Part shown: piece after piece, positions 1 through 64,000 of the stretch
Layout: every line of letters starts with the position of its first letter
Position numbering within the stretch: the stretch's first letter is position 1
Source of the DNA: Liolophura sinensis
Taxonomy: Eukaryota; Mollusca; Polyplacophora; Chitonida; Chitonidae
Length of the DNA stretch: 64,000 nucleotides
Assembly: GCF_032854445.1 (NCBI RefSeq)
Contig: NC_088307.1
Coordinates: 4,776,001 to 4,840,000, forward strand
Direction: 5' to 3'
The notes under the pieces: generated by a model
What the model was told of the DNA's origin: nothing
Seen by the model: only the letters and a program-made list of their open reading frames with translations
Databases searched by the model: none
Position numbers and translations under genes: made by a program

Positions 1-405
1 CATAAGTATAAAAGGTTTGGGTAATTGTTCTTTTAAATTATGTAACTGCAAAGCTGACAAAGAAATGTTCGGGGGAATATACACTGAACATAATGTGATT
101 GTTTCACATAGTGAAACACGAACGGCCACAGCCTGAAGCTCTGTATCCAGAGCAACAGGGCTGTGAATAACATTGTTATTGACGAAGATAGAGGAGCCGC
201 CTGCAGCTCGATCTTCTTCATTCGAGTACGTACTGTATAATGAGTAATTTTTAAGATTTATTTTATCTTTGTCAGATGTCTTCAAATGAGTTTCCTGAAG
301 ACACAGGGCTATAGGATTTAATGATTGAACAAGCTGTGTTATTTCAATAAAATTGACCTTAAGGCCTCGACAATTCCACTGTATAATTTTGTCGTATATC
401 GCCAT
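1..405 (-). CDS. LINE ORF2, N-terminal endonuclease domain (partial)
   Basis: Reads open from ATG at 405-403 to the left edge, about 135 residues. The start has the endonuclease/exonuclease/phosphatase signature: IIQWNCRGL near residues 7-15, CLQETHL near 38-44, and a later AGGSSIFV segment. In this family the domain nicks the target DNA to prime reverse transcription; the reverse transcriptase should follow outside the window. The ATG overlaps the stop of ORF1 (TAATG), which fixes the start and suggests coupled re-initiation. No stop or frameshift is seen in the visible part. Confidence 0.85.
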   Translation of the reverse strand, partial: MAIYDKIIQWNCRGLKVNFIEITQLVQSLNPIALCLQETHLKTSDKDKINLKNYSLYSTYSNEEDRAAGGSSIFVNNNVIHSPVALDTELQAVAVRVSLCETITLCSVYIPPNISLSALQLHNLKEQLPKPFILM

Positions 406-1805
406 TACGGAGGGAGACGTATAGGAGATTTTTCTTTATGTTTGGACCGTGGACGACCCTTCCTGGGAGATCGGCTGTTAGATCTCCCTGGTGCGGGTGA
501 TGTATCCATCACATCCGCATCTGATGTTGAAGGACCAACGTCCTCCAACGGTCCAAATTTATTATAAGTTTGGACAGGGTCCCCAGTGGCCTTAGAGGGA
601 CGCTCTGTTGGGCCACTGGGTTTATCAGGTTTATTGTTTTTATTTTGAGGTTTATTTTCGGACATATTTTTGTTGTTAGATTGACTAGGTTTAGGAATAT
701 CGGGTTGGTCAGTATTATTGGCTGGTTTGATCTGTTGTATTGAGGCAGTCTGGGTTGAGGACGTATTAAAAGCAGGTCGAACAGTAGGTTCAACAGAAAT
801 AAGACATGGTTTCTGGTTTCCAATGGGCCAAGTCATTGATGTTTGAGTAGCAACAGATGCTACTCGCTTGACCGCATTGGCAAATGAAGTCTGCAGTGAA
901 ATGTTAGGAGGGGAGACTAATTTCCGGGCCTCCTGATATGATATTTTGTTTTTAGTCTTTATTGTGATTATTTGTTTTTCTTTTACAAAAAGTGGGCAGT
1001 CCCTAGAGGAGGCCATGTGATCTCCACCACAATTGCAGCACATTGCTGTGCTGCTGCAGTCGAAACCATCATGACCCTCGCTGCCGCACCGGAAACAAAT
1101 CAGTTTATTTTTACACTGGCCCTTGCCATGGCCAAACTTTTGACACTTGAAACAACGTGTTGGGTTAGGTATATATAAGTCCACACCAACCCTATACGGG
1201 CCAATGTAAATATATGACGGAATAGATTTACTGTTGAAGGTGAGAAGATATGTATTTAGTTTAATGATGTTACCAGATTTCTTCATATTGAAGCGTTTCA
1301 CTCCGGTAACACCTTGTGACTTCAGTTCAGTGCAGATCTCTTCTTCTGATAGATCAATGATATCCTGATCCCTGTCACGTATAATTCCCTGACAGCTGTT
1401 CAGGGAGTTATGGGGGGATGTATACACAGGAATATCATTTATTTTGTTTAAAGCTAATAAATTTATGGACTGTTGTTTCCGGAAACATTCAATAAGAATG
1501 TCTCCGGATCGTAATTTCTTGACGTTTTTTAATGTACCTGCTGAACCCTGCAGGGCCCTTTTCAGTACAAATGGATGAATTTTTGAGGCCGGCTTTTGTT
1601 CACTCTTTGTTGAGAGAACGATAAAGGCCGGCCAGCTGTCCTGTCCGTTATCAGCCGAATCCGACAAAACCTCTAATTTCCTCTTTTTGTCAGCGCTTGA
1701 AATCGGCTGAGAGGAAGACCTGGCATTTAGATTTAAAACATTCGAATTAAGGTTTACAGATGACATGGCAATATGTATATAAAATTCACCCCATATGTTC
1801 CCCAC
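405..1805 (-). CDS. LINE ORF1, gag-like RNA-binding protein with three zinc knuckles
   Basis: 466 codons from the first ATG; an internal Met at residue 14 is an equally plausible start. A PRE_C2HC-like segment lies at about residues 100-200. Three knuckles follow: C218-x2-C221-x4-H226-x4-C231, C237-x2-C240-x4-H245-x4-C250, and C256-x2-C259-x3-H263-x6-C270, the last with the spacing typical of I/Jockey gag proteins. The C-terminal third is Asn/Pro/Ser/Lys-rich and low in complexity, ending in a basic RSPRKGRPRSKHKEKSP stretch. The protein is expected to coat element RNA. It overlaps ORF2 by one base. No disabling change is visible. Confidence 0.92.
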   Translation of the reverse strand: MGNIWGEFYIHIAMSSVNLNSNVLNLNARSSSQPISSADKKRKLEVLSDSADNGQDSWPAFIVLSTKSEQKPASKIHPFVLKRALQGSAGTLKNVKKLRSGDILIECFRKQQSINLLALNKINDIPVYTSPHNSLNSCQGIIRDRDQDIIDLSEEEICTELKSQGVTGVKRFNMKKSGNIIKLNTYLLTFNSKSIPSYIYIGPYRVGVDLYIPNPTRCFKCQKFGHGKGQCKNKLICFRCGSEGHDGFDCSSTAMCCNCGGDHMASSRDCPLFVKEKQIITIKTKNKISYQEARKLVSPPNISLQTSFANAVKRVASVATQTSMTWPIGNQKPCLISVEPTVRPAFNTSSTQTASIQQIKPANNTDQPDIPKPSQSNNKNMSENKPQNKNNKPDKPSGPTERPSKATGDPVQTYNKFGPLEDVGPSTSDADVMDTSPAPGRSNSRSPRKGRPRSKHKEKSPIRLPP

Positions 1806-2370
1806 CCACCACGGAGTGCCAACAAGGGCGATGTCTGAACCTGGGGATACCCAGCAGGAAAGACACCAAGGATTCCATATGAGGTATACTCGAACAGATT
1901 GATTTATACCAACAGGTTAAATTCAATCTACTCGATTGACCCATGAGCACCGCCTCAAAACGTAGTCCTACAAACGATATTTCAGAAATAATATTTGTTC
2001 GCCAAACTATAAGCTGTTATTGAGGCAATTGGGACCACGTAGAGGCAAGACATGACCAAGCCGATTGATCGGACCGGGCCCATCCGACCTCCCGTCTCAC
2101 TCCAAGTAAGGGCCAAAGCGGAGTGTTGGGCGTGAGGATCTCGCAAGACCAACCCGCCCTCAGCCACCAGGATCCCGTCCTCGGAGATTACGGGTCGCAA
2201 CCCACGGCAAACAGGTCGCTCCCCGGTTGCCTCTCACACAACCGAGAAGATGTGAGCCTATTATATTCACCGGGCTCACACAGGAGAGCTCTAGGTTAGT
2301 CGACTTTTACGACAAGCTTGCCTAGAGGGCTGAGGTCCTATTCTTATCACCCCGGAAACCCCACGGGGGC
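1806..2370 (-). promoter_or_regulatory. LINE 5' UTR with probable internal promoter
   Basis: Non-coding, clearly more GC-rich than its surroundings, between the ORF1 start and the satellite. LINEs of this group carry their promoter inside the 5' UTR, so this is the expected site. No specific promoter motif was identified. The outer end is a GC-rich CCCCACGGGGG stretch at about 2358-2370. Confidence 0.5.
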
Positions 2371-2489
2371 GATTCCTGGAAGATCTGTGCATGCTCCTAT
2401 GGTACACTCACCATAGTATGGACGCAGCTTGAAATGTATCACTGTTACTTTGCCCGTCGATTCCTGGCAGATCTGTGCATGCGCCTATG

Positions 2490-5140
2490 GCACACTCACC
2501 AGGATATGGATGCAGCTGGAAATGTTTCACTGCTACTTTGCCCGTCCATTCCTGGCAGATCTGTGCATGCTAATATAGCACACTCACCAGGACATAGATG
2601 CAGCTGGAAATGGGTCACTGCCCGTCGATTCCTGGCAGATCTGTGCATGTGCCTATGGCACACCCACCAGGATATGAATGCAGCTGGAAATGTTTCACTG
2701 TTACTTTGCCCGTCGTTTCTTGGAAGATCTGTGCATGCTCCTATGACACAGTCACCAGGATATGGATGCAGCTGGAAATGTTTCACTGTTACTTTACCCG
2801 TCGATTCCTGGCAGATCTGTGCATGCTCCTATGGCACACTCACCAGGATATGGATGCAGCTGGAAATGTTTCACTGTTACTTTTCCCGTCGATTCCTGGC
2901 AGATCTGTGCATGCTCCTATGGCACACCCACCAGGACATAGATGCAGCTGGAAATGTTTCACTGTTACTTTGCCCATCGTTTCCTGGAAGATCTGTGCAT
3001 GCTCCTATGGCACACTCACCAGCATATGGATCCAGCTGGAAATGTTTCACTATTACTTTGCCCGTCGATTCCTGGCAGATCTGTGCATGCTCCTATGGCA
3101 CACTCATCAGGACATGGATGCAGCTGGAAATGTTTCACTACTACTTTGCCCGTCGATTCCTGGCAGATCTGTGCATGCTAATATAGCACACTCACCAGGA
3201 CATAGATGCAGCTTGGAATGTGTCACTGTCCGTCGATTCCTGGCAGATCTGTGCATGCTCCTATGGCACACTCACCAGGATATGGATGCTGCTGGAAATC
3301 TTTCACTGTTACTTTCACCAGGACATGGAAATGTTTCACTGTTACTTTTCCCGTCGATTTCTGGCAGATCTGTGCATGCTCCTATGGCACACCCACCAGG
3401 ACATTGGATGCAGCTGGAAATGTTTCACTGTTACTTTGCCCGTCGATTCCTGGCAGATCTGTGCATGCTCCTATGGCACACTCACCAGGATATGGATGCA
3501 GCTGGAAATGTTTAACTGTTACTTTGCGCAGATCTGTGCATGCTCCTATGGCACACTCAGCAGGACATAGATGCAGCTGGAAATGTGTCACTGTTACTTT
3601 GCCCGTCGATGCCCGTCTGTGCATGCGCCTATGGCACACTCACCAGGACATGGATGCTGCTGGAAATGTTTCACTGCTACTTTGCCCGTCGATTTCTGGC
3701 AGATCTGTGCCTGCGCCTATGGCACACCCACCAGGACATGGATGCAGCTGGAAATGTTTCACTGTTACTTTGCCCGTTGATTCCTGGCAGATCTGTGCAT
3801 GCTCCTATGGTACACTTACCAGGATATGGATGCAGCTGGAAATGTTTCACTGCTACTTTGCCCGTCCATTCCTGGCAGATCTGTGCATGCTAATATAGCA
3901 CACTCACCAGGACATAGATGCAGCTGGAAATGGGTCACTGCCCGTCGATTCCTGGCAGATCTGTGCATGTGCCTATGGCACACCCACCAGGATATGAATG
4001 CAGCTGGAAATGTTTCACTGTTACTTTGCCCGTCGTTTCTTGGAAGATCTGTGCATGCTCCTATGGCACAGTCACCAGGATATGGATGCAGCTGGAAATG
4101 TTTCACTGTTACTTTACCCGTCGATTCCTGGCAGATCTGTGCATGCTCCTATGGCACACTCACCAGGATATGGATGCAGCTGGAAATGTTTCACTGTTAC
4201 TTTTCCCGTCGATTCCTGGCAGATCTGTGCATGCTCCTATGGCACACCCACCAGGACATAGATGCAGCTGGAAATGTTTCACTGTTACTTTGCCCATCGT
4301 TTCCTGGAAGATCTGTGCATGCTCCTATGGCACACCCACCAGGACATAGATGCAGCTGGAAATGTTTCACTGTTACTTTGCCCGTCGATTCCTGGCAGAT
4401 CTGTGCATGCTCCTATGGCACATTCATCAGGACATGGATGCAGCTGGAAATGTTTCACTACTACTTTGCCCGTCGATTCCTGGCAGATCTGTGCATGCTA
4501 ATATAGCACACTCACCAGGACATAGATGCAGCTTGGAATGTGTCACTGTCCGTCGATTCCTGGCAGATCTGTGCATGCTCCTATGGCACACTCACCAGGA
4601 TATGGATGCTGCTGGAAATCTTTCACTGTTACTTTCACCAGGACATGGATGCAGCTGGAAATGTTTCACTGTTACTTTTCCCGTCGATTTCTGGCAGATC
4701 TGTGCATGCTCCTATGGCACACCCACCAGGACATTGGATGCAGCTGGAAATGTTTCACTGTTACTTTGCCCGTCGATTCCTGGCAGATCTGTGCATGCTC
4801 CTATGGCACACTCACCAGGATATGGATGCAGCTGGAAATGTTTAACTGTTACTTTGCGCAGATCTGTGCATGCTCCTATGGCACACTCAGCAGGACATAG
4901 ATGCAGCTGGAAATGTGTCACTGTTACTTTGCCCGTCGATGCCCGTCTGTGCATGCGCCTATGGCACACTCACCAGGACATGGATGCTGCTGGAAATGTT
5001 TCACTGCTACTTTGCCCGTCGATTTCTGGCAGATCTGTGCCTGCGCCTATGGCACACCCACCAGGACATGGATGCAGCTGGAAATGTTTCACTGTTACTT
5101 TGCCCGTCGATTCCTGGCAGATCTGTGCATGCTCCTATGG
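2490..5140 (+). repeat. Higher-order duplication within the satellite (two 1.32-kb copies)
   Basis: Sequence from about 2490 recurs at an offset of 1320 bp (15 x 88); for example 2521-2640 equals 3841-3960 base for base. After a 10-bp deletion in the first copy near 3330 the offset becomes 1330. The copies share odd monomers (80-bp variant, CTAATATAGCA variant, shortened monomer near 3530 and 4860), so this is one recent block duplication. Differences are a few single bases. Confidence 0.92.
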
Positions 5141-5355
5141 TACACTTACCAGGATATGGACGCAGCTGGAAATGTTTCACTGTTACTTTGCCCGTCGATT
5201 TCTGGCAGATCTGTGCATGCTCCTATGGTACACTCACCAGGATATGGACGCAGCTGGAAATGTTTCACTGTTACTTTACCCGTCGATTCCTGGCAGATCT
5301 GTGCATGCTCCTATGGCACACTCACCAGGATATGGATGCAGCTGGAAATGTTTCA

Positions 5356-5612
5356 GGGACCAGTTGGTTAGCGGGCTAGCGCGGCGTGATGACCCCGGAG
5401 CCTCAAACCAATGCAGTTGCTGTAAGTTCAAGTCCAGCACATGCTGACTTTTTCTCTAGCTGTACGTGGGAAGGTTTTCCAGCCACCTGCGGATGGTTGT
5501 GGGTTTCCCCCGGGCCCTACTGGGTTTCCGCTTACCATAATGTTGGTTTCTGTCGCATAAGTGAAACATTCTTGAGTACGGCGTACAACACCAATCAAAA
5601 AACTAAATAAAT
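5356..5612 (+). mobile_element. SINE-A, near full length, inserted in the satellite
   Basis: tRNA-derived head with A-box-like CAGTTGGTTAGCGGGC and B-box-like AAGTTCAAGTCC, the family core (GGATGGTTGTGGGTTTCCCC), and the tail TTGAGTACGGCGTACAACACC followed by an A/T-rich end. Flanked by GAAATGTTTCA (5345-5355) and GAGATGTTTCA (5613-5623), an 11-bp target-site duplication with one mismatch. Confidence 0.9.
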
Positions 5613-5842
5613 GAGATGTTTCACTGTTACTTTGGCCGATTTTTGCATGCTTCTATGGCACGCTCACCAGGATATTGATGCATCTGGATATGTTTCCGTG
5701 TTGCTTTGCCCGTCGACGCTCACCAGTGTATGGATGCTATGCTGCCAAAGTGGCGGTAAGACATAATCAGTCGTTCTAGTAGCACAAATAGCACAATATG
5801 GGAAAGTGCTGGAAGGCCGTATCTGCGAGACCCTGTTTCTTT

Positions 5843-5996
5843 GATTTCCAAACGGCACTATGAAGCTGGGGATTCCCAAACGGCACTATGAAGCTGGGGA
5901 TTCCCACACGGCAGTATGAAGCTGGGGATTTCCAAACGGCACTATGAAGCTGGGGATTCCCACACGGCACTATGAAGCTGGGGATTCCCAACAATG
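5843..5996 (+). repeat. 28-bp minisatellite, 5.5 copies
   Basis: Tandem unit GATTCCCAAACGGCACTATG plus AAGCTGGG; units start at 5843, 5871, 5899, 5927, 5955 and 5983. Copies differ by one or two bases. The small open frames across it are repeat by-products. Confidence 0.95.
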
Positions 5997-6130
5997 ATTT
6001 TACTGTGGGTTCAAATCCAGCTCATGCTTGCTTCCCCTCCAATTGATTATGGAAGGGTTTGCCATCAACCCACGGATGATCGTATGTTGCCCACGAACAC
6101 TGTCCGGTTTTCTTCCACCACAAGTGGAAT
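5997..6130 (+). mobile_element. Degenerate SINE-A fragment
   Basis: B-box-like GGGTTCAAATCCAGCTCATG, then a diverged core (CACGGATGATCGTATGTTGC, GGTTTTCTTCCACCA). The A box and tail are missing or unrecognisable. Confidence 0.6.
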
Positions 6131-8879
6131 ACTTTTCTAGAGGAAACAACCAAACGTCATTTGGCAAAATATCTATTTATTTACTATTATGACGCTAAAC
6201 CAAACATGGGAATTTTTTAATATTACTCAGCCGTTAGTGCAAAGTAATTGAAATATAAAGTACTGCAGATAGAATAGTCAAACAAGAGCAGAGACGACAG
6301 TGTGATAGTTGGGAAGGGGCCCATAGCACTAAACCAGAAATTTATTTATATAAACTGTTTTATACAGTGTGATTGAACTTTATACAGGTTGAGCTCTATG
6401 CGTCGAAAAAGAAATGCGTGTGGCAGCCGTCAATACAGAACCCATAGCTCTGCTTCCTTCCACCATGGGTTAAAATGACTACAACACTGTGTACGGCCAC
6501 AGTCGTTCTAGCTGCTGACAGCTCTAACGAATCCATTTTCTCCACGAGCCTTATCATGAAGCAGCATACTCTTAGATGAATAAAATAATCAATTTCACGT
6601 ACGTCCAGTTACATTACGGCATACACACATGCTGACTGAAATATGATAACAAAATCAACTGGGCCAGTCAAATTTCCTCAGTTTTCATAGCTTTTAGATA
6701 GAATGCTCCTCACAAAATGATTAGAGGGACGGAAGGAAGAGAACAAAAGTAATATGATCAGTTTTTGTTTGAGTTTAATGCGCTCTTTGATTTGTCCGAA
6801 TTTCCATGTGTTTTTATCCGTGACAAGCAGCTCCATATGTCATTGTGTGGCCCTCTGAGGTATCATTTAACATAGATCAAACATTCAGTTAGCTAATGAT
6901 ATGAATACAAGCGAACTGGTTATAGTTATACCTTGAACTGAAGAATAGACATAAAAGTGTACAGCATGAAGATCCCAAAATCCAGGGCGCTAGCGACAGT
7001 TTGATAGTTGGGAAATGGCCTCTTATCAGTATACTAAAGTTTTGGTTTTGCTCTAATTGTTGATAAAAATGTGTAAGTAGTAGCACCTCAGAGATCTGTA
7101 ATCGCCAGAACTTAGAAGCCGAAATAAATACAAAAATATCCAGTGATGCTAACTGCAATGGCAGTGGTCTAGAATTATTGTAAGGGTACCACTATCGGAG
7201 AGTAGAGATGAAAAGTAACTGGCTTTTTTAACTTTCAGATAAGCGATAGGCCGTACACAAGATCAAATAAAGAAACATGAAGACGCTGGAGTATGTTCGA
7301 TGCACATATCTGAATAAAATAATACAACTGACAATATTATACAAAACAGTACAAATAATTACAAAAAAATATATATAACCTCTTACTGATCATAGAGTCT
7401 AAATGCGGATGGAATATTCCGGTTTCCAAAGACGTGTCAGTCCACGTAAATATTGAATCCACAGTCAAGAGGAATTCGCCAATTGAAAGATGACAGTCTG
7501 ATAAATCTCAGTGCAGATGGGTTGACAGTAGCGCCCGTGATGCAGAGCTGGAACTGTATGTTTCCGTCTTCGGAAATATTCACAGAGTCACTTTCGGGTT
7601 AAACTGGGATGAAACGTACGTAATCGCACAAAGAGACAATGAGCGACACAAGCTCCAAAACAACGTCTCCAAAAGAAATGACAAGTGGCGAAACACCAGC
7701 TCACAAAGTGCTGCGTACAGAATATGAAGTATAAATGATAAATGTCAAATGGCGTGAAAGCCGATATTTTTCTTCTCTAAAATTCTTCACAATGAATAAC
7801 AGTAAATATGACTGCTCTCAAGTGGACTTCAGTAAATGACTGCTCTGACATGGACTTGAATAAATCCTTCGAGTTTCACCACTCCGTCGCTCATATTTAT
7901 AAAATAACGCAACGAAAATTCCGGACGGTTTGATTGTGGTCATGTCCATAATATAAAAGCCTACAACAAAGAGAATAAAACCAGACCAGCAATGGCAGTG
8001 TGCAGTCCGGCATATATTCTTTCAGAACAGCAGATCATGTATTTTATGAGCCAAATTCACTTGCGGATCGATTTGCCCGCAAGGAACTTCACTAAGGCAA
8101 AAATACAGCTATTATCGTTACATCTAATTCCCCTTTGTCAGATATGTTAACTGCATATATCAGCAAATCTGGTGGATTGTTCTCTCGACAGATTCAATTT
8201 TAGCTGGTAAATGGACTCGGAACGTGGAAATGAAATTCAATACTTTGTCTGTCAAACTGAAAATAAAAACGACAAGCTATCGGCTTCCCCGCCTACATTA
8301 TAATGTTGTCAACTCTCTGTCACTTCTCATCAGCATTGTCACGTGGCTGGATATGTACGTGATAAAACCAACGTGACAATGGCTGTTTCCGGTTTTAAAC
8401 GTACGTTTATTGAAAAGGTACGCAGCTTTTGAGATGTAGTATACAGCTATACAGATATAATCTATTCCTTTCCATATTGTCCTGCAAATACTTCAAAATA
8501 TCTCAATCTAAATTTCATCAACTTTTTAAAAACAAAAGCAACAGAAATATCAGTGATTTTAATGCAGGCTGTTACATCTAACATGTGTATTAAAAGACAA
8601 CAAAAAACAAATAATATTTCCTTATAGGCAAGTGGAAACAGACCTGAAGCGGAACTTGCATTTTTTTCTGACGTTAACGTTATGAAGTTTTTCCGAGTTA
8701 CGAGTTACGAGTTACATTACTTGTGTATCACGTCAAACTCCTCAGTGGCGCTACAGGTTTTCGTGTGACGTCAGTGGAAACATCAGCTTTCTCTGGCAAG
8801 ACAAATAATTTGATTGGTTAAAACTGATAACATCACAGCGCTTTAGATTTTCTTAATTTCAACCATTTTGCCTATTTTC
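6131..8879. other. Gene-free stretch
   Basis: No coding exon could be supported on either strand. Two short pieces resembling the repeat D head occur near 6275-6320 and 6985-7020 (AGACGACAGTGTGATAGTTG and related). A triple GAGTTAC repeat sits near 8694-8715. The rest is unremarkable AT-rich DNA. Confidence 0.6.
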
Positions 8880-9068
8880 ATTTCTTTATTTCGATTGGTG
8901 ATTTATGGCGAACTCAAGAATATTTCGCTCATACGACGGCGGCCAGCATTATCACCGTATGGAAACCGGCAGAGCCCGGGTAAACCCACGACCATCCGCA
9001 GGTTGTTGGTAGACCTTCCCACGTACTGCAGCAGAGGAAGCCAGCTTGAATTGGACTTGAACTTTATG
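8880..9068 (-). mobile_element. SINE-A copy, tRNA head truncated
   Basis: Reverse-oriented tail (GATTGGTGATTTATGGCG), core (ACGACGGCGGCCAGCATTAT, CACGACCATCCGCAGGTTG) and a B-box remnant (TTGGACTTGAACTTTATG). The head 5' of the B box is absent. Confidence 0.85.
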
Positions 9069-10014
9069 GTTAAACAACATCAGAAACATAAAAGGGTATG
9101 TCTTTAACCTTTGGGTACTTTATCGATGTATACCTGCATGTGATCTAGTGTTGTCTTTCCTTCTAATATTAAGCAGGTATTAAGATTAAAGTCTGGTGTA
9201 ATGATTTGATACACTATTCAAGAGTTGAACCGAATCTGCCACCACCAGATTATACGTTTTAGTCGTGTACTCTTGTCAGTAACTGGTATTTACTCTTGAA
9301 TCCCCTCCTCTGTAGCAATATGGATTTTGTGATATAACGTGAAAGGTTGATCGAATATAGTGAACCGCGTTCTAAATGCTCATCTAGTTCACTGCTAATA
9401 AACCATGATTACAAGGCAATAAATTTCATGGCTCAACGGACGGCAAAGTAAGCGGCATTATTACTTCATTTGATCACTAACTGACTGCAAATTAATTGAG
9501 AATAAAGGTACAGACATAGTTCCTTTGGAGTTCTGTCCAGGCATAATATGTTATGTACTAACACTTTACATGATTAATTTGTCCCAGTTTAATGTCGAGA
9601 ATCGCAATTTGGAGGCCCTGCTATCTAATAATAGGATGCCAGTGAATATTTCCAGGTGCCAGTTTCGAAACTAAAACAACTCACAAATAACTTCTGTATA
9701 AAAACCTTCGGTACCTTTTACGAAGCTATCCAATAAAAGGTAACATACTGCAAGACGTAAGCCATAGCATTCACTATATTGCAATAACAGCGATAATTTT
9801 AGACTTTATATCTAAAAACATGAAGTGAATGCATGGAGAAAGCCTCGGAGCTGCCGGAGCAATTCCATTGTTTGGTGTACTCCGCCATATCCATAAGTCG
9901 AGTTACAACAAAATAATTTATTTATTCATTTAACGGGTTGGTATTTACTGGTAATTATTTTCCATTCCACGTTCAATGAACGATTGGTTACAAAGACAGA
10001 AACCTTTTAGACCA
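9069..10014. other. Gene-free stretch
   Basis: AT-rich, no exon, tRNA or clear repeat recognised. Confidence 0.5.
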
Positions 10015-10240
10015 ATAGTGTCTAATTGTAGTGTTTATATTGTACTCAACATCACCGCATTTCCTTTACCCTATCCTACTCCCTTCAAGCCTCTAAGAGG
10101 CGTGCCAGATGTTACCATTTAAGCATTTACTTAAACAAATAAAATAAAACCCAAACGTAGGCCTTGATTTCACCGATTACTTGTGACCATTTGCCAACTG
10201 TCACTTCGTCGTGGTCGCTCTCGTTTTCTTTCTTATGTCA
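10015..10240 (-). repeat. Repeat D copy
   Basis: Shares with other D copies the blocks (minus orientation) CGACAGTG-like head, TTGGCAAATGGTCACAAGTA, AATCGGTGAAATCAAGGCC and a tail with GCAGTGATGTTGA-like sequence. Function unknown; non-coding. Confidence 0.65.
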
Positions 10241-10424
10241 GCACGCACGTGGGGACTGCTGGTAAATGACGAGTTCTCATGACTTGTACTTTTTTATATT
10301 ATTTTCATGTGATTGTTTATGAAATTTGATGAAAACACAAGATTATAATGGCCGCCAGATTTATAGTCGGAGAAAAAAATGAGTGTCCGGAGCAGACCAC
10401 TGATATTCGCCCACACTGTCGAAA

Positions 10425-10525
10425 CCTCGAGAGCTGGATTCGAACACGCCACCTCATTGATGGCGAGCTTGTTATCCGCTGCAAAGAACGCTTTTAGCCT
10501 CTAACTCTTTTAGCGCGTTGGAAGG
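10425..10525 (-). repeat. tRNA-like remnant (SINE head)
   Basis: Reverse strand carries a B-box-like GTTCGAATCCAGC with an upstream partly tRNA-like segment. No cloverleaf could be drawn; more likely a SINE remnant than a tRNA gene. Confidence 0.35.
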
Positions 10526-10589
10526 CAAACAGTGTTAGTCTGTAGGTTCTGGCCTCCATCAATCCATTAGAATTTCACAAGAAACAGGC

Positions 10590-10790
10590 ATTTCACAAGA
10601 AAGAGTCAGGCGTGTAATTTGCTACTATTCATACATTTACAAGAACAGTAAGAATAAAACTCCAACTGAGGTAAATTCACAAAAGGCCGTATTTCACCAG
10701 TTACGTGTAACAATTTGCCAGCTATCACACTCACGTCACGGCTCTTGTTTTCCTCTCTATACTGTACCTTTTAGTTATATTAAACCTTTT
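10590..10790 (-). repeat. Repeat D copy
   Basis: Minus-strand blocks TGATAGCTGGCAAATTGTTA, GTGAAATACGGCC, GAGTTTTATTCTTACTGTTC and AATAGTAGCAAATTACACGC match D copies at 26056-26200 and 50245-50425. Confidence 0.7.
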
Positions 10791-13174
10791 ACGCTGAGGG
10801 ATAAATTTGCCGTCATGAGTGAAAACTCATCTGCAGTGAGTGGTGAATGTGTTCACCCGGATGGCCTAGTATGGATCCATATAGAGTTGTTGTTCCCTTG
10901 GCATAGTTCCGGTGTTTTTTTTTTGAGGTAACATTTTTCTCAGCACCGGATATCACACCTGCGTGGCTTAATCAGGCTGTACAATTAATCCTACAGAGCA
11001 TTGCCTTTGATGATATACGGAAACATATATCCGGTATAAAGTTAAAAGGTGAAAAAATATAAATCAGAATGAAGAGCTATCTAGTTCAGTGAGAAAGCAT
11101 CAATAGCTTTAGGCTAAGGATTTGGCCTATAGGAGAGACATATAGATGAATCTGATCGTTTATTCTGCCTCTAATCAAATCCATTTCAGCAGATGATTAC
11201 AAATCCCATTAATAATGATCAGTATTTTTCATTCTTTTTCATTATAGAAACTATATGTCTTTGTGTTTAACATTCCTGAAACATGAGCTATTTACAGGCA
11301 AAGAGGTTTCCGGTTTATTCCCCAGAGCCAAATATGCCAATACGGCCCCAGCCTTTCCCATCAGCGTCAAGGTTCAGGGGAGGTAACTTCAATAGACTTA
11401 CCAACACTGCGGTTCGGATAACTCGCCTACAAGATTTTTTTTTCAGCAGATTCACCTTTAGCGTGTTTAGCAGTCAAACTTTAACATTCTTCGAAACACA
11501 ATACATTGGTCCCTAAGGTACATCGGAAAAAATTAGACAAGCTACGCCTGTCATCTGGCAACCATACATAGCTATACATCATATATTGGCAAGTAGGCTA
11601 CATCAAAGGCTGTGAAAGTTATTTACCCACCTTCGCTGGATTTAAAGGCAACCACAGACCCTCCAGATGGTACATCTTATCTGAACCTATAACAAAGACC
11701 AAACGGTTTCCTCCCTCGCAGACTTTGCAAGAGGGATAGTTTCAATTTTGACATTGTAAATTATTCTTACTTGGACACCAAAAGGTCCTGTATGCATGGT
11801 GTGTACATATCTCGCTTTGTAGCATTTGTTAGATCCTGCGTGTTTTGTGACAATTTCAATCAAGGTCACAAATTATTACTGCGAAAATTGGTGTGTCAAG
11901 GTTTTCCATCAAAAATAAGCGTCAGGTCCGACATTCGTATAACATTCGTAGTTGGTGTTCCAAGTTGATAATCGAAAGATCAATTTCCAAAACAATGTTT
12001 AACAGTAGCTCCCAAAGACAAAGGTATTTAAGAAATTATACAAACAGGAAATAAAGCTGGTAACACACAAGAGAGAAGAGGTCATCAGCTTTCAATGATG
12101 TCGGGCAGACAGAGGATATTCCAGGCATGAATTCCATATGAAAGTTCAAATTCGTAGTCCATGAATGAGTTCCAGGTTAAATAACAATTAAACAAGGTAT
12201 CTCAGTCGCTCTTTAATTGCAACTGTTCATAAAGGCATCATGCAGATGTAATGAGGCACCATCTATGATGTTACACATGACATACTGGTCTGCATAAAAG
12301 TTGTCTACAAGATAGACGGTTATACCAGCGCCGTCTATGTTGTTAAATACCATGTAGGCGATAGATGTGTACATAAGCATAAACGCCTTCACTCCAGGTT
12401 TCTTAGGATTTAAGTGTAATTCTCTTGTAAATATTCTAAATATGGACAGAGCGTCCAGAATCTCTGGCGCTCTGCTTCATGGTTGTATCTGGTTCCGCCT
12501 AACCCGGGGCTGGGGACTGTATAATCATCATGTTGAACTGAATCGCCATGCAGGGTATACGTGCAGATGCAATAAAAGGGCAACTGAGATATACATAGTC
12601 TGTTATCCACAGCTGATATTTTAGCATGGTACACGATTTGTATGCTGACTTCACTCAGTCGCCGAGAGTATACCTTGAGCCTCTTCAACATCATTGAAAA
12701 CTGTTGACTGCTTCTCTTTGCATGATTCCGTCCATTTTTTCGTACTTTATATACTTTCTTTGTTCTTTGGAAGTTTGTGTCAACGTTGCTTTTTGGAATT
12801 GACCTGAAACGTTTTTATTGCTTGGCGGCTGGTGTACGAATGCCTGTTTACAAGCCAAATGGTTTTCACAAGTAGATTTTGCCTGGCATACCCTTGTCTA
12901 GCTGAAGCTGACACTCACGTCATCAATATTGATGACAAACCCCAATGAGGCATATTATCTATTTGATTGGTGTTGAACTCTGTACTCAAGAAGTTTTCAT
13001 TTATTTGCGCTCTGATTTTTAGTTGCAAAGTTAGCGTTTATTAGAGTGTCCCGGAAAGACGATGTCGTATGACCAGTGCCCTGTGTTGTTCAAAGGTAAA
13101 TTGAACAACACCTATAAAGGTGCTCTATTCAAACTTTTGGTGGGGCACTTTTTCAGGTATACATTTATATACAT
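10791..13174. other. Gene-free stretch
   Basis: No supported exon. The longest open frame (11283-11516, 77 codons) has no recognisable motif and no convincing splice context. Confidence 0.5.
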
Positions 13175-13330
13175 TTGGTGGGATGGTATAATTTACCACT
13201 ATTTAAGCATTTACATGAAGAGTTAGAATAAATCTCCAACTGACAAGAGGCCATGTTGCGTGTGACCAATTGTCAACTGTCAGGCTGTCGTTGCTGCTCG
13301 GCTTTTACTCTCTTTTACTTCTGTTATATT
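13175..13330 (-). repeat. Repeat D copy
   Basis: Same block order as other minus-strand D copies: CATGTAAATGCTTAAATAGT, AGTTGGAGATTTATTCTAAC, GACAGTTGACAATTGGTCAC, then a decayed GCAGCAACGAC head. Confidence 0.65.
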
Positions 13331-13629
13331 AAAGAGAACTAACCGGTTCTCACAAATGCTGTCGGTCGTGGAAAAAGGTTGTAACTGAACTCCGCATAAA
13401 AACTTGAAGCCCGTTTTGTGTAAAATGGTAGCAGTCGTGTCGCTTCCTAGCTCACAACCGCCATACTCATATAGAGGTAGGTCTGTAAGAGACAACAAGG
13501 GTCGGTTTCACAAAAGTCCAAAGCTTCAATATTCTTTACAAAACTAAATATTTAAAAATGCAGGCTTAAACTTATATTACCATAACACAGAATCAGTCAT
13601 ATTATTAATAAAATATTAAAATATTTTTT

Positions 13630-13757
13630 ATTTCATTTATTTATTTTATTGGTGTTTTATGCAGTACTCACGAATATTTCACTTATACGACGCAGCCAGC
13701 ATTAGGACGGGAAGAAACACGACAAAGCCCGGGGAAACCCACAACCATTCGCAGGTA
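13630..13757 (-). mobile_element. SINE-A 3' part
   Basis: Tail TTTATTTATTTTATTGGTGT and core (CGCAGCCAGCATTAGGACGG, CCACAACCATTCGCAGG) in reverse orientation; head absent. Confidence 0.8.
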
Positions 13758-13849
13758 TGTACAGGCATCAGACAACGTGTTATCAAAATGCATCTCTTAC
13801 GATTTTCTGTAAAAGCTAATTACAGTCTGGGTGGTCTTCAAAAAACTAC

Positions 13850-14165
13850 AGGCACGGTGCGACTCCCAATCCTTTGGCCATAGAGATCGCGAGTTCGAAT
13901 CCACGTTCGGTTTTGGCTGTCACTTATTTGTTTCATTGTTGTTTTACGCCGTACTGAAGAATATTTCAGTTATACGACGGCGGCCAGTATTATGATGGAA
14001 GTAAACCCAGCCAAGCCTGGCGGAAATCCACGTATGACGAGAGGAAGCCAGTATGAGCGGGATTTGACCTCACAGCGAGCGCATTGCTAACCACCTCAGC
14101 AAAGGAGGCCCCCGCTGCGGCTGTCAGTCAGTAGGTTCGTCAGGTACCTGGTAATAGACTGTGCC
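13850..14165 (+). mobile_element. SINE-C copy split by a SINE-A
   Basis: B-box-like GCGAGTTCGAATCCACGTTC at about 13889-13908, then, after an inserted SINE-A, the tail with GTCAGGTACCTGGTAATAG. The two parts join at GGCTGTCA, which is duplicated around the insertion. Confidence 0.6.
13923..14118 (-). mobile_element. SINE-A nested in SINE-C
   Basis: Reverse-oriented SINE-A with tail, core and head ending GGAGGCCCCC. Flanked by GGCTGTCA at 13915-13922 and 14119-14126, an 8-bp target-site duplication. Confidence 0.85.
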
Positions 14166-14211
14166 TCAAAATGACCTGTTCCTCTGATGTGCAAGAAATT
14201 ATTTGGGCTCT

Positions 14212-14290
14212 AACACTTCTACCCAGGACTGACCCTGGATATATCGCTCCCGAAGCGGACGCTCTACCAACTGTGCTATCTGGGCCGACC
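14212..14290 (-). mobile_element. SINE-B tRNA-like head fragment
   Basis: On the minus strand CCAGATAGCACAGTTGGTAG then AGCGTCCGCTTCGGGAGCG and a CCAGGGTCAGTCC B-box-like stretch, as at 62270-62366 and 39462. The body is missing. Confidence 0.7.
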
Positions 14291-14616
14291 TATTCAAAAG
14301 AAATAGACTATAGTCAGAAAATTCGGACTACATAGTAAAGTGCACATATTTTCCATCACGCCCAGTTTGAGCATTTTCATTTAATCAAGCTAGCGATGCC
14401 CAATGTCATTTACCTTGATTTACTGAGCCATATAAATCTTCAAAGCCCTGGACCTTGAATAAATATACATGTTGCATGGCCCAGTAAGATTTCATGACCG
14501 TCACCTTAGTTCCTGACGTCTGATTGGAGTTCAACACAACATTGGGATGTGGATGTAGTGACAAGTATGTAGTGTATGCAATACATTTATTTAACACTAG
14601 ACGTATAAGTGGTAAC

Positions 14617-14728
14617 CGGATGGTCGTGGGTTTTCCCCGGGCCCTCCTCCCAACAAAATGCTGGCCACTGTGGTATAAGTGAAATATTCTTGAGTACTGC
14701 GTTCAACACCAATCAAATAAATAAACAT
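14617..14728 (+). mobile_element. SINE-A 3' part
   Basis: Core GGATGGTCGTGGGTTTTCCC and tail TTGAGTACTGCGTTCAACACC then CAATCAAATAAATAAA. Confidence 0.85.
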
Positions 14729-14744
14729 TTTAAGCATTTTCCGG

Positions 14745-14950
14745 ACTGCAGTGGGGTTAGATAAATTACAACTAACATCACTGCATTTTTACCTAATTCT
14801 GCAGATGCCATGATGCTAGGGAGTGTGTACTTTGCTACTTTACATATACAGTTGGTATAAAACCGTGAGATAAACTGACAAGAGGCCTAGGGTAACCTCT
14901 ATTCAGCTTGTCATACCGTTGTCACTGTGCTGGTTTTCCTCTCCATGCAA
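14745..14950 (-). repeat. Repeat D copy
   Basis: Contains reverse-oriented ACAAGAGGCC, TCAGCTTGTCATACCGTTGT and GTTTTCCTCTCCATGC blocks seen in other D copies; diverged. Confidence 0.55.
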
Positions 14951-15223
14951 TAGTGTTTCAAATGTTTTGATATAGAAAGGTTTGAGCTACGTGGTTTTGT
15001 GCTCATGAAGAATAGCTCTCTGTCTCTCTCTCTCGTTCTTTCGTTCATGGAGTACAGAAACTTTATACAGATCATGTTACCGCCAAAATATTATTGATTG
15101 GTACTGCGATATTGTTTTGAATACGTAGCAAACTTCACAAGCAGAACCGTAATATGAGCAGTATGTAGACATGCTTTACCTCACTGTGAGTAATTAGATA
15201 CTGCAATGACAATTGATTAAGGC

Positions 15224-15478
15224 GAGGGCCTCCATTGCCGCCGAGTGGTTAGTGTGCCAGAGTACTGGTGACTCATGAGCCTTTCGCCAATGCGGCCGCT
15301 ATGAGGGAACATGCAGGCTTCCCATACGGTCGTAGGTTGGAAGGTCTGCAGCAACTTGTGGATGGTCTTGTGTTTCCTCCGGGGTCTGCTCGGGTTCCTC
15401 CCAACCTAATGCTGGCCGCCCTCGTGTAAGTCAAATATTCTTGAGTACGGTATAAAACACCAATCAGATAAATAAATA
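15224..15478 (+). mobile_element. SINE-A, full length, diverged
   Basis: Head GGGCCTCCATTGCCGCCGAG with GTGGTTAGTGTGCC, middle AATGCGGCCGCTATGAG, core GGATGGTCTTGTGTTTCCTC, tail TTGAGTACGGTATAAAACACC plus CAATCAGATAAATAAAT. No clear target-site duplication. Confidence 0.85.
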
Positions 15479-15811
15479 TTAGCGTTTTAAGCAGACAAAC
15501 AATAAAAACGTGATAGAAAAGAAAAAATTAAATCAACTGAAATGACAGAATCAAAAATGTAGGGAAAAAAGCTAATTTTTACTTGCAGCTGTCGGTTACC
15601 ATACTACAGTCCCTTGACTCACCTAAAATGCTTGTTTACACACCTTTCTTCACGCGTCCGGGAGCCAGGCAAAATTTAATCAAATCACTGATAGCAAATT
15701 TAAGTTTGCTATCAGTTTATCAGTATTTATCCGTTATATGAATGGACTTGAGCAGGGATTAAGGAATAGCTGAACAAGATTACTAAAGAAAAGGGAAGCG
15801 TTAGAGTGTAT

Positions 15812-16364
15812 TATTTATTTATTTCATTGGTGCCGTAAGATATTTTACTTACACGACGTCGGCCAGCATTATAGTGGGAGAAAACCGGCATAATCACGAT
15901 CATCCGCAAGTCGCTGGAAGACCTTCCCACGTCCACGTTACCGTGTAAGAAGCAATTGATACACACATGTACACAATACATGGTACTGGGCCGTGAAGCT
16001 ATATGTAGGTCAGATTATGTGCAATGTGCGTTTAATGAGCTAAACCAATGATCTCTGATAAATTGCACACAACATCACTGTATTTTGTTTATTTATTTAT
16101 TTGATTGGTGTTTTACGCCGTTCTCAAGAATATTTCACTTATACCACGGCGGCCAGCATTATGGTGGGTGGAAACCGGACAGAGCCCGGCGTAATCACGA
16201 TCATCCGCAAGTCGCTGGAAGACCTTCCCACGGCAGATGATACTTACATGTATAGAATACATGCTACTGCGCCGTTAAGCTATGTGTACGTCAGGTTATG
16301 TGCAATGTGCGTTTAATAAGCTAGTCCAATGACCTCTGACGAATTGCACGCAGTATCACTGCAT
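15812..16364 (-). repeat. Tandem segmental duplication, about 275 bp x2, each with a SINE-A part
   Basis: 15812-16086 and 16087-16364 share a reverse SINE-A part (15812-15936; 16087-16236) and the same non-SINE flank, including ATGTGCAATGTGCGTTTAAT (16018-16037; 16298-16317) and a CTCTGA...GAATTGCAC-type stretch. SINE and flank were therefore duplicated together. A third SINE-A follows at 16365. Confidence 0.85.
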
Positions 16365-16365
16365 T

Positions 16366-16424
<59 letters not shown>

Positions 16425-16545
16425 TTCCATTGGTGTTTTACGCCGTACTCACGAATATTTCACTTTTTCGACGGCGGTCAGCATTATGGTGGGAGGAAAC
16501 CGGGCTGAGCCCGGGGAAACCCACGACCATCCGCTGGCTGCTGTC
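16365..16545 (-). mobile_element. SINE-A with a long (TTTA)n tail
   Basis: About 15 TTTA repeats (16366-16425), then CCATTGGTGTTTTACGCCG, CGACGGCGGTCAGCATTATG and CACGACCATCCGCTGG. The head is absent. The microsatellite sits at the position of the SINE 3' tail. Confidence 0.9.
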
Positions 16546-19296
16546 AGACTCGATTTACAAGTTAAACCCCGTTTAAATGAATGTAAGTAATTGGACGACT
16601 AAACTGTTCTTTTTATCCATTCATCATAACCTATACATAGGCTTCCTTTTGCTTGATTCGCATCAGTCCCTTTGCCGCAGTTTAATTAACGTTCGAGCAC
16701 TACCAGTATTATCATTAGCCAGAGGGGTGGTATGAGATATGCCTGGCAATGTTAATGATTACTTCGTTAAAGGTCTTCTTGCCGATTCATTACCAGGAGC
16801 ACCAACGAGGGCTGGCATCCAATCAAATGCATCAGAAATTACCGGAAAATTAAGTCTTGCACATGTACAAGGATTGTTTACAATAAATGTAGACAGGATA
16901 TGTGTGAGAAAAAAGTTTATGGCTCAATGTTTGCAAGAGGCAGGCGAGAAGTAAAAGACTCGGTTAGAATAACAAGCTCCGCCTGGTTTGAAGTATGAAA
17001 GAAGAGGTATGCCTCGGTGTGCACTTGAGGGTATTCTGACCAGTTAAAGGTAAGGTGCTCTCTTGTTGCACACAAGAAAACGGGTGAGTAGTTAGGTTTT
17101 CTATCACTATCTAATATAGTAGAAACTTGAAGTAAGGGTCAACGGAGGAACGCATTATAAGATGTCATATTCTCACAAAAACACCTGTTTAAGATATCTC
17201 ACTTGAGCCCTAGACTTCATCCGTGAAGTTATCCAAAAGGAAAATGGGGAACGTTTTGAAAGCCTCCAATAAATAGATCAAACATCCTAGTTTCTATATA
17301 CAAGAACCCTTCAAAGTGCACGCGGAGCAAAAGCGAACAAGATGTAGGAGATGGAAATTGAAGGCGATTTACACGGACTAGTTTGAAGATGGCGACGCCC
17401 TGGAGATAAAAGAAGTAGAATAAGATCTGTTTTAGTCATATGCCGGGCCAAAGATTTAATTTAAACTGTACGGCATAAGTGATCTCACCTTATCTGGAAA
17501 GAAAATGCCCAGCCTCCCTGCTACATTTATGGATATAAGGGGCTACAGTACGGGGAGTAAAAGAGAACTCTGATGGCAGTGTGATATTTGGCAGCTGGTG
17601 AAATTAGACCTGTCATTATACCTCACTTATAAGGGGTTTAGACTAACTGTTCATGTAAATGCATGCGTCAAAGTATCTTGGTTAAAGTAGAATCAAATAA
17701 ACAAAAAAAAATAATACAATGATTAATTGCGTTAATGCAATTTAAGAGTCGCTGCTGGGCTAGAATTACTCAACATGCTGTGCTATCATCACATATAATA
17801 ATTTCATTAAAACACTGCAAAGGGACCAGGCCTCGGGAGTGCATAGCCCACCAGCCGAATCCTGCTTTATGTAGGCATATATGCAATATAAAAGAAGACA
17901 TAATAAGGCGGTCAAAACAGATGACACATACTTATGACGTAATGTTTTGCAGATGAAAGGAGAATTTAACAGAATACAGGCGAATGTGGGTCATTCTTGA
18001 CGAAAAACCTGCACGCAGAATTGTACATTTCACAAATTTATTCAAAGTGGGATGTAATAAAAGTACAATGCAGTCATTATAATATGGGCAAACAATCCCG
18101 CCCAGAAAAATATTTTATTACATGCAATACCTTTATAAAGTTTTATAAGAAAACAATCATTATGTTTATCCCAGGTAAAATGTCGGTTGATAACAAACCC
18201 CCCAAATAACGAAAGAATCGCTAGATAACTGTCATAGCCCGTGAAGCTTTGGTGTGGCAATTTGTGCAGTCTGACGTCAACCAGTAAAGTGTGCATATTT
18301 CTGCTCCACACGTGGATAAGTTCGTAAGTAACTTGCCAAAGGTCGGCGGCTTATCCTGGGCAGAGCAAAAATAAAGCCTGACACTATAACATAAACATAT
18401 ACAAAAATAATGTAAATCATAGATATCATCGACAAACATTTTTTTTTAAATTCATTTTAAAAGACGAGTATTTTGAGCTCAGTACTGGGGATATGGCGTG
18501 ACGGACAATTTACTCTGAGTAACCATGCATGTTTTAGACACTCTTATGGACTTTGCCAATCACTAGCATTGAAGGTGTCAAGCGGTATTTTGGGTCTGAC
18601 CTCAACTCTCAGCTCTTCGTTGTAAGTGTGGTTCTTGGGTTATTTAATATGTTAAACTGAAACGCTTTCGTCCAACTTGACGGCTATGAAAAATAGTTAT
18701 CGTCTACACAACAACAGGACGGCCATAATACCGTCGAAAATGAACAAGAGAGCACAAATCTCAAACTATATTTGTGAGCTGTCGTGATGAAGCCTCACAC
18801 CAAGAATGAATTCAATTAAAAAACAGTTTTGAAAAAAAAAACATTTAAAAAAATGTCCACAATTGTGGACATGTTGGTCATGTTGAAATTATATACCAAG
18901 TTATAATTGAAAAACTCCGAAAAACTCATTCTTAACGGACTGATTGAACCACTGACTGTAAGTCGATAGTCCCTTCTTATATAGGTAGTGGACAAGTAAG
19001 GTGTATGGTAGTCATAAATATATGCGATATGCTCTGGTTGAGAACAGCCCTAAGGCTTCCTAACCGTTACCATGGAGACTGACAAATTGAGGACTAAGAA
19101 TGACGAACATTACAAGCGTATATCACGATAGATATGCACTGATGAGCAGGCGGTAAAAAAAAAAGCAGATGAAAGAAAGCAAAGGTTGGTCATTTATTTT
19201 TTTGGCAGGAAGTCGAGGTTGGGGATGGGGATGGGCTCAAATTGCATATCCCGCTTTTTAACAGGTGGCATATGTCTAATGTTTTTTTTCCTTCAG
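16546..19296. other. Gene-free stretch upstream of gene A
   Basis: No exon supported apart from the possible 5' UTR exon edge at 19297. Contains one repeat D copy (17545-17800) and a short palindrome ATGTCCACAATTGTGGACAT at 18853-18872. The promoter of gene A is expected here or further left, but no core element was recognised. Confidence 0.5.
17545..17800 (+). repeat. Repeat D copy
   Basis: AGTACGGGGAGTAAAAGAG head, GGCAGTGTGATATTTGGCAG, ACTAACTGTTCATGTAAATG, and an end AACATGCTGTGCTATCATCA that matches 33008-33030. Confidence 0.65.
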
Positions 19297-19347
19297 GCGG
19301 GTGCAACACGGTTTTCGGACAAGGTGTTAGTTTGTAAAAAAACAAAC
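19297..19347 (+). other. Probable 5' UTR part of coding exon 1 of gene A
   Basis: A strong 3' splice site (GTTTTTTTTCCTTCAG, ending at 19296) lies 51 bases upstream of the chosen ATG, so exon 1 is probably preceded by a non-coding exon. An open frame extends further left to an ATG at 19186, but that would cross the splice site and add a tail not expected in SLC5 proteins. Confidence 0.5.
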
Positions 19348-19704
19348 ATGGAGACGTTGGTTTTTCGCGACAGGGCATCCTTTCACGTCGCCGATTACGT
19401 CATATTCGGACTGACAGTGGCCATCTCATCCGGCGTCGGGATTTACTTCGCCGTCGCTGGCGGACGTCAAAAGACGACGTCGGAATACCTGGTTGGAAAT
19501 CGGAAGCTACACGTCGTACCTGTGGGGTTGTCTTTGATTGTTTCGTTCGAGTCGTCCATCTTCATGCTGGGCTTCCCTGCAGAGGTCTACGGTCACGGGA
19601 CGCAGTTCTGGATGGTTCACGTTGGACTGATTCTTACCTTCCTGTGTGTAGCCCAAGTCATTGTCCCGCTTATGCACCCATTAGGGATAACCAGTGTTTA
19701 CCAG
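19348..19704 (+). CDS. Gene A exon 1 (residues 1-119)
   Basis: Begins METLVFRDR; covers TM1-TM3 with DYVIFG, GIYFAVAGG, PVGLSLIVSFESS and the end GITSVYQ. Ends phase 0 at CAG|gtaagg. The ATG was chosen because it gives the usual short N-terminal tail before TM1. Confidence 0.93.
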
Positions 19705-22700
19705 GTAAGGCGACACTTGCTTTAGACATTTTTACTTCATTTAATTAACCATTAAATCATTAAATTAATAAAGAGACTATATACGTGGAAAGGTTTGCAG
19801 CAACCTGCGGATGGTTGTGGGTTTCCATCGCGCTCTACCCGGTTTCATTACACCATAATTTTGACTGCCGTCGTATAAGTCAAATATTCTTGAGTTATAG
19901 GGCGTAGTGATGCAATCAAATAAATCAATAAATAATGCATAATTAAATAACTATATATACCGGTAGTGAACTGAACGTCATTATTTTGGCAATATTGATA
20001 ATCCGAACACAAGCACTCAAGAGCCTAACCCAGGAGACCAATCTAATCCTATTTCATTACTTTTCCATATTCTACATTCCACCCGATATTAAAATTGGTA
20101 GATTGACTGTACCATGTCGTAAGGCGACGATATCCTGACACAAAGGGAGGTCACTCTGTTGTCGGAACGTGCACATCGCGGCGTCATGACGTAACCATAT
20201 GACTGGACATAGATAACCAGTCTCTGATACATTGGGTTGACTTAGTTCTGAGATCAGCTTGCCACGTTCCGCGCTTAGCTTCCACACTAACCCCTCTAAA
20301 TCGTTACATTCACTAACCTTGAACTCAGTCCTGTCGCCGGCGCTGTGCTCAGCGCTAAAGCTTTACGAGACGATAACAAATTCTGAATGTATATCATCTC
20401 ATTATGCGAGAATAACAAAGGCCATAACCTCGCAATTAACACAAATGTGACGGGTTCATCCACTGCCTAAAGCATCCCATTTTCGCACACCGCCTTTTTC
20501 AAATCATGTGACGCTTACCAAAATTAAGATCATCTTTCTTTTTCACAATAGTTGCTTACATTTGCTTCTATTCATTTTTAAAACAAAAGCAAAGTTAAAG
20601 ACTCCCAAACAAGTTGTCAATCGCTTTCTTAATGGCCTACATGTAAATTTTGTTACTGTCAATCCAAACGTCCCACGAGGTTATCTCTTTCCGAAAGAGG
20701 TTGAGAATTGGAAACAGTTTTACCTTCTGTCGGCATACATTTGTGTTAGTTCTGTGTAATTAGCTTGCGCAGATCCTTTATACATGATATTTTCATGCCA
20801 CAAATTAGAAATTCCCTGGTATAGCCCCTTTCTAGTGTATTTTCAGTGATAAGTGTTAGCTAAGCATTATATTTTCAAATACGGTAAATGACATAAAAGC
20901 ACCTTTCCACGATCAATACAGCTCTTAGAATCCGACAAAAAGTACAACTTAGTCATGGATAAAATATAGGAGTATTACAGTTTGTAAGTATCAGCACGTT
21001 ACAATACTAATGAATCGTGGTGATGTCTCTCCAGGTATCTTGTCCATAGATAAAGTATATGATCTAACTAAAAAAATGTAATCATCGCAAGATTAAAATC
21101 AAACAAATTTCACAGTGCACGGAACTTGGTCTACACTACACACATGTGTAACGATTTCTCTTCTCTTTTTCCCCAGTACTTAGAACTGCGTTACAGGTCT
21201 CGGACGGTTCGCCTTCTAGCCTCTATCCTGGGAATTCTCTACCAGGTAGGCCTCAGTGATTACAGCTAAAAATAACTTTCAAATTAGCTTTTCACAGTCA
21301 ACTGGTTGACCTATTTCAATGGATGAAGTGCTTTACAGCATCTTTATGTATGCGCATCACGGGTCATGCGTGCAATTTGCCAGCGCTATATTATATTGAT
21401 GGTGTGGTAAAGCCTCACTTGAGCATTTGGCTCAAGGCCATTAACACCACGCAGTCGAAGAAGAAATGCGCTCAGATTGGGAAAGGGTGTTTGGCAGGAG
21501 GTACTAGTATATGAGCGTGTGAGAAGCTTTCGTAGTGTCTTGTTGGATTGAAGTCTTTCTGACTTTGGCGACTGTCCAGGATTTAGTTCACTTTTATAGT
21601 GTCGTTGTTGTGGGTGTATACCTTTTCCAAACTGGATATCAAAAACACAAAACACTTAATAAATTTATTATGACGCTTTTGTCTCCAAAACGAGCTTGTG
21701 AAGTTTAACTTTATGAGTAAGAAAATGTATTCTAACTGCATTTTTTTCTCAATTCTGTGAACGTCTAACCTGTGGAGTTGCATGTCGATGGCCAAAGGCA
21801 ATTTTGATAATAAGATTAAACTACTTAACACTCTTAGGTTTAAAATAAAACACAGTTTAAACAGCACGCAGTAGTCGAATCACTTCCAGTTACATTATAA
21901 CGGGCTATCGTGTAGTTCAGAGTTAATGCATGGTATTTGCTGTAACGCTTCTACCCCGGCCAATGTATTCAGTGCTTTAATAGATAAATCACTCGCATTG
22001 TAGACGTTTTACATGGGAATAGTGCTTTATGGCCCCGCCACAGCACTGGAGGCAGGTACGTTACCTATAACCGAATCATCCTACTTATATATAGTATAAA
22101 CTTTGAAAACAATTGATCAGTATACTTTACGTTAGCACAAACACTTTAAAAACAAACCTAAAACTCGTCAAAATTTATAACTCTATCCTTACACGGTTCT
22201 ACATTTTCTCTATTTCTTCCAGGTGTAGTTTAACTGCATAAGATATACTGAATTAGGGAAATGATTTTGTCTACTGTTTGGGAAAACGTAATACAGGTAA
22301 ATGTATATCTGTAGATTTTGATGAATATCTTTACATTACTGGAATGCATGATAGCTGAAACATTTATTGCTCAAATGGTTAGCGTGCTAGCGCAGAGTAA
22401 TGACCCAGTAGCCTCTCACCAATGTGGTCGCTGTGAGCTCATGCTGGCGTCCTCTCCGGCCGTAAGTGGGAAGGTCTGCCAACAACCTGCGGATGGTCGT
22501 GAGTTTCCCCTAGGCTCTCCCCGGTTTCCTTCCACCATAATGCTGGCCGCCTCCATATAAGTGAAATATTCTTGAGTACGGCGTAAAACACCAATCAGAT
22601 AATCAGGACACCAATCTGTCCTCCGTGTTATAACTTTTGCGATGTCTCTTTTCTTCGTCCTAGTTACGCAGTTTCCGGTTACCTACTCCATTTTCCTGGT

Positions 22701-25700
22701 TGCTGCGGCCTCCGTATTTTACACGTCTCTGGTAAGTGACAAGCTAACGGTAGCTATGACATGAACCAGCAAGAATATTCTGGTATCCTTTGTTGGCCCA
22801 CACCTAAGTTTTTATGGAGACATCAATTCGTTTCAGGTCATCTGGCACGTTTACACATTTACATGGTTGCAAGCAATCAATGAGCCTATGGCGTTACTAT
22901 ATAACTGTGGTAAATGTCAAATTTGTTGACTATGTTGGTCATTATAAAAACAAGGATACCCCTGTTCTCTGCCCGCTTTCCTCCAATCACAATGTTGACC
23001 ACATTCGAGTAAATGAACTAGTACGGCGTAAAACATACTATCATAGTTTTATATAAAATCCTCTTAACTTCGGGCTAAGGACGGTATAATCATTTATGTA
23101 CATGTACATTACATCAGCCTTATTTTTCTGACCTGGAGGTTATTCACGAACTAGGAGTTTTATGTCTCCTTTAGATGTCATATCTAAAATATTGACTGCC
23201 TTCTTTTGTTCACTGAAAACTGTTGGCGGCTTCATTTTTTACATGTTACCAGCTTTTTTCAACTGTTTATGTTATAATTTTTAACATTCTTTTGGGAACT
23301 AGTGTTTTACGTTCGTTTTAATCGGATTACGCCATTATCAACTTGGAGTGCCCCTGTACTGTTAACAAGTGCTAAACAAATTTCGAACAAGACGCTTAGA
23401 TTGCATGCATCAAATATGTTTCAAAAACACGAATCTTTGTGTTCAAGTCATATTTTTCACCGTGCATAAATACTCAGCTTTCTTTTCTGTCTAGTTGTTA
23501 TCATCTTTATCTACAGGTGATAGTTCTCCCACAGGATGCTAGTTTGAGGTTTTAGCTCACCTGATCACGAGCAGTTTAAACTCTTTGTAATTGTCCAAAA
23601 ATAAATGAAGTATTATATTATTTCAAATGTTTTATGTTCTCTTCTGCCCACTTCTTTCCATTCTGTATGTTTACGCGTACTTGATCAACTGTACTCTCGA
23701 GAAAATAATCTGTTTAATCTAACAGGAAGTCTGTTATCTGAGTGATTCTGGAATGTACTCTGTTATTGCAGCAGATTATGCTGTTAAATATAACGGACAT
23801 ATTCTGTTAATACAACATTTATTTATTTATTTGATTGGTGTTTTACGCCGTACTCAAGAATATTTCACTTATACGAAGGCGGCCAGAATTATGGTGGGTG
23901 AAAACCGTGCAGAGCCCGGGGGAAAACCACTACCATCCGCAGGTTGTTGACAAACCTTCCCTTTTATGGCCGGAGAGGAAGCCAGCATGAGCTGGACTTG
24001 AACTCACAGCGACCGCATTGGTGAGAGGCTCCTGGGTCATTGCTCTGCGCTAGCGCGCTAACCAACTGAGCCACGGAGGCCCCATTAATACAACATAACC
24101 ATTCTATTAGATTAACGGAATGTTATGTTTAGTATGACACTATATGGTGTTATAATAACAGAATACATTATAGCATCACTCAGACAACAGGCTTTCTGTT
24201 AAAATTATCAGATTATTCATGTGTCTTAAATCCTGCTATAGGGCGGCATTAAGGCAGTGGTTTGGACTGACGCTCTGCAGTTTCTCGTCATGCTCGGTGG
24301 ACTCATGGCTCTTATCATTGTGGTGAGTCTGTCAGCAAAAACAAACGTCTGACGTCTTCCAGTGTCACGTCATCCTCAGTGGGATCGTGGTTCTTATCAT
24401 TGTGGTGAGTCTATCAGCAAAAACAAACGTCTGGCGTCTTGCAGTGTCACGTCATGCTTGGTGGGATCATGGCTCTTATCATTATGGTGAGTCTATCAGC
24501 AAAAACAAACGTCTGACGTCTTCCAGTGTCACGTCATCCTCAGTGGGATCGTGGCTCTTATTATTGTGGTTAGTCTAACAGCAAAAACAAACGTCTGGCG
24601 TCTTGCAGTGTCACGTCATGCTTGGTGGGATCGTGGCTCTTATTACTGTGGTGAGTCTATCGCAGAAACAAGCGTCTGACGCCCTTGCAGTTTTATGTCA
24701 TGCTTGGTGGAATCATGGCTCTTATCATTGTGGTGATTCTATCAGCAAAAACAAACGTCTGACGTCTTGCAGATTCACATCATCGCTCTTATCATTGTCG
24801 TGAGTCTATCATCAAACTATCTTGTAATATATGATAAGTACGTTGTCAGTAGAAAAACATAAATGAACAAAGGACTACGCAGCTTTAATGTGTTTCTCGT
24901 GATACAAAAATTCTTTATTATCAACCAGAACCCTCTTAAATATGAAGCATGACACATTTATATGCCTTTCCAACGATCTTCTTGTTCAGGGCTGCATTTA
25001 CGTCGGAGGATTTGACAAGATGTGGCAGCTCAATGTAGACGGGGGCAGGGTGAAATTCTTTGAGTAAGACATTATTACTTTTTCTCACAGAAAACGTCAA
25101 ATATGAATTACTGAATTATTTACCTAATTTTGCTTGGCTTTCTTATCCTGAAGTTCTAACAAGGTGGTGAAGATAACATTGAACTTTGATGAGTTTTTAT
25201 GAAGTTAATCATTGGTTCCGCCAAACGAATCATATTGTTTCTCGTTTCCTACTTTCTTCTTTGAAATCTCCCAGTGCAATTATCTGGTGCAGCTGCGTGA
25301 CAAATGTGTAACAATGGTTAATTTCCTTTCTTCCAGTCACTAAAACGTAAATCTCCACGAACGCAGATAAGAGCAATGATAAAATGAGACTTCATGCTAA
25401 GTCTCGCCAGTTTATTGACCTAAATGTTAGCTGTTTTCTCGGGTGTTTTTCTTTTCTTTCTACGTTCTACGTCTATTCTGTCTTTCCTTAATTTTCAGCT
25501 TTAACCCGAGCCCCTTGATTCGGACCTCATTCTGGACACTGGTAATTGGGAACACGATTCGAAGCATCGAAATGGGATTTAATCAGTCCACAATACAGAG
25601 GGTCGTATCCGTAAAATCACAGAAAAGCGCCAAAATGTAGGTATATGTCTTTAAATTAAACTCTTGGCGCAGTTTCCTCGTCTTAATGCTCAAAGAAAGA

Positions 25701-28700
25701 GCAAATCACAGCAGACATCGACGCAAGGCGACTGTTAAAAGAACATTCAAATATTCCAAATAAGGTCAGTGGATTGAAAACTAAACCTAGAACATTACTG
25801 TTTAGTACAGAAACCCAACATAGAATTTAATCATTTTAACTGATTTTGATTTTAGGGCTTCAATGTACAGTTTTAAAACAGTATATAATTAAAGGCGTAC
25901 AGCACAGAGAGTAAAAGAAGAGCCCAGTTCACAAAGATGTCACATAAGTATGATATAATCGCACATATAGTACATTGGTACGGTAATAATGAAGTGCAAA
26001 ATTTCATACGAAAAATGTACGATAAAAAGTGTACGTCGCTTTGTGAAACTGGGCCCTCTGCAGCGACGACAATGTGACAACTGGCAAAAGGTCACACGTA
26101 ACCTGTGAAGTACGGCCTCTTGTCAATTTACATCAGTTAGGGTTTTATTCTAACTGTTCATGTAAATTCTTAAATAGCGGCAAATTACATGTCCCCTAAC
26201 AGCTATTTATTTGGGCAGAAAATATACACGTATATTGACGTCATCTGTATAAATATTTTAATCGTTTTCAGTATCGTACTATGCCTGTACCCTGGCTTTC
26301 TGCTTTTTGGAACTCTGGCCTGTTTGGAAGGAATGATCTCCTATGCATATTTCGCCTACACGGAATGTGACCCTTACGGGGCAGGGCTGATCAGTAACAC
26401 GAATCAGGTGACATGGTTTAATTTTGCGAAAGCTTTGTGACTCCAAATGGTTAAAGTTGGTTTAAAATCAAATCCTTCCCGAAAGTCCGATGCTTCAAGC
26501 CGACGTGCTTTATGCGAAATGTAATCAAGTGTATCAAGATGAGGGAAGCTTTCGGATTGGCACTATCTTTGTTTTGTCGATAAGCCTTAATACTGTTGAA
26601 CTATATGGATGACGGAGTGTATGTATGCGCATGCGCGCGTGTGTGTGCGTACATTCTCCACAACAATTCGCCCGACCATTAGCAGATATGCCAGGTACAT
26701 TGCCTAGTAAACACACTAAAGCAGTGTCCAGTTTAATGATTACATGGCACTGATTCCAGACAATATCAGATATCACAATTTCCAGACACAACTGGATGAG
26801 TGTTTTAATAAAACGGAAACATAAACGAGGCTTTAGTACACGCTTGTCATTTAACTTACTGTGAGTAGGAGTCTGAAGACCGTAATTGTTTTGTCTCGTT
26901 TAAGGTACTCCCGTATGTTGTGACCGACCTCTTCCAGACGTTACCGGGGTTGTCCGGGCTCTTTCTGGCATCTCTGTTTAGCGCTTGTTTAAGGTAAATA
27001 AGGTACATTATCACTTCATATCCAGGCTGTAACTAGTGACATCCGGCCACTTGTCGGTTTGCCGGTTAAGGTTTTATTCTAACAGTTCATGTAAATGCCC
27101 AAAATTTACACAGCCCCTAGCTCTGTGGCTTCAGCAGAATTGGAATTTTAAAAAGTGCAAAGGTTTTAATTGCAGTTTATTAGACCCCGCATTAAATCTC
27201 ACATTTCTGGGCTACTGACTTTTCTCGGAGATATTCCTTATTTAATATTGACTTAGAAATCACGAAAGTTCGGATAGATTTACCATTAATTAGCACTGAG
27301 CAAATGACGAAGGTCTCCGGTTAAGCAACAATGTGTAGGCCTACAGCCTAAAAATAAACTTCATCGTTACCACTATTCATCGTTACCTGCATTCACCGTT
27401 ACCTACATTCACCGTTACCTGTGTTCATGAATAACAACACAAGAGGCACAAAATGCAAACATGTCAAAGGTTCAGGGATTGATTACACAAAATCAGTTTG
27501 GACATAAGTCAAAAACATGAAATTTGATTTACGTGTAGGAATTTAAATTGTGAACACTTAACAAAAGCAGTGTGAACACAAATGTGTGAAAATGTGAACA
27601 TCCCAGTACAATATAAATGCAGTACATTTACATTTTTAACACCAACCCTCAACTCATGTTAAATATCAACAGAAAAAAGGATTATTATCTTTCACTTGGT
27701 GGTATTTGTGCCGTTCAACAATTTTTGTAATTGAGTAACTGATCAAACACATTATCGTGTAACTAAGTAACTCATCAGAGTATAGTGTAACTGAGTAACT
27801 GATCAAGCAGGGTATCGTGTAACTGAGTAACTGATCAAACCGAGTATAAACAAGTCGGCGCCACCATGTTGAGCACACACACACAAATTAGCCATGAAGT
27901 TCTTTCCCTCGGAATAATGTCGTATACCCTGTCTTCACTCGCGATTCTATTTCTAATTGTACTTATCACGTTCCAGAGAGCGCTGTATAAGTTGTGTGTC
28001 GACACCCAAACTAGTGATGTAAAGCACTCTGCCTTCACATTTGATGAGAGACCACATCTAATTTACAACTTTACAATAATGTTTTTTCCAATCTTTGCAG
28101 GACCCAATTTCTCAACAAAAAGATGGTAAAATTTGTTGCTACGGACATTATAAGCACTTAGCGTTCGTTTGAAATCCTGCTGATGTGACCTCTATTTTTG
28201 TGTTAAGTCACAGATGTTCTTGTCCAATCGAACGATTCCACTTAAATGGAACTTCATTTCCAGCACATTGTCTTCGTCTCTGAGTAGTATATCGGCCATG
28301 GTCTGGACAGACTTCCTCCAGCCTTTCATGAAAAACGCTTCTGAATTGAGAGCAACAATTGCTGCCAAGATCGTCGGTGAGTTCAAAGAAGATATGAAAA
28401 ATTGTGGGGAAACTTTTCACAAAACTTCGTAAATTTGCCTTTTATAAAAGACGTTATCCAAGTTGTGGCGACTAAAGGCTGTGTGATTTACAAGAAAAGT
28501 TTAGAAAAACTGATTTACGAAGTTTTGTGAAGGTAGCCCAGTACTTTATTCTGGCTCAATACGGTAAGCAGTACTCATACATCCTTTTAATTGCCTTTTA
28601 AACTCGAAAAACCCGTGAAGTGTGTATCACTTAGGCTAATGTTATTTGTTTCGTAAAATCATTTTTAATCATTTAAAAAACAGATAGCATCGTTTGAATT

Positions 28701-31700
28701 ACCAAATAATTATCTGTTCTAGTTTTTTTTTTTTGAGTTCTCATAAAACTAGCTGGGTTAAATGTTTACATTTACAGCGGGATAATTCTAATAACTATTT
28801 GGTATTTCCATACTGAAGTTCTGTTTATGGCGCTCAAGGGCCGAGATACATTTACTACCGCTGTATATACATTTGCTAATAAAAGAATTATATATATTCA
28901 GTCAACTTCAGGATGATTATTACTATTGACTTTTTCCCACCTTATATCATAAAAAATATATTAAAATTTAACTCTTTGTTGCAGTTATTGTGTTTGGAGT
29001 ATTGTCTATTGGCATTGCCTTCCTAATTAAATCTATTGGTGGACCATTACAACAGGTATGTTCTCACTGGTGTTATTATGTTTGCATATATTGTCGTCGC
29101 CTTCCTGACAAAGTCTTCTGATGGACAATTACAAAAGGTATTTCCTCACTGATGTTATTGTGTTTACACATATTGACGTCGCCTTCCTAATTAAATCTGT
29201 TGATGGACCATTACAAAAGGTATATCCTCATTGGTGTTGTTATGTTTGCATATACAGACGTCGCCTTCCTGATGAAATATGTTGATGAACAGTTACAACA
29301 GGTGGGCTCTCATTGATGTTGTTATGTTTGCACATATTGACGTCGCCTTCCTGATTAAATCTATTGATGTAACATTTATATCTTCATTTATTTTATGGCG
29401 TTTGCATATACACATGTATTAGTATAGCCTTCCTGACAATGACCACTGGTGGACCATTGCAACAGTTCGGTTGTGTGTTATGGTGTTTACATATATGGGC
29501 ATCGCCTTTCAGATAATGTTCATCGCTGAACTATTGTATGAGGGGGACACTTATTTGGGTTCTAGGGTTACACGTACAGGCATTGCTTAATTATTCTGAT
29601 CATTTAATACCTACATATAAATATATATACATATATATTGACATATAAAGACAACCTAATGTGAGTATCGCCATCTGATTGATTATGGAAAAATCTAACT
29701 GAAACGACATCACTAACCTTTTAGACTATACTCTTGTACCTTAAATTAAAACAAAATTAAAACGAAGAATGTACCGGTAGAAAGAATATCAAAACTAGTA
29801 TCTGAAACTACTTTTACTTGTTTACAATTTTTTTCACTGAATTAAAAGCAGTGCAATGATATATCCCCAGTGGCGTCACATATATTTTCCCCTGGCCTCA
29901 ACATTATCATTTTTACGTACACAAACACACATAATATGAGTAAAAGTTAACGCCACATCTGAATTTTATATCTTTCCTTTCCAGTAAACCAAGGGTTGCT
30001 GCTATGAAAAACGCCATTTTAGGCGAAGAATAATGCGCACCTTGCAATTGAAATAGGTCTATGAGAAAAATTGAGTATATTTTCATAGTTCCAGGAGATC
30101 TGTCAGACAGTGTGCTTCAGCTTGAGCTTTTAGCTTTGTTTTCATCTTTGGTTAGTCGTTTTTGATCAGGTAGTGTGAAGAGGGGAAATAACTCCGATTG
30201 ACATCCCTCGTCTGTTTTCAGGTCTCCTACAGCATCCTCGGCTCTATCTCAGGACCTCTGACTGGTTTGTTTTTAGCTGGTTGTATTTTTCCCTTCACCA
30301 ACTCTGTGGTAAGAAACCTAGCATCTTCATATGCCTGCATGTCTTATTTTCGTAAAAAACCGTTTTCGTAATTTATGCTCTACGCTCTTAAATGAGGAAT
30401 CTTTCCCGCCTTAAGCAAGTCAGGCTTTAGCGGTGTAGTCTACAGCTCATTCCCGTCTATATGATGACGTTTTGCGGGGACAAACTGGTCACGTTGTACT
30501 CATTCATGACAAGAGTAAAATGGTCTATTCAACTTCGACCCGACCCATTTGTAAAGTGTCCAGTAAAGGTGTCCATTTTTGTCTGCTGTTTTAGCCTAAT
30601 CAGATTAAATGATTTGTAACTCTTCGAAAAGAACCGTTTTCAGTAGGCCAACAGGTGTGTCCATCCCTTCCTTTGCTTATCTTTTCAATTCCACCGTGAC
30701 GTGATGATGTCTTCTGTGCCTTCGTGGAAAGTCGAATGCAAAGTATCATTCTTAAGAAGAGTTCCAGTCATGGCAAAATAGAACGAATAATAACCATCTA
30801 TGCCTGACAAATATTCCCCATAACTGTGAACTGGAAGAACATAAATTAGGTATGAATCCCTACAAAAACTTTTGAGCATCTCGCTGGCTCAGATAATTAA
30901 ACCGTTGGCTCGCTCTTCGCAAGAGAGGTCCCTGATTCGAATCCATCTCTCGCTGTTTCAAGAAGTATGTCAGGTACCTTTATACCTGGACTAGCTCTTT
31001 ATTTAACAACTTCAGACTGAAGACATAAATTGTAAGTGCTTAAAAAGTCAAATTCAGACCACGAAAAAACTCAAACTGTAGTTGGTACATTGTTCTGCGG
31101 TAAAGAATCAGTGTACAAATTTTAAATTTTCTACAGCGAAACATTTTAATTATAGCTTTGACTGAACTTCAGATTTAAACCTTGAGACGTTTGATAAATA
31201 TACGCTTTGACAAATGTCGATGGTTTGATCAGGGCACTCCGGTATGATCAGGGCACTCCGATTTGATCAGGGCATTCCTGTTTGATCAGGGCAGTCCTGT
31301 TTGATCAGGATCTTCCAGTGAATCAGCGTAGAGCCACTCTGTATTTTATTTTGCATTGCATAACAACATTTTTTAAGAAAGTTTATCCCGCTCCTAGGGT
31401 GCGATCAGCGGAACTGTGTTCTCGTTTGGGGTCAGCATGTGGTTGTCCCTGGGGTCCAGTTTTTCCCCGTACACCAAGAAGACCCCTTACCTACCTCCGG
31501 CCCCCATAAACAACTGCTACGTGAATGCTACTCTAAATCAAACTGTTTTCACCACACCTGTTCCATCTTTAAACGACACTTCTGACACGTAAGTATTGTA
31601 TGCTAATCACTAAGCCATTGAGGCCCCCAGCCTAATATGTAAAAATGACGCCATGAAATGCATGTACAACTGTCTTAACTTACAATCCCCTCGTGCAAGA

Positions 31701-34700
31701 GTGTGTCGAAACGTGATTTACACTGTTTTTTTTAGATTATTCCGCATATAAAAAATGAAAGCCGAAATATTGCTGGACGCTTGCAACCTTTAATCTAAGA
31801 CGTACAGCATATAGGGTAAACCCAGAGCAGCGACGACTGTGTGATAGACGTACAGCATATAGGGTAAACCCAGAGCAGCGACGACAGTGTGATAGACGTA
31901 CAGCATATAGTGTAAACCCAGAGCAGCGACGACAGTGTGATAGACGTACAGCATATAGGGTGAACCCAGAGCAGCGACGACAGTGTGATGGACGTACAGC
32001 ATATAGGGTAAACCCAGAGCAGCGACGACAGTGTGATAGACGTACAACATATAGGGTAAACCCAGAGCAGCGACGACAGTGTGATAGACGTACAGCATAT
32101 AGGGTGAACCCAGAGCAGCGACGACAGTGTGATGGACGTACAGCATATAGGGTAAACCCAGAGCAGCGACGACAGTGTGATAGACGTACAACATATAGGG
32201 TAAACCCAGAGCAGCGACGACAGTGTGATAGACGTACAGCATATAGGGTAAACCCAGAGCAGCGACGACTGTGTGATAGACGTACAGCATATAGGGTAAA
32301 CCCAGAGCAGCGACGACTGTGTGATAGACGTACAGCATATAGGGTGAACCCACAGCAGAGACGACTGTGTGATAGACGTACAGCATATAGGGTAAACCCA
32401 GAGCGGAGACGACAGTGTGATAGACGTACAGCATATAGGGTAAACCCAGAGCAGCGACGATTGTGTGATAGACGTACAGCATATGGGGTAAACCCAGAGC
32501 AGCGACGACTGTGTGATAGACGTACAGCATATAGGGTAAACCCAGAGCAGCGACGACTGTGTGATAGACGTACAACATATAGGGTAAACCCAGAGCAGCG
32601 ACGACTGTGTGATAGACGTACAGCATATAGTGTAAACCCAGAGCAGCGACGAGTATGTGATAGACGTACAACATATAGGGTAAACCCAGAGCAGCGACGA
32701 CTGTGTGATAGACATACAGCATATAGGGTGAACCCAGAGCAGCGACGACAGTGTGATAGACGTACAGCATATAGGGTAAACCCAGAACAGCGACGACTGT
32801 GTGATAGCTCGCAAATGGTCACACGTAACCGGTGAAATACAGCCTCTTGTCACTTTCCCTCAGTTAGGGTTTCATTCTAACTGTTCATGTTAATGCATAA
32901 ATAGTAGCAAATGACACGCCCCTTAGCGCCATGGTTAAAGCAAAATTAGGTAACAAAATGTAGTAATGTTAATTGCACTTTGTCAGACATTACTGGTCTT
33001 GAAGTGCCCAAAATGCTGTGTTGTCATCACATTTAATGTATACAATATTAAAAAAACGAAAACCACAAAAACCAAAATCTACCCAATTAAATCATGTAGC
33101 CGATAAAATGGGTCAAACTAAAATATACGTTGCGAACCATCAACCTACTGTATACCGCTAAAGGCATAGGATTCTATCCTTTTCCGTCTAGTTTTAGTAT
33201 TTGAAACAAGTTTTATCCTCCGAATTGTACTGTAAATATATATAACAGCGTCTTTAGTAAACATTATTACGAAGCTAAACTGATAAACAGGTGTCCCTCT
33301 TTTCAATCTAACTTTACGATATCCTGTTAGTTGAAGTGACTAGCTTTGAGCTTTCATTGGAAGAATACTGATAATATACGAAGAAATGACTTCTTGTGTT
33401 GGTCAAATTAATCCCCCTCTCCATTATCTTATTTGTTAAGCACTGAAAAGCCTGCAGTTATAGGAATCGAGCTCGATATCGTATTCAACACTACTGTTTC
33501 AAGGCACGCATGTTACCACTGGGCCAATGCTTACAATGGCACAGAAGCCATGAAATATAATGGTGAATGTAGAGTACCTCTGAGCTTCCAAATTATTTTA
33601 TTTTTTTCCGATTTATAAAAATATGATTGCATGAACCAACAGGATACTTCGTTACTTAACTAGACACCAAATATGTGGAAATAAGTTTTGTTTACGTTAT
33701 CATATGTTTATTATAAAGGGAATTCCCGCAGGAAAACGCCCTAAAATAGCAAAATCTGCTTTTGACCCTACTTTTGTCATTTGATAAAATAAAAACGTGA
33801 TGTATCTGTATGCCCTATGTTTCGCTGTTGGTTTATTAATAAATCTCACACGATTTTAGACTGGATCCGGGCTTTTGATGACAGATTGTTCGAGCCATCG
33901 TTTAACCCATAAATCTTTTAATTCCGTATTGTTTTCTTGACAAATCAGTCAGTATTCCTATATCTAATGTCCTGTATATTTTTTTTTACTTTCAGCTCTG
34001 GACTGACGGCTATCTATTCCATATCCTACCATTATTTCGGCCCTATCGGCATGATTACCTGTGTACTAGTTGCCATCGTGACCAGTACAATCACAGGTGA
34101 AATGCTAAACGTTATAATGTGTTACAAACACCATTGTCGCAATAATCACTTCACTAAAACAAGTACTTTCAAATTTTACTTTTCAGGAGAAGAAATGTTA
34201 AATGTTGAACTTAGTTGTAGTATTCAGAAAAACGCAATCCCTCTGCTTTCACCGCATTATTTACTTTTTATCAGAAAAGCGTTGATGGTAACCTTATCGC
34301 TGACGTTGCGTGATTTGATATAAACTCTAATGTTCCAATGGTCCAGACAAGTATAAAAAATGGCGTTTCTACATTAGCAACAGTAGTAACAATACAGATT
34401 TAAATTATCTTTACATACGTCTGTGATGAAATGAACTTTTTATTATTATCATGCAGCACACTGTTTATCTTCATGGTATAATTCCTTTACAGATTTATAG
34501 TTTCTGAAAATTTACAATATTTCGCTATTTTCATTATACTTGTGTAATCAGTTATATTTTTATTCTCCCATTTACATCCGAGAAGGTACAAGTCCCTCTG
34601 ACTTCAGTCCTGCCACTATAAATTTTTCACCGTTTACATGTACATGTATATAGCTACCAAGAGATGAACACTTCTTTTTCTTAAATAAACGTAAAAATAA

Positions 34701-35375
34701 ATACACTCAAAAAATTAATCTGTTAATTTTAACAGAAAGTCTGTTGTCTCAGTGACGCATTACTCAGATGACAGACTTTGTGTTAAAATTAGCAGATTAA
34801 ATTTTTGAGTGTAAATGAATGAATGAATAAATAAATAAATAAATAACGCCAACGAAACCATTCTCCTGGCGTTTGTAGGTGGCTGCAGAACCAGCCTCCA
34901 GGTGGATCCCCGATATATAACACCTGTATGGGACCAACTATGCTGCTGTACACCGGAAGCTTGGCGAGGAAGACTCAGGCTCAAAGGTCACGCCAGGTAA
35001 CGTAACCATTCAGCATTGTCACACGTTCTGGCGAGATATTCCTTACATGCCATAATTCAGAATTTTTCACCTTTGCAATGAGGTTTTATGGGTGGAGGAA
35101 ACCAGAGGCCCTTTAGTAAGCGATATCGACACTGATCGCGTTACGGACGAAGTTTGTCAAGTGTGAAACACATCAGCTGGTCTACAACATGCCCGCACAA
35201 AAGAACACCATTGAAAGTCCAAGAACAATGGATAGGATGACAAATGTAGGCTGAAGCATATGGTGACAATGAACGGTCTTTGTAATGAAAGGGCGAAACT
35301 GATTGGCACTAAGGGTATTGCAAAGACGAAACTCATTGGTACTCAGAATATTGTAACGGCGAAACCGATTGGTTT

Positions 35376-35450
<75 letters not shown>

Positions 35451-36001
35451 TTTGATTGGTGTTTTATGCCGTACACAAGAAACTGATTGGTACTAAAGAC
35501 ATTGAAACGACGGACCTGATCGATACTAAGAATATTGAAATCTCGAAACTGATTGGTATTAAGGATACTGACAGGACGAAACTGATTGGTACTAAGGGTA
35601 TTGAAAGGAATATTCTGATTGGTACAAAGGGTATAAAAAAGGACGATTCTGATTAGCTCTAAGGGTATATAAACGATTAATCTGATTGGTACTAAGACTT
35701 GACGTCTACAACCAAGGAGAGATCGGCGGAATAGGTGTCAAACCCATATGTAGTTGACGACCTAGAACACCAATCAAGTAAATAAATACATGTAGTTAGT
35801 CTGAATTATGTTAGATTACAGACGTACCCAGTAAATATAATTGTAATAATTTAATTTAGTGAAGCGGACAATCTTTATCGTGAGAATCATATCATTTTAT
35901 GAAAGTGTTTTCTCCTTTCCCCAAGGTCAAGGTCATCTCGTCGTGACTCGGGGAACCAACCGGAAGAAGAGTCAATATCCTTAAAGGATACCGTTTCTTA
36001 A
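19348..36001 (+). CDS. SLC5A8-like: Gene A: SLC5-family sodium-coupled monocarboxylate/vitamin-type transporter, complete, 16 exons
   Basis: Joined exons: 19348-19704, 21177-21245, 22004-22055, 22664-22731, 24242-24322, 24990-25063, 25499-25636, 26272-26407, 26905-26993, 28264-28376, 28985-29055, 30222-30308, 31398-31588, 33996-34096, 34879-34996, 35926-36001. They total 1821 bases (606 codons plus stop), all with GT-AG introns and matching phases; human SLC5A8 is of similar length. Family features: N-terminal TM1 region, GG.DKMWQLN near 215-224, FWTLVIGNT and FNQSTIQRVVS in the middle, CDPYGAGLI, then SSSLSSISAM...DFLQP in the TM8 region that carries the second sodium site in this family. 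Three N-glycosylation sequons (N488, N492, N504) lie in the large late loop. The protein should be a roughly 13-helix plasma-membrane symporter using the sodium gradient to import small carboxylates or related solutes; SLC5A8, SLC5A12 and SLC5A6 relatives cannot be separated by eye. Two introns contain exon-derived arrays. Confidence 0.93.
19784..19925 (+). mobile_element. SINE-A 3' part in intron 1 of gene A
   Basis: Core CCTGCGGATGGTTGTGGGTT, CCGTCGTATAAGTCAAATAT and a damaged tail ending CAATCAAATAAATCAATAA. The remainder of intron 1 (19926-21176) shows nothing recognisable. Confidence 0.8.
21177..21245 (+). CDS. Gene A exon 2 (residues 120-142)
   Basis: Encodes YLELRYRSRTVRLLAS plus ILGILYQ, the conserved YLELR loop and next helix of SLC5 proteins. 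Acceptor TTTTTCCCCAG; donor CAG|gtaggc; phase 0 on both sides. Confidence 0.93.
22004..22055 (+). CDS. Gene A exon 3 (residues 143-160)
   Basis: Encodes TFYMGIVLYGPATALEA, the TM4 segment matching the family Y.GIVLYAPA-type motif. 52 bases, starts phase 0, ends phase 1 at GCAG|gtacgt. Confidence 0.92.
22372..22605 (+). mobile_element. SINE-A in intron 3 of gene A
   Basis: Head GGTTAGCGTGCTAGCGCAGA, middle AATGTGGTCGCTGTGAG, core GCGGATGGTCGTGAGTTTCC, tail TTGAGTACGGCGTAAAACACC. It begins about 10 bases into the family head. Confidence 0.9.
22664..22731 (+). CDS. Gene A exon 4 (residues 160-182)
   Basis: Encodes VTQFPVTYSIFLVAA plus ASVFYTSL. Phase 1 in, phase 0 out (CTG|gtaagt). Same length as the gene B counterpart at 61410-61477. 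Confidence 0.92.
22965..23035 (+). mobile_element. Decayed SINE-A tail
   Basis: GCTTTCCTCCAATCACAATG and GTACGGCGTAAAACATA recall the SINE-A 3' end; strongly diverged. Confidence 0.4.
23692..24225. mobile_element. MITE family 1 copy, interrupted by a SINE-A
   Basis: Outer inverted ends: GAAAATAATCTGTTTAATCT...AACAGGAAGTCTGTT on the left and CTTTCTGTTAAAATTATCAG at the right, matching those at 34702-34813 and 46024-46265. The internal part resembles 46090-46220 (TAACAGAATACATTATAGCA, GATTCTATTAGATTAAC type). The SINE splits it. Confidence 0.75.
23819..24084 (-). mobile_element. SINE-A, full length, nested in MITE
   Basis: Complete on the minus strand: head GGGGCCTCCGTGGCTCAGTT (A box), B box GAGTTCAAGTCC, core and (TTTA) tail. 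Flanked by TTAATACAACAT at 23807-23818 and 24085-24096, a perfect 12-bp target-site duplication. Good reference copy: 266 bp. Confidence 0.95.
24242..24322 (+). CDS. Gene A exon 5 (residues 183-209)
   Basis: Encodes GGIKAVVWTDALQFLV plus MLGGLMALIIV, the GG.KAV.WTD.LQ motif and TM5. Phase 0 on both sides, donor GTG|gtgagt. Its last 54 bases are the founder unit of the 82-bp array that follows. Confidence 0.93.
24269..24815 (+). repeat. 82-bp tandem array made from the 3' end of exon 5 and its splice donor
   Basis: Units start at 24269 (within exon 5), 24351, 24433, 24515, 24597, 24678 and 24761 (last one partial); lengths 82, 82, 82, 82, 81, 83. Each repeats the last 54 exon bases plus 28 intron bases including the gtgagt donor. 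In copies 2-6 an internal CTTCCAG or CTTGCAG precedes a 42-base segment that is open, in exon phase and ends at a donor (gtgagt in 2, 3 and 5; gttagt in 4; gtgatt in 6); copy 7 has a 27-base version. Copies alternate in type (2 and 4 alike; 3 and 5 alike), showing a 164-bp dimer step. Confidence 0.93.
24990..25063 (+). CDS. Gene A exon 6 (residues 210-234)
   Basis: Encodes GCIYVGGFDKMWQLN then VDGGRVKFFE/D, the GG.D..W.....GGR..FF motif of SLC5A6/8/12 relatives. Phase 0 in, phase 2 out (GA|gtaaga). Confidence 0.94.
25499..25636 (+). CDS. Gene A exon 7 (residues 234-280)
   Basis: Encodes FNPSPLIRTSFWTLVIG and FNQSTIQRVVS, highly typical of the family. The donor AT|gtaggt (phase 2) was chosen by comparison with gene B, which ends at the same place. 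Confidence 0.92.
25887..26210 (+). repeat. Repeat D copy in intron 7 of gene A, interrupted by a MITE
   Basis: Head GCGTACAGCACAGAGAGTAA, then a foldback insertion, then GCAGCGACGACAATGTGACA, AAAGGTCACACGTAACCTGT, GGCCTCTTGTCAATTTACAT and ATTCTAACTGTTCATGTAAA. One of the longest D copies here. Confidence 0.8.
25922..26056. mobile_element. Short foldback MITE inside repeat D
   Basis: Ends GCCCAGTTCACAAAGATGTC and the inverse of GTCGCTTTGTGAAACTGGGC, about 22-bp imperfect terminal inverted repeats around a 135-bp element. It separates the D head from the GCAGCGACGAC block. Confidence 0.75.
26272..26407 (+). CDS. Gene A exon 8 (residues 280-325)
   Basis: Encodes CLYPGFLLFGTLACLEGM then the CDPYGAGLISNTNQ motif before the next helix. 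Phase 2 in, phase 0 out. Confidence 0.94.
26905..26993 (+). CDS. Gene A exon 9 (residues 326-355)
   Basis: Encodes VLPYVVTDLFQTLPGLSG and LFLASLFSACL, matching the family LPGLPGLF-type motif. Ends phase 2 at AAG|gtaaat. Confidence 0.93.
27028..27170 (+). repeat. Repeat D fragment in intron 9
   Basis: AACTAGTGACATCC, GGTTTTATTCTAACAGTTCA and TGTAAATGCCCAAAATTTAC followed by an AATTGCA-type end; head missing. Confidence 0.6.
27360..27426 (+). repeat. Short minisatellite (about 18 bp x4)
   Basis: Repeated CATTCACCGTTACCTAC-type units in intron 9 of gene A. Confidence 0.7.
27727..27846 (+). repeat. About 32-bp minisatellite, 4 copies
   Basis: GTGTAACTGAGTAACTGATC repeats with GAGTAACTGATCA cores at 27733, 27765, 27793 and 27825. 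Intron 9 of gene A. Confidence 0.85.
28264..28376 (+). CDS. Gene A exon 10 (residues 355-393)
   Basis: Encodes STLSSSLSSISAMVWTDFLQ, the Ser-rich TM8 segment that contributes to the second sodium site in SLC5 transporters, then MKNASELRATIAAKIV. Ends phase 1 at GTCG|gtgagt. Confidence 0.94.
28416..28536. mobile_element. Foldback element in intron 10
   Basis: TTTTCACAAAACTTCGTAAA at the left is mirrored by TTTACGAAGTTTTGTGAAGG at the right, about 20-bp terminal inverted repeats around a 120-bp element 40 bases after exon 10. Short MITE-like; superfamily unknown. Confidence 0.75.
28985..29055 (+). CDS. Gene A exon 11 (residues 393-416)
   Basis: Encodes VIVFGVLSIGIAFLI then KSIGGPLQQ. Phase 1 in, phase 0 out (CAG|gtatgt). 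Its last 48 bases found the second exon-derived array. Confidence 0.93.
29008..29571 (+). repeat. 82-bp tandem array made from the 3' end of exon 11 and its splice donor
   Basis: Units start at 29008 (inside exon 11), 29090, 29172, 29254, 29336, 29418 and 29495, five of the six steps exactly 82 bp and the last 77. Each repeats the last 48 bases of exon 11 plus about 34 bases of intron. The exon frame stays open in all copies except that copy 5 loses its 3' half; donors gt-a/g survive in copies 2-4 and are lost in 5-7. Copies 5-7 are the most diverged. Confidence 0.9.
29258..29301 (+). CDS. Candidate alternative exon 11 of gene A
   Basis: Array copy 4 has an acceptor TTGCATATACAG, a 44-base open segment and a donor CAG|gtgggc. 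Spliced after exon 10 (phase 1) it reads D then VAFLMKYVDEQLQQ and ends phase 0, compatible with exon 12. It would replace the 24 residues of exon 11 with 15, shortening the helix, so it may be non-functional. Inferred only from splice signals and frame. Confidence 0.3.
30222..30308 (+). CDS. Gene A exon 12 (residues 417-445)
   Basis: Encodes VSYSILGSISGPLTGLFL then AGCIFPFTNSV, the conserved G..GPL.G.F..G...P.N motif. Phase 0 on both sides. Confidence 0.94.
30445..30540 (+). repeat. Low-copy dispersed motif
   Basis: GATGACGTTTTGCGGGGACA plus AACTGGTCACGTTGTACTCA resembles 38610-38660 and 39278-39325. No family was recognised. Confidence 0.45.
30885..31015 (+). mobile_element. SINE-C copy in intron 12
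   Basis: A-box-like TCGCTGGCTCAGATAATTAA, B-box-like TGATTCGAATCC, and a tail with GTCAGGTACCTTTATACCTG. tRNA-like but no cloverleaf; SINE preferred over a tRNA gene. Confidence 0.6.
31227..31316 (+). repeat. 19-bp minisatellite, 4.7 copies
   Basis: GATCAGGGCACTCCGATTT-type units in intron 12 of gene A, ending about 80 bases before the exon 13 acceptor. Confidence 0.9.
31398..31588 (+). CDS. Gene A exon 13 (residues 446-509)
   Basis: Encodes FSFGVSMWLSLGSSFSPY and a proline-rich external loop with sequons NAT (488), NQT (492) and NDT (504). Phase 0 in, phase 2 out (GACAC|gtaagt). Confidence 0.93.
31799..32808 (+). repeat. 48-bp minisatellite, 21 copies
   Basis: Head-to-tail units of GACGTACAGCATATAGGGTA, AACCCAGAGCAGCGACGAC and TGTGTGATA. 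The unit equals the first 48 bases of repeat D, whose remaining body follows directly (32809-33030). 48 is a multiple of 3, so long open frames with 16-residue periods appear on both strands; they are not evidence of a gene. Located in intron 13 of gene A. Confidence 0.96.
32809..33030 (+). repeat. Repeat D body following the minisatellite
   Basis: CGCAAATGGTCACACGTAAC, GGTGAAATACAGCCTCTTGT, AACTGTTCATGTTAATGCAT and the distal ATGCTGTGTTGTCATCACAT, in the order seen in other D copies. The rest of intron 13 (33031-33995) shows nothing recognisable. Confidence 0.8.
33996..34096 (+). CDS. Gene A exon 14 (residues 509-543)
   Basis: Encodes SGLTAIYSISYHYFGPIG then the last helix ending TSTITG. 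Phase 2 in, phase 1 out (ACAG|gtgaaa). Confidence 0.93.
34702..34813. mobile_element. MITE family 1, compact 112-bp copy
   Basis: TACACTCAAAAAATTAATCT is mirrored by AGATTAAATTTTTGAGTGTA, and inner GTTAATTTTAACAGAAAGTC by GACTTTGTGTTAAAATTAGC, giving terminal inverted repeats of about 45 bp that would form one long hairpin. It ends 65 bases before the exon 15 acceptor. Confidence 0.9.
34879..34996 (+). CDS. Gene A exon 15 (residues 543-582)
   Basis: Encodes the start of the cytoplasmic tail, GGCRTSLQVDPRYITPVWD then a Cys/Arg-rich stretch. Aligned with 47693-47826 of gene B (DVDPKYISPLWD). Donor GCCAG|gtaacg, phase 2. Confidence 0.88.
35285..35695 (+). repeat. 33-bp minisatellite, interrupted by a (TTTA)n SINE-A tail
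   Basis: About 10 units of GACGAAACTGATTGGTACTA plus AGGGTATTGAAAC in intron 15 of gene A. The unit length is a multiple of 3 and produces an open frame with a repeated KLIGTKGI pattern, which is not supported as a gene. Confidence 0.9.
35375..35480 (-). mobile_element. Severely truncated SINE-A with long (TTTA)n tail
   Basis: About 19 TTTA repeats, then TTGATTGGTGTTTTATGCCG and a stop after GTACACAAG. Only the last 30 bases of the family remain; the minisatellite core GAAAC(T/C)GATTGG lies on both sides, as expected for insertion into it. Confidence 0.8.
35926..36001 (+). CDS. Gene A exon 16, last coding exon (residues 582-606 and stop)
   Basis: Encodes RSRSSRRDSGNQPEEESIS then LKDTVS and TAA. 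Acceptor TTTCCCCAAG, phase 2 in. The basic then acidic hydrophilic tail fits a cytoplasmic C terminus; it does not end in a clear class I PDZ ligand. Confidence 0.88.
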
Positions 36002-36160
36002 TTCAGAGCATTGACAGGCTACGTGAAAATCCGTGGTTATGTTAGTCCAGCTTTTTGTTGTTTGTCACCGTTTTACATTTTTTATGATTGATGAATTTCC
36101 AGTATTTGGTAAATTTATTCATTGTTTGTGAACCGAACCATAATGGAAAGGAAGAAGAAG

Positions 36161-36166
36161 AATAAA
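36161..36166 (+). terminator. Poly(A) signal of gene A
   Basis: AATAAA 160 bases after the stop codon, following a GAAGAAGAAG stretch. It is conserved in the inverted copy at 40903-40908. Confidence 0.7.
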
Positions 36167-36629
36167 ATTTCCTTGACTTATCAGGTTGAGTTGTGTTTTG
36201 CAAAGTAACCACCGTCTTACAAACGTTTAAAAAACATATCTCCCAACATACTCCAAATACACGTCAGCTTCAGTAGTAAGACTGTTGAAAACTATATCCA
36301 AACCTACCTGTATTTATTGATTTTATTTTAGATTAAAACGAAATGAAGTGAAGTATTTGAGTTCTACGCTGGGATTTTTAAATTAATTTATAACCTGATT
36401 GTCATTTTCATCCAAAAGATATTCATCCAAGGATGAAAACGATACTACTAAAGCTCATTTTCACGTCACTGGCAACATTATCCATCTTGTCCTGAAAGCA
36501 CACTATAGAAGTCAAGCAATTAACTGCATTTCAGCCAGCCAAAAATATTGTCTAAAATAGTTTTGCGTGTAGTTTTCAGCGGTGTTTCCAGTAACGATTA
36601 TCTATGTCTTTATGTATCCTTTTGCTTTA

Positions 36630-36750
36630 CCTGGGAATGCCTTCCAGCGACCTGCGGATGGTCGTGGGTTTCCACCCACCATAATGCTGGCCGCCGTCGT
36701 ATAAGTGAAATATTCTTGAGTTCGGCGTAAAACACCAATCAAACAAAAAA
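36630..36750 (+). mobile_element. SINE-A 3' part in the left arm
   Basis: GCGACCTGCGGATGGTCGTG, AATGCTGGCCGCCGTCGTAT and tail CGGCGTAAAACACCAATCAA. The same copy is present inverted at 40258-40402, so it predates the inverted duplication. Confidence 0.9.
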
Positions 36751-36935
36751 ATAAATCCTCTTGCTTTAAGATACTGGAGACATAAATTACAGAGAGATCA
36801 CGAGAGACATGTAACATTTGTTGGAAATACACCTGCCAGTTGAACGGAATTTAAAGTAGCAGAGCTGTGCAAGTGATAGGAAAATTCCTTTTAGTGTATT
36901 GTGGGTGGATGACCTTGATCTGTGATCACAACAAG

Positions 36936-37156
36936 ACGTGTTCACGCAGATATGGACGAGACAGGGTGGGGGCTCTCGCAGACTAACGCAGCTAAAGAAG
37001 AGGTTTTACGGTATTTGCTAGACTGAGTATACACCCCGCATAGTCGGGTGTGGCGGCATTAAGGCGCCATTAGCAGTTACCGTAAAATCTGGCCTTTCTT
37101 CGCGTTAGTTGACGAGAGCGCCCACCCTGTCTTGTCCAATCTTGCGTGAACCCACG
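36936..37156. mobile_element. Foldback MITE with arms of about 85 bp
   Basis: GTGTTCACGCAGATATGGAC, GAGACAGGGTGGGGGCTCTC and GGTTTTACGGTATTTGCTA on the left recur in inverse order and complement at the right end (CAGTTACCGTAAAATCTGGC, GAGCGCCCACCCTGTCTTGT, CTTGCGTGAACCCACG). The centre is GC-rich. It lies in the spacer of the large inverted repeat. Confidence 0.88.
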
Positions 37157-37978
37157 AAATTCTTGAAATGCCTATGTGATTCAAGATAACAGAATGAGCT
37201 ATTGGGTGTTAGGGTGGGCAGTGAGGAGGATGGTATAAGCTTTCAGTTTTATTCGCTCTGTGAGACTTGGGTATATTGATTTACGGTTATGTATTATCTG
37301 ACCGCCAATTCTGCAGCTCAGTTTTCTGAAATGCCCTTGTTTCAAATTTCCATCATTAACATGGCGTCATGAATTTTCGTAGTATTAACACTTTGAACAT
37401 AGGAGCCGAAGAGGCGACAGCTTTAAGAGTTAAATTTACTTCTGGGCGTATTATGGCATTAGTTGATTGCTAACCGGAATCTGGGATCAAATTCATTTGG
37501 ATAAAGATTGTCTGATAAACGATCCAACCCATCTCGTGCTCAAAATCGGGCATTTGTAGGCATTGCCAAGTAAATGCGAGTACCATGAAAACAGGTGACG
37601 ACAGTTTCTTCACTAGAAAGGTCGCACGTTCAAATCCAAGTCTCGTCGTTTCCGCTGCGGCCAAAGGGCAAGAGAATTTTTAGATACCTGGCGACGGTTG
37701 GTAGTTAAAATATAAACGGTTAAAATATAAACCTGAAGCACGGGGGTACCTCAAGCTATAGACCATGACAAAGGACAGTTTGAAAAAGTGTGTTTATTCC
37801 CAAAAATAAATTGAGTAAATTACAAAGTGGCTATTGGGATATTTCAGTCTTCAAAGAATTTTGTGACTTTTTCCCAAACCTACAATGCACTTATGTCAAC
37901 TTATTGAACACAAATATGCTCATACTATGAAAGTGTTTCACAAGTCCCATCTTTCAGTTTAAGTATTTGGATGTACTA
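37157..37978. other. Gene-free spacer with one SINE-C remnant
   Basis: B-box-like CGCACGTTCAAATCCAAG at about 37622-37639 and a tail GATACCTGGCGACGGTTG resemble SINE-C. Nothing coding seen. Confidence 0.5.
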
Positions 37979-38138
37979 GTATTTATTTATTTATTTTATT
38001 TGATTGGTGTTTTATGCCATACTCAAGACTATTTGACTTCTACGACGGCGGCCAGAATTATGGTGGGAGGAAACCGGGCAGAGCCTGAGAGAACCCCATG
38101 ACCATCCGCAGGTTGCTGGCAAACCTTCCCACGTACGT
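37979..38138 (-). mobile_element. SINE-A 3' part
   Basis: Reverse tail TATTTTATTTGATTGGTGTT, core CGACGGCGGCCAGAATTATG and CCATGACCATCCGCAGGTTG; head missing. Confidence 0.88.
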
Positions 38139-39459
38139 GGATGTATGTAGATCTGTGGCTTAATTTTAAATGGGAAAAATGTAAAATACGGCTTCCAGGT
38201 TTACATTGTCCATAGTTTAACATAATGAATATTTCAGTCTTAAACGTTCTTTGCCTTCAAAAATCTCGGCAAAATAAAGCTCCACCTAAAGAGGTCCTTG
38301 AAAGGTTGAAAAGAGTAATTGATGGACTGATCGATGCTTAAAGCCATAAACAAGAATTTTTCATTTATATACGAAGACAGTCGGTATTTGGAAACTAGAG
38401 TTCATCAGACTAAAACTCTAACGGAGGCAAATTTATGTGTGACCATTTATTATCATACTGCTGTCGCCGCTTTGGTTTTACTCTCTATGCTGTGAGACCA
38501 GTGACATGAAAATCAGACTGCCAGCCAAAACAGCCATAGGTTGGTCGAAGCTATCCTGCACATAGTAACTCTTGCCTAAGATGTTTAATCTCTTGCTCAA
38601 TCCTGCCTTTTTGATGACGTTTTGTGGGCAAACTGGTGACGTAGTTCATCGACCATTCATCGAAAGAGAACAATGGTCAGTCCAAATTGAACCTGTGTCG
38701 CCATTACGCGGGAATGAAAACAGCATCCCCTTCTCACCCACTGTTTGCTCATTAGAGGCCTACTAAATGGAAAGCTTCTTAACAGCTGTTTCTTTCACAA
38801 TTTTTTCTCCGCATTCAAATTATCCTACAAGGACAGAATTATCCTCTAAAACTCGACAATGTTAAAATGGACCAGTATCAGTTTCGCTGGTGTATTCAAC
38901 TTAGAATACGCAAGTTAGTCATGGGCTGCGAGTTTGGAGTGTATAGTTCGTATTTTATTCACATGCATTCGATTTGCTTGCTGTTTTGTCCGTTATTCCT
39001 AGTATATTTAACTTAAAATGTAAGTAATACATTACACATCAAGAGACAGGGTTACACGTATCTTAACTCAAGTACATTATGTGTTTAAATATTTTGTACG
39101 ATTTTTCTATGGCAATAAACATTCTGTAGGTACTAAAAATAGACCGTTTCAAGTGGGCACAAGCACGTGGCGATGTTTATATTTGAATGCACCGATGAAA
39201 TCTGTTTGGAACTTGTCCCGTCAACAGTAACTCTTGCCGAAGCTGTACAGTCTCGTGTCCATTCCTTCCATTGTTTCCATTGACGTTTTGTGGGCAAACT
39301 GGTGACGTAATGTTCATTGCAAGGGTACCATATTCCGCTGATGTAAATAGGGCATGACGTTTAATGACGTAGAACTACACTATCTACTTGCCGTGGTCAA
39401 CATGGGGAATCCCCTCGCCACAAATATGGTCAAATAATTGGCTAGTCTTTCAATCCCTA
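38139..39459. other. Gene-free spacer with diverged repeats
   Basis: A repeat D fragment (minus) at about 38395-38500. Two diverged copies of the motif GACGTTTTGTGGGCAAACTG followed by GTGACGTA at 38617 and 39284. No exon supported. Confidence 0.5.
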
Positions 39460-39775
39460 CCGGCCCCGACAGCTTAGTTGGTAGAGCGTCAGCTTTGGGG
39501 GCGGTAGATCGAGGGTGAATCCTGATCGAGTCACACCAAAGACATTAAAACAGGAAGTTGTAGCTTCCTCGCCTGGCGTTCAGCATTAAGGGGACAGAGC
39601 AATGACAGGTTAGTACAATGGCTCGGGTGGGACATTTTACTTGCATTCGGTACTGGAAGTCGTCCCAGTGAATCAGCACTAGATAAAAGAACGGTGGAAA
39701 CCGTCCTGCACAAGGAGGCACATTACATGCACTCTGAAGAGTCCTTCATCATCACATGACAAAAAATTGGTGACA
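39460..39775 (+). mobile_element. SINE-B, nearly full length
   Basis: tRNA-like head CGGCCCCGACAGCTTAGTTG plus GTAGAGCGTCAGC, a B-box-like GGTGAATCCTGATCGAGTCA, body AATGGCTCGGGTGGGACATT and GTCCCAGTGAATCAGCACTA, and a diverged tail without the CACTCACTC end. Confidence 0.85.
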
Positions 39776-40140
39776 AAACATTTGGTAGTTTGTCCAGTCT
39801 AACGCTCGATGAAGACTGCTTATGATTAAAAAGTTCGTTAGCAGCTTGCCAAACGTCTGTGGTTTTCACCGCACACTGCCGCTCCCTTCATCACAAAAAC
39901 TGACTGTCATCATCCAAAAGAGAAAGTTTTGAATATAGAATACAAAGCAAATAAATCAAATAAAGGTGAAAAAGCGACCTATGGCTTTTTCAAATGGTTA
40001 ATTACTAGAGCAATTAAGTGGCAGGACCGCACTCTGCTTAGTATCCCGCAGGTTTGGCCACGGCTCTAAGGCAGTCAGTTTACCAGGTTCCAGGTATGGT
40101 GCGGTCTGGTTCCTTCACTTTTTTGTATAATATCCGCATT
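39776..40140. other. Gene-free spacer end
   Basis: No recognisable feature up to the inner edge of the right inverted-repeat arm. Confidence 0.5.
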
Positions 40141-40257
40141 TGCACAGCTCTGCTACTTTAAACTCCGTTCAACTGGCAGGTATATTTCCAACAAATGTTA
40201 CATGTCTCTCGTGATCTCTCTGTAATTTATGTCACCAGCATCTTAAAGCAAAAGGAT

Positions 40258-40402
40258 TTATTTTTTTATTTGATTGGTGTTTTACGCCAACTCAAGAATA
40301 TTTCACTTATACGACGGCGGCCAGTATTATAGTGGGTGGAAACTGGGCAGAGCCCTGGGGAAACCCACGACCATCCGCAGGTCGCTGGAAGACCTTCCCA
40401 GG
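40258..40402 (-). mobile_element. SINE-A 3' part in the right arm
   Basis: Inverted counterpart of 36630-36750: GATTGGTGTTTTACGCCAAC, ACGACGGCGGCCAGTATTAT, CCACGACCATCCGCAGGTCG. It keeps about 20 bases that the left copy lost in the GGGCAGAGCC region. Confidence 0.9.
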
Positions 40403-40902
40403 TAAAGCAAAACGAAACATAAAAACATAGATAATCGTTACTGAAGAAAGCGCTGAAAACCACATGCAAATCTATTTTAGACAATATTTTTGGCTGGCTG
40501 AAATGCAGTTAATTGCTTGACTTCTATAGTGTGCTTTCAGGACAAGATGGATAATGTTGCCAGTGACGTGAAAATGAGGTTTAGTATTATCGTTTCCATC
40601 GACATGAAAATGTGCTTTTGTACTATCGTTTTCATTCTTGGATGAAAATCATTTGGATAAAAATGACAATCAGGTTATCAATTAATTCAAAAACCCCAGC
40701 GTAGAACTCAAATACTTCTCTTCATTTCGTTTTAATCTAAAATAAAATCAATAAAATACAGGTAGGTTTGGATATAGTTTTCAACAGTCTTACTACTGAC
40801 GCTGACGTGTTTTTGGGGCATGTTGGGAGATATGTTTTTGAAACGTTTGTAAGACGGTGGTTACTTTGCAAAACACAACTCAACCTGATAAGTCAAGGAA
40901 AT

Positions 40903-40908
40903 TTTATT
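40903..40908 (-). terminator. Poly(A) signal in the right arm
   Basis: TTTATT on the plus strand, AATAAA on the minus strand, mirrored from 36161-36166. It would serve gene B if the right-arm exon is used. Confidence 0.6.
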
Positions 40909-41129
40909 CTTCTTCTTCCTTTCCATTATGGTTCGGTTCACAAACAATGTATAAATTCACCAAATACTGAAAATCAAATTCATCAATCATAAAAAATGTA
41001 AAACGGTGACAAAACAACAAAAAAGTTGGACAAACATAACCACGGATTTTCACGTAGCCTGTTAATGCCCTGAATTGAGAAACGGTATCCTTTAGGGATA
41101 TTGACTCTTCTTCCGGTTGGTTCCCCGAG

Positions 41130-41150
41130 TCACGACGAGATGACCTTGAC
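41130..41150 (-). CDS. Candidate terminal exon of gene B (right-arm copy of exon 16)
   Basis: The copy keeps the acceptor TTTCCCCAAG and 74 of 76 bases of exon 16. Exon 15 of gene B ends in phase 0, so it would read VKVISS then TGA at 41132-41130. In the gene A phase it would instead read RSRSSRRDSGNQ... but the stop TAA has become CAA (41077-41075), and the frame runs on for 57 residues to 40904. Whether B uses this exon, or another one not seen between 41151 and 47692, is open. Confidence 0.4.
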   Translation of the reverse strand, partial: VKVISS

Positions 41151-41356
41151 CTTGGGGAAATGAGAAAACACATAACATGATATGATTCTCACGATAAAGA
41201 TTGTCCGCTTCACTAAATTAAATTATTACAATTATATTTACTGGGTACGTCTGTAATCTAACATAATTCAGACTAACTACATATATTTATTTACTTGATT
41301 GGTGTTCTAGGTCGTCAGCTACATATAGGTTTGACACCGATCTCTCCTTGGTTGTC

Positions 41357-41689
41357 GCTTCGGGACCGGTAGATCCAGGATCAATCCTTGGTCGAGTCAC
41401 ACCTAAGACTTTAAAAGAGGAAGTTGTAACTTCCTCGCTTGGCGTTCAGCATGAAGGGGATAGTGCAACGACTGGTTGACCCGTATCAGTATAATGGCTC
41501 GGGTGGGGCGGCTGACTTGCCTTCGGTAAGTCGTCTCAGTGATGCAGCACTAGATAAAAGAGCGGTGGAAATCCGTCCTGCTACAAGGAGGCACATTACA
41601 GGTACATGCACCCTAAAGATTCCTTCGTCGTCATATGACTGAAAAATCGTTGAGTACGACGTTAAACCCCAAGCACTCACTCACTCACT
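41357..41689 (+). mobile_element. SINE-B, 5'-shortened, inserted in the right arm
   Basis: Starts CGCTTCGGGACCGGTAGATC, body AATGGCTCGGGTGGGGCGGC and GCAGCACTAGATAAAAGAGC, tail GTTGAGTACGACGTTAAACC then CACTCACTCACT. Flanked by CTCCTTGGTTGT before and after the element, a 12-bp target-site duplication. The left arm has this target only once, so the insertion is younger than the inverted duplication. Confidence 0.93.
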
Positions 41690-41765
41690 CCTTGGTTGTA
41701 GACGTCAAGTCTTAGTACCAGTCAGAATGTTTGTTTGAATACCTTTAGTACCACTCAGATTAACA

Positions 41766-41925
41766 CACGACCATCCGCGGGTTTGTGCCAGACCTTTCCA
41801 CCTACGGCACCTACGAGAGGAAGCCAGCATGAGCTGAACTTATAGCGACCGTACTGGTGAGAGGCTCCTGGGTAATTGCGTCGCACTGGCGCGCTAACCC
41901 CCTCGGCTACGAAGGTCCCTTCTGA
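41766..41925 (-). mobile_element. SINE-A 5' part
   Basis: ACCATCCGCGGGTTTGTGCC, GAGAGGAAGCCAGCATGAGC, GGTGAGAGGCTCCTGGGTAA and a head ending CTACGAAGGTCCC. The tail half is missing; it lies directly beyond the inverted-repeat arm. Confidence 0.85.
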
Positions 41926-43527
41926 GCTATAAACGTTGTAACAGTGCTTGTGAATCATATTGAAGTATATTAAAGACGCGTAAACAGCATGTAAAAAAGT
42001 AAGAAATGTTTATTCAACCAAATACATGTATATCTGATGAAATGTACAACGGTTACATCTGTTTAACACGAAACAGAGCTCCGGTTATCAGGTATAGCGT
42101 AAATATTATTTGTAAAAATATACAATGTATATAAAACAAATACAATTAGTGATTGCAGCTACAGAAATGTCACAATGGGACATTGGGATAGACGTATATA
42201 TTAATTATCACAAATAGTGAAAGCGAAGCATACAGGTATATATCAGAATTGGAAGATACAGAAATAGCAGAATGGTTAGTGTATAATACCTCATGGAAAC
42301 TCCATCACCATCATACACACTCGTGTAAACTCTTTTCCTTCCAGTTAAAAAAACATTTAAATGTTTGAATTTTTTTGAACACTACCAACAGTCTCCATAC
42401 ATCTCTCATTATTACAAATTCACATATTTAAGTGCATTTTATTATTATTTTTATATTCAAAGATTGTTCAGTGGTGTGTCTTATTAGGGTGAAGGCTTCC
42501 GTTTTTGTTGTCTCTTACATGTTTCACAATTCCGACCAGTTTATACATTACACTTCAGTAAAATTTGTGAAAAACAAATGCCTGTACATCATACTGCTTG
42601 ATCCATTATAACGACATTACGTTACATTATATTTCCATAAGCCATATCTTATCATATTATATTAAATTTACGTTATATTGCGAAATTCTTATCAGATATA
42701 ATTACTTTTGTATACAGAGTGCCTCCGCTCCGAACTCAAGAATTTTTAATACATCCCAAGACAATATATGGTACATGGGTGGAGGAAACCGGGGATAAAA
42801 TCCCCGAACAAAGCTGCATCCATACCAGCGACAGCTGGATTCGAACCTGGGACTTCGTTTAGTTTTGAACCGGCTGCTCAGGGAACAACGCTTTACCTGT
42901 ATCTGAATTGAAATCGCATAATTGGCGTTTAAGAATGGATTGATGCCTTGACCGATTGATTGTTTAAGGCCACACTCAGTAATTTGTATCTTTTAAGGTG
43001 ATCAAAGATAAGTCTGCGTTTCAAAATCTGTTTCGTGCAATATATTTTTTCCGAAAAATAGAATAGAAACCACAGAAAAACATGAGGTAGGCCATGCACA
43101 GTATGTCAGAATGGAGAAATCCCCACTATGTTGTCATTCAGAAGCACTCTCCTAGCAGTAGCTGCGAAATGTATTTATTTATTTACTTAATCATTTATTT
43201 ATTTATTTATTTAGATAATTATTTATTCCGCATTGTGGCAGAGCACAATTAGGACTAGTACATCATGTTAACAGGGATTGGATTTGGGAGAAAAAGTCTT
43301 GTGTGACAGCTGGTCATGAAAAACCAGTTGAGAATGGGCACCTTCCTTCCTAGACAAATAACGCAACTTGTGCGGACAAAAAATAAAACACCAGTCTAAT
43401 ACAAAGTCCAGTTTGTCAAAAATACATTTAAATTGATACACTGTCAATGGCTTGTGTTAAAATATAATAAACTGTCGACAGCGCATGTTATTTGGTGTCA
43501 TTTACTGGAAAATGTTTCAGTTATACG
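41926..43527. other. Gene-free stretch
   Basis: A tRNA-like B-box remnant on the minus strand near 42830-42850 (CCCAGGTTCGAATCCAGC) and a short TTTA tract near 43170-43215. No exon supported. Confidence 0.5.
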
Positions 43528-43709
43528 TATGATGGCTGTTGAGGGCCACAGTATGCCTTCAAGTAATATCGAGGGTGATGAAGCGAACAGGCGAAGTTGC
43601 GATGAGGCTAAGTTGCATCGCCCCTTCGCATCGCAACTTGACTTCGCCCCTTGACTTCATCGCCAAAGGTATTACTGGAGTCATACTGTGATTCTTATCA
43701 GCCATCATA
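43528..43709. mobile_element. Foldback MITE with GAAGTTGCGATG core
   Basis: TATGATGGCTGTTGAGGGCC is mirrored by the inverse of TTCTTATCAGCCATCATA, and GATGAAGCGAACAGGCGAAG with GTTGCGATGAGGC by TCGCATCGCAACTTGACTTC, so nearly the whole 182 bp folds back on itself. Possible TA-type ends; superfamily not identified. Confidence 0.88.
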
Positions 43710-46023
43710 GTTAAGCCCCCTTGATTATCCCTTTACAGCAATTATGTTCCATTTGTTGACCAATCAACGCTCTATGGTGTCGCAGTCCCAGAAAAAGAAC
43801 AGATCCTTCTTAGTCTGATGCTGAACGATCTTAGGAAAATTGCTGGTAATAATTTCGATATGGTGTGCTGGTAAAACTTTTCAGTTCCTGCCTATCGAAA
43901 AGACAAAGTGCCCGATTTCTGAACAATGCTCACGAAAACTTGCCCTATAAAAGTGACATTCAGAAAAAGGGCACAAAAAATGCTAAATAGCCAGTTCAAA
44001 ATAATCGACATAAATAGTGCCAAATATATCTAGAACATCACTCGTCTGGGACCACGCCAAAATTCACACTGCTGTACACCAGGCATTCAGAAAACAATTT
44101 CTGGTCATAGAGTTCTGAACAAACAAAATTGTGATAACCCCTCAATCTACACATGCGTACTGGTTTACCTTAACACTCCGTTCGTCGTCTCTTATAAAAC
44201 AGTAATGTCTCACAATGTATTTTTCCCAACCACTCGGAAAATCTCGTCTGAGAAGAAACACATCTTTAACTAATCCTCATGTCTATGTTTCCTCCATTTT
44301 CGAAAATTCAGACTTTTCAGACAACTTCATTGACATCGACGGGTTGTCATATCCATTCCTCTCGTCTTCCCAAGAGTTACGGGCCTTGTCCTGTTATAAC
44401 GGCAGACGTCACAGTTTATTTCAAATAAGTAATGACTTTACTTAACAACAATTAAAAAAACCTAGCAGAAAATATCCCAAGTACATCAGAATTTTAAAGG
44501 ATATTGCAATACTGCTTCCATGTATATGGTATCAAAGATGTAGATGATAAAAGTTATGAGATTCTATAATTTAAGCAACGAAAAATTAAAATTGAATTTT
44601 AACAGGTACTGCGATATTGCGTACAAGTGTATTACCACAGAGGCAGAATTAAAAATAAAGATATGTAATCCAAAAAGTGATATAAGGACATACTTTATGG
44701 ATATATATGTATATATTTATGTTGAAATCAATTTGGGACTCGACTGATTTTCAACATTGTTAAAGAGTACTTTCATCTTTAGTATCGTGCACTTTCATAT
44801 GCATGCCGTTGACTAAATACCTATTACAATCTACATTCCTTCAAAACTGTGTTATTCGTTACCACGCACGTTTATGTTGTTTCGACATCTGACCTGAATA
44901 TGTGTCGACTCCTGAATTCACTAAATAACCTTAAATGTCGCCGAAAAAAGTGCATTTTTAATAAACGTCTTTTCGATCAGAATCTTACATTTTTCCATCT
45001 CTGTTCAGAACAAAATCTTATCTTGTAAACAAACTTCAAAACACCTTTCCAAGATAAACAGAACTGTAAAAACTTGACAAATTGGGCAACTCAGTCATGG
45101 TCGGAATTTCAGGTCATGTGCCATGATGAAAACCTATTAATATAATAAGCATTTTGTTTTTTTCGCCTAAGGCTAAGTGTATAGTAAAGGCTTCAAACCT
45201 ACACCCGACTGCGCATATGTGTAAATTGCTTATTTACAATGGTAAGTAATAATATAACAGACAATGGAGAATCTTCCATAATACAACGTTGTTTACTTGT
45301 TTACTTTTCTTTTAATTTTCTTTTTTGTTTGTTGCCTTGCTTGCAAGCTTGTTACTTGTTTATTGGCTTGCGTTGTTTAATTGTTGATTAGTTCGTTTAT
45401 GTAAGCTTGTTTATTTGAATAATCGTGTGAGCTCCTCTCTTGCAGTCCGTGAAACACCCCGAAAAAAAAGCATGGCGCTTCACCTGGTCACTTTATATGA
45501 ACAAACCTGCTGATAAAAGACCAAACCAACACTACGCCTACCCTTTTCTGCTAATTGTCAACCCAGATAATCAATTAACTGTTACAAATATTAAAACGCT
45601 AGGCAGGCCCGGACCGCAGACTCAAGACTAAATCTTGGAGAACGACTGACTACACCAGCTCTTTAGTCACGGCAATACGTCTCCGCCATCAAGTGCAACT
45701 GGGAAAGATTTCTGCGTTGTGCAGTATACTTACATTTCCTATTTTTGTTCGTTTGCTTCGGGAAATAAAGTCACTTTTGACGTTAGTTCAACAATATCTG
45801 AATACTGGATAGTCCAGATGCCGCCACATGTATAATGCAAATGAAGTGCGATGTCGACACCAAACATAACACTCATCCAGTGACAGATACCGACATCCCG
45901 TGACAGATACCGACATCCAGTGACAGGTACCGGCATCCAGTGACGCTGACGCAGTCTAGCTCGAGCTTTTGCCTGAATGCATAGAGTGCCAGACACAGAT
46001 ACGTCCATGGTATCTGTCCCCTT
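43710..46023. other. Stretch with weak coding-like segments but no supported gene
   Basis: Plus-strand open segments at 43739-43845, 44206-44445 and 45452-45631 have splice-like starts or protein-like composition but no recognised motif; they are discussed as a finding. A 20-bp minisatellite sits at 45878-45945. Confidence 0.4.
45878..45945 (+). repeat. 20-bp minisatellite, about 3.5 copies
   Basis: CCAGTGACAGATACCGACAT-type units. Confidence 0.85.
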
Positions 46024-46265
46024 ACTCTCAAAAAATTATTCTGTTAAATTTGACATAAAGTCTGTCGTCTGATTGATGACAGATTGTATTCTGTTATTAT
46101 ATTCTCTTAAATATAATACACAAACTTCATTTATTCAACATAAAGATTCTATTAGATTAACAAGATATTATGCTGAATATAACAGAAAATTATGGTATAA
46201 TAAATAAATGCATGACTTGGACAGCAGACTTTCTGTTAAAATTAACAGATTAATTTTTTAGTGTA
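46024..46265. mobile_element. MITE family 1, long 242-bp copy
   Basis: Ends CTCTCAAAAAATTATTCTGT and GATTAATTTTTTAGTGTA are inverted repeats matching 34702-34813; the longer centre (TTATATTCTCTTAAATATAA, GATTCTATTAGATTAACAAG) matches the copy at 23692-24225. Confidence 0.85.
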
Positions 46266-47315
46266 CCCTAATTTCCGACGGCAAAGCGTGATCAGCAAAT
46301 AGAGACTGATCTGCAAAGGTTGTGCAAGTTGCATGCTATCCATTTCCATTTCGTTAACATGCTGCATGCAAATTTTAGCAACATAGGTGAACATTTTAAA
46401 GTGTCTAAAACCAGTTTATTTGCATGTGAATAATTCCCGTTTAGATGTAAGATAACATATCGTGATAATATCAACAAATTCAGTCGCTATATCCACAAAC
46501 CATTAAACTGTTAAGCACATATGTAAGCAAAAAGACAAAACAGATACAAACAAGATGGCGACCACAAGGTTTCCATCTATCTTTGTACCGGAAGTGATCT
46601 CACCACACCTGATCAGAAGACGGTCTCATATTTTTTGTCATCTTTGTTATCTCGTAGATAATCCAGGTTAGCAATTTGTATCTAGAGTAACGTTTAGAGA
46701 CATTACAAATACGATGAATTACAACCGTTACAGAAACTGAGCCCCCCTTATTTTTCACCTCAGATGCGACTAGTCATTCTGGAAGTTCAAAAGTGAAGGA
46801 ATATGACAGGAGAAAACCTCGCACAAAACGGTGCATTCTTACAATAAGCAAGGATGTTTTTTTTTCTTTTTTCTTGTAAATTAAATTAGAATGTAAATAT
46901 TTTATAGACGTTACTTTCAATATTCCCATAATAAAAAACGGTAGTTAATAGCTGTGAAACGATAACAAAATTATGTTATTTACGTGAATGATGCCAAATA
47001 TTGATTTTTTTTCTTTTGATTAGTGTTTTGCGCCAAATATTGAAGTCCACAAATTGCTGTTTTCTCTTTACATAGTACCAACATGGGTTGAACGGTGTAA
47101 AATGTCAGCTATTTCGCAATTAACCTTGGACTCGTTCAACAAAATACATAAACCCCGGTACCGGTAGACATCTTTGGGTAGCTGTACAAAGGTATGTATA
47201 TCAAGAGCAAGTTCTTAATTCAAAGTACTGACGACATACAGTTACAAATGACAATGTTTTGTCACAACATGCAATACATTTAAAATCTTCTCTTGGAAAA
47301 GCTAATTATTCAAAA
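46266..47315. other. Gene-free stretch
   Basis: No exon or clear repeat recognised. If gene B has its own terminal exon it may lie here or further left, but none could be identified. Confidence 0.45.
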
Positions 47316-47405
47316 GTTTCCCCAGTTTCCTCCCATCATAATGCTGGCCGCCATGGTATAATTGAAATATCCTTGAGTGCGGCGTAAAACACCAATCAAA
47401 TAAAT
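47316..47405 (+). mobile_element. SINE-A 3' end
   Basis: CCAGTTTCCTCCCATCATAA, TGCTGGCCGCCATGGTATAA and tail GTGCGGCGTAAAACACCAAT then CAAATAAATAAA. Confidence 0.85.
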
Positions 47406-47692
47406 AAACAAACACAACTAGCTAAATTTTGGAGGAAAAAAATAAGTTCATTTACAGGGTTCTGCCGGTGGGAACACGATTCAAACCTCCAATCTGAATT
47501 GCCAAGACTGCCCTTGTCCACTGATTGTCCACCGTACCACTTTAAACTCTAGAAAGTTTTGTTCGCCGAGAGGAAATCTTTTTGTGATGAAGAAAAATAT
47601 TGCTTAACCAGAAAGGTTGTTGCGCCTTGGGGTAACTTTTTTTATCTGACATATTATGCAGGTGCATACCCCTGCTGAACCTGTAAACTTAC

Positions 47693-47826
47693 CTTGTAAT
47701 AATCTTGGCGTTTGTGAACTTTATGCCTAAGCACCCGCCGACAAGATTCCGGGAAACAACAGCATATGTTATCCCAAAGCGGGGAGATGTATTTAGGATC
47801 AACATCGTCGGCTGTACTGCAACCCC
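47693..47826 (-). CDS. Gene B exon 15
   Basis: Encodes GGCSTADDVDPKYISPLWD then a Cys-rich and basic tail ending HKRQDYYK. Acceptor TTATTTACCAG; donor AAG|gtaagt. Ends phase 0, unlike phase 2 in gene A. Confidence 0.88.
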
Positions 47827-50800
47827 CTGGTAAATAAACATCACGAAGAGTATAAAATGCTGGTGGCCGAAGGAGCTAGTGCGCCATCGCGATGCAATGA
47901 CCCAGGAGCCTCTCAGCAATGCGGTCGCTGTGAGTTCAAGTTCAGCTTAGACTGGCTTCCTCTCCGACCGTTAGTGGAAAGGTCTGCCAGCAACCTGCTG
48001 ATGGTCGATTCCCTTCCACCATAAAGTTGGCTGACGTCGTCGAATTGAAATATCCTTGAGTACGACGTAAAAAACCAATCAAATGAATAAAATGCTGATT
48101 CTCTTGATAAGTCTGACTTATGCATGAGGTTTGCCAGGTACTTGCTGGAGAACAATGGTGGGTACAAAACAGCGGTTCAGCGGTATCGGGTTACACAACA
48201 AACACCAAGACGAACGTGTTAAAGCCTATTATACCCCCAAGAATGAAAAAAAAAATGAGGCAAAAAACGACATATTTTATGCAGCTTTTTGCTGCCGTTG
48301 TCTTTCCCTCCCTCCGCACAGGCCATACATTTTAGACTAACCAACGGCAAACTCATTGCATTGCAGTTGACCTAGATATTTCAAAGCTGTATATGTATGA
48401 CGTAGAAATGTAAATTTGCGCTGCAAATGTATTATGACGTCATACCGCTGAGCTCAGATTTGAACGTCATAAAACAAATGTTTCTTTTTCCACACCATGG
48501 CCTCGGGAGCCATCCAGGGTCAACCCTGGGTCGAGTCACACCTAAGACCTTAAACATGGTTCGTACAAGTATATGAAAATGAAATTCAAGGAGTTTTCCA
48601 GGAGTTTTTTTGTCATTTTCAAGGCTAGTTTGAACATATCATGGTGCAAATTAAAGACTATATTTTTCATCTGAATTATAGATGCTTTAATTTGCATGAA
48701 TGTATACTGAATAGTACGCTTGCTTTTGCACGAAATATCTGCCCTTCACCTCTGTAATGCGACATATCCTTTGACCTGGCCTTGGCTCGGTAAAAAAATG
48801 AACGCCATATATTATTATGCAGGACTTCCTCTGGTTCAGTATTTTTGCAGCCAGTCGCTTTAGCCACTCATCAGATTTTGTAGTAAATACTATTTGTCTT
48901 TAGCAATACTTCTTTAGCGGCCACGACTCTTGTAGGTCTCCTTCTGTAATTCGTTTTTATCTGCCTTGGTGTGCTGCTAGAATCAGTTTGGTCTCTTCCA
49001 GGTATGTCTGGTGTTTATCAAACATTACATTTAGAGCAACTGCCCTCAAAATAATGAACTTACGCTAGGCAGAATGTTTTTTTCTTTTTTAAAACAATGT
49101 TTTTTCAACCTATGTGCAGGATCCTAGTAAAATGTAATTTCGTCTATCAGAAATATTTGTTACGAAATTAATTTGTAAATTTAGTTTATTTAAGTGCAAC
49201 AGCATGATTAGTACATTGGAGTAACAGAGTCTGACAGGAGAAAACAAGAGGGCGTACACATTTATGTAACGGCACATATCCTAAACATTTAATTTACTTT
49301 GGATCCAAAAAAATAGTTTATTAAGTGGAAAAGTTAAGGCTTACTTGCCTTCGGTAAGGCGTCTCAGTGAAGCAGCACTAGATAAAACGGCGGTGAAAAT
49401 CCGGTCTGCAACAAGGACTACTACATGCACTCTAATGATTCATTCGTCGTCATATGAATGAAAAATTGTTAAGAACGACGTTAAACCCTAAGCACTCACA
49501 CACTCACTCCACGTCTTGGCGTTTGGGTGTAATCTATCAAAAATGTAAAAACACAAGCGATATCTACAAACTGTGCGAAATAACACTTTTATCACTGAAG
49601 GAAATTCCGATAGTTCACCTTTATATCAATGACAAAGTCAAATCTAACAAGTAAACAAACGCATATTCTCTTATTTGTGGATATAAACAGTACGAAATTA
49701 CATTACTCGGGGAGGTAAAGGTATCGGCCGGTGTCTTGCGTGACACACTCGATGTTGTTTGAAAGCTCATGCCTGTTTAATATGTATGTTTGCACACGGC
49801 CCGCAACTAGCAGCAAGGCAGAATACCAGCTTTGTCAACTATTTATATATTGTTTCATATAGTGGTTTGGGAAGTGGATTATTTCTTAAAACGGACCTTG
49901 CGAGTATTCACTTGGAATGCTCTTTCATGGTTCTCGAGAGATAAACGAATGTCGGACTTGACGCATAGACTATCTGTTTATTTATTTGATTGGTGTTTTA
50001 CGCCATACTCAAGAATATTTCACTTATATGACGGCGGCCAGCATTAGGGTGGGAGGAAACCGGTCACAACCCGAGGGAAAGCACGACCATCCGCAGGTTG
50101 CTGGAAGATCTGTCCACGTACGGCCGGAGAGGAAGCCAGGATGAGCTGGTCTTGAGACGCATAGATTAAACACCAATCAAACTTATGGATACATTATTTC
50201 GCCCTGCAGTGGCTTCACATGCAACTATTAAGAATATACTTAAAGACGTACAGCACAGAGAGTAAATCCAGATCAGCGACGAAAGTGTCATAGCTGGCAA
50301 ATGGTCATACATAACCGTGAAATACAGCCTCTTGTCAGTTTACCTCAGGCAGGGTTTTCTTCTGACTGTTCATGTAAATGCATCAACAGGAACAACTTAC
50401 TCGCCACCTAGCATCATGGTTTAAACCAAACAAGTCTCGTCGCAGTTTCTGATTAAATGATAACAGTATTAAATGTTCTTCTATGATTTTATCAATTTCC
50501 AAGACACATTTAATATTTCATTGATCCTTCATAAGTGTGGAAAAAACATTCGTCTTGAGTAGTTAGAATAAAACACTGAATGAGGTAAATTGATAAGAAT
50601 TTACCATCAACCAAGATGTTCAGTGGCAATAATCACAAAGGTAATTCCCAAAACGACTCTTAACACAAACTACAAAAGAACTAAGAAAGTACATTAAGTA
50701 CGAAACTAGGATGGAGTTATGAAAAGAGGCCATTTGCCAAGTATGACACTGTCCTGGCTGGTTTTACTGTTCATGCTGTTAATTTTATATTATATTCCTC

Positions 50801-53800
50801 TCTTACATACAGCATACACATACAGATGAGCAAAACAGGTACATTCACACGAAGAAGTTGTACGTAAATCAGTTGATGACACTCACCTGTCAAAGCGCTC
50901 GCCAGCAAAGCGATGAGGATACAAGAGAGCATTCCTATAGGTCCAAAATATTGGTATGATATGGAGTAAAATGTTGTGATCCCAGGTCTGGAAAATAAAA
51001 GTGTACATATGGCGTATTTATATCCTATAGCGCACGTCTTATTCAAATTTTTAAGGGTGGAGAAAACCAAACAGATTCTGGAGGAAACTATTTATTTATT
51101 TATTTGATTGGTGTTTTACGCCGTACTCAAGAATATTTCATTTATACGACGGCGGCCAGCATTATGGTGGGTGGAAACCGGGCAGAGCCCGGGGGAAACC
51201 CACGACCATCCGCAGGTTGCTGCAGACCTTCCCACTTACGGCCGGAGAGGAAGCCAGCATGAGCTGGACTTGAACTCACAGCAACCGCATTGGTGAGAGG
51301 CTACTGGGTCATTACGCTGCGCTAGCGCGCTAACCGACTGAGCCACGGAGGCCCCTGGAGGAAACTAAACAGATTTTGGAGAAAATCAAACAGATTTTGG
51401 AGAAAATCAAATAGATTCTGGAGGAAACCAAATATATTTTGGAGGGAACCAAACAGATTTTGGAGGAAATCAAACAGATTCTGGAGGAAACCAAACAGAT
51501 TTTGGAGAAAATCAAACAGATTTTGGAGGGAACCAAATATATTTTGGAGGGGACCAAACAGATTTTGGAGGAAATCAAACATGTTCTGGAGGAAACCAAA
51601 CAGATTTTGGAGGAAACAAATGATACGGTTCAATACCTCAAAGGGTTAATATCTATATAAAATTAAACACAAATATGTTGCAATACATACACGTCATCTG
51701 TGACGTTCACGACTGGTGCTGGCGTGGACAGGATGGTATTATTTAAAGTACCGTTCACGTAGCAGTTGTGTATTGGGGCCGGAGGTAGGTACGGCGTCTT
51801 CCGGGTGTACGGCGAGAAACTAGACCCCAGGGACAACCACATGCTGACCCCAAATGAGAACACGGCCCCCACGATAGCACCCTTGTAAAAACAATATACT
51901 ATATAAAAATCCATATTCAATACTACACGATTTCTATAAATTGCTCCCTTACTCACCTCTTGAGGACTGAAGAGAACTTGGTTCAAATATGTCTTAGGGA
52001 CTAGATACGTACAGTAAATATCTGCTGTGACGACCAATATTATACGTCTCCGTTTCGACCAAAGTGAACATTTTTTTTTGAAATCTTCAGTTTGCATTGT
52101 TTTTTGGAAGTGAAACAAGGCCTTTCGCTCAGATCATTTTGGAAATGAACCAATAATTTTGATTGGTATTACCAGTGCTAAACCTCTTCAGTCAAAGACG
52201 GGTTGTAGGCGCTAGCAATTAAGAACATTTACCCTCAAAACAAGTTGGTTGCCAAAGGCTGTATTAAAGACATATTATTCTATGCTGTTATGTGTTTGTG
52301 AACTTCGTCTTGGCTTTACGAGCCTAACTGCACAGACACAGTATCGTATCACAGAAAAGAACACAAAATAGTACATTATACTTGGAGAGGTTTGCTTATT
52401 GATGGAAATGCTCGTCCAATAAAACATAATAAAATGCTGAAATATTGAGTACAAAATCGTCCCAGACTTCCAGTTAACATTACTTGTGTTTCGACCGACC
52501 CTTAGTCGATCTGCGGGACGTTCTTCATACGTATTACTTCATATGTATATGTATAGTTTAGAACAACTCCGTAAAGAGAAAGGGACACCAGACCTATTGT
52601 AATGAGGTTAAGATTAATCACGACGTGTCCCCACAAACAGCTGCTTACCACGGAGTTGGTGAAAGGAAAGAAGCAACCAGCGATGAATATTCCGGTAAGA
52701 GGCCCTGATATAGACCCGAGAACGCCGTAGGACACCTAAACCGGAAATGAGACATGTTATCAAAGATGCCTGGAGGCGACATGTTAATTAAATACATATA
52801 CGTATTCTTTCATAAGAATGAATAATAAATGAGTATGGCTTAACTTAATATCGGCAATACTTCTGCCATATCGGGCGAGAATTTGAGGGGGGGGGGGGGG
52901 CGTGTGGAGGGATGGAATGAGTTGATTGCGAAGACGGTTGCGTCGAGCCAGAACGTAAGTTTAACGCGAACAGAATCAAAGAAAACTACGTTTAAACGTC
53001 ACGCCCTGGACCAATGAAGTCAAGTCTTCGATTCCAGCTCACCCTAGTGCGACTGTGGTTTTAAGTTAGGGCGTTTAACAGGTAGGCCTTTCTGATAGTT
53101 TTCCACGGAGAGTCTGGTTTGATCCACTCAAAAATCTGATCCCCGTGATATCAGGGAGGCATTCTAGAGACAACGTTAAACAATAATCAGATCAAATCAA
53201 AGAAAGCTGAGGCTTATCATGCAGAAATCATAGTTCAAGAGCTTTTTGTACATTTTTCATGCAAAGTAATACGATATTTTTCTGCATGGCATGAAGGTAA
53301 TAATGAAAGCAAATGAAATATTAAAGACTGGAACGATCTCTTCAGAAGTGTGAGGCCCGTATTTCAAATCCATGTGCGATCATGGCTAGGGTTTTAAAGC
53401 CTTGTTTAATCCCGGGTTAAACGGATTGGGCGTCTTGCCTGATATCTTCGTAACAGTGTTTCAGTGAGGCTGCACTTAAATTAAACATTTCGACATCAAA
53501 ACATATCTCTTACACCGCTACACCCGGTGACAGGACCAAAACACTGCTGAATTCAATGGGTAAAACCTAACCGAGCAAGTAGAAACAAATATTTTGGAGA
53601 AATAAAGCAATGCTATAGATAAATTACAGAAGTACCTGTTGCAAAGGTCCACCGATTAACATGATGAGGAAAGCGATTCCAACTGAAACTCCACCGAACA
53701 CAACCACTGAAAGGCAATAACTGATTCTAAATTTACTCACGTTGTACCACCACTAAAACAGAAGGAACGATTCTAACATCACCACCGCTATATTTACCAA

Positions 53801-56623
53801 ATGAAACACCCGGAAACATTCTAACACAACAACTGCTGTATACAGCAAATGTAAGATATGTACGGGCTCTACAGTTGTACAACCAGTGAAATATAGACGC
53901 AATGATGGGAAAACAAATAAAGGGTAAATTGTTGCAAGGATCAAAGAAGGGTTTACACAAACTTTGTGACCGATATATGTTTTATGAGGTTTTTTTTTAA
54001 ATATATTAAATGATCAGACCTTCACGTATCCGGTTGATGAATTATTATTTCCAATAATAATATTTGTATTTTATTTATTTATTTATTTATCCGTTTATTT
54101 ATTTACATATTTATATATTTATTTATTTATTTGATTGGTGTTTTACGCCGCACTCAAGAATATTTCACTTAAACGACGGAAATGCGGTTTGCTGATTTCT
54201 GGGAAGAATATAATACCATAGTATGGCCTCATATCACAATTATACGGTCATTTTGGGCCACTTTTGGGGTCTTTGTTATTTGGGTCAATGTTATTTTTTC
54301 GGGGGGGACACAAAAAAACAGGTCAAAGCCGAGGAGAGTGGACTAATTGTAGGCCACTAAATGGGTAATCGCATTAAAAATTGACCTTGAAAATTAAAGT
54401 TTTGAATTTTGACCAGTTAGGTTAAGTCAAGGTCAAGGTCACACTATACTTGCTACTAAACGACCCCCCATGCAATCAGCTTGCGGTTAACCGCTGACCT
54501 TATGGATGAACTTCAAGTTGTCAATCAACCCTAATATGGTGGTGCGTATTGCAGTCAATAGATATGGCGTCTTAACGTACTGAAATATAGTACCTTACCA
54601 TATGTTTTTGTTAAAGACGTACAGCACAGTTTTCTCAGTTATTCTAGACCTCTGGCGTCTAATACATTGCAATTAACATCATGCTCGGTATATTTATTTA
54701 CCTAACTCGGCTTAAGAGATGATGGTGGGGATTGTGTGTATTTAAGTATTTATATGAACAGGTAAAATAAATCATTAAATGAGGTAAAGGGACAAGATGC
54801 CTCCCTATGATGTAGTCTTTTATTTTGTTGAAAATCAAACACCACAGAATTGTCATTATCCAAACTCACCAACGATCTTGGCAGCTATGGTGGCTCTTGT
54901 CTCCGAGGCATTTTTCATATGAGGTTGAAGAAAATCTGTCCAGACCATGGCTGATATACTGCTGAGAGCCGAAGATAAGGTGCTGTAAATGAAGTTCCGA
55001 AAATGTCATGGTTGGGAGTGAAACAAATCGCATACTGCAAATGGACGACGTGAAATAGCCACCATAGCCGTCATGAAAGTCAACAAATCAAGCTGCCTTC
55101 CCAAAAACCTGCTTAAGAATGAATGACGTAGAAATACAGCTTACTGTACAGTAAAACTGATGCTTGTTATCGTCAAACTCTTCAAAACACTGAAACTCGT
55201 AAACTTGTTCCTTAGCTATGTAGGCCCACGGCAAACAAAACAGGGACTACGCACTTTCATTGTTTGGAATGGACACAATGTCCACTGTCCCCAGTATAGC
55301 ATGTTAAAGGAAACGACCTCTAAAAATCAAAGCAAGAATTACCATACACACCACTTTCAACTATGCATAAATATGCTTTCATTGGGCTTTATTATAATAC
55401 TATCAGAGTTTAGGAGCTCTGAGGTTACAGGAAGTTTTTACAACTCTAATAACGACACTGAATGTTCGAATAACTCTTTTTACCCATGAATAAAACATTA
55501 CTGAAATAATCTTCTCAAAAATTCCTGTTTTTCTGATGAACATCAGGAAAAAGGTGATGTAACGTCAGAGTTCCTTGATACCGTCAGTATGGCTCATAGA
55601 GCCCACAATAGTATTCAAATGCCTTTCAACACTCTTTCTACGGTCGTAAGTGGGAAGGTCCGGCAGCAACCTGTGGATGGTCGTGGGTTTCCCCCGATCT
55701 CTGCCCGGTTTCCTTCCACCATAATGCTGGCCGCCGTCGTATGAGTGCGATAATCCTGAGTACGGCTTAATACACCAATCAAATAAATGAATAAATAGAT
55801 TCAACACTCTTCACAAAATTCGAAAAACTAAATGAAAGTATTTTTACGCATAATTTTTCGTTGTTGGTGTGATGAACCTTGTTTCATATTTTGGCTTTGT
55901 TTTACATTAAACATCGAGTCCTAAACCCAGTTGACTAGATATCACCATTACCAAAGTTTGACTGTGCAAAGCATAGTTCGCTCTCTGACCCTTTTTAATC
56001 TTCGCCTCTTTGAGATGCCTCAGGCCAGATGTTCAATAGTGTATTCCAGTTAAATCAGACGTAAATCTCAATACTGTTCACATCCTTTTTACAAAGTAAA
56101 AGGCACAAAGTCTGGACTAAAGTTAATACCGGGCCTAAACCCTAACACACTTTTGAACAACAGTTTACTAGTTTACCCGACCTTTTCATTTACACTGAAA
56201 CCCGATTTCTTGCTTGGCTTCTTAAATGCAACTACACCACAGCATTCTGAACAATTCTTGACCGATGACGTCCTGTGAAACACTAAGGTAAACTGACGAC
56301 ACCCCGTATGACCATTTGACAACTTTCAAATTGTCGTTGCTGCTCTGCTTTTACTGTCCATGCTTTAGTACACTGTACTTTACATCATATATGTTTTGTT
56401 GGCATTTAACATTAATTCATGACATCACATATTCGACATCAAAATTTGGTGCTCCGCTACTGTTTAGGTGTAATAAATCAGGAGGTACTGAACACGTTGC
56501 CATGGTTTCCCACAAACCTGACTGCTGTCGTATTAGTGGAATTCCCTAGGTACGATGTCTTAAATACACTAATCATGTAGGTCCATAAATAAAATAAAAT
56601 TTTCTTTAGGATACTGAGTAAGT

Positions 56624-56654
<31 letters not shown>

Positions 56655-59600
56655 CTTATTTATTTATTTATTTATTTTTTATTATTATTTTTTTTGATTG
56701 GTGTATTACGCCGTACTCAAAAATATTTCATTTATACGATGGGGGCCAGCATTATGGTAGGAGGAAACCGGGCAGAGCCCGGGGGAAACCCATGACCATC
56801 CGCAGGTTGTTAGAAGACCTTCCCACGTACTACTGAATAAGTCCCTTGGGTTATGTCAACAGGCTCTACCTTAGTGAAGCACTGAAGAGAGATGCCAGGA
56901 ATAGCCCAGGGAGACCAGGTAGATTCCGGAACAGTTCCATCACAACAAACGGTAGCACCTGTTGGAGATTGCACAATTTATTTATTTATTCAAGAATATT
57001 TTACTTGGACGACGGGCAGTCAGCATTATGGTGGGAGGTAACCCACGACCATCCCCACGTCGCTGGCAGAGCTTTCAACGTATTAATCTGCCATGGATGC
57101 CTCACTCAGGCAAGTGCTGTTCGCCTCGTGTTGAAGTCGCTGTTAGTCTTTGCTTCAGCGCATGGCAACATTTTATTGTTGTCCATGTATAGGAAAAGGA
57201 GAAGAAAATATAAATATCAAGCAAATACCGTTGAAAAAAGTACGCATTTTCTCGCAGGTGCATGCCATAAGAAAATTCTAATATTTACCTCAAGTTGATA
57301 AATTACAAAGTCAGCGCCAAAATCCGCTGTGGGCGACTCCATTTTACCTAAGATATAGGCCTAGTCCTGAAGTCTCCTGTGTTAGGGGGAGAATTGCCGT
57401 CGGAAATCGCCGAAGCGCAGTTCGTACGTTTTCCGTTTGTCGATCGGGAAACCGGAATGTTGGACGTAGGTTCCGAGTTTACATGAACAAGCCGGCAGTT
57501 TTTACAATTCTAACTGGCTGAGAGCCAACACATCCCCAGCATAAATTACATTAATTAGGAAAAATCGCAAAATTATGCAGCAGGCACCACCATATAGAAA
57601 AAATGTGGTCTTTTTAGTTTATAGTGCCAATGTTTTGTTTCCTTCTCCTTAAACGTTGGTATTAACATAAGCTGGTATTTGCTTCTTCATATTTATGACA
57701 GCGGTTCGGTTTAATGGCGAGGGCAAAAATAGTGCCCAGAGTGGACCGCTGACCCTCGTTAAAAACCTCCTGATTTGCCCATAGCAAAAAAAGCGAGAGT
57801 TGGATTCGAACATCCGATCTTACTGGTCAAGGACCTTATAGTGGCAGCGAGCCAGGGCTTTAACTATCTGGGTCAGCCTTCACATCTTCAAAGCCAGCTG
57901 CTTGTGTTTTGTGGCTTTATGCCTATGTTTGTACACGATGTCCACGATGTCTCAGCATCCATAAGCCTGACCGACATCGTATACGTGAAATCTCCGCGAA
58001 CAAAATATACTGAAAAACGCCAGTAAATGAATAAAAACTATAAATAAATATGCCTATATTTAATTAATAAGATAAAAAATATGTTTTGTTAAGATTTCAG
58101 ATTCGTTCCGATGTACGCACAAAGTTTCCAAGAAATTTAAAATAATAATATTAGATGGGATTTCACATATAAATGACAAATATAAAACAGATCATAGCCA
58201 GCTGGATTCCTTGTGTAACGCCATCACAGTGTTATATGATATGTCATATACCTGATTCGTGTTACTGATCAGCCCTGCCCCGTAAGGATCACATTCCGTG
58301 TAGGCGAAATACGCATAGGAGATCATTCCTTCTAAACAGGCCAGAGTTCCAAACAAGAGGAATCCCGGAATAGCAAACAGGACTATTCTGAGAAATGAGA
58401 AAAAAAAAATCCAATTCAAAATAAAATTACTCCCCATAATTTAAAAATTGTGCGACTTCAAATTTCCATTTTCTGACAGTCATATCCATATTTAAGCACT
58501 TATAAAATAAAAATTGTTAAAATCCTTCTAACATTCATCTTTTGGAGGAATTTGTGGAACAGGTATACGTAAACATAATTAAGCCCACTCGTCTAATACC
58601 AGATAAAAAAATATCTGTAAAGAAAGGTTGAGAAAGGTTCAAACTTGGAAAAAGTTACAGCATATCTACTTGATTTTTACTCGCGTAAATAGGAGTTTTC
58701 TTACATGTTTATAGGCGAAGCTTTCATACTACTACGGTTAAAAACATAATAACAAATAAAAAGTAGCGGGAAAAGTTGTAAGTTTCTAGTGTTTAAAATG
58801 ACAGACTCTAGACATTTTTCTTGTAGCCGGTAAAATTGACACATGCCCATGAGAGTCTACCACGTGCCGATAAGATGTTGCCCTCGTTCTCGTGCCAAGT
58901 ATAATAGTCACACGTGCTGGTAATCTCGTTTGGTCACGTCTTAATTTCTCACAGGTGTGTACTGTTTAACACTACGTGGATTTACATTTTCAATAGCTCA
59001 TGACAACAAGACTGAAAGAGGACGTATGGGTTATAAAGCCATGCGATAACCAAGATGTAGTTCTTTCACGCATTCAAGACCAACTGTCTGAAAATATGCT
59101 AACTCGTCAAATGGCGCTGTTTAAAACTGCTTCAAAGCAGGAAAGTCTTCCCTTACCCACACTGCCTTTCCTCAAATGTATACCATGGGTGTCAACCTGA
59201 TAATCGTTGTGTCCTAAGAACGTTTTGTACTTTTGTAAATTTATAATGACTTTAAATTCATATTGCCCATAATAATTGCTTTTATTTTCTTTCATCCCTT
59301 GGTTCCATATATTACGATTTTGCTCTTCTCTAGAATCATCGAGGTTCGATGCTCTTGAGACGTGCTTTCAGTTTCATTCTTATACGTTAACTACACCCTG
59401 ACTTAAATACTCCACACTTTCCGCTGCAATGACCAGTTACACGTATTGGATGATGATGCTGTTGTTGGGGATATTGTTCCTTCTTAATTTTTTTTTCACA
59501 TATTAGTGGGACGTAAAATTTCTCCCGAACAGATTTTATCCAGCTTACAAATGGTTTCTCTTCAGCAGGAGGAACACTAGATCGTCCAATGATGAAAACA

Positions 59601-61477
59601 TCTGGATGTCAAGATTCGAATCTTCTATTTAAGTTTAGTTACAACAAGACAAAACAGGCTTAACTACATTAATACTACAATAAACTCACATCTTAGCTTT
59701 CGTTAAGGTTTCCATGGATACTACTCTCTGGACCGTTGATTGGTTGAAGCCCAGATGGAAGTTCCGGATGGTGTTCCCTACCACCAGAGTCCAGAAGGTG
59801 TGTCGAACTAAAGGATTGGGGTCAAAACTGAAATGTGAATGTGAAGAGGTGCTTCAATGAGGAATACTTTAGGCCTAATAAAATGTGGGTCCAAGCTGTG
59901 TAGTCGGCTGTTCATTGCTGCCTTAGTTACCATGGTACTGTGGGCAAATCGTTAACTGGAAGCTCGTGTATTACAATGGTCAATCGTCCATATCGCCTTC
60001 GCACAAAGAGTGCATTTCATATTATATTCTATCCCCTTTCTCCCGCCGTCGAATAAGTGAAATATATTTAGTGCGGCGTAAAACACTAATCAGATAAACA
60101 AAATTATAAATTCCATTTGATAAATATACCCGGGTTAAGTAAAGCTAACAATATAATACATGAATATACTACATGAAAAGCTGCAAGACATCTTATTGAC
60201 TGATAGAAAGGTTCCCACTAATCCAGAGGTTGAGAGTTCGAATCCAGCTGACGGTTAGTTGTCTGTGGCTTGCCTCTGCGCGCATTATATTTGTATTCTT
60301 ATTCTGTTATTATCCCCGACACCCCCCCCCCCTCCACCCAATAATTAAGTGAAGTAGTCATTATTAGTTAAGTAATACGAATGAATTGAGACAGAAGGAC
60401 ACCGTACTCAAAGAATTTCACCCTGCCTCCGTCCACATTTAGTTGCCACATCTTGTCGAATCCTCCCACATAAATGCATCCCTGGATAACAAAAAACAAA
60501 ACAGGAATATATCCACTTTTAGCGTACAGATTTTTATCCATTGTAAAAATCAACTTGTCAATTCCTACGCTTTTAGAAAAGTGTGCAAAGCTGAAAATAT
60601 GACTGTTGATAAGAATGACAGTTATGTACCGAAATTAGTTTGTTTTATTATTATTTTGTTACTGACATTATTTGCATAATATCTAGAAATGGTGCTTGAA
60701 ACCAAGTTGAATGGTCAGATGTTTGTCCCAGATACGTGGAGATCCTGGAGCCGCTCGACAAGGTTTATTCTGATCACAGAAAGATCATGAGTGACACAAG
60801 GGGAGAGAATGTTAGAATTATGCGGGCCCCTCTGCCTCCTCCATCCCCCCACTCCCGACTGTATATATCAGACCACTGTCCAATAATCTCTCGTTCTTGT
60901 GTATGATGTTATAAAACAAAATAATAGGTTTCTAAATACATTTGACGTTTGTCCAGTGCAATATACATACCATAATAATAACAGCCAGTATTCCACCAAC
61001 CATGATGATAAACTGAATGGCGTCCGTCCAGATCACAGCTTTTATTCCACCCTGAAAAACATGCCAAAATTCAGCTGCAGTTGTCTTATAGTACATATAT
61101 TATTTTCTTGCCTTTTGCTTTGAGGCAAAGTAGTTGCTGTCACCTTACTTACCATTGATGAGATTACTCCTTGCTGAGTCAATAACAAAATTACAAATAT
61201 AGCATCGTATCGCATAATACTACGTCAGTATATATTATAACGCCGGTTCATTCATTAAGGTGTGATCCGATCTGAATCAAGCCACGTTCCCTGATAAACT
61301 TATAATAGAAATATTATAAACAAGAATATAGAGAACGCGGTGAAAAAGCCCCAAACACCAAACCTACACATCAATAAATACACCGTGTTTTTTTATATAT
61401 GTGACATACCAGAGAAGTGTAGAACACGGAGGCGGCTGCCACTAGAATCACTGAGTACCAGACTGGGAATCCCGTCA
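47693..61477 (-). CDS. SLC5A8-like: Gene B: second SLC5-family sodium-coupled transporter, exons 4-15 (5' partial)
   Basis: Minus-strand exons in transcript order: 61477-61410, 61051-60971, 60481-60408, 59827-59690, 58387-58252, 56958-56870, 54982-54870, 53706-53636, 52735-52649, 51881-51691, 50987-50887, 47826-47693 (1283 bases). Eleven of the twelve have exactly the length and phase of the gene A counterpart; exon 15 is 16 bases longer. All introns are GT-AG and no stop interrupts the frame. The same motifs are present (GGFDKMWQLN, FNQSTVQRVVS, CDPYGAGLI, SSALSSISAM), with three sequons in the late loop (NGT, NNT, NVT). It is thus an intact paralogue with the same expected role. Exons 1-3 must lie beyond 64000: none was found between 61478 and the edge. 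The 3' end is uncertain. Confidence 0.92.
47880..48092 (+). mobile_element. SINE-A in intron 14 of gene B
   Basis: GCGATGCAATGACCCAGGAG, B box GAGTTCAAGTTCAGC, GGTCTGCCAGCAACCTGCTG, tail TTGAGTACGACGTAAAAAACC then CAATCAAATGAATAA. A-box region damaged. Confidence 0.88.
48495..48560 (+). mobile_element. SINE-B head fragment
   Basis: GGTCAACCCTGGGTCGAGTC and ACACCTAAGACCTTAAACAT match the SINE-B B-box region; the rest is absent. Confidence 0.6.
48561..49342. other. Intronic stretch, nothing recognised
   Basis: AT-rich intron 14 sequence of gene B without exon or repeat signal. Confidence 0.5.
49343..49508 (+). mobile_element. SINE-B 3' part
   Basis: CTTACTTGCCTTCGGTAAGG, CAGCACTAGATAAAACGGCG and tail GACGTTAAACCCTAAGCACT then CACACACTCACTC. 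Confidence 0.85.
49977..50155 (-). mobile_element. SINE-A lacking the tRNA head
   Basis: TTTATTTGATTGGTGTTTTA, ATGACGGCGGCCAGCATTAG, GCACGACCATCCGCAGGTTG, CGGCCGGAGAGGAAGCCAGG; stops near the B box. Confidence 0.88.
50245..50425 (+). repeat. Repeat D, well-preserved head and body
   Basis: Head GACGTACAGCACAGAGAGTA, AGATCAGCGACGAAAGTGTC, TAGCTGGCAAATGGTCATAC, GAAATACAGCCTCTTGTCAG, CTGTTCATGTAAATGCATCA, ending in an ACTCGCCACCTAGC type stretch. Used here as the reference for the family. Confidence 0.85.
50887..50987 (-). CDS. Gene B exon 14
   Basis: Encodes PGITTFYSISYQYFGPIG and the last helix LSCILIALLASALTG. 101 bases, phase 2 in and 1 out, as in gene A. Confidence 0.93.
51071..51635 (+). 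repeat. 21-bp minisatellite split by a SINE-A
   Basis: About 14 units of GAAACCAAACAGATTTTGGAG type in intron 13 of gene B. 21 is a multiple of 3, so both strands show heptad-periodic open frames; not a gene. Confidence 0.93.
51091..51354 (-). mobile_element. SINE-A, full length and well preserved
   Basis: Complete family sequence on the minus strand with A box GTGGCTCAGTCGG, B box GAGTTCAAGTCC, and tail. Flanked by CTGGAGGAAACTA at 51078-51090 and 51355-51367, a perfect 13-bp target-site duplication, though the target itself is repetitive. Confidence 0.95.
51691..51881 (-). CDS. Gene B exon 13
   Basis: Encodes GAIVGAVFSFGVSMWLSL and the loop with sequons NGT, NNT and NVT. Two donors two bases apart fit (GAC|gtgtat or GACGT|gtatgt); the second gives 191 bases, phase 2 and an open frame into exon 14, so it is chosen. 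Confidence 0.92.
52649..52735 (-). CDS. Gene B exon 12
   Basis: Encodes VSYGVLGSISGPLTGIFI and AGCFFPFTNSV. 87 bases, phase 0 on both sides. Confidence 0.94.
52736..53635. other. Intron 11 of gene B
   Basis: Contains a run of 12 G at about 52889-52900; otherwise nothing recognised. Confidence 0.6.
53636..53706 (-). CDS. Gene B exon 11
   Basis: Encodes VVVFGGVSVGIAFLI and MLIGGPLQQ. 71 bases, phase 1 in and 0 out. No tandem array follows it, unlike gene A. Confidence 0.93.
54062..54180 (-). mobile_element. Truncated SINE-A with TTTA-rich tail
   Basis: TTTA repeats, then TTTGATTGGTGTTTTACGCC and AAGAATATTTCACTTAAACG; stops after ACGACGG. Confidence 0.85.
54600..54800 (-). repeat. Repeat D copy in intron 10 of gene B
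   Basis: Contains ATTGCAATTAACATCATGCT, a GTATTTAAGTATTTATATGA stretch, ATTAAATGAGGTAAAGGGAC and AAGATGCC in D order on the minus strand. A plus-strand D-like GACGTACAGCACAG at 54616 may be a second, opposed fragment. Confidence 0.6.
54870..54982 (-). CDS. Gene B exon 10
   Basis: Encodes STLSSALSSISAMVWTDFLQ and MKNASETRATIAAKIV, the TM8/sodium-site segment. 113 bases, phase 2 in, 1 out. Confidence 0.94.
55640..55800 (+). mobile_element. SINE-A 3' part in intron 9 of gene B
   Basis: CGGTCGTAAGTGGGAAGGTC, GGATGGTCGTGGGTTTCCCC, ATAATGCTGGCCGCCGTCGT and tail CAATCAAATAAATGAATAA. Confidence 0.9.
56215..56375 (-). repeat. Repeat D copy, diverged
   Basis: CACAGCATTCTGAAC, GTGAAACACTAAGGTAAACTG and GTCGTTGCTGCTCTGCTTTT with TACTGTCCATGC, the minus-strand D head. 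Confidence 0.6.
56626..56832 (-). mobile_element. SINE-A with long TTTA tail
   Basis: About 15 TTTA-type repeats, then TTTGATTGGTGTATTACGCC, GATGGGGGCCAGCATTATGG, CCATGACCATCCGCAGGTTG and TTCCCACGTAC; head missing. Ends 38 bases from exon 9 of gene B, on its 3' side. Confidence 0.9.
56870..56958 (-). CDS. Gene B exon 9
   Basis: Encodes VLPFVVMELFRNLPGLPG and LFLASLFSASL. 89 bases, phase 0 in, 2 out. Confidence 0.93.
56975..57090 (-). mobile_element. Degenerate SINE-A fragment
   Basis: TTTATTTATTCAAGAATATT, CGGGCAGTCAGCATTATGGT and AACCCACGACCATCCCCACG; internal deletions. Confidence 0.75.
57091..58251. other. Intron 8 of gene B, one tRNA-like remnant
   Basis: Minus-strand GATGTTCGAATCCAACTC near 57797-57814 with an upstream tRNA-like segment, resembling the other SINE-C heads. 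Nothing coding recognised. Confidence 0.5.
58252..58387 (-). CDS. Gene B exon 8
   Basis: Encodes IPGFLLFGTLACLEGM and CDPYGAGLISNTNQ; the last half is nearly identical to gene A at the base level. 136 bases, phase 2 in, 0 out. Confidence 0.94.
58388..59689. other. Intron 7 of gene B
   Basis: No exon or repeat recognised; an open frame at 59000-59200 has no family motif. Confidence 0.5.
59690..59827 (-). CDS. Gene B exon 7
   Basis: Encodes FDPNPLVRHTFWTLVVG and LGFNQSTVQRVVS. 138 bases as in gene A; donor AT|gtgagt. Confidence 0.94.
60035..60102 (+). mobile_element. SINE-A 3' end fragment
   Basis: CCCGCCGTCGAATAAGTGAA and GTGCGGCGTAAAACACTAAT then CAGATAAACAAA. Confidence 0.75.
60190..60285 (+). 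repeat. tRNA-like / SINE-C head remnant
   Basis: B-box-like GAGTTCGAATCCAGCTG at 60233-60249, with no complete cloverleaf. Confidence 0.4.
60408..60481 (-). CDS. Gene B exon 6
   Basis: Encodes GCIYVGGFDKMWQLN and VDGGRVKFFE, identical to gene A at the protein level over the whole exon. 74 bases, phase 0 in, 2 out. Confidence 0.95.
60971..61051 (-). CDS. Gene B exon 5
   Basis: Encodes GGIKAVIWTDAIQFII and MVGGILAVIIM. 81 bases as in gene A. The intron after it has no 82-bp array, so the gene A array is not ancestral or was lost here. Confidence 0.94.
61410..61477 (-). CDS. Gene B exon 4 (first exon inside the window)
   Basis: Encodes VTGFPVWYSVILVAA and ASVFYTSL. 68 bases, acceptor TTGGTTTCAG, phase 1 in, 0 out. 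Confidence 0.93.
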
Positions 61478-61670
61478 CTGAAACCAAGGGAAAATACGTG
61501 GCTTGATGAAAAAAATATCTGAACCTTTGAAAGCACACCATGAAGACTTTTTAAGGAATTGTACAGCCTCTTTGCTCTTATAAGACAGTCCATTTGTGAA
61601 AAAGCAGGGCTTAAAAGATCAAAATCGAAAAATTCACACTAAAATTCAACACAATTGCGATACCTAATCG

Positions 61671-62366
61671 AGTGAGTGAGTAAGTGAGTCATTGCTTGGG
61701 GTTTAAGGTCGTACTTAACAATTTGTCAGTCATATGATGACGAAGGATCCTTAGAGTGCATGCAATGTACCTCCTTGTTGCAGGACGGATTTCCACCGCT
61801 GTTTTATCTAGTGCTGCTTCACTTAGACGCCTTACCGAAGGCAAGTAATTCGCCCCACTCGAGCCATTATACTGATCAGGGTCAAACAGTCGTTGCACTA
61901 TTCCCTTCATGCTGAAGACCAGGCAAGGAGTGAGTGAGTGAGTGCTTGGGGTTTAACGTCGTACTCAACAATTTTTCAGTCATATGACGACGAAGGAATC
62001 ATTAGGTTGCATGTACGTGTAATGTGCCTCCTTGTTGCAGGACGGATTTCCACCGCTCTTTTATTTAGTGCTGCTTCACTGAGACGACTTACCGAAGGTA
62101 AGTAAGCCGCCCCGCCCGAGCCATTATACTGATACGGGTCAACCAGTCGTTGCACTATCTCCTTCATGCTGAACGCCAAGCGAGGAAGTTACAACTTCCT
62201 CTTTTAAAGTCTTAGGTGTGACTCGATCAAGGATTGATCCTGGATCTACCAGTCCCGAAGCGGACCAGGCAAGGAAGTTACAACTTCCTCTTGTAAGGTC
62301 TTAAGTGTGACCCTGGATCTACCGCTCCCTAAGCGGACGCTCTAGCAACTGTGCTATCGGGGCCGG
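61671..62366 (-). mobile_element. SINE-B, full length, split by a second SINE-B
   Basis: Outer copy: tail (GTGAGTCATTGCTTGGGGTT) and body at 61671-61928, then after the insertion the head region 62265-62366 with CGCTCTAGCAACTGTGCTAT and CGGGGCCGG (A-box side). It gives the full family layout: tRNA-like head, body, CACTCACTC tail. Confidence 0.88.
61929..62264 (-). mobile_element. SINE-B, 5'-shortened, nested in SINE-B
   Basis: Tail GAGTGAGTGAGTGCTTGGGG, body, and an end CCAGTCCCGAAGCGG. ACCAGGCAAG occurs before and after the insert, a 10-bp target-site duplication. In the sense direction it starts CCGCTTCGGGACTGG, essentially the same 5' point as the copy at 41357. Confidence 0.88.
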
Positions 62367-62879
62367 TGATATCTAATCGAAATCAACAATGCACATTCAT
62401 TTCACAAATGATGTAGGCCATGCAGAACCGTGTAGGCCTATCTATTTTAGCCGTTGGCTAAGAAGAGTTTGAGTTATACATGCAGGATATTTTTATTTAT
62501 CTCTAAAGTGTTCATAAGAAAGTCATAAGTTAGCTATAGTTTATTACCTTGTTAGACTTAGCAAGGTGTAATGTGTTAGCTAGTTAGGACGCGAATTAAT
62601 TTGTTAGTTAGTTACTTTCTTTTGAGCGCAAAAAACTGCCCCAGAAAAAGCCAACGCGGGTATACCGGACTCGAACCCACGCCATCTTTATGAGCGATCA
62701 CCTATACTAGCGACCGGGTTATAGCTGAGTGCTTAAAGCGTTTGAAAACGAAGAAATCTGTAAGTCTGTAACTTACACAGACTGTGTACAGTTAACTTGC
62801 CAAAGATCGGTGGTTTACCTCTGCGAATTTCGGTTTACTCCGCTTATTATACTGACAGCCTTTGTAGAAGTCGCAAAAA
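62367..62879. other. Intron 3 of gene B, one tRNA-like remnant
   Basis: Minus-strand GGGTTCGAGTCCGG near 62667-62680 is a good B box, with a poor A-box region; it is not a convincing tRNA gene. Nothing else recognised. Confidence 0.5.
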
Positions 62880-63758
62880 GATACAAGTGGCAATGACCTT
62901 ATTCGCTAGGTTTGGGTGATGATATAAATAAAGAAGATACAAGTGGCAATCTTATTCGCTAGGCCTGGGTGAAGATATAAATTAGGAAGATACAAGTGGC
63001 AATGACGTTATTCGCTAGGATGATATAAATAAAGAAGATACAAGTGGCAATGACGCTATTCTCTAGGCCTGGGTGATGATGTAAATAAAAAAGATACAAG
63101 TGGCAATGACTTTATTCGCTAGGTCTGGGTGAAGATATAAATTAAGAAGATACAAGTGGCAATGACTTTATTCGCTAGGTCTGGGTGATGATATAAATAA
63201 AGAAGATACAAGTGGCAATGACGTTATTCTCTAGGCCTGGGTGATGATATCAATAAAAAAGATACAAGTGGCAATGACTTTATTCGCTAGGTCTGGGTGA
63301 AGATATAAATTAAGAAGATACAAGTGGCAATGACCTTATTCGCTAGGTCTGGATGATGATATAAATAAAAAAGATACAAGTGGCAATGACTTTATTCGCT
63401 AGGCCTGGGTGATGATATAAATAAAAAAGATACAAGTGGCAATGACTTTATTCGCTAGGCCTGGGTGATGATATAAATAAAAAAGATACAAGTGGCAATG
63501 ACCTTATTCGCTAGGTCTGGGTGATGATATAAATAAAAAAGATACAAGTGGCAATGATTTTATTCGCTAGGCCTGGGTGATGATATAAATAAAAAAGATA
63601 CAAGTGGCAATGACTTTATTCGCTAGGCCTGGGTGATGATATAAATAAAAAAGATACAAGTGGCAATGACTTTATTCGCTAGGCCTGGGTGATGATATAA
63701 ATAAAAAAGATACAAGTGGCAATGACGTTATTCGCTAGGCCCGGATGATGATATTAAT
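62880..63758 (+). repeat. 56-bp minisatellite, about 16 copies
   Basis: Units of GATACAAGTGGCAATGAC, TTTATTCGCTAGGCCTGGGT and GATGATATAAATAAAAAA; a few have internal deletions (62937, 62990). Homogeneous towards the right, more variable at the left. In intron 3 of gene B if exons 1-3 lie beyond the edge. Confidence 0.95.
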
Positions 63759-63902
63759 GTTACGGCCGACATTTATAACTCGTTACCTCTGATCACACAA
63801 ATAAAGAGATGAATATCAGTCGCTGCTGTCTATGTAGTTTGTGTTTGCAGACTTGAATACCAGTATACGTATAGACTTCACGTAGAGTCCAATATAACTA
63901 AT

Positions 63903-64000
63903 GACGTACAGTGTAGAGAGTAAAACAAGAGCAGCGACAACAGTATGATAGCTGGCAAATGATCTCCCGTAACCCTCAGGGGGTAAATTGAAGCCCCTGT
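63903..64000 (+). repeat. Repeat D head, cut by the window edge
   Basis: GACGTACAGTGTAGAGAGTA, AAGAGCAGCGACAACAGTAT and TAGCTGGCAAATGATC. Confidence 0.8.

Follow-up and report, generated by a model that had tools for sequence, protein, structure and literature searches.

When a tandem repeat copies the end of an exon together with its splice donor, do the copies become exons, or are they carried silently in the intron? The question is posed by a transporter gene, here called gene A, in a 64,000-nucleotide stretch of the Liolophura sinensis genome (the window; contig NC_088307.1, positions 4,776,001–4,840,000), at whose exon 5 a preliminary description had noticed seven 82-bp units offering up to six in-frame candidate micro-exons. 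In our reading this repeat, array 1, is very probably a neutral minisatellite that straddles the exon–intron boundary and is spliced out with intron 5 behind its first donor.

The host gene and the array at exon 5

Gene A lies on the plus strand and was modelled as 14 exons (19348–34096, the model covering up to exon 14), with GT/AG at all junctions and an unbroken phase. Its predicted product carries an SSF domain (Pfam PF00474, E 1.1e-40) and resembles solved SLC5 transporters, the best match among solved relatives being sodium-coupled monocarboxylate transporter 1 (SMCT1, 7sl9; E 1.2e-106), and on these two grounds the gene can be assigned to the SLC5 (sodium:solute symporter) family as an SMCT1-like transporter. 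Exon 5 is in phase 0 at both ends, and its donor has the identical position in the homologous exon of paralogues B, C8-1, C8-2, C2a, C2b and C2c. The expected partner of this donor, at 24322, is the acceptor of exon 6; the exon 5–6 junction aligns to SMCT1 7sl9 without gaps, and the boundaries that these two exons share lie, in paralogues B, C8-1 and C8-2, at the homologous positions, bear GT and AG and bring the same codons together.

Table 1. Features of gene A and of the SGLT-like gene, with the sources of the calls; positions are those of the window unless another contig is named.
Feature	Position	Strand	Remarks
Exon 5 of gene A, GGIKAVVWTDALQFLVMLGGLMALIIV	24242..24322	+	Gene model; last 54 bases are copy 1 of array 1; donor gtgagt
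Tandem array 1, period 82, 7 copies (last shortened)	24267..24815	+	Tandem Repeats Finder and direct reading; copies 2–7 within intron 5
Copy 2, exon-like part, CHVILSGIVVLIIV	24363..24404 (42 nt)	+	Donor gtgagt; 40 nt from exon 5 donor
Copy 3, exon-like part, CHVMLGGIMALIIM	24445..24486 (42 nt)	+	Donor gtgagt
Copy 4, exon-like part, CHVILSGIVALIIV	24527..24568 (42 nt)	+	Donor gttagt
Copy 5, exon-like part, CHVMLGGIVALITV	24609..24650 (42 nt)	+	Donor gtgagt
Copy 6, exon-like part, FYVMLGGIMALIIV	24691..24732 (42 nt)	+	Donor gtgatt, weak (4.65); acceptor weak (3.5)
Copy 7, shortened exon-like part, IHIIALIIV	24773..24799 (27 nt)	+	Donor gtgagt
Exon 6 of gene A	24990..25063	+	Gene model; acceptor score 10.8
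Exon 11 of gene A	28985..29055	+	Gene model; its end is copy 1 of array 2
Array 2, period 82, copying exon 11 end and donor (gtatgt)	29017..29560	+	7 copies by eye
Two clear donor-straddling arrays of the SGLT-like gene (68 bp, 129 bp)	3484-3867, 7304-8552 of C13:20903001-20914500		

The seven 82-bp units were recovered by Tandem Repeats Finder (24267–24788, period 82, 6.4 copies, 85% match, score 744) together with direct reading, which also bore out the make-up first described for unit 1, namely the 54 terminal bases of exon 5 followed by 28 intron bases. Donors 1–6 are spaced by 82 bases, GT is in register in 7/7 units (full donors in Table 1), and no stop codon occurs in the exon-like parts. 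Likewise, the 42 open, in-phase bases followed by a donor in copies 2–6, and the 27 bases in copy 7, were found as claimed; of the start positions originally proposed all agreed except that of copy 6, which begins at 24691 and not at 24690. A change of CTGCAG to CTTCCAG or CTTGCAG had also been described, and it is present, but in register it is TCTGCAG that has become CTTGCAG or CTTCCAG, by substitution. Cys-His opens 4/5 of the 42-nt copies, where the real exon 5 has Phe-Leu and 5/6 paralogues have Phe-Ile.

Copies 2 and 4, and likewise copies 3 and 5, form pairs of 94% identity each (64 columns); growth of the array may thus in part have gone in steps of 164 bp, and the sequence CTGACG at each end of the first unit (24267–24272 and 24349–24354) would be compatible with an origin by slippage or microhomology. 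A mobile origin of the unit was considered and set aside: searches of the 609-Mb genome, in which the best candidates only were scored, listed six matches to copy 1 of array 1, all in array 1, and three to the second array of the gene (array 2, below), all in array 2, with no match listed elsewhere. Tandem repeats are error-prone, and the copy number of array 1 itself could be wrong; that the array as a whole is an assembly artefact, a mis-joined or inflated repeat, nonetheless seems extremely unlikely, as copies 1–6 differ by 6–28% over the first 64 columns, and so are not one sequence re-assembled, and like arrays are present at several loci.

Strength and spacing of the candidate splice sites

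Splice sites were scored with position matrices built on 76 distinct donors and 90 distinct acceptors, all from related genes in this genome. Donors 1–7 of array 1 scored 9.31, 9.31, 8.75, 6.31, 9.31, 4.65 and 5.33, against a real-donor median of 8.1, and the acceptors of copies 2–7 scored 7.66, 8.1, 7.66, 8.1, 3.52 and 5.17, against a real-acceptor median of 10.5. The acceptors of copies 2–5 (7.7–8.1) stand at the 21st percentile of real acceptors, and those of the array at the 86th to 97th percentile among all AGs scored across gene A; inside exon 5 itself, CTCTGCAG has an acceptor score of 6.35. In strength, the candidate sites are like weak to middling real sites, believable but ordinary. 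Each of copies 2–7 combines an acceptor, an open in-phase body and a donor, as a cassette exon does, the acceptors and donors of copies 6 and 7 being weak. Branch-like matches to CTRAY lie just 11–12 nt from the exon-like start in copies 2, 4, 6 and 7, a search for one in copy 3 gave none of its own, and copy 5 has a branch-like CTAAC whose A is 31 nt upstream of the exon-like start.

Neighbouring copies are, as originally stated, 40 nt apart, roughly a quarter of the shortest intron (155 nt; median 955 nt) among 70 measured in related genes. Ultra-short introns of 43 and 49 nt have been described in humans (PMC8363638), so an intron of 40 nt would not be strictly impossible.

Together these measurements bear on a reading in which single copies, copy 5 being the likeliest, enter the mRNA as 42-nt cassettes and lengthen a membrane segment by 14 residues; gaps of 40 nt would bar neighbours from being joined and make adjacent copies mutually exclusive. 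Copy 5 is the best candidate for such use: its acceptor (8.1) and donor (9.31) beat several real gene A sites (exon 3 acceptor, −1.1; exon 6 donor, 4.7), it has the branch-like site described above, its flanking introns would be 286 and 339 nt long, and it is in frame and open. We nevertheless consider cassette use unlikely, given that the copies put His into a hydrophobic stretch, that exons 5 and 6 of three paralogues meet at the same codons, that no constraint is seen on the exon-like parts and that the array which an SGLT-like gene carries at its homologous exon does not keep the frame (the last two points are taken up below). A copy might still be used at a low level.

Variation among the copies

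Use as exons would hold the exon-like parts of the copies tighter than the intron-like parts, and the reverse was observed. Among copies 2–6, diversity came to 0.163 over the 54 exon-derived bases against 0.072 over the 28 intron bases, and when labels were permuted the difference was no larger in 973/1000 cases, the opposite of constraint; the real exon 5 differed from the copies by 0.211 in the exon part and 0.072 in the intron part. Changes counted by parsimony at codon positions 1/2/3 numbered 6/4/7 in copies 1–6 and 4/3/6 in copies 2–6, while by region (copies 1–6) there were 17 changes per 42 exon-like sites, 9 per 12 acceptor-side sites and 6 per 27 intron sites, making the acceptor side the most changed part of the unit. 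Coding constraint on the array 1 copies was thus not found by diversity or by codon position, and the micro-exon reading is not supported by this comparison. The lack of stop codons is uninformative, because 17 random changes would leave five copies stop-free with a probability of 0.87. The proposal of candidate micro-exons in the preliminary description accordingly survives in so far as the copies are in frame, open and bounded by plausible sites, but not as regards their usability, which is called into question by the missing constraint, by open frames that are to be expected and by the 40-nt gaps.

In four other arrays, described below, exon and intron diversities were 0.187/0.220, 0.134/0.117, 0.027/0.050 and 0.111/0.098, none of which differs beyond permutation. 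The exon part was slightly less diverse than the intron part in 2/5 arrays, the one at gene A exon 11 (permutation P 0.34) and the 68-bp one (P 0.48). Diversity tests took 6/7, 4/7, 12/13, 5/6 and 9/10 copies of the five arrays, the rest being too decayed, shortened or at an array end. Because each copy was trimmed to a fixed length, indels escape this comparison, and its count of frame shifts was set aside.

Arrays at other donors

A further array in gene A, at exon 11, went unmentioned in the preliminary description. Tandem Repeats Finder called array 2 at 29017–29376, with decayed copies beyond; its donors are kept in copies 1–4 and lost in copies 5–7. The typical unit is without an acceptor AG, and acceptor-like AGs occur before 29258 (copy 4, score 4.7) and before 29513 (copy 7, score 6.7). 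Arrays 1 and 2 agree in unit length and, as judged by eye, in copy number, their sequences being unrelated.

An array over the exon 5 donor was looked for in paralogues B (exon 5 at 60971–61051, minus strand), C8-1, C2a, C2b and C2c and was absent from all of them. Paralogue B does, as had been stated, lack the array, but outside the window paralogue C8-2 (contig C8, 57204001–57244000, reverse strand) carries a different array at this exon. This array, at reverse-strand positions 29098–29810, has 13 in-register donors with a period of 57 and two 51-base steps; 13/13 donors keep GTAA, and 801 nt are open in frame, read from the exon 5 start. One way to read the unit is as 51 bases of exon followed by gtaagc. 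Exon 3 of C8-2, counted on the sequence, is one base short (51 bases instead of 52), which may be a frameshift or an assembly error, and for that reason C8-2 may be a pseudogene. Two more repeats were seen in the same gene: a 24-bp tandem duplication in exon 1 and, as a mirror case at exon 10, a 33-bp acceptor-like array upstream of the acceptor that it resembles (reverse strand ~35960–36280, 36586). The near-identical C2 paralogues L010 and L014 have 40/80-bp intron arrays 23 and 57 nt past the exon 5 donor.

The C8-2 array is pertinent to another reading, that array 1 is a series of alternative 5′ splice sites extending exon 5, as in the human IFI6 minisatellite. A GT donor is present in all seven units of array 1, donor arrays recur in the gene family, and the 57-bp unit of C8-2 sets its 13 donors in one open frame. 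An open frame after a downstream donor, while it holds in C8-2 (57 bp, 801 nt), fails in gene A, where nine codons past the first donor are followed by TGA at the tenth (24323–24352); as 82 is, moreover, not a multiple of 3, extension would truncate the gene A protein. With C8-2 itself possibly a pseudogene, through its exon 3, we think it very improbable that array 1 works in this way.

In the SGLT-like gene (C13:20903001-20914500), a 68-bp array of 5.7 copies lies at the homologous membrane exon (...YTDTLQTLIMLGGSFVLMYFG), and its exon-like parts, being 43 nt long, would shift the frame; the in-frame state of the gene A copies may therefore be a one-in-three accident. A different exon end of the same gene carries a 129-bp array of 9.7 copies, of which copies 4 and 6 have one inserted base, and a third exon end shows a weak 141-bp case (23/30 matches). 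A further gene (C13:9463001–9480000, reverse complement, 15942–16146) carries CAG-gtaagc donors in a 16-bp array at one of its exon ends. No common frame rule was apparent among arrays of like build at other donors. A short 16-bp array in another gene (locus L025, 8786–8830) falls below the threshold of 23/30 used in the next section; the 16-bp arrays consist largely of donor motifs in series (CAG-gtaagc and gtgagt) and begin at the exon end or next to it.

Three SLC5-type genes thus have an array at the homologous exon, with units of 82 bp in gene A, 57 bp in C8-2 and 68 bp in the SGLT-like gene. Shared ancestry of these arrays was thought unlikely, as unit length and intron sequence differ and paralogues B and C8-1 are without arrays.

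Two other parts of the window were inspected by eye, both on the minus strand. At 2370–5355 there is an 88-bp array of ~26 copies in whose units 16 nt separate an acceptor-like ttccag from a donor-like gtgagt; splice-like pairs thus occur also in a repeat where no exon or gene was recognised. At ~60–1800 there are open frames with zinc-knuckle-like and endonuclease-like stretches, perhaps from a non-LTR retrotransposon.

How often repeats straddle splice sites

A site was counted as straddled when the 30 bases centred on it recurred within 1.5 kb at ≥23/30 matches. The sample, drawn from one gene superfamily with the sites of seven genes called by matrix, comprised 167 donors and 150 acceptors, reduced to 149 and 135 when the near-duplicate genes C2c and C11b were dropped. 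Straddling was found at 7/149 donors (6/148 without the index case) and 1/135 acceptors, compared with 80/600 random positions. Three of the seven straddled donors are in the one SGLT-like gene and two in gene A, and the sole straddled acceptor is that of C8-2 exon 10, with the 33-bp array upstream. In 8/8 straddling sites the best second copy was on the intron side. For the 16-bp case, the matrix apparently picked the second donor of the array.

A donor-specific hotspot is not claimed on these figures, donors and acceptors not differing significantly (two-sided Fisher P 0.069, index case included). Two further observations count against one: donors are less often in repeats than random positions are (P 0.002), and in the first gene set a non-straddling array lay within 120 nt on the intron side at 9 donors and 10 acceptors. 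With Tandem Repeats Finder alone, 3/107 donors and 0/96 acceptors of that set were straddled (P 0.25). Repeats are dense in the loci sampled, and those that overlap exons seem to survive when the extra copies fall in the intron.

Discussion

The account that we favour for array 1, a boundary-straddling minisatellite without function, would begin with successive tandem duplications in which the last part of exon 5 was copied along with its donor. If the original upstream donor at 24322 is still used and joins 24990, as we infer, the extra copies would be removed with intron 5, the mRNA would be unchanged and the array would be neutral. By chance the duplicated coding segment TGACGCTCTGCAG (TDALQ of exon 5) contains an acceptor-like CTGAC...CAG; this, together with the donor carried along in each duplication, would make the copies resemble micro-exons, which drift with no visible coding constraint. 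The original donor stays nearest the exon's acceptor, and its continued use would explain the presence of the arrays, their direction, their drift and their mixed frames. Counting against neutrality are the GT retained by 7/7 donors of array 1, its five 42-nt parts in frame, the donors and open frame of C8-2, and the slightly lower exon diversity of two arrays, which is within permutation. That the donors persist could reflect use, and low divergence accounts for it as well.

Several known systems invite comparison. Tandem mutually exclusive exons, such as those of Dscam1, are whole exons that replace one another; array 1 is like them in having exon-like copies next to one another, at a spacing that is perhaps too tight for joining neighbours, and unlike them in that its partial exons would add to exon 5 instead of being swapped with it. 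In the IFI6 minisatellite, whose unit is reportedly 12 bp, downstream repeat units are said to act as donors in mRNA. Array 1 shares with it the position at an exon end and a splice donor in each unit (GT in 7/7), but its unit is 82 bp and also has an acceptor-like site, and read-through in gene A hits a stop. Three mRNA species are described for IFI6 (PMC4526556). In potato, a tandem duplication across an exon–intron boundary made a new intron, with RNA reads in support (PMC4974935; duplication-made introns are reviewed in PMC3443670). There, too, a boundary-crossing duplication copied splice signals, as the 54 exon and 28 intron bases of the array 1 unit do, but it was a single duplication on the acceptor side and its new intron is used, whereas array 1 has seven copies on the donor side and candidate sites only. 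In the polyubiquitin gene UBC, a tandem array of dual-specific splice sites allows splicing among repeated sites (PMC10809524); its units resemble those of array 1 in each having sites able to vary unit number in mRNA, and differ in being coding units bounded by two-way AGGT sites, where array 1 has separate acceptor-like and donor-like sites 42 nt apart within an intron. The kind of arrangement is thus already known from IFI6, potato and UBC, array 1 providing the same raw material with a candidate use only.

The freshest part of these results is the recurrence of arrays at one homologous exon in three genes, which may be chance. It is conceivable, as a long shot, that arrays of exon end plus donor arose repeatedly at this membrane-segment exon of three SLC5-type genes and are used stochastically, with copy number tuning the isoforms; if true, the products would include 14-residue cassettes in gene A and, through the alternative donors of C8-2, multiples of 19 residues.

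On the neutral reading of array 1, a repeat born at a splice donor would supply exon candidates that are already assembled and that initially cost nothing, since the other copies stay hidden behind the first donor. Straddled donors are not rare in the sampled genes (7/149, index case included), and the conversion of hidden copies into real exons or introns should for that reason be directly testable.
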